A DNA stretch of 29,132 nucleotides from a virus. The notes beneath the pieces were generated by a model. That model was given only the letters and a program-made list of their open reading frames with translations, had not been told where the DNA came from and did no database searches. The stretch covers positions 1 through 29,132 of the IMG/VR virus record IMGVR_UViG_3300020400_000025; one strand, written 5' to 3'. Positions 1 to 29,132 of the stretch are shown piece after piece (within the stretch, counting starts at the first letter, position 1; each line of letters begins with the position of its first letter). A program made the translations under genes and the position numbers.

Positions 1-286
1 AAAATTCTTTACCATGAAGGCAACGCCCCCAAAAAAGACTCCTAAAGCCCCTCAGTGCGTTTTAAAAAAATATATTATAGTGGGGGCAGGGACTCCTAAA
101 GACCTCTGAGCGGCCTTCTACGTCTGTTCTAGAGGTATCCTGTCCTAGAAATAAAAAAAGGGGGTGGGGGGTACTATTTAAAACTGTTGGAATCGAGTGA
201 GCAAAACTTCGTACGACATGCGGCTGTACACTCGCGACACGCACGCGGGTGCGGGTGGGGTGGGGTCGGCAAAAAGTTGGATGCAA
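1..286. other. Non-coding stretch downstream of the small terminase gene
   Basis: No convincing gene is visible here. The longest reading frame (minus strand, 62-286) is rich in Pro, His, Arg and Ser, has no ribosome binding site and resembles no protein I know. The stretch holds a dyad at 275-288, poly-G/poly-C and A tracts near 150-170, a perfect TATAAT on the minus strand (79-74) and a pair of direct repeats (37-55 and 91-110). A minus-strand ATG at 15-13 opens a frame leaving the window (M-V-K-N-F). It might start the next terminase gene, but only five codons are visible and no good ribosome binding site precedes it. Confidence 0.5.
37..110. repeat. Pair of direct repeats GACTCCTAAAG, 54 bp apart
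   Basis: The 11-mer GACTCCTAAAG occurs exactly at 37-47 and 91-101. Both copies are followed by a similar CC-CT-AG tail, giving about 19 bp of similarity. Read on the minus strand, the direction of terminase transcription, each copy becomes CTTTAGGAGTC and contains an AGGAG core. They could be packaging or terminase-related sites, or leader elements of the next gene. Nothing in the window decides between these. Confidence 0.55.
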
Positions 287-288
287 CT
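275..288. promoter_or_regulatory. Dyad AGTTGGATGCAACT at the end of the terminase gene
   Basis: This is a member of the AGTT-N6-AACT family with a perfect 5-bp inverted repeat (AGTTG/CAACT). It overlaps the stop codon (289-287) of the minus-strand small terminase gene. As at 7605, it sits at the 3' end of a minus-strand gene. Confidence 0.6.
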
Positions 289-763
289 AATCCCCCAGCA
301 GTGCGGCCAGTCTTTTCTCAAGGTCGCGCTCCAATTCAGCGGCTGTCTTGTCCCCGTCCTGCTCTATCTCGATGCGCTCCGAAAAAACCCCACAGCTTTT
401 CCCTAAGAGTTCGAGGGCGCGAACCCGTGCGCCGTCAGTCTCCGCCCCCTCCGCCTCTTCTTGAAGCCGTTTCAAGACGTACTCTTCCCGCCTAGCCCTG
501 CGCGTGCGATGGTCGGCCTCTATCTCCGCCTGTATCGCCTTAACCCTTGTGGTGACCTTGTGGTTGCTGGCAAGCCTGCACGCCTCTGACCAGACTGTCT
601 TGTCTGCCATATTCTCCGCGCTGTAGCAGTCCCTGTATGCGTCACTCAATACCGCCCCTGCCGCTACCTTCTGGGCAAACGCCTCTTGCTTGGCTGTCAG
701 CCTGTCAGTGTCCCGCACCACCTTGAGGTAAGGCTTACCCTTTCCCCTGTCTTTATCTGCCAT
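287..763 (-). CDS. Terminase small subunit
   Basis: The product has 158 residues and resembles phage small terminase subunits of the Terminase_2 type. These bind the packaging site and hand DNA to the large subunit. The recognisable part is the N-terminal helix-turn-helix region at residues 22-75, starting LTAKQEAFAQKVAAG and continuing with an SDAYRDCY-like segment. A charged, helical part (about 76-130) and an acidic tail follow, the usual oligomerisation and large-subunit-contact architecture. I chose the ATG at 763, preceded by GGGGCAGG. The frame extends upstream only to a TTG at 814, without a ribosome binding site. The gene reads toward position 1, where the large subunit would be expected. 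Family assignment is fairly sure; the exact start is less so. Confidence 0.82.
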   Translation of the reverse strand: MADKDRGKGKPYLKVVRDTDRLTAKQEAFAQKVAAGAVLSDAYRDCYSAENMADKTVWSEACRLASNHKVTTRVKAIQAEIEADHRTRRARREEYVLKRLQEEAEGAETDGARVRALELLGKSCGVFSERIEIEQDGDKTAAELERDLEKRLAALLGD

Positions 764-856
764 ATCCTGCCCCACATTGCTTGCGCTACCGCTGGATTGC
801 GGCGGCGACCTCAAAAAAAATACACCCTTAACTTATTGATTGCAAACAGATAACAA

Positions 857-870
857 AGTTACATGTAACT
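857..870. promoter_or_regulatory. Perfect palindromic dyad AGTTACATGTAACT
   Basis: This is the only fully palindromic copy of the AGTT-N6-AACT family. It lies in the divergent region between the small terminase gene (minus) and the plus-strand early region, with its right edge 16 bp before the TTGACA at 887. The geometry suits binding of a dimeric regulator near position -59 of that promoter. Confidence 0.7.
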
Positions 871-886
871 AATGTGTTTTAATGGG

Positions 887-915
887 TTGACATGTGTAGG
901 CCCATCGTCCATATT
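887..915 (+). promoter_or_regulatory. Sigma70-like promoter, TTGACA-17-CATATT
   Basis: A consensus -35 (887-892) is followed after 17 bp by CATATT (910-915), which matches four of six -10 positions. Transcription would start near 922 and run through the gene-free stretch to the hairpin terminator at 1234-1260. The dyad at 857-870 lies just upstream. Confidence 0.55.
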
Positions 916-920
916 CGGCA

Positions 921-1262
921 TATCAGCAGGGTTGAGACACACCCCACGCCACGCCACGCTAGCGGTAAACAAAGCGAAGCCCACGTTGCGGTGTACCAGT
1001 AGCGCATGGGCAGGACGGTTTGAGGCCGTCAGGCGAACGGGGAAAAACGGGCGCGGGAAGAGGTCTCAGACCATCGAGATACTCACCGCGTCAGGCGACC
1101 AGTCCCACAACCCAATGTCGATGAAGACCGCCTCCACTAGGAACGTAGCCCGTAAAAACGGGCTTGAAACAACCAAGCGTCACCCGTGGCACACTACATT
1201 TTTTCCCTGAATTGAAACACAACACTAACCCATGTCAGGCGGGTCAATGCCTGACCTTTTCA
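921..1262 (+). ncRNA. Candidate structured non-coding RNA
   Basis: About 340 bases lie between a sigma70-like promoter and a hairpin terminator and contain no credible protein gene. Local inverted repeats are frequent. GCCCA/TGGGC encloses TGCG/CGCA (about 979-1014). GACGG/CCGTC follows (about 1013-1030), then GGTC/GACC near 1062. GCCCGT-AAAA-ACGGGC is perfect (about 1148-1163) and runs directly into GCTTG/CAAGC. One frame is open over 872-1210, but it starts upstream of the promoter -35, lacks a ribosome binding site and yields an Arg/Thr-rich, low-complexity product. Alternatives are a packaging site or an unrecognised short gene. I recognise no RNA family. Confidence 0.4.
1234..1260 (+). 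terminator. Hairpin terminator GTCAGGC/GCCTGAC + TTTT
   Basis: A perfect 7-bp stem (1234-1240 with 1249-1255), an 8-nt loop, then C and four T. It ends the putative untranslated transcript and lies just before the ribosome binding site of the gene at 1278. Confidence 0.65.
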
Positions 1263-1277
1263 ACCAATCAGGAGATT

Positions 1278-1487
1278 ATGAGCATGACAAAATATGTTTT
1301 TTGGGGCGTCACATTTTATGAGCATCCAACACTGGGTGATGAGGCCCCCCTGCTTGTCAAAAAGTATGGCAAATTTTATGAGACTGATTTGTGGCAGGCC
1401 CCTGAGTGCGAAGATGAAGCACATGACGCTAGGGCAAACGCAATCGAGATAACATGCGGCCTGCTGGCTACCGCCACTGCCGACTAA
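1278..1487 (+). CDS. Small protein of unknown function (69 aa)
   Basis: I do not recognise this family. The ATG at 1278 follows a good ribosome binding site (AGGAG in TCAGGAGATT). A second ATG two codons later is possible. The product is acidic and soluble-looking, with an aromatic N-terminal half (KYVFWGVTFYEHP) and an Asp/Glu-rich middle, and has no membrane segment. It is a one-gene cassette: the terminator at 1234-1260 precedes it and the hairpin at 1491-1511 follows its stop. The ribosome binding site and the flanking hairpins, which match those of its neighbours, are the main evidence that it is a gene. Confidence 0.7.
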   Translation: MSMTKYVFWGVTFYEHPTLGDEAPLLVKKYGKFYETDLWQAPECEDEAHDARANAIEITCGLLATATAD

Positions 1488-1490
1488 CAT

Positions 1491-1511
1491 GCGGGGCATG
1501 ACCCCGCCTTT
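1491..1511 (+). terminator. Hairpin terminator GCGGGG/CCCCGC + TTT
   Basis: A perfect 6-bp GC stem (1491-1496 with 1502-1507), loop CATGA, followed by CTTT. It is part of the series of GCGGGG-type hairpins that close most cassettes of this region. Confidence 0.65.
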
Positions 1512-1535
1512 ACCATTCAAAACAGGAGATATGAA

Positions 1536-2171
1536 ATGGAAAATGTAAACCTAAACACTGACCTTGTTAAAGCCGTTGTATCCAATGAGAAGGCTATTAA
1601 TCGCCGCAAAGCGAAAAATGCCGACAACACGGCGCAAAACAACACGGCCCGTCTGGAAAACTACGCGGGTATCGCTGTCGAGATTGCCGACCCCAAGCGC
1701 TTCCCGCGCAACAAGAGCGGCGAGAATTTTTTCGACACCACAGTGTCCGGTGAAATCAAGCGTCAGCTTGAGAACGCTGGGGTCAGCGAAAGCCAAGCCA
1801 AGTACTACTACCGCTTGTCGACCAAGCTGGTCGAAAGCCTCAAGCTGAACGGCAACGCTACAGTCACCCAAGTCGCGGAATTTTTCGAGGCCAACAAAAT
1901 TACCAGCGAAGCCAAGCTGAAAGCACATTTCAGCGGCGACAGCACCAAGTCAGCCTATGACAAATTGCTGGATAAGGCTGTCGGGCGGCTGACTAAGACG
2001 GGCAGTGTCTCGACACAGGCGGCTGTCTTAAAGTCGGTCGCTGATATCGAGAAGTTCGCGGCTGATTGCAAGGCACGGCTTGCCGATGCCCAGCGTGAAG
2101 GCGAGGCTGTCAAAAAGGTGGTCGCAGAAAACAAGACCGCTGAGGGTGTCCTTAACAAGGTCACCGCTTAA
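1536..2171 (+). CDS. Hypothetical phage protein, 211 aa
   Basis: I cannot assign a family. The ATG at 1536 follows AGGAGAT at a suitable distance. The first 40 residues are Asn/Lys-rich and probably flexible. The centre (about 45-140) looks like a compact helical domain with aromatic and charged residues (SQAKYYYRLSTKLVESLKLN). The last 50 residues form a long charged helix (DIEKFAADCKARLADAQ) that may be a coiled coil. The composition would fit a nucleic-acid-associated protein, but no catalytic or metal-binding motif is seen. It sits alone between hairpins at 1491 and 2174. Confidence 0.85.
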   Translation: MENVNLNTDLVKAVVSNEKAINRRKAKNADNTAQNNTARLENYAGIAVEIADPKRFPRNKSGENFFDTTVSGEIKRQLENAGVSESQAKYYYRLSTKLVESLKLNGNATVTQVAEFFEANKITSEAKLKAHFSGDSTKSAYDKLLDKAVGRLTKTGSVSTQAAVLKSVADIEKFAADCKARLADAQREGEAVKKVVAENKTAEGVLNKVTA

Positions 2172-2173
2172 TC

Positions 2174-2198
2174 GCGGGGGGTAGCGCCCCCGCCTTTT
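2174..2198 (+). terminator. Hairpin terminator GCGGGGG/CCCCCGC + TTTT
   Basis: A perfect 7-bp stem (2174-2180 with 2187-2193) with a 6-nt loop, followed by C and four T. It starts two bases after the stop of the 211-aa gene. Confidence 0.7.
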
Positions 2199-2224
2199 CA
2201 CTCAATATCAGGAAGGATGAAAAA

Positions 2225-2599
2225 ATGGAAATTAGCACCACGACTAACGGCAACAACACTATCACGCTTGAAGTAGAACACGGCGTGTACATACTGGCCG
2301 AACAGCTAACCGCCGACCGCTACAGGGTATCCCTGCACAGTCACCACAGCCAAAATTTTGCTATCCATAGCTGGTGGAAACCTTGGCTTCAAAAAGATGC
2401 TAAGGGCAACCCATACGTTGAAGGCGAGGAATTGCTGGGCGGTATGCCCTTTGCATATATCGTTAACGCGGACGGGCTATTTATGGCACGAACACGGGCG
2501 CGGTTTGTCGTCAAGCGCATGAAGGTCAAGGGCGAGTTACCCGCTAGCTTGTCCGAACAGTTCGCCAGTGAGTATGACCAAGCGGTCAGCGTTTCCTAA
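2225..2599 (+). CDS. Hypothetical phage protein, 124 aa
   Basis: Not recognised. The ATG at 2225 follows AGGAAGGATGAAAAA, a strong purine-rich ribosome binding region. The product looks like a small alpha/beta protein. The N-terminus is Thr/Asn-rich (residues 4-14), a His/Trp-rich middle follows (HSHHSQNFAIHSWWKPW, about 38-54), and a basic strand (RTRARFVVKRMKVKG) lies at about 89-103. There is no signal peptide or membrane helix. It is a single-gene cassette closed by the UUCG-loop hairpin at 2603. Confidence 0.82.
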   Translation: MEISTTTNGNNTITLEVEHGVYILAEQLTADRYRVSLHSHHSQNFAIHSWWKPWLQKDAKGNPYVEGEELLGGMPFAYIVNADGLFMARTRARFVVKRMKVKGELPASLSEQFASEYDQAVSVS

Positions 2600-2602
2600 C
2601 TT

Positions 2603-2622
2603 GCGGGGTTCGCCCCGCCTTT
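2603..2622 (+). terminator. Hairpin terminator GCGGGG-TTCG-CCCCGC + TTT
   Basis: A 6-bp GC stem (2603-2608 with 2613-2618) capped by a TTCG tetraloop, a very stable RNA fold, then CTTT. The dyad at 2624 begins two bases after the T-run. Confidence 0.72.
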
Positions 2623-2623
2623 A

Positions 2624-2637
2624 AGTTTCATATAACT
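2624..2637. promoter_or_regulatory. Dyad AGTTTCATATAACT before the 57-aa gene
   Basis: An AGTT-N6-AACT family member directly downstream of a terminator, followed by TTTT and the CAGGAGA ribosome binding site. It contains TATAAC, a possible -10, but no -35-like hexamer is found upstream because the terminator occupies that place. Confidence 0.65.
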
Positions 2638-2653
2638 TTTTCAGGAGAAAAGT

Positions 2654-2827
2654 ATGACCAGAAAAGAAATTATATCGGACGTCTTGTGTGATTTATACGA
2701 CATTCAAAAGGTCGTAACACCGCTGTGTGGGAATATGCCAAAAGACAATGAAGGGACTGAGACAACTATCAGTGACTGCATTGTAAACTGCATTGAACAA
2801 TTAGAAGGAATACAAGAATGTTTGTAA
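2654..2827 (+). CDS. Small cysteine-containing protein, 57 aa
   Basis: This gene is short but well supported. AGGAGAAAAGT precedes the ATG at 2654, and the stop overlaps the ATG of the next gene (2818), so the two are probably translationally coupled. The product is acidic and helical with five cysteines (residues 12, 25, 42, 46 and 54). Two of these form C-x3-C (42/46), but there is no zinc-finger spacing I recognise. It forms a two-gene cassette with the membrane protein that follows. Function unknown. Confidence 0.72.
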   Translation: MTRKEIISDVLCDLYDIQKVVTPLCGNMPKDNEGTETTISDCIVNCIEQLEGIQECL

Positions 2828-2982
2828 GCATATTTACTACGGCTATGGGCTTGATTGTCAGCCTGCTCACCGCGCTGGTTATTCCATACGGCGACCCAGT
2901 TATCAACACAATCACTGGGTTGATTGGTGTTGCATTTATGCTTGGCGGGTGCGCTGGTATTCACTGGCACAGAAACAAGTAA
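2818..2982 (+). CDS. Small membrane protein, 54 aa, two predicted helices
   Basis: The ATG at 2818 lies inside the last codons of the upstream gene and is preceded by GAAGGAA. The product is almost entirely hydrophobic. A first membrane segment spans about residues 2-23, a Pro/Gly/Asp turn (YGDP) follows, and a second segment spans about 30-48, with a short basic tail (HWHRNK). This hairpin topology is shared by small holins and by many early phage membrane proteins. The lysis amidase lies far away at the right end, so a holin role is only a possibility. The GCGGGG hairpin at 2988 follows. Confidence 0.7.
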   Translation: MFVSIFTTAMGLIVSLLTALVIPYGDPVINTITGLIGVAFMLGGCAGIHWHRNK

Positions 2983-2987
2983 CGCCT

Positions 2988-3007
2988 GCGGGGTTTGCCC
3001 CGCCTTT
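2988..3007 (+). terminator. Hairpin terminator GCGGGG-TTTG-CCCCGC + TTT
   Basis: A perfect 6-bp stem (2988-2993 with 2998-3003) with a TTTG loop, then CTTT. It is followed at once by the inverted repeat at 3009-3030. Confidence 0.7.
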
Positions 3008-3020
3008 CACATGCAAAATT

Positions 3021-3034
3021 AGTTGCATGTAACT
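3021..3034. promoter_or_regulatory. Dyad AGTTGCATGTAACT with an upstream matching half
   Basis: A family member 19 bp before the ATPase start. Its left part pairs with an upstream copy: ACATGCAA (3009-3016) and TTGCATGT (3023-3030) form an 8-bp inverted repeat with a 6-nt spacer. The locus could be a double binding site or an RNA hairpin just ahead of the ribosome binding site. Confidence 0.65.
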
Positions 3035-3052
3035 TTCATCAGGAGAAAAAAG

Positions 3053-4069
3053 ATGAGACTATCAACAGCGATTAATATTATCAAAGCATCATGCGTAGAC
3101 CAATGGTCAGCACATGGTGGGCAATACGTCACCTGTTACCTTGAAGGGTCAGCAGGCGGCGGCAAGACCAGCGCAGTGCGACAGGTTGCGGACGAATTGA
3201 ATGCAGTCTTTATTGACCAGCGTCTGACAGACCGCGACTTCACTGAGGTATCAGGCTGGCGTATCCCCAATGCAGATAATTCTGCAATGATACACCTGAC
3301 GCCTGACTGGTTCGACTTTGACCCAGCCAAAAAATATGTCCTGTTTTTTGACGAATTGCCACAGGCACCCGTCACTAATCAGAACATTGCCGCTCAGATT
3401 ATCAACGAGCGGTCACTGGGCGGCCATGTCTTGCCTGACAATGTCGCAATCGTCTGCGCTGGTAACCCAGCTAAGGACAGGTCTGGCACGAACACCATGC
3501 CGACCCACCTACGCGACAGGCTGACATGGCTGGCAATCGAAAGTGACCTAGAGGACGTTGTCGGTTACTTTGCGGCGAACAATCGTGACCCGCTTGTCAT
3601 TGGCTACCTCCGCGCTCGCCCCGATAACTTGCATAAGTTTGACAGGGACGCGAAGGCTTGCCCTAGCCCTAGAAGCTGGGACAAGGTCAGCACACTGCTG
3701 GGCTTTGATTTGCCAGAGGGCGCGTTTCAACACGCTATTTTTGGCACAGTCGGTGACGGGGTAGGCGCAGACTTTCTAGCCTATCGCAAGCTGACAACCA
3801 AAGCCCCCGCTATATCGGATATCATTGCCGACCCTGCGGGAACCAAACTGCCCGAAGAGAGTGACGTATTGTATGCGCTTTGCGCTGGCATCTCCGCCAG
3901 CATGAAGCCCGACAATGCCTCGCCTCTGTGCGAGTACCTAGACCGCATCTCACAAAAAGAGATGGTTGCTTTTGTCATGCGTGACGCACTGAAGCGTGAC
4001 CCTGATTTGAAGCAGGCCAATGCGGTGCGCGAATGGGCGCTAAATGGCGGGGTTGATTTGTTCAACTAA
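3053..4069 (+). CDS. MoxR/CobS-like AAA+ ATPase
   Basis: This is a 338-residue single-domain AAA+ ATPase. Walker A is GSAGGGKTS (residues 32-40, Lys38). Walker B is VLFFDE (96-101, Asp100 and Glu101). Sensor 1 is the Asn in AGNP (138). Arginines in LRDRL (154 and 156) are finger candidates. The core matches MoxR-type ATPases, including CobS of cobaltochelatase, which remodel partner proteins carrying a VWA domain. Such a partner is encoded next (4131), strengthening the call. The ATG at 3053 follows AGGAGAAAAAAG; an upstream in-frame start would read through the dyad and ribosome binding site. The target of the pair in the infected cell is unknown. Confidence 0.9.
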   Translation: MRLSTAINIIKASCVDQWSAHGGQYVTCYLEGSAGGGKTSAVRQVADELNAVFIDQRLTDRDFTEVSGWRIPNADNSAMIHLTPDWFDFDPAKKYVLFFDELPQAPVTNQNIAAQIINERSLGGHVLPDNVAIVCAGNPAKDRSGTNTMPTHLRDRLTWLAIESDLEDVVGYFAANNRDPLVIGYLRARPDNLHKFDRDAKACPSPRSWDKVSTLLGFDLPEGAFQHAIFGTVGDGVGADFLAYRKLTTKAPAISDIIADPAGTKLPEESDVLYALCAGISASMKPDNASPLCEYLDRISQKEMVAFVMRDALKRDPDLKQANAVREWALNGGVDLFN

Positions 4070-4073
4070 AACT

Positions 4074-4097
4074 GCGGGGTTTCGCCACCCCGCCTTT
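4074..4097 (+). terminator. Hairpin terminator between the ATPase and VWA genes
   Basis: Stem GCGGGGT (4074-4080) with ACCCCGC (4087-4093), loop TTCGCC, then CTTT. It separates two genes whose products are expected to work together, so they are not a simple bicistron. Confidence 0.7.
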
Positions 4098-4098
4098 A

Positions 4099-4112
4099 AG
4101 TTTCATATAACT
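4099..4112. promoter_or_regulatory. Dyad AGTTTCATATAACT before the VWA gene
   Basis: Identical to the copy at 2624. It sits right after the terminator T-run and 18 bp before the ATG at 4131, with the ribosome binding site ATCAGGAGA between them. Confidence 0.65.
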
Positions 4113-4130
4113 TTTATCAGGAGAAAAATT

Positions 4131-5279
4131 ATGGACACAGAACTTAAAATTGCACGTTCACGCACACAGGCTCTCATCCGCGCACCCTTTTATGGGGCTG
4201 TGCTTATGGGATTGCCCAGCGAAAAAGCTACAGGTCAGACTGAAACAATGGCGACCGATGGCAAGCGTGTGCTTTACGAAAGCGTGTTCGTTGACGGGCT
4301 GACCGAAGACGAATTGCTGTTCGTGAATTGCCATGAGGCATTGCATGTTGCTTTTTGCCACCACCTACGCAGGGGTGAGCGCGATGCCAAGCTGTGGAAT
4401 ATTGCCACAGACTATGCAATCAATATCCTGCTTTCAGATGCCAGCATAGGTCATATGCCAGCAGGTGGATTGCTCAACCCAGACTATCGGGACATGAGTG
4501 CGGAGCGCATCTATGACTTGCTCAGACAAGAGCAGGAGCAAGGCGGCGCAGGTCAAGGCGATGGAACAGGTACAGAACCCTGCCCTTGGGGTGAGGTTAC
4601 TGAACCCACCAATGACGATGGCTCACCATTGTCAGCGGAGCAAGTCGAGGCAATGGAAGCTGATATATCTCAGCGCATCATTGCGGCGGCTGACAGAGTG
4701 CGCGAAGCGGGCGGCGATTTGCCTGACGCTGTGAGTGAACTTATCGAGGAACTGATGACCCCGAAGGTAGACTGGTGCGATGTATTGCGGCGGTTTGCTG
4801 GCGGCGAACAGCCCGATGGTGTCACCTACCAGCGGGTCAATCGCAAGCACTTCCATCACGGTCGCATGATTATGCCCAGTATCGACCGCATTGGTTGCGG
4901 TCATATCGTGGTCGGTATCGACAGTAGCGCATCACTGAGCAAGCCAGAACTTGCACAGTTTGTCAGCGAACTGAGCGCGGTGACCGAAGAACTATCACCC
5001 GAAAGCGTGACGGTTATCGTCTGCGACACACGCATCCGCGAGGTGCATCACTATGGCAAGGGCGATATCATTGATGCGCTTAATATCGAGGGTCGGGGCG
5101 GCACAAAGGTCACCCCAGTCTTTGAGTATATTGACGAGCATGGTCTGGACGTAGACAGCTTTATCTACTTCACCGACTTGCATGTTCGCGACTTCCCAGC
5201 ACCGCCTAGCTTTCCCACGCTGTGGGTCAGCACTGGCGCAGACAAGGCTCCATTCGGAGAGATAGTCAAGCTGGACTAA
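4131..5279 (+). CDS. VWA-like protein with HExxH motif (COG3864/DUF2201 type)
   Basis: The product has 382 residues. The N-terminal part (about 1-130) has the putative metallopeptidase signature HEALH (68-72) within NCHEALHVAFCHHLRRG. An acidic, Gly/Gln-rich linker follows (about 133-175). The C-terminal half (about 258-382) is a VWA-like fold with a complete metal-ion site: DSSAS (264-268), Thr325 in GRGGTKVTP, and TD at 348-349. The arrangement matches the bacterial family annotated as COG3864, whose members are encoded beside MoxR ATPases. CobT shares the VWA part but is not known to me to carry HEALH. Together with the gene at 3053 it probably forms an ATPase-driven chaperone or metal-insertion machine. 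Start chosen from AGGAGAAAAATT before the ATG at 4131. Confidence 0.88.
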   Translation: MDTELKIARSRTQALIRAPFYGAVLMGLPSEKATGQTETMATDGKRVLYESVFVDGLTEDELLFVNCHEALHVAFCHHLRRGERDAKLWNIATDYAINILLSDASIGHMPAGGLLNPDYRDMSAERIYDLLRQEQEQGGAGQGDGTGTEPCPWGEVTEPTNDDGSPLSAEQVEAMEADISQRIIAAADRVREAGGDLPDAVSELIEELMTPKVDWCDVLRRFAGGEQPDGVTYQRVNRKHFHHGRMIMPSIDRIGCGHIVVGIDSSASLSKPELAQFVSELSAVTEELSPESVTVIVCDTRIREVHHYGKGDIIDALNIEGRGGTKVTPVFEYIDEHGLDVDSFIYFTDLHVRDFPAPPSFPTLWVSTGADKAPFGEIVKLD

Positions 5280-5303
5280 GCGGGGGCGCAAGCCCTCGCC
5301 TTT
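5280..5303 (+). terminator. Hairpin terminator with GCAA tetraloop
   Basis: An 8-bp stem (5280-5287 with 5292-5299, including one G-T pair) capped by GCAA, a GNRA loop, followed by CTTT. It begins one base after the stop of the VWA gene. Confidence 0.7.
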
Positions 5304-5317
5304 CGAGGTGTAACAAA

Positions 5318-5331
5318 AGTTACATCTAACT
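5318..5331. promoter_or_regulatory. Dyad AGTTACATCTAACT with an upstream matching half
   Basis: A family member before the 310-aa gene. As at 3021, its left part is complementary to a segment just upstream: AGGTGTAAC (5306-5314) and GTTACATCT (5319-5327), a 9-bp stem with one G-T pair and loop AAAA. Confidence 0.65.
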
Positions 5332-5351
5332 TTTCATCAGGAGAAAATGAT

Positions 5352-6284
5352 ATGGAAGATATCAAAAAAATGTACCCATTGCCTTTTGGTTTTGCCGATA
5401 ACACTCGTGACGAAACTGATAGGCTCCGCAAGCAATACTCTGTACCCAGTGAGGTTATGCAAGAGTTATCTAGCAGGGGTGTTCGAGGTGTTCGCTGGTC
5501 AAGTGACAAGGTTGTAGACGATTACGTCCACAAGCTGGAAGCGGAGTACGGCGACAACTTTTCGGACAGTGTACTTGGTTATATCGCTGGACTGATGCGT
5601 CAGATTTCTAACGCACGGGAACGGCACAATGACCAAAAGACACATGGTCGATTTGAGCCAACCCCGCGCCCCACATTGGACGACTATATTGCGGACAACT
5701 CGCGTCAGTTTGCGGGTGTCTGGAACCGTAGCTTCAAAAGAACAATCCTTTCTTTTGCCGACAGAGATACTTACGCTGGTATTGCGGTAAGTTTTGGGGC
5801 TAAAGATTTCGCCAGCAACGCCCAAGGCTTCAATAATTCGGAGCGTCTTAGGGGTTGTGGACACAGCAAAAAATGCTCAATGGAAGTCGATGGCTTCTAC
5901 CAGACTGTCGTATATTTTGACGACAAGGGTGAGCAAAACGGGAACCGCCTAGACCATTTCAAGCTAGGACTGGACTGGTGGCACCGCTACCAGAACAGGA
6001 TTGGGAGCGTGAATGTCGGCGGCAAGTATTACCTTGTCACGAACTGCCGCAAAGTAGACCACCCCTATGTCGATGAAGCAGACCGCCAGTGCTATGAAGC
6101 GCATGTGGTCGGGGTCATCAAGGGAACCTTGGATTACAAGGTCGGCTACCTTGTCGCACACACTGGTCACAGCAAGGTGACCACGGCTTTCGGTGAAGGT
6201 GACGGTGGTGCGAAGACCGCCAGTCAGCTACTCGACAGACGACTAAAGAAGAGCGTGGTCGATACACTTATCGACAGTCTCTAA
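5352..6284 (+). CDS. Hypothetical phage protein, 310 aa
   Basis: Not recognised. The ATG at 5352 follows AGGAGAAAATGAT. The N-terminal third is charged and helical (about 1-95). A Pro-rich linker (PTPRPTLDD) near 103-111 leads into a C-terminal region with alternating aromatic and beta-like segments. Cys169, His171 and Cys175 (CGHSKKC) with a later NCRKVDH and a Cys near the C-terminal third could bind a metal, but this is only a suggestion. Flanked by GCAA-loop hairpins on both sides, it is a one-gene cassette directly after the MoxR/VWA pair. It might therefore be linked to them, as substrate or adaptor, but nothing proves this. Confidence 0.85.
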   Translation: MEDIKKMYPLPFGFADNTRDETDRLRKQYSVPSEVMQELSSRGVRGVRWSSDKVVDDYVHKLEAEYGDNFSDSVLGYIAGLMRQISNARERHNDQKTHGRFEPTPRPTLDDYIADNSRQFAGVWNRSFKRTILSFADRDTYAGIAVSFGAKDFASNAQGFNNSERLRGCGHSKKCSMEVDGFYQTVVYFDDKGEQNGNRLDHFKLGLDWWHRYQNRIGSVNVGGKYYLVTNCRKVDHPYVDEADRQCYEAHVVGVIKGTLDYKVGYLVAHTGHSKVTTAFGEGDGGAKTASQLLDRRLKKSVVDTLIDSL

Positions 6285-6287
6285 TCT

Positions 6288-6315
6288 GCGGGGGGCGCAA
6301 GCCCCCTGCCTTTTT
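6288..6315 (+). terminator. Strong hairpin terminator with GCAA tetraloop + TTTTT
   Basis: A 9-bp stem (6288-6296 with 6301-6309, one G-T pair) with a GCAA loop and five T. It is the strongest terminator of the cassette series apart from the one at 7571. Confidence 0.75.
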
Positions 6316-6328
6316 GTTTCATATAACT
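6315..6328. promoter_or_regulatory. Dyad-like TGTTTCATATAACT before the 176-aa gene
   Basis: It matches the copies at 2624 and 4099 except for the first base, which belongs to the preceding T-run. TTTTTATCAGGAG follows. Confidence 0.55.
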
Positions 6329-6346
6329 TTTTATCAGGAGAAGATG

Positions 6347-6877
6347 ATGAACGTACAACAGAAAGACTACAAATTGCGGGGTGGCAAGCTAAAAATCACC
6401 TCAATCCAGCCAGCCAACGAAGCCGTGATGCAACAGCGCATTGCAGATGCCAAGCGGCTTCAACCGCATTTAGACGACAGCTTTATCCGCGCTAGTTTAG
6501 AGCGTGAGGAAAGGGCAGAGGTTTGGATAAACAGCCATTATCAAATCAACGTGTATCGCGGTCACGATGCGGACGAGTTAGTGCATGTCACAAAATTGCA
6601 GGGCAGATGCACATGGCTGTCGATTAAGCGGCGTGACAAAAAACCCGTTAACTCATGGCAGGATTTCCAGACTATCAAAAATGTTCTGGTTGGTGAGGGC
6701 TGTGACGCGATACAGATTTATCCAGCCGAAGAGCGCTTGATGAATACTGCGAACCAATACCACCTGATTTGCTTGCCAGAAGACACCTCGTTACCATTTG
6801 GTTGGAAACGCAGGTTTGTTAAAACGGAAAGCGGCACTACGGCTGGCGGTGCGCGACAGGACTACAGCGGCTCTTAA
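6347..6877 (+). CDS. Phage protein with a DUF7694-like C-terminal domain, 176 aa
   Basis: The C-terminal part (about 85-155) has the sequence style of a small domain common in phage and prophage genomes, which I believe is DUF7694. It runs WLSIKRRDKKPVNSWQDFQ, then IKNVLVGEGCDAIQIYPAEERL, then NTANQYHLICL, ending near LPFGWKRRFV. Its biochemical role is not known to me. The N-terminal 80 residues are charged and helical. Two adjacent ATG codons (6344 and 6347) follow AGGAG; the second has the better spacing and gives the stated start. The 3' end is unusual because the stop codon lies in the loop of the terminator hairpin (6867-6886). Domain family is likely, number less certain. Confidence 0.8.
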   Translation: MNVQQKDYKLRGGKLKITSIQPANEAVMQQRIADAKRLQPHLDDSFIRASLEREERAEVWINSHYQINVYRGHDADELVHVTKLQGRCTWLSIKRRDKKPVNSWQDFQTIKNVLVGEGCDAIQIYPAEERLMNTANQYHLICLPEDTSLPFGWKRRFVKTESGTTAGGARQDYSGS

Positions 6878-6891
6878 CGGAGCCGCCTTTT
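6867..6891 (+). terminator. Terminator hairpin enclosing the stop codon of the 176-aa gene
   Basis: GCGGCTC (6867-6873) pairs perfectly with GAGCCGC (6880-6886), then CTTTT. The stem starts inside the coding region and the TAA stop (6875-6877) lies in the loop. Confidence 0.7.
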
Positions 6892-6904
6892 GTTTCATAT
6901 AACT
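6891..6904. promoter_or_regulatory. Dyad-like TGTTTCATATAACT before the 55-aa gene
   Basis: Identical to the copy at 6315, with the same downstream sequence through the ribosome binding site (TTTTTATCAGGAGAA). The exact repetition of more than 25 bp in front of two unrelated genes suggests recent copying or strong selection. Confidence 0.6.
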
Positions 6905-6922
6905 TTTTATCAGGAGAAAATT

Positions 6923-7090
6923 ATGACAACACTTGAAAAAATTACCACAAGTATAATGTTTTTTTTGGTGGGCTGGATGTTTTGCAGAGCCGCCGTTGAC
7001 CATTGGTTACCCTATTCGTTGGGCTTGTTTTTTTTAATAAGCGGACTGATAATTATATTCAGAGTATTGGATAGGTGGCTAAATGGTTAG
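6923..7090 (+). CDS. Small membrane protein, 55 aa, two predicted helices
   Basis: The ATG at 6923 follows AGGAGAAAATT. Two hydrophobic segments are clear, at about residues 8-24 (SIMFFLVGWMF) and 31-48 (YSLGLFFLISGLIIIF). A short loop with His and Pro joins them, and a basic or aromatic tail (RVLDRWLNG) ends the protein. It has the same size and topology as the product at 2818 but no obvious sequence similarity. Its stop overlaps the start of the next gene (7083), so it opens a three-gene cassette (6923-7482). A holin or an early host-membrane protein are both possible. Confidence 0.7.
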   Translation: MTTLEKITTSIMFFLVGWMFCRAAVDHWLPYSLGLFFLISGLIIIFRVLDRWLNG

Positions 7091-7295
7091 AGCATTTGAC
7101 GAACTAGCGGACGCATACCGCACCGAATGTCGCGAGGCTGGCATCCAGCCCGTGGCAGTATCAAAGTGCGATGTCGATGTCTTCACTGGAGATTATTTTT
7201 TAGAAGACGCAAACGGCGATGTCGTTTGTTGTTTAACCCCGCAACTGCGGGTTATTTCTATTTATCATAACGTCAGGAAACAACATGACCTCTAA
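7083..7295 (+). CDS. Hypothetical protein, 70 aa
   Basis: Not recognised. The ATG at 7083 overlaps the upstream stop and follows AGGTGG. An N-terminal helix (residues 3-20) precedes a likely small beta region with two adjacent cysteines (VVCCLTPQLRVISIY, about 47-61). The end overlaps the next start at 7285, as expected for a coupled operon. Confidence 0.65.
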   Translation: MVRAFDELADAYRTECREAGIQPVAVSKCDVDVFTGDYFLEDANGDVVCCLTPQLRVISIYHNVRKQHDL

Positions 7296-7482
7296 GGTAA
7301 TAAAGAAAAGCCGCGACTATAATGTCGTGCAGATTACAAGCAAAGACCGCACACGGTTTTTGATTGACGCGGAAACACCGCACGGTCTAAGTGATGCGTG
7401 TAATTTTGTATCGCGCAACCACCCGAAGGCGGAGCAAGTATATCAGACTAGCCAATCAGCGGAGTACCTACTTCAAGAATAA
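7285..7482 (+). CDS. Hypothetical protein, 65 aa
   Basis: Not recognised. The ATG at 7285 overlaps the previous stop and is preceded by AGGAAACAAC. The product is basic at the N-terminus (VIKKSRDYNVVQITSKDR) and mixed after that, with no membrane helix or cysteine cluster. It is the last gene of the plus-strand early block. A long structured 3' region with the main terminator follows. Confidence 0.65.
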   Translation: MTSKVIKKSRDYNVVQITSKDRTRFLIDAETPHGLSDACNFVSRNHPKAEQVYQTSQSAEYLLQE

Positions 7483-7495
7483 GCTGGCTATCCTG

Positions 7496-7559
7496 ACAGC
7501 GTATCGGGACGCTGTGAGATGTGTGGTGTGCCAGCATTTTGTTTCATGCACCACTCATC
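7496..7559 (+). other. Two consecutive hairpins in the 3' region of the early block
   Basis: ACAGCGT (7496-7502) pairs perfectly with ACGCTGT (7509-7515) over a 6-nt loop. Then an 11-bp stem with a single T-T mismatch joins 7518-7528 to 7549-7559 over a 20-nt loop. The intrinsic terminator begins 12 bases later. The whole 7483-7605 stretch has no gene and could be a stable 3' RNA or a small RNA. Confidence 0.5.
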
Positions 7560-7570
7560 ACCCGAACCAA

Positions 7571-7605
7571 ACCCCCTGCCATTGATTTGGCGGGGGGTTT
7601 TTTTT
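7571..7605 (+). terminator. Strong intrinsic terminator ending the early block
   Basis: An 11-bp stem (7571-7581 with 7588-7598, one G-T pair, extendable by two A-T pairs) with a 6-nt loop and eight T (7598-7605). It lies between convergent genes. On the minus strand the same hairpin is followed only by TTTGGTT, so it is stronger on the plus strand. Confidence 0.88.
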
Positions 7606-7618
7606 GTTACATGCAACT
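7605..7618. promoter_or_regulatory. Dyad-like TGTTACATGCAACT at the end of the helicase gene
   Basis: It reads AGTTGCATGTAACA on the minus strand and lies two bases beyond the stop codon of the minus-strand primase/helicase. This end-of-gene position matches the copy at 275-288. Confidence 0.55.
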
Positions 7619-7620
7619 TT

Positions 7621-9405
7621 TTAAAACGGATAGTTGGTGTTGTAGCTTCGGTCGCTGGCCTTCGACAGAAATGGGTCATAGGTTTTTTCTGAATAGGTTG
7701 ACGTTGCCTTGTCATAACGTAAGTCAGTCCGACCTTGTTTGCCCACCCACGAAAAGCGGCACTTCCAGACTATCACCTCAGATATATCTGTGTCGGGGTC
7801 ATTACGGTGAACAGTCAGCCCAACGTCAGCCTTTGCATAGAACGCCGCCGACCCAGAAATATCATGGCCTGTTGGAACTGGTATTGTTCCATCAGCCAGT
7901 CGCTTCATCTTTGCGGGATGTGCCACGAACCAGATGTGTACGTCATGGGCTTGAGCAAACACTCGCAACTTGGTCAGCATCTCACTGACCCAGTCAGTCT
8001 CAGACATGGTGCGGTCACGTTCAATGTAATTATACGGGTCAATCACTGCGCCTCGAATGCCGTAGCGTAGCACCGCCGCTTTGATGCGTGAGATGATGTG
8101 GTCTATTGTGCATAACGAACCGTCCGCCTGATAAACAAAACAGAAATTGTTAGATATAAATTTTTTGGCATCATCCAATTCATCGTGCGTCATGCGCGGT
8201 GTCACCCCGTCAAAGAAAGGCTTGCGGAGATACTTGCTTGCCAACTTCGATATGTGAAGGCTTGGTTCGTTCTCGAATGAGCAGATAGCAAACTTCCAGT
8301 CCCTGCTCTCGGCAAGGTTAACCATCAACTGGTCGATGAACTCTGACTTACCTGATGAGGGTATGCCAGTGACAACCGTTAGCTGTCCCTCGCGAATGGT
8401 GTACAACTCGTCTACATTTTTGTAGCCAGTTGTTTCTCCCTGCCCCAACCCGTGAGCATATATCTCATCAACGTGCTGGAAAAAATGGTCGGGGTCATAC
8501 AGACCAGATATTGGGAGCGGCTTTGCGCCATCAACCAGTCCGACAACCCCGTCAATACCGTGTTCACACAGGACATCATTTGCATCCTTACAGTCCTCTG
8601 GATAAGAAACCACAAACACTTTGTCTTTTCCCAGCCGCCTCGACAACTCTTCGGCAGTCGCTTCCCCCGCAGGGTCGGCATCACAGGCAATAACGATTCT
8701 GTCGAGCTTCTCAATTACCTCCTTGTTGTCCCACAGATACTGAAACTTTTTATCATCAGTTGGGTCAACCTTGCCATCAACTACCTTGTTCACTGCCCCG
8801 TTGGGAATGGACACGCTTGGGATGCCAGCTTCAGCAAACGCAAGGCAATCCATTTCGCCCTCGCAAATAACCATCGTGTCGCCCTCGAACTCTCGCATAC
8901 CAAAAAAGTTTTTCGGGCTACCGACACATGCAAAGTTTTTGTTTTCGATACTGCGTATCTTGTACGCCGTGGCAAACTTATCGGAAAAGTTAGGGAAAGC
9001 GAGACAATCCTGTACGGCCCCGGCACCCGGTAAAAAATGTCGTATGGCCTGAACTCCAAACTTTTCTGCTGTTTCTTTGCTAATCTTCCGCAATCCAAGC
9101 CACTCGACTGCCGCATCATCCAAAGGCTTCAACATCAACTCAGGTGATTTGGATTTCTCTGGCTCGAATGGCGCTGGCTTAACACGCTTCTCGACAGTGA
9201 AGCCGCCATCGACACCGCAGTGCCAACATTTATATCGCACATCGTTATCCAATATCTCGACAGACATTGAACGGTCTTTATTTTTTTTGCGTTGATTACT
9301 ACAATGCGGACAGACAATCCTGTGCTGTCCCACTCGCAAGCCTTTTACCGCTCGCATTACTGGCTCTTGTTCAGAACCCATTTCCATTTCAAAATTATCA
9401 GTCAT
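7621..9405 (-). CDS. Bifunctional DNA primase/helicase (T7 gp4/Twinkle type)
   Basis: The product has 594 residues and three modules. A zinc-binding domain carries CPHC (32-35) and CWHC (60-63). A TOPRIM primase core has the catalytic Glu in ICEGEMD (Glu182) and the acidic pair in CDADPAG (Asp242 and Asp244). A RecA-like DnaB-family helicase has Walker A GIPSSGKS (347-354), Walker B in AVIDP (Asp456) and an HIWFVAHPAKM segment (490-500). It should prime and unwind DNA at the phage fork. I chose the ATG at 9405 because GGGAG precedes it at 8 bp and a TTGACC/TAGAGT promoter lies just upstream. The frame runs open to a TTG at 9462, but that would lie inside the promoter. Confidence 0.95.
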   Translation of the reverse strand: MTDNFEMEMGSEQEPVMRAVKGLRVGQHRIVCPHCSNQRKKNKDRSMSVEILDNDVRYKCWHCGVDGGFTVEKRVKPAPFEPEKSKSPELMLKPLDDAAVEWLGLRKISKETAEKFGVQAIRHFLPGAGAVQDCLAFPNFSDKFATAYKIRSIENKNFACVGSPKNFFGMREFEGDTMVICEGEMDCLAFAEAGIPSVSIPNGAVNKVVDGKVDPTDDKKFQYLWDNKEVIEKLDRIVIACDADPAGEATAEELSRRLGKDKVFVVSYPEDCKDANDVLCEHGIDGVVGLVDGAKPLPISGLYDPDHFFQHVDEIYAHGLGQGETTGYKNVDELYTIREGQLTVVTGIPSSGKSEFIDQLMVNLAESRDWKFAICSFENEPSLHISKLASKYLRKPFFDGVTPRMTHDELDDAKKFISNNFCFVYQADGSLCTIDHIISRIKAAVLRYGIRGAVIDPYNYIERDRTMSETDWVSEMLTKLRVFAQAHDVHIWFVAHPAKMKRLADGTIPVPTGHDISGSAAFYAKADVGLTVHRNDPDTDISEVIVWKCRFSWVGKQGRTDLRYDKATSTYSEKTYDPFLSKASDRSYNTNYPF

Positions 9406-9433
9406 GTTAAACGCTCCCATGCTCAACATGACC

Positions 9434-9462
9434 ACTCTATTTTGATTTGGCGGACGGGTCAA
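9434..9462 (-). promoter_or_regulatory. Sigma70-like promoter for the primase/helicase, TTGACC-17-TAGAGT
   Basis: On the minus strand TTGACC (9462-9457) and TAGAGT (9439-9434) are exactly 17 bp apart. Start near 9427 would give a leader of about 22 nt before the ATG at 9405. The dyad at 9472-9485 lies 9 bp upstream. Confidence 0.5.
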
Positions 9463-9471
9463 AAAAAGAAA

Positions 9472-9485
9472 AGTTATATGTAATT
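9472..9485. promoter_or_regulatory. Dyad-like AGTTATATGTAATT upstream of the helicase promoter
   Basis: One base differs from the AGTT-N6-AACT form. It lies just upstream of the helicase -35 and at the edge of the AT-rich repeat block. Confidence 0.5.
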
Positions 9486-9570
9486 TATTCTAATAATTAT
9501 ATTTATTAATAATTAGTTTTATTAGTAATTAGTTTTATTCTAATAATTATTTATTGTACTAATAAGATAA
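9484..9570. repeat. AT-rich repeat block, candidate replication origin
   Basis: This is the most AT-rich segment of the window, with only a few G or C in about 75 bp. TTTATTCTAATAATTAT occurs exactly at 9484-9500 and 9534-9550. Between these copies, AATTAGTTTTATT is repeated in tandem at 9511-9523 and 9527-9539 (16-bp period). It lies directly upstream of the primase/helicase and beside the resolvase genes, a typical place for a DNA-unwinding element. No initiator gene is recognised, so the origin role is inference. Confidence 0.6.
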
Positions 9571-9837
9571 CTACTCTGCGGCAGTCAACTGATTTTTATA
9601 TTCTTCTAATTTTTTACGAACACTTGTCGGCTCGACCAGTGCCAAGGCGCAGACCTCATCGAAGTCTTTGCTGTCCATCCAATTAAGAACTTCGTTTCTC
9701 CTTCTTTCGTCTGGTTTATGCAGGTCGTAAATACTCTGGGCAATCACCGCCCTCCACAGACGACACTCGGATAACTGCTCTGGGGCTTTCTCTATCCAGC
9801 CCCCACCATAAATGCTTTTCTTTGACTTGCCTGTCAT
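9571..9837 (-). CDS. Small phage protein, 88 aa, overlapping the resolvase gene
   Basis: The product resembles a short protein I have seen beside replication genes of many phages. A Trp-containing helix (CRLWRAVIAQSIYDL, about 25-39) is followed by a W-x3-DF-x2-VC-x-LA pattern (about 53-67) and a charged helix. No function is known to me. The ATG at 9837 gives a 122-bp overlap with the resolvase gene in another frame. The similarity begins inside the overlap and no later ATG would keep it, so the overlap looks real. It ends at the AT-rich block. Confidence 0.78.
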   Translation of the reverse strand: MTGKSKKSIYGGGWIEKAPEQLSECRLWRAVIAQSIYDLHKPDERRRNEVLNWMDSKDFDEVCALALVEPTSVRKKLEEYKNQLTAAE

Positions 9838-10111
9838 TGCTGTAAACCTTCCCCTGCATAGCGTCCAAGATAACGCTTTCGTCTAGGTCTGGTCGGCGGC
9901 TCGCATAATAGATAATCATATCTACACGAACATCCCCCTCAAATTTTTTATCTAAGTCAGGACACTGCTCCCCGAATGATTTTAGATACTTAATAGCTTT
10001 AGCTGATTTTATAAACGCTGGTCTACCTTTTATTGAAACAAGCCTACGAGAATTAGATTTGCTCGCAGGCTCGCCATAGATGGTGAAAGTTATATGGAAC
10101 TTTTTATCCAT
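9716..10111 (-). CDS. RusA-family Holliday junction resolvase (variant)
   Basis: The 131-residue product matches phage RusA-like endonucleases, which resolve branched DNA during replication and packaging. Visible marks are the YGEPASKSNSRR start (12-23), a DVRVDMIIYYA strand (60-70), the acidic cluster PDLDESVILDAMQG (74-87) and NDRQV (92-96). It deviates from E. coli RusA: the segment between PDLD and DAM is two residues shorter and lacks the conserved lysine near the active site. I chose the ATG at 10111 (AGGT ahead of it) over a GTG at 10129. A dyad-family sequence lies in codons 4-8 and encodes FHIT. The 3' end overlaps the next minus-strand gene by 122 bp. Confidence 0.88.
   Translation of the reverse strand: MDKKFHITFTIYGEPASKSNSRRLVSIKGRPAFIKSAKAIKYLKSFGEQCPDLDKKFEGDVRVDMIIYYASRRPDLDESVILDAMQGKVYSNDRQVKEKHLWWGLDRESPRAVIRVSSVEGGDCPEYLRPA
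10088..10101. promoter_or_regulatory. Dyad AGTTATATGGAACT inside the resolvase 5' end
   Basis: A family member within the first codons of the minus-strand resolvase gene and, in the plus direction, 21 bp before the TTGACA at 10123. It could serve the divergent plus-strand promoter. Confidence 0.6.
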
Positions 10112-10122
10112 GATTACACCTA

Positions 10123-10152
10123 TTGACACTTAAATATACATGATTATATATT
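10123..10152 (+). promoter_or_regulatory. Sigma70-like promoter of the recombination operon, TTGACA-18-TATATT
   Basis: A consensus -35 (10123-10128) and TATATT (10147-10152, five of six matches) are 18 bp apart. TATATA at 10145-10150 with 16 bp is an alternative -10. Start near 10158 leaves a short leader before the ATG at 10175. Confidence 0.65.
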
Positions 10153-10174
10153 GCAGTATTACAAGGAGCAAGAC

Positions 10175-10474
10175 ATGAAACGATGGAAAAACAATGTGGC
10201 AACGTGGTGCATGCAGGCAGAAACGAGCAGTGTTCGCCATGCGATGATTACCCTAGCTGAAAGCGAGGCATCAGAAGGCAACACATCACTGGGCGAAGAC
10301 ATCTGGCAAACAATACTGGAAGACGCAAAAGAAAACCAAGAATGGGCTTTGGTTAGCCACATGCTGACACACGGAAACAAAATTCTAGAAATACCACCCG
10401 ATAAAATAGAGGGGCAGAGGTATTTTGAGAAAGAGATGAGCAAGCACAAGGCGGCAGTCAGGGGTAGCAAATGA
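10175..10474 (+). CDS. Hypothetical protein, 99 aa, first gene of the recombination operon
   Basis: Not recognised. The ATG at 10175 follows AAGGAGCAAGAC, a strong ribosome binding site directly downstream of the promoter. The product is helical and charged, with Trp at residues 4, 11 and 44 and a basic tail. It shows no nuclease or metal motif. As leader gene of a nuclease/annealing operon it could be a regulator or accessory factor, which is a guess from position. Its stop overlaps the next start (ATGA). Confidence 0.78.
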   Translation: MKRWKNNVATWCMQAETSSVRHAMITLAESEASEGNTSLGEDIWQTILEDAKENQEWALVSHMLTHGNKILEIPPDKIEGQRYFEKEMSKHKAAVRGSK

Positions 10475-10623
10475 CAACTGAAAAAGAAAACGAACAGGAC
10501 ACCGTACAATTTGTAAACATTGAAGGTCGCGTCCACATAATCGACTTGGAAAAAGAAGGTAGCGTTGAGGCATACCGCAAGAAGATTGGAGATGACCCAG
10601 TGATAGACGAGATGGGTGAATGA
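10471..10623 (+). CDS. Small acidic protein, 50 aa
   Basis: A short gene coupled on both sides: its ATG overlaps the previous stop (ATGA at 10471) and its own stop overlaps the ATG at 10620. The product is very acidic (about a third Asp/Glu). A beta-like core (TVQFVNIEGRVHIIDL) spans residues 11-26. Function unknown. The ribosome binding site is weak (CAGGGGTAGCAA), so translation probably depends on coupling. Confidence 0.62.
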   Translation: MTTEKENEQDTVQFVNIEGRVHIIDLEKEGSVEAYRKKIGDDPVIDEMGE

Positions 10624-11498
10624 AACTAACCAACAGACACAACCTGCCAGAGCCTTTTCTGGATTTTATCCGCAACGATAAATACTCAAGGGGCGATGCT
10701 GACATAAGCGTTACTCAGCTTATTGACAGCCCCCGTGTCCGCTTACTAAACACAGTTGGTAAGGACGAGATAGAGATGGATGCGGTAGACCGTGTCTGGT
10801 CTTTGTTCGGCACGGCAGTCCACCACATATTGGAAACCTCTAATCAGACTGACGGTGTTATTAAAGAAGAGCGATTAAGCATGGTCATCAAAGGCTGGGT
10901 TTTATCGGGCGCGGTGGATTACCAGCATCACTATGTGCAGGGCGGCGCGAAGGTTGATGTCATTGATTACAAGGTGACAAGTGCGTGGTCTGTGATACTT
11001 GGCAAGGAAGACTGGGAGCGACAGCTAAACTGTTATGCTCACCTCATAGAAAACCAATGCCCCTCGAAGGTAAACAAGCTACAGATTTGCGCGATACTCA
11101 GAGACTGGCAACGCAAGAAAGCGGAGACTGACCCGTCATATCCACAAGCCCCTGTCGCTATGGTTGATGTCCCGCTATGGGATTATGAAACGCGAGTGCA
11201 GTATCTCAATGAACGCATGACGCTACACCAAGACGCGCAACAGGCGTGGGACACTCAACAAGAACTGCCGCTGTGTAGCAGTGAGGATATGTGGGAAAAG
11301 CCCGACACCTTTGCTGTAAAAAAGGCCAAGCAAAAGAGAGCATTGCGTGTTCTTAACTCATACGAAAAAGCAAAACACTATATCTCAGACCAGCCCAACC
11401 CCTCTGGTTTGAGCATTGAAACTAGACAGGGCGCACGGACGAGGTGCGAGGGGAACTACTGCAATGTCGCTGACATTTGCAAACGCATGGGAGCGTAA
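10620..11498 (+). CDS. PD-(D/E)XK nuclease, Cas4/RecB-like
   Basis: The 292-residue product has the motifs of RecB/Cas4-type exonucleases. GTAVHHILE (64-72) supplies His and Glu. SGAVD (96-100) supplies the first catalytic Asp. VIDYK (114-118) supplies Asp116 and Lys118. A Q-x3-CYA helix (135-140) follows. Near the end three cysteines (276, 281 and 287; CEGNYCNVADIC) resemble the C-terminal part of the iron-sulfur site in Cas4/AddB-like proteins. No matching N-terminal cysteine is visible, so a cluster is uncertain. It is encoded two genes before a putative annealing protein, the usual exonuclease/annealase pairing in phage recombination. Coupled to the upstream gene by ATGA. Confidence 0.85.
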   Translation: MKLTNRHNLPEPFLDFIRNDKYSRGDADISVTQLIDSPRVRLLNTVGKDEIEMDAVDRVWSLFGTAVHHILETSNQTDGVIKEERLSMVIKGWVLSGAVDYQHHYVQGGAKVDVIDYKVTSAWSVILGKEDWERQLNCYAHLIENQCPSKVNKLQICAILRDWQRKKAETDPSYPQAPVAMVDVPLWDYETRVQYLNERMTLHQDAQQAWDTQQELPLCSSEDMWEKPDTFAVKKAKQKRALRVLNSYEKAKHYISDQPNPSGLSIETRQGARTRCEGNYCNVADICKRMGA

Positions 11499-11499
11499 A

Positions 11500-11772
11500 A
11501 TGAACGTACATCAAGACCAAAATGATAAAGCCTATTACCGTATTTATAAGAACGTCCCGATACCCAAGTTAAATTCGCATCGGTCAAAGTATTCTAAATT
11601 GTATGAGGCTATCGCGAGAATGGAACTGGGAGATATGATTAATCTCAAGACCAATTCAGAGGTGACCTTTGCCAGAAAGACCCTAGCAGAGGCGGGCTTT
11701 AGAGCGACTGTCAGAAAGCAGGAAGGCGGTCACAAGGTTTGGAAGGTAGAGGCTAAGAATAATGCCGAATAA
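11500..11772 (+). CDS. Small phage protein, 90 aa
   Basis: The product resembles small phage proteins that end in a winged, beta-rich motif of the form aGFRxTVRKxEGGxKVWKVE (about 65-84), similar in style to DUF7303. The number is from memory and may be wrong. The N-terminal half has a PIPKL segment and a stretch suggesting a DNA- or protein-binding helix (YSKLYEAIARMELGD). The ATG at 11500 follows GGGAGCGTAAA. The end overlaps the next start by 11 bp. It lies between the nuclease and the annealing protein. Confidence 0.72.
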   Translation: MNVHQDQNDKAYYRIYKNVPIPKLNSHRSKYSKLYEAIARMELGDMINLKTNSEVTFARKTLAEAGFRATVRKQEGGHKVWKVEAKNNAE

Positions 11773-12535
11773 AAAAGTTGCATCTAACAAAACGCCACTC
11801 TGGAGCGAACACACCAGACTGAGCAAGGCGGTTCTTGAACTTAACGACCTGAATGAAACGCACGGCATAGAGATGCGTGGCGGTAAAAAATATCTGATGG
11901 TTAAAGACCGTGTAGAAGTTTTTCGTAAACACTTTGGTTTGGATTTAGGCATCGAAACATCTATTGAATATTGCGATGATACGTTTGTCAGAATGAAAGC
12001 TGTGATTACAGAAACCTCAAGGTTTGGTGATGTCTATTACACCAGAGTGATTGGCTCAGGTCACGCAGAAGAACTGCGCGGCTCGACTAACGTCAACAAA
12101 ACTTCCGCACTAGAGAACTGCGAGACAGGGGCGATAGGCCGCGCTCTTGCCAGCATTGGTCTTAGTGGCTCTGAGTACGCATCCGCGAATGAAATGGAAG
12201 CAGTTGGTCGCAAAGAGACTGCGCTCAAAGATAACCCGCCAAAGAAAGAACCCAAGCCATCCAAAGAAGCGAAGGCCACGATAATAAATCCCGATGGTGT
12301 CGAGACAGAGGTTGCTGTCGAAGATGATGCACGACTAGAAGACTTGGTATTTGAAGCCTTCAAGACTTGGATTGTTGATTGTGACACTGACGAACATCTA
12401 GACAGCTTCTTGGGAATGAACAAAGAGCCTATCAAGGTGCTTGAAAACTCTGACCGATGGGACGAGTTTTGTGAACTTGGCAAACGTCAGCGTGTGAGAA
12501 TTAAACAGGGAACGAAAGGAGATACAGATGAGTGA
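11762..12535 (+). CDS. Putative single-strand annealing protein (Rad52/Erf-like)
   Basis: The core (about 30-145) carries a block I associate with Rad52-like or Erf-like phage annealing proteins: VYYTRVIGSGHAEE (91-104), then SALENCETGAIGRALASIGL (115-134). It should bind single-stranded DNA and pair it with a complementary strand during recombination. The linker 150-180 is Lys/Pro-rich, and the C-terminal part (185-257) is acidic and helical, as in other phage annealing proteins. The ATG at 11762 overlaps the previous gene and follows GAGG. A dyad-like sequence occupies codons 5-9. Subfamily is uncertain; an ssDNA-binding accessory role is the alternative. Confidence 0.7.
   Translation: MPNKKVASNKTPLWSEHTRLSKAVLELNDLNETHGIEMRGGKKYLMVKDRVEVFRKHFGLDLGIETSIEYCDDTFVRMKAVITETSRFGDVYYTRVIGSGHAEELRGSTNVNKTSALENCETGAIGRALASIGLSGSEYASANEMEAVGRKETALKDNPPKKEPKPSKEAKATIINPDGVETEVAVEDDARLEDLVFEAFKTWIVDCDTDEHLDSFLGMNKEPIKVLENSDRWDEFCELGKRQRVRIKQGTKGDTDE
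11776..11789. promoter_or_regulatory. Dyad-like AGTTGCATCTAACA in codons 5-9 of the annealing gene
   Basis: It differs from the dyad at 5318 at the fifth and last positions. Its place close to a gene start inside an operon, although it is protein-coding, argues that the motif is kept for a reason other than the intergenic layout. Confidence 0.4.
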
Positions 12536-12800
12536 TAATCGTTACCCCCCAAGTGGCGCACTGTTTACAGTCGCTGAAGACAAACGCAAGAGCGAGAAGT
12601 CGCCCCATTATCAGGGGGACTTTGAACTGCCGCGTGAAGTGGTTGAGGATTTGTACAAGCAGATACAAAGTGACCCGACCACAGACAGGGCTAAGTGTAG
12701 GCTGGTCGGCTGGAGACAAACCGCCCGTAAGTCGGGCAATACTTTTGTAAGCATCAAGGCAAATGTCTTTGAAGAAAAACCTTTCAAAAGCCCCTTCTAG
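12528..12800 (+). CDS. DUF736-like small protein, 90 aa
   Basis: The sequence has the style of small beta-barrel-like phage and plasmid proteins. SGALFTVAEDKRKSEKSPHYQG (9-30) and LVGWRQTARKSGNTFVSIKA (59-78) recall the GxLF...K...P.Y.G...WxxxxKxGxxFxSlkl pattern of DUF736-like proteins. A role in nucleic-acid metabolism is suggested only by position after the annealing protein. The ATG at 12528 follows AAAGGAGATACAG and overlaps the previous gene's end; its own end overlaps the next gene by 38 bp. Confidence 0.72.
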   Translation: MSDNRYPPSGALFTVAEDKRKSEKSPHYQGDFELPREVVEDLYKQIQSDPTTDRAKCRLVGWRQTARKSGNTFVSIKANVFEEKPFKSPF

Positions 12801-13059
12801 GGTACGGAGTGAGCGTTATCTAAAGACCTTGCGGGGGCAACCTTGCTTGGTCTGCGGGGCAGGGGGAGAGGCGCACCATGTTACTTTTGCTGAACCAAAG
12901 GCTATGGCTAAGAAAGTAGGAGATAACTGGTGCGTACCCCTGTGCCACAAACACCACATGGAGCTACACGCTCACGGCAAAGAAACACAGTGGTGGGCAT
13001 TGCAGGGAGTAGACCCGATGGACTGGGCAAAAAAGAATTGGAAAAGATTTAATGACTGA
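12763..13059 (+). CDS. HNH-type zinc-binding protein (DUF968/Ref-like)
   Basis: The 98-residue product contains CLVC (28-31), HHV (38-40), a KVGDNWCVPLCHKHH block (51-65) and ELH (67-69). This is the pattern of small HNH-fold phage proteins of the DUF968 or Ref group, which cut DNA or assist recombination. The paired His (38/39) would be catalytic, and the C and H residues would hold structural zinc. The ATG at 12763 lies 38 bp inside the previous gene with AAGG just before it. No better start is available without losing the N-terminal basic segment. It fits the recombination operon. Confidence 0.8.
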   Translation: MSLKKNLSKAPSRVRSERYLKTLRGQPCLVCGAGGEAHHVTFAEPKAMAKKVGDNWCVPLCHKHHMELHAHGKETQWWALQGVDPMDWAKKNWKRFND

Positions 13060-13456
13060 AGAGGTCATAAAATATAAGCAACGCATGGGACAGCTAAAAA
13101 GTTTTAGGCAACTTTTTATTGGTAGGCACACCCCAAGCGATATTGATTTAGCCTATGAGATAGGCGGCAGGGTTTTTGTTTTTGGTGAGTTAAAGCTGGC
13201 TGGGGTTGATGTGCCTACAGGACAAAAGCTGTTGTTACAACATATAGGTGAAGCGCTATTTGAAGCCGACAAGAATGTCTTACTGTTCATAGCGGAACAC
13301 AATACAGAGCCAGACGAAGTTATAAATGTTGGAGAACTGCCCGTGGTTTATATGTGGTACACGCACGGCGGTCAGGTCAAGACAATGCACGATGTGAACC
13401 GAAATGTTCACGATGTATGCAACCAATATGTGCGTAGATTTATACCAGATTTGTGA
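13052..13456 (+). CDS. PD-(D/E)XK nuclease-like protein, 134 aa
   Basis: The central part reads PSDIDLAYEIGGRVFVFGELKLAGVDVPTGQ in successive pieces. PSD (28-30) and Asp32, then the E-x-K pair Glu46/Lys48, then a GQ (57-58), is the restriction-endonuclease fold signature used by small phage nucleases. No partner domain is present, so it could be a stand-alone nuclease for DNA processing or host DNA breakdown. The ATG at 13052 overlaps the previous stop. The GAGT/GAAT context ahead of it is weak, pointing to coupled translation. Confidence 0.72.
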   Translation: MTEEVIKYKQRMGQLKSFRQLFIGRHTPSDIDLAYEIGGRVFVFGELKLAGVDVPTGQKLLLQHIGEALFEADKNVLLFIAEHNTEPDEVINVGELPVVYMWYTHGGQVKTMHDVNRNVHDVCNQYVRRFIPDL

Positions 13457-13462
13457 GGAATG

Positions 13463-13885
13463 ATGAGTGAGTACAGAGAGGCCGCGCTATCTTTCGAGGC
13501 CGTTAAAATTGGGATGACGCAGAACAAGGACGGTATAATACTGCGCCTTGCTGTGCATCCGCAGGAATGTCCGCCCAAGTTGCATACCGACTTTGTGGGT
13601 CAACGATATGGCGTGGCTTTAGTTGCGCTGGCAGATGACGAAACGCCCAAGCATGGGCCAGAACTCGAAGAGATTAAGAAGCTGAAGGCAAGTGCGGGAG
13701 CATTGTGCCGTGATGCCGACTTCCAAGTTTTTCTTGGGGCATCCTCGGAAGATTCCGCGACTGACGTATTGCGAACTAAATTGGGTGTGCAATCGCGTAG
13801 TGAGTTTGATGACAATGCAGATGCAAGAGTTAAGTTTGTTAAAATTAGACAGGAGTTTCAAGCATGGCTGAAGAACAAAAAGTAG
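13463..13885 (+). CDS. Conserved phage protein of unknown function, 140 aa
   Basis: I have seen this type in phage recombination operons without a known role. Typical pieces are FEAVKIGMTQNKDGIILRL (about 11-29), then an HPQECPP segment, then VGQRYGVALVALADDE (about 45-60). The C-terminal part is charged and helical with a late W. It may be a small beta-domain accessory of DNA replication. Two adjacent ATG codons (13460 and 13463) follow TGAGGA; either could be used. The 3' end overlaps the next gene by 22 bp. Confidence 0.72.
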   Translation: MSEYREAALSFEAVKIGMTQNKDGIILRLAVHPQECPPKLHTDFVGQRYGVALVALADDETPKHGPELEEIKKLKASAGALCRDADFQVFLGASSEDSATDVLRTKLGVQSRSEFDDNADARVKFVKIRQEFQAWLKNKK

Positions 13886-14100
13886 TCCCTGAAAAACCTC
13901 AGAAAGAATTTATAACGCTGTACGAGGCGTTGGACATTCTGGGGGTGACCAGAAAAACTATGTACAACCTGATGCAAGAGGACGAGAGCTTTCCAAAACC
14001 GTTCTCTTTAGCAGTCACGGACAGTCCACGGGGGCGGCAGAACTACCGTTTTGACAGAGAGGAATTAATCAAATGGGTCAAGGCAAGGCGAGTGAAATAA
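13864..14100 (+). CDS. AlpA/excisionase-like DNA-binding protein, 78 aa
   Basis: This is a small MerR/AlpA-type winged helix protein. ITLYEALDILGVTRKTMYNLM (17-37) is the helix-turn-helix, RGRQNYRFDREEL (56-68) is the wing region, and IKWVKARRVK is the basic C-terminal end. Proteins of this kind act as transcription regulators or as excisionases. No integrase is visible here, so a regulator is more likely. It is the clearest sequence-specific DNA-binding candidate in the window and a possible reader of the dispersed dyads. The ATG at 13864 follows AGGAGTTTCAAGC inside the previous gene. Confidence 0.82.
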   Translation: MAEEQKVVPEKPQKEFITLYEALDILGVTRKTMYNLMQEDESFPKPFSLAVTDSPRGRQNYRFDREELIKWVKARRVK

Positions 14101-14465
14101 TTGAGGCCATCGAAAAAAAGTTTGATGTAACTTTACACAACATGTCGAAGAAATACTGCGTTGATTATGTTGCCGTGAAGCAGGGAGAGATAGTTAGCTT
14201 TGTCGAGGTGAGACAATGCGGTGACCTGTTCTCTGCCTATATACCATTGGAGATAACAAAGAACGCGACAATACTGCAAATGCTTACAGGCAAACCAGTG
14301 GTCATGTTTATGCAGTGGCCTGACGAAATAACTTGGGTTGATTTGACCCAGCAGTTTCCATACATAGTCGGCGGTCAAAAGCAGGACGATGCGTTTATGG
14401 AAGTGGAACCGTGTGCAGTCATACCGAAGACAATGTTTAGAAATGTAGAAGAGATAGAGGTTTAG
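14073..14465 (+). CDS. Hypothetical protein, 130 aa, degenerate nuclease-like motif
   Basis: No firm family. The segment DYVAVKQGEIVSFVEVRQ (31-48) has the spacing of a PD-(D/E)XK core, with Asp31 and Glu45, but an Arg stands where the catalytic Lys would be (47). It could be a related, perhaps inactive, fold. The rest is mixed alpha/beta. The ATG at 14073 lies within the end of the regulator gene and follows GAGGAATTAATCAA. A later ATG (14142) would directly follow the dyad-like sequence at 14119 but has no ribosome binding site. Confidence 0.68.
   Translation: MGQGKASEIIEAIEKKFDVTLHNMSKKYCVDYVAVKQGEIVSFVEVRQCGDLFSAYIPLEITKNATILQMLTGKPVVMFMQWPDEITWVDLTQQFPYIVGGQKQDDAFMEVEPCAVIPKTMFRNVEEIEV
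14119..14132. promoter_or_regulatory. Dyad-like AGTTTGATGTAACT in codons 16-20 of the 130-aa gene
   Basis: It fits AGTT-N6-AACT and continues with TT, as most intergenic copies do. Like the copies at 10088 and 11776 it is inside coding sequence near a gene start. Confidence 0.4.
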
Positions 14466-14467
14466 AT

Positions 14468-15790
14468 ATGGAGCGCAAGACAAAAGAGTTTTTCAAGGAC
14501 AAAAAAGACAATCCTTTTGCCACAACTGACCACGAAGGTCGCGATGGGAAGAATAAAACTCGCCCGATATACCGCAAGCATGGGTTGAATATTCTTGCAG
14601 AAAGGGCAAAGGCAGGCGACCCAATAGCAAAGAAACAACTCCGCAATGGCAAGTATGCCTTCCCCCATCTCAGGAACTTTGACAAGCTACCGGAACTCAA
14701 GGGCGAAATGCTGATTGATAATTTTATCTCAGCACTTACAACCCACCCCAAGCACCTGTATGCAAACTATAAAAGCAAAGAGAACCAAAGAGTGATGAAG
14801 CATCTGGCCTTGTTTCTAAAACGGGCGCACAGGTTTAAGGTTGACGATGACTTGGTTGAAAGAGTTTTGTTCGATAGTGCAACCGCACAATGGGAGAAAA
14901 TTTTTGACGTAATCAATAATGCCATCCCGCCTTTTGACAATATGTGGATTGAAGGAGAGCGCAACTCTCGCCTGTTTCAACGCTGGAGAAACGATGAAAC
15001 ACACTTTGCCCCAGAGTGGGTGGGTTGGCACATCCAACGCGGGGGAACCGTGAGGGGCTACGAGGTAGGCTCGACTTGGCCCGACTGCCTTGTCAGGCCG
15101 TCTAGCGTTTATCAAGTATCAGACGACACGATTGTCGTTCAAAAATATATGAAGCCCATGCGTCACGCGGTTGAAAATCTTTCATACTTTATTCCAAAAA
15201 CTTGTTATGTTTTTACAAATAAAAAGCACATAGCAAAGATGCCCGACCAAGGGCCAAAATCATTTAAGTGTTTTGGAGAGACTTGGGCAAAAGAAATAAG
15301 AGAATTTGCCCCAGCGCACATACGTCAGAACCTTAGTAAAAGAGTTTTATCGCATATAGGTATGGCATATAATCTTGATGATTATGGGTTTTTGCTTGGA
15401 GATGTAGACGCTCTTGAGCCGACAGTAGCGGCCTCCACGGATATGTATGAAGATGATATTCGTATGCTGGCGTGGCTATTCAGCGAATTAAACTTTGCAT
15501 GGCACGAAGTCAAACCTATTGGTAAACCGACACGCAAGAACAGAGCGCACAATCTAATCAATCCGACTATCGACCTAAAAACAATAGAGATAGAACTGCC
15601 CAAGCCCAAAGGTATTGTGCTACGCCCAAAGACACCAAGCGAAGACGGGTGTCGCAAACTGCACTGGGTCATTGGTCACATGCGGCGCTACAAAGATGGT
15701 AGGACTGTGTGGATTAAGCCATACCAACGGGGCGATGCAAAGTATGGTGAAGTGATTAAAGACTATTCATTAAAAAAGAAAGCCAGCTAA
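14468..15790 (+). CDS. Hypothetical phage protein, 440 aa
   Basis: I do not recognise the bulk of this protein. The first 45 residues are very basic. The centre (about 100-330) is mixed helical with many Trp and Phe. The C-terminal part holds a pattern common at the ends of phage proteins of unknown role: RKLHWVIGHMRRYKDGRTVWI (398-418), then KPYQRGD and a YGEV-KDY tail. This could be a nucleic-acid contact. The ATG at 14468 follows GAGGTTTAGAT. Its stop codon touches the stop codon of the convergent giant gene (15791) with no base between them and no terminator. Confidence 0.85.
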   Translation: MERKTKEFFKDKKDNPFATTDHEGRDGKNKTRPIYRKHGLNILAERAKAGDPIAKKQLRNGKYAFPHLRNFDKLPELKGEMLIDNFISALTTHPKHLYANYKSKENQRVMKHLALFLKRAHRFKVDDDLVERVLFDSATAQWEKIFDVINNAIPPFDNMWIEGERNSRLFQRWRNDETHFAPEWVGWHIQRGGTVRGYEVGSTWPDCLVRPSSVYQVSDDTIVVQKYMKPMRHAVENLSYFIPKTCYVFTNKKHIAKMPDQGPKSFKCFGETWAKEIREFAPAHIRQNLSKRVLSHIGMAYNLDDYGFLLGDVDALEPTVAASTDMYEDDIRMLAWLFSELNFAWHEVKPIGKPTRKNRAHNLINPTIDLKTIEIELPKPKGIVLRPKTPSEDGCRKLHWVIGHMRRYKDGRTVWIKPYQRGDAKYGEVIKDYSLKKKAS

Positions 15791-18700
15791 CTACCTATAT
15801 AGCTCCGACACAACCATGTTGCCGCGCTGTGTGGCACGTTGCAGTTGCTCATCTATCTTGTCGAGCATCTTTTGTTTGGTAACTTCTGGTATGCGGGGGT
15901 TCTTAGCTATTTTTGCTTTCTTTCTTATCAACCTGTTTCTTGCGTTGTTGGTTGCCTTCATGCGCCCAAGTAATTTGAGTTCTCGCTGATACTGTGAGCG
16001 TATGGATTCAATCCTGCCCCTATCTCTACGGGCGATAGCGTCTTTGAGGTCTGCCTCTATCGTCAGTATCTGGTCGCGCCCAGCAATAAACCTAGTCGTG
16101 TCTTCTCGCGAACTGACGGAACCAAATATTTTGCGGGTGAAAGGTATTTGTCTCAGACCCTCTTCACTAAACAACGAGGCAGGGTCGTCCACAACATTGA
16201 AAGCAAATCGCCCAGACCGCTCAACGAACCGCCCGACACCGCCCGTCAAAAATCCATACCAGTATTCCATTGAATCTGGCGACCAATCAATCAGACCAGA
16301 CTTGGCTGGCGAACCACCTGTTGCAGTGTTCAGGAAGTCTGCGGTGTTCTTAAATATCGGAGATGTTGTTGACCAGTAGAGTTGACTGTCTGGTTTCTGC
16401 AATCCGAAAGGCGAGCCTTCTTTGTAGATAGGCTTATTTGCGAAGTCCTCGTTCTCAACGATGTCAATGAACGGGTCAAGCACAGTCGGGAATACAAAGT
16501 TAAACATGCTCTCTGTCCCGCCAATCGGATTAACCGCATCCACAAATGTGCCAAAGAACGAGTTGGTAAACTCTCCATTTGTATATGCACCCCGCCCTCT
16601 TCTTGAAAGACTGCGCCCCATATTAACGGCAAAGTTTAGGCCGTATGGTAGCGGGATTGATGTGTAACCCCTGTCTCCAAATCCAAACGGCAGTATGTAG
16701 TTATGCTCCAGCACATAGTCGGGTATCTTGTCGTATATTTTTTGACCATCCTCGTCCTCTTCAGAAAGAAGGGCATTTGCTTGGTCTTGCAAGAACCCGG
16801 CGACAACGGCGCTCATCCATATAGCCCGAACTTTTTTGCTTCTTGTGGCGGCAGTCATCAGCGCAAAGCTACCTTGGATAGATGCGTTATAGAAAAGATA
16901 TAGCGAGTTCATCAGAACCTTTTGCTCGCCACCTTTGGAAAAGTTGACTGTAACATTTCTTGCGGCCTGTCCTGCCCTCTCCCGCGTGAAACCTTTTTCA
17001 CGCAATGTTTTGTAGGTTGCAACGCGGATGCCGTTTTCTATAACGCTGTTGTAGTTTTCGACTAGCTGGGCAAGGGGGCTGTTGGTTAGCTTATCCAAAC
17101 CTTTCTTGAACTGGCTGACCAGCTTCGGGTCATTTGCTTCGCCTAGAATGCTGTCCATCTTGCCTAGCTGTTGCTCTAGGCTGTCAATCATATTAAGCGC
17201 ACTCTGCCCGCCATCCTCTAGGAACTCTTCATATACTTGCGATAGCTCGTTTGTTTCCCCATCTCTTATAATCGCACGCAAGTTCTTTAAGGTGCGCGGG
17301 ATTGACTTAGCCACATCTTTGGTTATGCCTTCTATTTCATTGGCATTTATATTTGTAAGTCCAGTTGTGATGTCACGCAGGAAGTTGGTTACAAAAAACT
17401 CAGGGTTGTAGCTTGTGTTAATACTAGACAAGAACCTATTGACGCTGGTCATCGCCCTGACAAGGAAGTGTGAATTATCTGGCCCTAAACCTGTTGCGCC
17501 CTTCAATGCCTTGGCAATGCGCGGGTCGTTCAGGGTTATCTGAACTTCCTCACCATTAACCTTAACGGTCATCACGTTGGGGTCGTCCCTGTTAACGCTA
17601 CCTATTGATTTAACAAAGCCGTTCTTGTCCATAATTTTGACGGACTTGGCCCTTTGCCCGACAGTCGCAACACCCTGTACGATGTCTCTGTATTCATCCA
17701 CCCGCTCCACAGAAACCGAACTGTCTCCAGCATCTATGCGCGATATAAGCTCTTCCTTTTGTGCTTCAGTAATTCTATTGCTGTCTTGTATCTCTTGTAT
17801 TATTTCTTCTCTGGAGCGCTCAAGCTCGACAACTTCGCCCTGCCTAACGACAGTTCTTTTGTTGGTTATCACCTCTGTGTTGTCTATCATTTTCAGGAAT
17901 GACTGACCCACTAGATTGCGTTGCCCACGGTCTATTGCTCTTTGGTGCTGGTTGAACAGCGAGGCGACAAGATTGTCTGGGTAGCTACCACGCCCCAGAG
18001 CCGCTATGTATTCTTTGCCCTTGGCTCCATATTTGTTGGCAGTCTTTCTTCTTATCTCATTAAGTTCTGCCTCAGTCTTATCTGAATCAATCTCCAAGAA
18101 GCCTTTCAACGGCACATAGTTTTGGTATTGCGGATATGGCACTCGTTTTTGCGTGCCTTCGTAGGTAAGCTCTTGCTGTCTATCCGGCTCAAGCCCAGTT
18201 GCAATGTTCATTTTTCTTGTAGTTTCTACAAGGTTTTGCACATCATCAGATATACGTTGCAAATCCGCACGGGCGGCAGGGTCAGAGTTTATAATACCAA
18301 GTATTGCATCTGCCTCTGCGTCCGTCATACCTGAACCACTGTCATTCTTGGGGTCTATCTGGCGTATGTATGCGTTTCTTTCTTTTGCGTGTAACGCAAA
18401 CAGATATGTTTCTGCGAGTGCAAGCTGTGAGTTCTTGCCTATCTGTATCATGCTTGCAAAGAAACCCTTGCCATCCTTGCCCTGCACATTTTCCAAGGCG
18501 GCTTGCAGTCTGGGTGACACTCCGAGAGCTTTGATGTTTTCCAATATGGGCTTAAATAAAATCTCTTCGGCCCTGCGTAGCATGTACCCAGTCTTGTTAT
18601 GGTACTGCTCTTCCATGAGATAAGTGTCAAACGCATCTGGAACTTCAAACCCAGCCTTGCGTATCTCATCTATGAATTGTCCAACAGGCAGGAAAGCATC

Positions 18701-21700
18701 CTGCAATTTAGTGACTAAGTTATCTGTAACTTCTTTGGCATCAATGTCCCCGAACAGACCTGTTGAGGCGAGTGCCTTTATCGGCACGCCCAAAACCTTC
18801 GCCATAAACTCTGCGTTTTTACCGTACAGATAAACGCCCTTCGCATTGTCTACCTGTGTTCCAGCATCGGGATTTACCGCGACCGTTGGGTGCGTAGGAA
18901 CGATGCTGAACTTACTTCCCTGTCGTCTTGCAAGTCGTTTAGCCCTTTTCTCCGCAGGCATATTCCTTATTTTATTATTATCTATGGCGTCATCTATTTC
19001 TGCCTGAACGCCGACAAGTTTGGCTATGTCTCTTTCTGCGGCTCGCCTTTCTTGAGGGTAGGCCGTTACGATTAAATGAAGTCTATTCGCCAAAGCCTGT
19101 TGTTGTTTAGCGTTAAGCTCAAGCCCGTCTGTGGCATCAACTATATCGCTTAATTCATTTGGAAAAATTCTGCGTGTAATTAGACGCATGACTTTTGTAT
19201 CGTCTAGTCCATTGTTCTTACCGAACCAATAGAACTCAGTCTTATATGCTTCCGTTGGGTAAATTTCGCTATTAATATCTGGTATTTTTGTGGCTTTTAT
19301 AACGCCGTTTATTTTTCCTATCTTGTTTCTGTTTAGCTCAAACGTGCCATCCGGTCTTTCTTTAACAGGTATGCGGATACCTACATTATTTTGAACATCC
19401 AACTGCCCCATCAAGGCTTCTATGGCTTGTTGGGCAGTGGTATATTTGCTGGCCTCTTCTTGTTTGCCGTCCGCGCCCACAACATTTTTGACACTGGCCC
19501 TTGCAAAGTCATTGTTTTTGCCGCCCTCTTCCATGTGAGCAAGACCATGCTGTAGCCCCTTGCCGTTATCTATAACGTGTCGCCCGTTGGTCAGAAAGAT
19601 TGTTTTTTCAACGCCATCTCTGTCAACAAACTTTCCAAATCCCCTACCGCCATCTGACTTTGGTATCAGTTCAAACTCTGTTTCTAATATGCTGTATTTG
19701 GTGTTTGCGTTTTCAGACGGCTCACGGGCGGGCAGTGCCTCAAGAAATTCATCTGGGTCTTCTAGTACCCTTGGCGGGGCTTCTTCTAGTCCTCGCTCTG
19801 TTCTGTAGGCATCGTTAAGCCTTTCATTGATTGTCCATCCGTAGGTGTCGGCGTAGGTTTGCTCGACTTCCCTTGCACGGTTCTGGAGTTCTGCGATGAG
19901 AAGAGTGGCCCGCTCGAATAAATCGGGTCTTCCTTCCCTAATTCCTTGAAGATAATTTTCACCATTAAAGTTCTCCGTCCAGTTGTTAAATAAATATCCC
20001 GTTTCTGAATAAAAATTTGCAAGTCCTACTTCTTCTAACCCCAGCTTATCGCCAGCCCGTTGCACAGCATTTGCTACGCCGTCTTGAAACGCAATGTTCT
20101 CTTGTCTTTTTAGTTTTACGTTGGCTTCATCACTGTACATATAAGGCCAATGAATAATTCTTAGACCTTCTCTTGAGGCAACACCCCCAAACTCTCCGTG
20201 TCCAAACTCTGCCTGCATCTCTTCTGCAAACACTATCTGCTCATCAGGCGTAAGCGTTCTGCCTATATCAATAAGAACGCTGTTTCTGTCGCCCTTGTTT
20301 ATTGATGTTTGGAAGAATGGCCTGTGCCACCCAACGCCATCCTGCTTGAGAACAATACCCATAACGGCGGCGTATGCGTTTAGATTGTCTATTGACCTGT
20401 CATCAAGGGCAAAATCTTTGTTATCATCTTTTTTTCTGCTAGGCGCGACAACCTCTGTCTGTGTGCCGGGGGATGTCCTGCCTTCAAAGAACCCCGGCGC
20501 TACGAAATTATCTGGCGTGACTATGCCGAACATTTCAGCGATTGAATCGAAGCCCTCATTGTCAAGGAATACCTTACTCATATCGACATGGAACTGAGAC
20601 AACACGGCAGGGTCAGCGTCAAACGCTTCATTCAAATGACCGCTATCAAAGCTAGGTATGCTTTCCCAGCTTATCTGTGCGAGGTTCTTCTTCATTCCAT
20701 CCGCATAATCTTGAGCAGGATAGTTAGAGCCAACTTTTTCTGTGCCTTCTTGCCGTGACTTGTACGCCACCCAGATGGCGGCCTGCACTTGCTCTGGCTC
20801 CATGCCGTTGGCATCTGCTAGGCGCTGTATCTCGCCACCAATAAATTTAATCTGCCCTTGAGTGGGTGAGCCTTCGCGCTTGTAACCAAATGCTCTCTGC
20901 ATCCACAGGTCAATCGTTACATCTTTTGTGTCCCCGTAGTTTTCGGGGTCAATATGTTTCATAAGGTTTTTGTAAAATGGATTTATCTTCAAGCCTCTTG
21001 GCTCTGCCCCGTCCAGTATTTCTTGTAGCTGGTCTGCGCTGGCAAACCTAATGCCACGCATGGGCTGTCCTGCTCTATGCTGATAGTATGCCCTGACCGC
21101 AAGCATAAAGTTTTCATCAACCTCTGTTTGCTGTGATGTCTTCGCTATCAGCCCAGCAAGTTTGCGGGCTTCTTCTTTGTTGTAAGCAGTAGCCCTGAGT
21201 ATCGCCTCTGCGCTTTTCTCGTACCAGAAGGCATTGCCAATACCGTCCTTGAACAAAAAGTTTAGACGCCGCCTCAACGCACCAAGCTGTTGCGGGTTCT
21301 CCAAATGCGGGGCAGTGGGAAGATATGAGTATTTGATTGTGCCTGTTGGGTCAAACAGGCCAGTAGTGTTCAATCCCATGCCATCAAACGGTATGCGGTT
21401 TCTGCCGCCATCGTGAATGGCATTTACTATTCTGTCCTTTTTGTCCTGAAGTTTTGCTTCAGGCAGGCGGTTGTCACGTTGTCGAACATCGCCCGACATA
21501 ACAATAGCTTCATGTTCCGATTGATTATCTTTAATTAAGGCATCCATGTGAATAAGCACATCTTCATTATTTACGAGATATGTCTCCATCAACCGCGCTC
21601 GCCCTTCTAGCCACGGCAGATTCGATATTTTTTCTTCATTTCTAAATATGGAGGGGTCTGTCGTAAAAGACATAGCCTCGTTTGGTCGTAGTTCGCCCAC

Positions 21701-24700
21701 GCGATAAAGGGTGGTGACGCCAGTTCTTGTGTTCTTTTCCTTGCCCCTTAAAACTAATTGTCGTTGCGTTATCTCATACGCTTCTGCTCGGATGTCTCGC
21801 AAATCTTGTGTCGTAAACGTCTGGTCATTATGTGATGGTGCGTCATCGCCATACCTTAAATCGCGGGGGTTTCTGCCAGCAATACGCTGATATGATGCGC
21901 TCAACAGAAATGCTATGTATTCAAGGTTAACAGACTCACCCTTAATTTTTCTGGGGTAATAAGATTGTGCGTACATTTGGCTGTCTGTCTGCTCTTCCGC
22001 CGCAATCAGGAATGGCTCGGCCTCTTCCTGTAGGTGTTCAAGAGTTCTTCTCTTGGTGGCTGTGTCCGAGAAGTCAAACAGAAGTTTTATTGTGTCGGCA
22101 AACTCAAAGGGGCTGGTGGATACTCTTTCTAGAAGTCTTAATTTGCCGCTACGTTCCCCATCATAAAAATCAACAGGCGTAATGCTGTACTTAATATTAT
22201 TAACTTGGTTTCTGGCATCCTGTATCGCTATGTCTGTGGTGATGGCTTCGTCTAATTCTTCTTCAGTTAGCGCACGGGTAACAACATCCAGCGCTACATC
22301 GTTCACGCTATCTTTAATTGTATCTGCGTCAGGCGTTGCTACTCCCTCACGGGCAACCCTTGCCCTGTTCTCGGTGCTTGCTATTTCACCGCTTTCAATG
22401 GATGCAAATATCTGGTCGGGACTTGTAAAGCCAGTATCTCCGAAGCCCCTCATAATCCCTTTAAAGAAGTCTATAATCCTGTCGAATAATGTCTTGGTTG
22501 TGCCGACTACCTTCATCTGACCGCCCGCATACAAGCGGAACATCTCGGCAATAGCCTCTTCGACTACCAATGCCTCATCACCCCTAGCGCCATAAGTTCT
22601 TTTTGCGCGGTCATAGAATGTGTATTCGCGTACCTCTGTTGAGCCGTCCCTGTTCACCTTTACAAACTTGCGTGACTTCGCGGCTTTTGTGAGGGTTGCC
22701 CATTCTTTTTGTGTGAATAAGCCTAGGTCATATAATGCGTGCAGTGTTTCATGGTTTAGCACTCCCATAACACCAGCTTCAAATTCCTGCGGGTCTACAT
22801 CCAGACCGTGCATCGCTGTAGCCAGTGTGATTACCTTCTCACTAGGATTGTAAGAGCCTTGTGCTAACGTCCCTTCTGGCCCATCTAATTTAGCAACCAC
22901 GTTTACTGCGGCGAGGTCTTCGTCTATCCCTACTTCTTTCAATCTTTCTTTGACTTTAACCTCGACATCCTGCCGTGCGTTTTCAAACTTGGCAGTCGCC
23001 CTGATTGCCTCATCTCTTTTAGTCCGCGCCCTGTTTTGAGCCTCAGTGTTTAGCTGTGGCCCCTGCTTTGACCTTGCAGATTTGCGGGCAGTCCTTTGAG
23101 CTTTGATAACTTTAGCTAACCTGTCTAGTTCTGACTGGCTTTCTGCTATGCGAGAGCGGGCGTCCTCTATCTCCGCTATGGCTTTCTTGTATTTTTCTGG
23201 TTGTTTCTGCTCCAGCTTTGCTATCTTTTTTTCTTCTTTCTGTATCTGCCTATCTGCCGCCTCTATGGAAGTGTTTAATTCAGCAACCCTTTGCTCAAGC
23301 TCTCTAATTGGTTGCGCCTTTGTTTCGGCATCGGCAGTCGCCGCGTACTTGTTTCTTTTGTATTCCTCTATTACGCCGTCAGCCACCATGCGCCGCCTAA
23401 TAGCTACTGCGCCAGCCCTGTTTGTCTTGCTGACTTTCATAATATCTTGAACGCTTACATTCGCGTTATCGACAACCTTGCCTTCATTGTCTCTAGTTTG
23501 AGAAATGGCTAGGCGAACAGCTTTTTCATATTGTGACCACCTAAAACCATCGGGTCTTTGGAAGTATATTTCTGGCGCACCATCTACAGTGCCTCTAAAC
23601 GTCAGGGGTTTTTGCTCCCTCGCAATACGATTAGCGGCACGCTTGCCAAGGGTTTCCTGTATTTCTGGTATTTCAATATCTCTACCGGGTTCCGGGTCAC
23701 CTCGGTTGGCTCGCGCATCCCGAACTTTTTTTTGTTCTGCCTTGCTAAGATGAGATAATTTTACAGGGGAAAAGTTGGTTGCAACTTCTTCGTTAATACC
23801 AGACAGAACTGCCGCCCTGCTTTCGGGGGGTATGTTCTCTTCGTTAAACGGCACGGCCTCTTGCTCAAGCACACCTATCTGCGGGTCGTCTATCTCGGTA
23901 AGGTTTGCCGCCCTGTTCGACAGTCTGTCGTACTCTTTTTGTTGCGCTATACCATCGTTAGCCCGTTCTATTTCTTCCAGTCGGTCTGCCTCTAGCTGTG
24001 TCTTTCCTACCGTTTTTTCTTTTTCGCCTTTAACCGCGTCAATGGCACCGCGCACTGTACCACCAACGATGCCAGCGGCGATGCCAACCTCAACATATTC
24101 TTTAATCGCTTCTTCGCTATCAATCGGCTTACCAGCTTGCATGCGTGTTAAGATTGTTTGACCTATTTCAGTTGGCACTTCTGTTATTGCGCCCTTAAAA
24201 GCACCAACACCAGCCCGCCCAGCGAGCGCCCTTTTCGCGCTCTGTTGCATAGCAGGGGTCATTGATTTACTGGAGATAAAAGACTTTTTAGTCAGAAGGG
24301 GTTTTGCTATTTCGCCTCCCAAGCCAAGCACTATCCTGTCGCTAAGGGTGTCTAGAAATGTTGCAGGCAGTGCAAACAAAGCCGCCGCGCCATCATCAAC
24401 ATGCGGTATTATACCCTCTGCTACGCTCTGGTCTTGTTCCAGTAGATTTTCACCAAACAATATCGGGTAGTTCAGGGCCGCGCCCGCGCTTGCACTCAGG
24501 ATGCCTGCGCCCACAGCGCCAAGGCCAAGCACTGGAGCCGCCACCGCCGCCCCTGTCGCGCCGACAGCCGCTGGCAAAAGCGTTGCAATTCCTTGTCCTA
24601 GAGTTTCTCCAACGTAAGTAAGGCCAGACCCTACCCCTGACACATCTTCAAGGCGTGTAGCGTATTGCGCTACGTCTTGTAGCTCTGCTTCATTGTGAGC

Positions 24701-24997
24701 AACAACCTCTTCACCATATTCTTCAAGACCCGCGAAGCCAAGGTTCTCGCCTACAGACTGAAGCGCCCTGCCAAACATCATTTGTGTTTGGTCTATGCCC
24801 ATGCCGAAGCCCCTGCCTAAAGCTGTCCCCGGCGGGTTGGTTATTTTTTCAATTTCTTGAGCTGATATTTGAAGTTCATCGCCTTGTTGAGCTACAAGGT
24901 TTTTGAAGTTTTCAAGCTCTTTTGGCGTGGGGTTATTGCTCGCAATCTGCGCTTGATATACCTGACCGCTTTTCCCTAATCTATATATAGTCCCCAT
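15791..24997 (-). CDS. Giant polyvalent virion protein, 3068 aa (zincin + LPD38)
   Basis: A single uninterrupted frame of 9.2 kb. The N-terminal 330 residues are Gly/Ala-rich with hydrophobic stretches that could insert into membranes. A charged coiled coil lies near 555-635. A zincin-like protease motif HETLH (749-753) has a downstream EEAIAEMF helix (813-820), as in large polyvalent phage proteins. A conserved helical domain near 1245-1420 (SQQTEVDENF...AVRAYYQHRAG) is also of a type embedded in such proteins. Near 2520-2560, NPEFFVTNFLRD is typical of the LPD38 region. The C-terminus is basic and helical. Such proteins are packed in the virion and thought to be ejected into the host. The ATG at 24997 follows the upstream stop by 4 bases with a poor ribosome binding site, so translational coupling is likely. 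Confidence 0.95.
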   Translation of the reverse strand: MGTIYRLGKSGQVYQAQIASNNPTPKELENFKNLVAQQGDELQISAQEIEKITNPPGTALGRGFGMGIDQTQMMFGRALQSVGENLGFAGLEEYGEEVVAHNEAELQDVAQYATRLEDVSGVGSGLTYVGETLGQGIATLLPAAVGATGAAVAAPVLGLGAVGAGILSASAGAALNYPILFGENLLEQDQSVAEGIIPHVDDGAAALFALPATFLDTLSDRIVLGLGGEIAKPLLTKKSFISSKSMTPAMQQSAKRALAGRAGVGAFKGAITEVPTEIGQTILTRMQAGKPIDSEEAIKEYVEVGIAAGIVGGTVRGAIDAVKGEKEKTVGKTQLEADRLEEIERANDGIAQQKEYDRLSNRAANLTEIDDPQIGVLEQEAVPFNEENIPPESRAAVLSGINEEVATNFSPVKLSHLSKAEQKKVRDARANRGDPEPGRDIEIPEIQETLGKRAANRIAREQKPLTFRGTVDGAPEIYFQRPDGFRWSQYEKAVRLAISQTRDNEGKVVDNANVSVQDIMKVSKTNRAGAVAIRRRMVADGVIEEYKRNKYAATADAETKAQPIRELEQRVAELNTSIEAADRQIQKEEKKIAKLEQKQPEKYKKAIAEIEDARSRIAESQSELDRLAKVIKAQRTARKSARSKQGPQLNTEAQNRARTKRDEAIRATAKFENARQDVEVKVKERLKEVGIDEDLAAVNVVAKLDGPEGTLAQGSYNPSEKVITLATAMHGLDVDPQEFEAGVMGVLNHETLHALYDLGLFTQKEWATLTKAAKSRKFVKVNRDGSTEVREYTFYDRAKRTYGARGDEALVVEEAIAEMFRLYAGGQMKVVGTTKTLFDRIIDFFKGIMRGFGDTGFTSPDQIFASIESGEIASTENRARVAREGVATPDADTIKDSVNDVALDVVTRALTEEELDEAITTDIAIQDARNQVNNIKYSITPVDFYDGERSGKLRLLERVSTSPFEFADTIKLLFDFSDTATKRRTLEHLQEEAEPFLIAAEEQTDSQMYAQSYYPRKIKGESVNLEYIAFLLSASYQRIAGRNPRDLRYGDDAPSHNDQTFTTQDLRDIRAEAYEITQRQLVLRGKEKNTRTGVTTLYRVGELRPNEAMSFTTDPSIFRNEEKISNLPWLEGRARLMETYLVNNEDVLIHMDALIKDNQSEHEAIVMSGDVRQRDNRLPEAKLQDKKDRIVNAIHDGGRNRIPFDGMGLNTTGLFDPTGTIKYSYLPTAPHLENPQQLGALRRRLNFLFKDGIGNAFWYEKSAEAILRATAYNKEEARKLAGLIAKTSQQTEVDENFMLAVRAYYQHRAGQPMRGIRFASADQLQEILDGAEPRGLKINPFYKNLMKHIDPENYGDTKDVTIDLWMQRAFGYKREGSPTQGQIKFIGGEIQRLADANGMEPEQVQAAIWVAYKSRQEGTEKVGSNYPAQDYADGMKKNLAQISWESIPSFDSGHLNEAFDADPAVLSQFHVDMSKVFLDNEGFDSIAEMFGIVTPDNFVAPGFFEGRTSPGTQTEVVAPSRKKDDNKDFALDDRSIDNLNAYAAVMGIVLKQDGVGWHRPFFQTSINKGDRNSVLIDIGRTLTPDEQIVFAEEMQAEFGHGEFGGVASREGLRIIHWPYMYSDEANVKLKRQENIAFQDGVANAVQRAGDKLGLEEVGLANFYSETGYLFNNWTENFNGENYLQGIREGRPDLFERATLLIAELQNRAREVEQTYADTYGWTINERLNDAYRTERGLEEAPPRVLEDPDEFLEALPAREPSENANTKYSILETEFELIPKSDGGRGFGKFVDRDGVEKTIFLTNGRHVIDNGKGLQHGLAHMEEGGKNNDFARASVKNVVGADGKQEEASKYTTAQQAIEALMGQLDVQNNVGIRIPVKERPDGTFELNRNKIGKINGVIKATKIPDINSEIYPTEAYKTEFYWFGKNNGLDDTKVMRLITRRIFPNELSDIVDATDGLELNAKQQQALANRLHLIVTAYPQERRAAERDIAKLVGVQAEIDDAIDNNKIRNMPAEKRAKRLARRQGSKFSIVPTHPTVAVNPDAGTQVDNAKGVYLYGKNAEFMAKVLGVPIKALASTGLFGDIDAKEVTDNLVTKLQDAFLPVGQFIDEIRKAGFEVPDAFDTYLMEEQYHNKTGYMLRRAEEILFKPILENIKALGVSPRLQAALENVQGKDGKGFFASMIQIGKNSQLALAETYLFALHAKERNAYIRQIDPKNDSGSGMTDAEADAILGIINSDPAARADLQRISDDVQNLVETTRKMNIATGLEPDRQQELTYEGTQKRVPYPQYQNYVPLKGFLEIDSDKTEAELNEIRRKTANKYGAKGKEYIAALGRGSYPDNLVASLFNQHQRAIDRGQRNLVGQSFLKMIDNTEVITNKRTVVRQGEVVELERSREEIIQEIQDSNRITEAQKEELISRIDAGDSSVSVERVDEYRDIVQGVATVGQRAKSVKIMDKNGFVKSIGSVNRDDPNVMTVKVNGEEVQITLNDPRIAKALKGATGLGPDNSHFLVRAMTSVNRFLSSINTSYNPEFFVTNFLRDITTGLTNINANEIEGITKDVAKSIPRTLKNLRAIIRDGETNELSQVYEEFLEDGGQSALNMIDSLEQQLGKMDSILGEANDPKLVSQFKKGLDKLTNSPLAQLVENYNSVIENGIRVATYKTLREKGFTRERAGQAARNVTVNFSKGGEQKVLMNSLYLFYNASIQGSFALMTAATRSKKVRAIWMSAVVAGFLQDQANALLSEEDEDGQKIYDKIPDYVLEHNYILPFGFGDRGYTSIPLPYGLNFAVNMGRSLSRRGRGAYTNGEFTNSFFGTFVDAVNPIGGTESMFNFVFPTVLDPFIDIVENEDFANKPIYKEGSPFGLQKPDSQLYWSTTSPIFKNTADFLNTATGGSPAKSGLIDWSPDSMEYWYGFLTGGVGRFVERSGRFAFNVVDDPASLFSEEGLRQIPFTRKIFGSVSSREDTTRFIAGRDQILTIEADLKDAIARRDRGRIESIRSQYQRELKLLGRMKATNNARNRLIRKKAKIAKNPRIPEVTKQKMLDKIDEQLQRATQRGNMVVSELYR

Positions 24998-25001
24998 ATC
25001 A

Positions 25002-26063
25002 TTAGTTGCTCAAGCTACCCAAATCGACTGTGCCTCGACCACCAAGCTCGCCCATTAATCTAGACCGCACGCTTTCAATGTCACTTCTTAAATCGACTTC
25101 GCCAGCCCCTAACTCTTGCAAGTCGATTAGTGCCTTCAAAGTCTCTGTGAAGTTTTTAACTCTATCTCCGCTTGTTTCTCCAGAAGTCGCCGCTTTCTGT
25201 AACGCTATCTCTGTGTCAAGAACATCCGCCAAGCCTGTCTGGTATCTATCAGAAGCGTCTTGATACGCTTGTATTCCAGCCACGCCAGCCTTGCCTAGGG
25301 CTTCCCCAAAGCCGCCCTCTGTTGGTTGCATGAGGGTAAACCCTGCCTGAGCTAGAGCAAGATACTTGTCCATGTCTGCGCTCTTCTGACGTTGCTCCAT
25401 CAAATCCATGATGCGGTCTTGGATTGTTTCTGTGCCTTCGCTTTGGGACGCGCCACCACGGACAAGTCCGAAACCCTGAGCGCCCATTGGCTTCATGCCA
25501 ACCATTTGCCTATAAGCCTCTTCAACGTCATCGGCGTTCTGAATCCGTTTTCCTGTGGCAGGATTTATTCCAAGTTTACCCTCACCATAGGTGTTAGAGG
25601 GGCCGGGCCGTACGCCGTACAAATCACGATATGATTTTCCAAAATTCGATGGTTTTAGCCCCGTTATCAGTCTGTCAAAAAATGACGGATTAGGATTGCC
25701 TGTGCTACCGCCATAAATGGGGGAAGTGCTACCACCCATGTTCATACCCATAGCCTCGCCGCTCATTGGCTCTTGCATTTGGGCAATACCTGTATTCATA
25801 GCCATGTCTGTTTGCGGAGCCATAGATTGCGCCATAGCTCCTATGCCACCCTGCGGTGCGCCTGCGGCGGCTACGAGCTTTTCTGCAACTGTTGGTTGTT
25901 GCTGTGCCTGTCGCGCCTCAAAGTCCTGCTTCATACGCTGTCTGCGGTTTAACTCTGACAGCACCAGAAACTGCGGTGCTTGACCGCTTGGCATTTGCAT
26001 TTCTTTAACAAGTTGCTCTTGAGAAAAATCTTTGAGGGCATCCTGCACTTCTAATACATTCAT
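25002..26063 (-). CDS. Putative internal virion/tail protein, 353 aa
   Basis: The N-terminus (QFLVLSELNRRQRMKQDFEARQAQQQ, in pieces at about 31-56) and the Met/Gly/Gln-rich stretch at 60-125 resemble a structural protein encoded directly before the giant protein in many phage genomes. The central part (130-190) has NPSFFDRLITGLKP and an INPATGKRIQNADD segment, and the C-terminal third is helical. No enzyme motif is visible. The ATG at 26063 follows a run of G in the end of the upstream gene. The downstream giant gene begins 4 bases after its stop. Virion role is inferred from position and sequence style. Confidence 0.82.
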   Translation of the reverse strand: MNVLEVQDALKDFSQEQLVKEMQMPSGQAPQFLVLSELNRRQRMKQDFEARQAQQQPTVAEKLVAAAGAPQGGIGAMAQSMAPQTDMAMNTGIAQMQEPMSGEAMGMNMGGSTSPIYGGSTGNPNPSFFDRLITGLKPSNFGKSYRDLYGVRPGPSNTYGEGKLGINPATGKRIQNADDVEEAYRQMVGMKPMGAQGFGLVRGGASQSEGTETIQDRIMDLMEQRQKSADMDKYLALAQAGFTLMQPTEGGFGEALGKAGVAGIQAYQDASDRYQTGLADVLDTEIALQKAATSGETSGDRVKNFTETLKALIDLQELGAGEVDLRSDIESVRSRLMGELGGRGTVDLGSLSN

Positions 26064-26066
26064 GGA

Positions 26067-27365
26067 TTAGCCCCCCAGTGCTTTAATTAGGCTCACCCCG
26101 CCAATGCCAGCACCCAATGCTTGTTGCAGTGGGTTTTGCTGTAATAGGCGTTGCTCTGTTAGACCCATTTGCGCTGGCATACCTCTTAATATACCACTCA
26201 AGAAGTTTAGCTGTTCTTTGCCATATCCCTGTTGTCTCAGGAAGTCTTCATAGTCTAGGTCAAGGGCGGCTTGCTCGCGCAAGTCTAACTGTTGGCCTAC
26301 CGCGCCCAAGGCTTGTATTGCTTCTAAGTCTCCAGCGCGAGCCATTTGCTGTAGTTTAGCAAGTTGAGCCGCTTGTTCGCTTGCCGCTCCAGCCGCATCT
26401 ATACCAAACTGCGCCGCCGCTCTATCTTCTTGCGCTTGATTAGCTTGAGTTCTGGCAAAGTCTTCGTACTGCGCCGCCTGTACTCTAGCTTTTTCGGCGG
26501 CGGCTTGGTCGCCTGCGCGGGCAAACTCTTCAGCTTGCGCTCTTTCTCTTGCCGCAAGCTCGTTGTAGCGTCTGCTTTCTTGCTCCATCATAGCAGTGCG
26601 GTCTTGACCAAACATACTAGCCGCTTGCTCAAACGCCTGCTGTTGGCCTTGTGCTTGTATATCGCCAAGCTGGTCTTGCAAATCTTCTTCAGCCAGCATG
26701 TCTTGCAAGAACTTTCTTCCGCTTTCTAAACCGCCAGACTGTCGTATCGCCTGTGCATCTCGCCCTTGTTGCATACGCTGGAAGTCTTTAACTGCCGCAT
26801 CCTTTTGCCTGTCTACGACATTCTGCATGTATGGGGACATATAATCTTCTATTACGCCCTCATCCGTAAACTTGGAAACGTCTTGAAAATCAAACTTTGA
26901 AAACTCTGTCGGGTCGCGAAAATTATATTCATCAAATCCTTGGAACCCAGTAAACTGAAACGGCTGACTTCCCGGCCCTGTCATTTGGTCTTGTATGTAC
27001 GCCAAATTACCAGCAGTTGCCCCCATTGCCGCATCAATTCCCGGCTGTCCCATACCAAATATATCTCTAACAGCTTGGTTAGCGCTTAGTGTGTCATCAC
27101 TTAGCATGCCAATTCTTGGACGACTATATGGTGTGTATGGTCTTTTGCTTTCTTGCTCGGCCCTGTTTGCCAGATTTACCATGTATGGTTTCAGATATTC
27201 CGGCAGATTAGTTTGCGTTACATTGGATGTTGTCGTTGCCGGAGCCTTGCTACCCTTGCCATAGCACAGGTGTCCGTTTAGCTTTTTATCAAGCCATTCG
27301 TCTTCACATTCTATTGCTTGACCCAGAAGGTCATCAAATTCTAATTTGTTTTGGCTCATCATCAT
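26067..27365 (-). CDS. Putative virion protein, Ala/Gln-rich coiled coil, 432 aa
   Basis: After an N-terminal region with a Thr-rich stretch and NLPEYLKPYMVNLANRA (about 54-70), a Tyr/Pro-rich segment and FDEYNFRDPTEF, the protein becomes a long Ala/Gln/Glu-rich helix (about 185-360). This is typical of tail-tip, tail-fibre-associated or ejected phage proteins. The end is Leu/Gly-rich and may be membrane-active. Three ATG codons in a row (27365, 27362 and 27359) follow GGTGAACCTT; a longer frame to a TTG at 27395 lacks a ribosome binding site. The start overlaps the acetyltransferase-like gene, and the stop lies 3 bases before the next gene's start. Confidence 0.82.
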   Translation of the reverse strand: MMMSQNKLEFDDLLGQAIECEDEWLDKKLNGHLCYGKGSKAPATTTSNVTQTNLPEYLKPYMVNLANRAEQESKRPYTPYSRPRIGMLSDDTLSANQAVRDIFGMGQPGIDAAMGATAGNLAYIQDQMTGPGSQPFQFTGFQGFDEYNFRDPTEFSKFDFQDVSKFTDEGVIEDYMSPYMQNVVDRQKDAAVKDFQRMQQGRDAQAIRQSGGLESGRKFLQDMLAEEDLQDQLGDIQAQGQQQAFEQAASMFGQDRTAMMEQESRRYNELAARERAQAEEFARAGDQAAAEKARVQAAQYEDFARTQANQAQEDRAAAQFGIDAAGAASEQAAQLAKLQQMARAGDLEAIQALGAVGQQLDLREQAALDLDYEDFLRQQGYGKEQLNFLSGILRGMPAQMGLTEQRLLQQNPLQQALGAGIGGVSLIKALGG

Positions 27366-27783
27366 AAGGTTCACCGATTTCACATTTATAAGCAATGTAG
27401 TTTACTTTCCATCCAAACTTACTTAACGCTCTGCCCCAGCCTTTTCTTCCGTATCCCTCAAGATGTTTGCAGTTATGGTCTTTTGCATATCTTGTGAGTA
27501 TTTCAAGCGCATCTGGCAACCATTTACCCATTTTGTCTCCGCCTACCCAATCCATACTTAATGTCTTGCAGTTTGGCATCCTGACTATTCTGGTAGTAAA
27601 GGCCGCAATAGGTTTATCTTCTTCAAGAACAAACCAGAGTTCATACATTCCGGTTTGTATACCCTCGTACACATCAGTAATGTGATAAGAGTGCCTCTGC
27701 GTCTTTACCGCATCTTCTAGTAACGCCCTCGCATCAGGCCAAGCCGTGTCTAGAGCGTCCCGTGGGACAACAGTTACAATCAT
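27334..27783 (-). CDS. GNAT-like acetyltransferase-fold protein, 149 aa
   Basis: The length and pattern fit a GNAT-type fold. Central strands LWFVLEEDKPIAAFTTRIV (49-67) precede a segment of the form PNCKTLSMDWVGGDKM, a helix DALEILTRYAKDHNC and a final motif GYGRKGWGRALSKFGWKV. Related proteins occur among virion genes of many tailed phages. No acyl acceptor or role is known to me, and the acetyl-CoA loop is only partly recognisable. The ATG at 27783 overlaps the stop of the upstream gene (ATGA). AGGAGG lies 13 bases before it. Confidence 0.75.
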   Translation of the reverse strand: MIVTVVPRDALDTAWPDARALLEDAVKTQRHSYHITDVYEGIQTGMYELWFVLEEDKPIAAFTTRIVRMPNCKTLSMDWVGGDKMGKWLPDALEILTRYAKDHNCKHLEGYGRKGWGRALSKFGWKVNYIAYKCEIGEPYDDEPKQIRI

Positions 27784-29000
27784 ACGGGCAACATGGCCTC
27801 CTGCGGTATATCGGGTGGTTGTTCTGTCATGCCCGTTCTGGCAGTTCTCACCCTATCCATCATGTCGTATAGCGCCTTTGCGCCTGCATCTGACGAGCCG
27901 TTGCCTATTCCGCTAACAACATCGGCGGGTACAACAAACTCATCATTAGAAAGAAGCACATCCTGCTCCCCATCTATGTTGGCTGGTATCATATCATCCA
28001 TGCCATCGCCCGCTCCGCGCTGTAGTCCTTCGCCACCGCGCATACGGTTTGCACCAAATTGACCGCTACGCACTCTATCAACTAAATCTTCAAGAGCGCT
28101 TTCTCCAAATTTAGAAACAAACATCGCCAAGTCTTCCTGCGGGGTTTCGGACTTGCCTGTAATAGCACGCACTGCATCGGCAATAATTTCTTTGTCATTC
28201 TTTCCTGTATCAGGTGAGCCGCCCTCTATCATAGAAGTGATGCCGCCTTCCTGCATGTAGCCCATTTTGTTTCTGACGCCTTCAGGCAGTTTACGCAGGC
28301 CGGGATTTTTGTCCGCTGATGGTAAAGCCTTTAATCCACCGCCACCTTCAGCAAGTTTAAGAAGCCCCTCATCTTCAACAGGCAATTCAAATCCATAGTC
28401 TGCCTCTATGCCCTTGCGGGTGTCGCCACCTATTGGTGTTCCCCTGTCATCTGGGGCGCTGGTCTTTTTGTAAACAGCTTTGCTCCCCGGCAATTTCATT
28501 GGCTCCATAGGTTGCATAGCCCCTGCCGCCGTACCGCCGAGTAAGCCCGCACCAAGGTTGCTACCAGCTACTGACATGCCTGAAACATCGCCTATTGCCT
28601 TAGTTAAATCCGCGCCTTTAGCCAAACCGCCCGCCTTATTAATTTGTGACGCTATAGTTTCTGGCGCTAATTCCATGCCAATAATATTTGTCGGTGTTGT
28701 AGCCCCTGCTTGACCAAGAGCCTTTGTAACACCCTTTGTAGTAGCTTCTGTAACCCCTTCTGGAAGACCTGTGGGGCCAGCCCCGCCCATTCCGCCTAGA
28801 AGTTTGCTTCCTATGCCTGCCGTAAGTCCTGATGTCAGACCTGTACCAAGGGCTGTCTCTAAATCATCGCCCTGTGCCAGTGAGCCAAGACCAGCGCCCA
28901 AGCCAGCAAGCCCCGCGCCAGTAAGTCCAAGACCGCCAGCAAAAGCTGTCCCACCCAAAAGAGTCGGTGCTAATATTGAGCCTATAAGTGGAAGAACCAT
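27780..29000 (-). CDS. Gly-rich putative virion protein, 406 aa
   Basis: Residues 1-75 are strongly hydrophobic and Gly/Ala/Leu-rich, suggesting membrane interaction, for example during ejection. The last 100 residues hold a block seen in many podovirus-like genomes: GDGMDDMIPANIDGEQDVLL, then SNDEFVVPADVVSGIGNGSS, then DAGAKALYDMMDRVRTARTG. Its function is not established to my knowledge. The ATG at 29000 follows AGGAGATTGAT, the clearest ribosome binding site of the virion block. It is encoded directly downstream of the amidase gene, with an ATGA overlap to the gene that follows. Confidence 0.85.
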   Translation of the reverse strand: MVLPLIGSILAPTLLGGTAFAGGLGLTGAGLAGLGAGLGSLAQGDDLETALGTGLTSGLTAGIGSKLLGGMGGAGPTGLPEGVTEATTKGVTKALGQAGATTPTNIIGMELAPETIASQINKAGGLAKGADLTKAIGDVSGMSVAGSNLGAGLLGGTAAGAMQPMEPMKLPGSKAVYKKTSAPDDRGTPIGGDTRKGIEADYGFELPVEDEGLLKLAEGGGGLKALPSADKNPGLRKLPEGVRNKMGYMQEGGITSMIEGGSPDTGKNDKEIIADAVRAITGKSETPQEDLAMFVSKFGESALEDLVDRVRSGQFGANRMRGGEGLQRGAGDGMDDMIPANIDGEQDVLLSNDEFVVPADVVSGIGNGSSDAGAKALYDMMDRVRTARTGMTEQPPDIPQEAMLPV

Positions 29001-29001
29001 A

Positions 29002-29132
29002 TCAATCTCCTATATGGGCGTATTCTGACTTGGCATCGAAAGACGGGCAGGCTTTGTCAGAAAAGTCCCTATGTCCGTATATTATCGCACTAGGGTAGCT
29101 TTTTTTCAACAAGCCCAACAAAGTTTCTAGCG
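29002..29132 (-). CDS. N-acetylmuramoyl-L-alanine amidase (T7-lysozyme type), C-terminal end
   Basis: Only the last 42 residues are inside the window; the gene continues beyond 29132. The visible part contains IIYGHRDFSDKACPSFDAKSEY in overlapping pieces. GHRD and KACPSFDA reproduce the end of the Amidase_2 fold: the zinc-binding His, the active-site Lys and the zinc-binding Cys have the same spacing as His122, Lys128 and Cys130 of T7 lysozyme. The enzyme cuts the amide bond of peptidoglycan during lysis; in T7 it also inhibits the phage RNA polymerase. Whether the latter holds here cannot be judged. The stop lies one base before the ATG of the 406-aa gene on the same strand. Confidence 0.88.
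   Translation of the reverse strand, partial: LETLLGLLKKSYPSAIIYGHRDFSDKACPSFDAKSEYAHIGD

Follow-up and report, generated by a model that had tools for sequence, protein, structure and literature searches.

Genes gp24 and gp25 of phage N4 are two of the 14 core genes of N4-like phages (PMC4193335; also PMC2784036) and are expressed as middle transcripts (PMC4193335). In 2021 a MoxR–vWA pair with an N-terminal metallopeptidase was described from group 2.2 jumbo phages and proposed to act in virion assembly and in the processing of structural proteins (PMC7824862). MoxR ATPases are hexamers with VWA partners, and in NorQ/NorD the pore of NorQ takes up an extension of the VWA protein, and the linker of NorD is remodelled by the action of the ATPase (PMC13036017). 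Our literature searches found no functional experiment on N4 gp24/gp25 and no biochemistry for any member.

Here we analysed a 29,132-base virus record from a marine phage, the whole of which we call the window; its first 15,790 bases have no near-identical match among phage records. An AAA+ ATPase gene near its left end stands beside a gene for a protein with an HExxH motif and a VWA domain (Table 1), an assignment first made from the sequence alone and now confirmed by Pfam and PHROG matches. The pair is of an already known kind, that of N4 gp24/gp25. The pairs of N4 and of G7C (the Schitoviridae core pair) have the same two families in the same order, on the same strand and with the same motifs; the G7C proteins match the family profiles with E values of 4.5e-68 and 1.7e-76, and expression in N4 is non-late. 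The window proteins are nonetheless below about 32% identical to the schitovirus members and have other upstream and downstream neighbours, and the 29 kb showed neither a schitovirus-type RNA polymerase nor any further hallmark of N4.

The best named-phage relatives are gp07 and gp15 of Roseobacter phage CRP-7 (36.5% and 32.2% identity). Like the window genes they occupy a left-end, early-type position, lying to the left of the DNA polymerase, primase and RNA polymerase genes, but they are separated by 1.66 kb containing seven small genes, whereas the window genes are adjacent, and CRP-7 has a T7-like RNA polymerase, of which none was found in the available sequence of the window's clade. The jumbo-phage pair (PMC7824862; compare PA5oct gp149/gp144 and Eneladusvirus) agrees with the window in domain architecture and pairing but has been read as serving virion assembly, whereas the context of the window pair is DNA metabolism. 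RavA–ViaA and NorQ–NorD also combine a MoxR AAA+ protein with a VWA partner, and sequence comparison of the window proteins with the solved structures of these two systems gave no match. To our knowledge, the partner in both has been described without an HExxH peptidase domain.

Table 1. Features of the window discussed in the text
Feature	Position	Strand	Details
211-aa protein	1536–2171	+	upstream of the ATPase gene; in 23 loci of the clade
GC-rich hairpins with CTTT tail	2174–2193, 2603–2618, 2988–3003, 4074–4093, 5280–5299, 6288–6309, 6867–6886		before most early genes
AGTT-N6-AACT palindrome AGTTGCATGTAACT	3021–3034		before the ATPase gene; operator-like
AAA+ ATPase (MoxR/AAA_5-like), N4 gp24 family, PHROG 1297	3053–4069	+	338 aa; ATG at 3053, stop at 4069; Shine-Dalgarno AGGAGA
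ATPase motifs			Walker A G32–K38; Walker B D100, E101; sensor 1 N138; R156; R207
GC-rich hairpin between ATPase and VWA genes	4074–4093	+	7-bp stem, terminator-like, short T tract
AGTT-N6-AACT palindrome AGTTTCATATAACT	4099–4112		between hairpin and Shine-Dalgarno of the VWA gene; operator-like
Putative metallopeptidase (DUF2201_N) and VWA (DUF2201) protein, N4 gp25 family, PHROG 1314	4131–5279	+	382 aa; ATG at 4131, stop at 5279; Shine-Dalgarno AGGAGA
VWA protein motifs			HExxH part H68, E69, H72 and D94; MIDAS D264, S266, S268, T325, D349
310-aa protein	5352–6284	+	directly after the VWA gene; fast-evolving family
HTH_17/AlpA-like DNA-binding protein	13864–14100	+	78 aa
Giant protein	15791–24997	−	3068 aa
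DNA-ejection-like protein	26067–27395	−	

Conserved motifs of the ATPase and its VWA partner

The ATPase belongs to the N4 gp24 family: PHROG 1297 ('ATPase') matches it as a full-length profile over residues 27–329 (E = 1.4e-73), and Walker A, Walker B, sensor 1 and sensor 2 are intact. It scores under the curated Pfam cut-offs for AAA_3 (15.4 bits versus 27 required), AAA_5 and AAA; among 27 members of the family, AAA_3 was matched by 10 and bpMoxR by 9 at E ≤ 0.01. Searching solved structures by sequence returned weak PspF matches alone, at E = 0.66 or worse. The partner belongs to the N4 gp25 / PHROG 1314 / DUF2201 family, with both domains, HExxH and a full MIDAS. It matches PHROG 1314 (E = 1.4e-99) and, far over cut-off, both Pfam DUF2201_N ('putative metallopeptidase domain', 110.5 bits, E = 1.5e-31) and Pfam DUF2201 ('VWA-like domain', 95.5 bits, E = 3.3e-27). 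Its AlphaFold2 model has a pLDDT of 81, and Foldseek matched its C-terminal part with VWA domains, the MDN1 MIDAS domain among them; the N-terminal domain had no convincing match among the matches listed, and a sequence search of solved structures returned nothing. These results support the proposed likeness to bacterial COG0714/COG3864 pairs, the AAA+ and VWA-metallopeptidase parts being intact.

Conservation was scored in alignments of IMG/VR loci and named phages, 64 sequences for the ATPase and 71 for the VWA protein, with smaller alignments run besides. In the ATPase, G37 and K38 of Walker A, D100 and E101 of Walker B and N138 of sensor 1 are present in all 64 aligned sequences, as is R207 at the sensor 2 position; R156, at the arginine-finger position, is present in 57. 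In the VWA protein, H68, E69 and H72 occur in 69 of the 69 rows with letters there, D94 in 70 of 70, and the five MIDAS residues in 69–71 of at most 71 rows. One outlier among these rows, gp569 of phage G, was considered as a VWA partner and rejected, as it has no VWA profile match. Invariance or near-invariance of these sites at identities down to 22–30% indicates that ATP hydrolysis, the metallopeptidase motif and the metal site of the VWA domain are all under strong purifying selection. D94 would be a third metal ligand, and the HExxH motif together with this invariant aspartate suggests that the protein is a peptidase. The sequence-only reading had called the motifs complete and expected the machine to be active; the first part stands on this conservation, from which the second is predicted.

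The invariant peptidase motif bears on one suggested role, a cofactor supply of the CobS/CobT or NorQ/NorD type in which the pair would supply an enzyme of the phage or the host with its metal. Metal insertion is the work of MoxR/VWA pairs such as NorQD (PMC13036017). Against such a role, H68, E69 and H72 are invariant in the window family, no metalloenzyme gene is consistently adjacent to the pair, and no tested window protein has a CobT or CobN family match, so that the pair does not qualify as a CobS/CobT cobaltochelatase; the match of phrog_249 (phage CobS-like) to the window ATPase covers 36 residues around the P-loop at E = 0.0029. We know of no description of CobST or NorQD with an HExxH peptidase domain, which we also count against metal insertion. 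The CobS/CobT-like idea thus found no support, and we regard metal insertion as very improbable.

Genes of the gp25 type are widely labelled 'HNH endonuclease' or 'homing endonuclease' (PHROG 1314; NC_071039 gp144, NC_031104 gp37, OR805295 Paride). Pfam and PHROG searches found no HNH domain in the window VWA protein, which suggests that the HNH label on many of these phage genes is wrong; it may have arisen from the HNH genes that several phages have between the two members of the pair (G7C gp24.1, SBP1 gp30).

Pairing of the two genes in phages and bacteria

The pair is genomically inseparable in every genome tested: independent occurrence was looked for in IMG/VR loci, in named phages and in bacterial genes, and the proposed pairing withstood the search. 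First, tblastn found 764 phage records with the VWA protein and 755 with the ATPase, two separate lists counted gene by gene, with nearly equal host-genus counts. Second, among 75 IMG/VR loci the ATPase is present in every one with enough upstream DNA; the loci without it start inside or just before the VWA gene. Where present, the ATPase gene lies upstream of the VWA gene on the same strand, a single locus (L055) having the reverse order. Third, 10 diverse named phages were searched over their whole records with profiles, and both the VWA gene (10 of 10) and the ATPase gene (10 of 10) were found throughout. Both genes are still present in the named phages in which they are distant, 3–5 kb apart or on opposite strands; in PA5oct they are 2.9 kb apart, and in the Vequintavirus CarlMeissner they are on opposite strands. 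Bacillus phage G was considered as an ATPase-only case and rejected when the whole-record search located a VWA gene about 4.4 kb downstream. Finally, 13 of 16 bacterial DUF2201_N genes, drawn from 199 genomes of one phylum, have an ATPase gene within the short flank fetched.

The exceptional record, 2556921664_000001 in IMG/VR, shares its ATPase score and, with an offset of 84 bases, nearly the same place with a locus on the Anaerovibrio lipolyticus chromosome (L095), both having the order VWA, then ATPase. This 'virus' record therefore appears to be a piece of the Anaerovibrio lipolyticus genome.

Plasmid cassettes, genome layout and candidate roles

Relatives of the VWA protein were found in 60 plasmid records, mostly from Burkholderiales, and relatives of the ATPase in 88. 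Plasmids of Burkholderia ambifaria (pBMC401), Cupriavidus, Rhodovastum and Paraburkholderia share the order ATPase, a protein of about 300 aa, VWA protein; this compact three-gene cassette is present in four of the five plasmid loci examined, the ATPase gene lying farther upstream in the Simplicispira plasmid. The outer two proteins (for example in pBMC401 and Rhodovastum) are of the same families as the window proteins, at 28–37% identity. Some of the plasmids that bear the cassette are conjugative, and T4SS genes adjoin it in those of Burkholderia and Paraburkholderia.

The middle protein was found in 42 plasmids, and the gene between the pair in 27 marine IMG/VR phage loci encodes its homologue (hhalign probability 99.7%, E = 3e-25; hmmsearch down to E = 5e-59). 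A Planktothrix/Synechococcus phage protein, annotated as DUF3150 in one record, is also homologous, and one member of the family (from L065) passes the Pfam DUF3150 cut-off. Phages and plasmids thus have a common three-gene cassette. New here is the cassette on plasmids, in which the third gene is DUF3150-like; our literature search found no paper mentioning DUF3150. By contrast, no middle protein is detectable in the window, in which 62 bases separate the ATPase and VWA genes. The cassette HMM found no DUF3150-like gene in the window, which places it outside the three-gene cassette; a PF11348 search of the window also gave no match, but its positive controls were silent too. As the window has no detectable DUF3150-like gene, the cassette of the plasmids may serve another purpose.

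Other genes accompany the pair in the window's clade. The 310-aa gene, singled out by the sequence-only reading, is real, and most of the window's clade has a member of its family (clusters c83, c65 and c23) immediately after the VWA gene; hhalign related c83 to c65 at 93%, c65 to c23 at 85% and c23 to c83 at 36% (E = 4e-4). Searches with Pfam, PHROG, PADLOC and NCBIfam gave no match to the window protein, and we claim no function for it because its model is weak (pLDDT 69, pTM 0.49) and the best structure match is poor (E = 0.088); it is possibly an accessory protein or substrate adaptor. CRP-7 gp16, which has the same place after the VWA gene, is not detectably related to it. The 211-aa protein upstream could likewise be an accessory gene. 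Both proteins were considered as DUF3150-like middle proteins, and no homology was detected. Different genes lie between the pair in other clades; in L025–L032 and L046 an Nmad5 (nucleotide modification associated domain 5) protein separates ATPase and VWA (Pfam E = 6.2e-9 in L028). The various third genes may be subunits that replace one another or passengers with no tie to the pair.

The genes around the pair in the wider clade bear on where it acts. Among the IMG/VR loci, the + strand holds the pair with an exonuclease (34 of 34) and a DNA polymerase (9 of 9), and the − strand holds the small terminase (47 of 47), the large terminase (36 of 36) and the portal gene (27 of 27); the − strand also holds the primase/helicase, in 35 of 36. 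From 15,791 on, the window encodes its ejection-like and large polyvalent proteins on the − strand. DNA-metabolism genes thus accompany the pair in the window's clade, and the packaging and portal genes lie opposite to it. The giant protein of the window has an LPD38 (large polyvalent protein) domain near its C terminus, DUF7178 in its middle and an HETLH motif; given its place near the ejection-like protein, it is perhaps ejected with the DNA.

This layout, new here as evidence, argues against virion assembly as the role in the window's clade. That role, proposed for the group 2.2 jumbo phages by analogy with the chaperone of an archaeal two-tailed virus (PMC7824862), casts the pair as an assembly chaperone and maturation protease that folds or assembles structural proteins and trims them; virion maturation was also among the roles first suggested for the window pair. 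It fits the Eneladusvirus pair, which adjoins a run of putative structural genes, the capsid decoration gene near gp24 in G7C and the virion proteins encoded near gp24/gp25 in roseophage RPP1 (PMC4193335). An ESI-MS/MS note on the ATPase in PA5oct and a single peptide of the ATPase in purified particles of jumbo phage DC4 point the same way, but the DC4 authors caution over chaperone co-purification. Three further points speak against the proposal: the pair is a middle transcript in N4 (PMC4193335), it lies on the non-structural strand in the window's clade, and its genes are also carried by plasmids, some of them conjugative, and plasmids form no virions. The plasmid cassettes and the gene layout together weaken the proposal, and we consider it unlikely. 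The plasmid genes open the one published functional idea to testing and make it less probable as a role of the pair in general; they favour an intracellular machine instead.

We therefore favour, with slightly better than even confidence, a single intracellular ATP-driven machine for remodelling or proteolysis that acts early or in the middle of infection on a putative host or mobile-element target. Its mechanism can be modelled on NorQ/NorD, and this analogy and the conserved sites together suggest ATP-driven remodelling or regulated proteolysis. The AAA+ protein would most likely form a hexameric ring on which the VWA domain docks, with the MIDAS metal site binding the target or an adaptor. 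ATP hydrolysis would then remodel the VWA partner and the bound target, and either present the remodelled target to the N-terminal HExxH metallopeptidase, which would cleave it, or switch the peptidase on. The occurrence of the genes on plasmids suggests a function that serves incoming DNA of more than one kind, and since phages and plasmids both carry the machine, its target is probably a protein complex, of the host or of a mobile element, with a bearing on incoming DNA in general. The role may differ between lineages.

A related possibility is that the pair is a counter-defence or host-takeover protease that dismantles a host immune or control complex harmful to incoming DNA. The machine is common to lytic phages and conjugative plasmids, the Burkholderia and Paraburkholderia cassettes are next to T4SS genes, a fast-evolving neighbour could be a target adaptor, and expression precedes the late genes in N4 (PMC4193335). 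However, no known anti-defence homologue was found, and neither PADLOC nor NCBIfam matched the ATPase, the VWA protein, the 310-aa protein or the 211-aa protein. The pair is also universal in the N4-like core, not patchily carried (PMC4193335), and such status is more in keeping with an essential function than with an accessory weapon. We hold counter-defence to be quite unlikely. Nor does the window qualify as a MoxR–vWA ternary conflict (defence) system, as Pfam and PADLOC found no VMAP, iSTAND, FtsH or beta-propeller protein among its neighbours, although these third components evolve fast and a very divergent one could escape such a search. A more specific version of the favoured machine, which we offer as a speculation with low odds, is a widespread AAA+/VWA metalloprotease module, common to lytic phages and conjugative plasmids, that would remove a host complex blocking newly entered DNA and whose third subunit, exchangeable between carriers, would choose the target; the subunit may be DUF3150-like in plasmids and some phages and other proteins in the window's clade.

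Hairpins and palindromes before the early genes

The terminator-like hairpin between the ATPase and VWA genes had been suggested to set their ratio. It is kept in the closest relatives (L003–L005), where stem bases have changed on both sides. Similar hairpins, however, precede most genes from 1500 to 6900, giving each gene its own terminator-like element, and in sister phages (L014–L023) the ATPase and VWA genes are 8–9 bases apart. The hairpin is therefore a general gene-spacing feature of the genome; this explanation is new here, and the idea of a ratio-setting terminator specific to the pair is not supported.

Six of the early-gene hairpins are followed by AGTT-N6-AACT, or a form one base off, 29–34 bases before the start codon. 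This palindrome or near forms of it occur at 275, 857, 2624, 3021, 4099, 5318, 6315, 6891, 7605, 9472, 10088 and 14119, with the consensus AGTTACATGTAACT. Exact copies number 12 in the window versus 1.05 expected from shuffles, and a longer form of the palindrome has 33 matches versus 2.8 expected. Relatives keep the half-sites around clade-specific centres: CTATAG in L008–L011, CACCTG in L006 and L007, and AATGGT or AACTTT in L015–L023. A T7-type RNA polymerase was considered as the reader of these sites and set aside, none having been found in the window's clade. On the simplest reading of the repeats, they would be a set of operators bound by a phage regulator. The window also encodes a small HTH_17/AlpA-like DNA-binding protein (Table 1), a candidate regulator or excisionase, which is possibly the reader of the palindromes.
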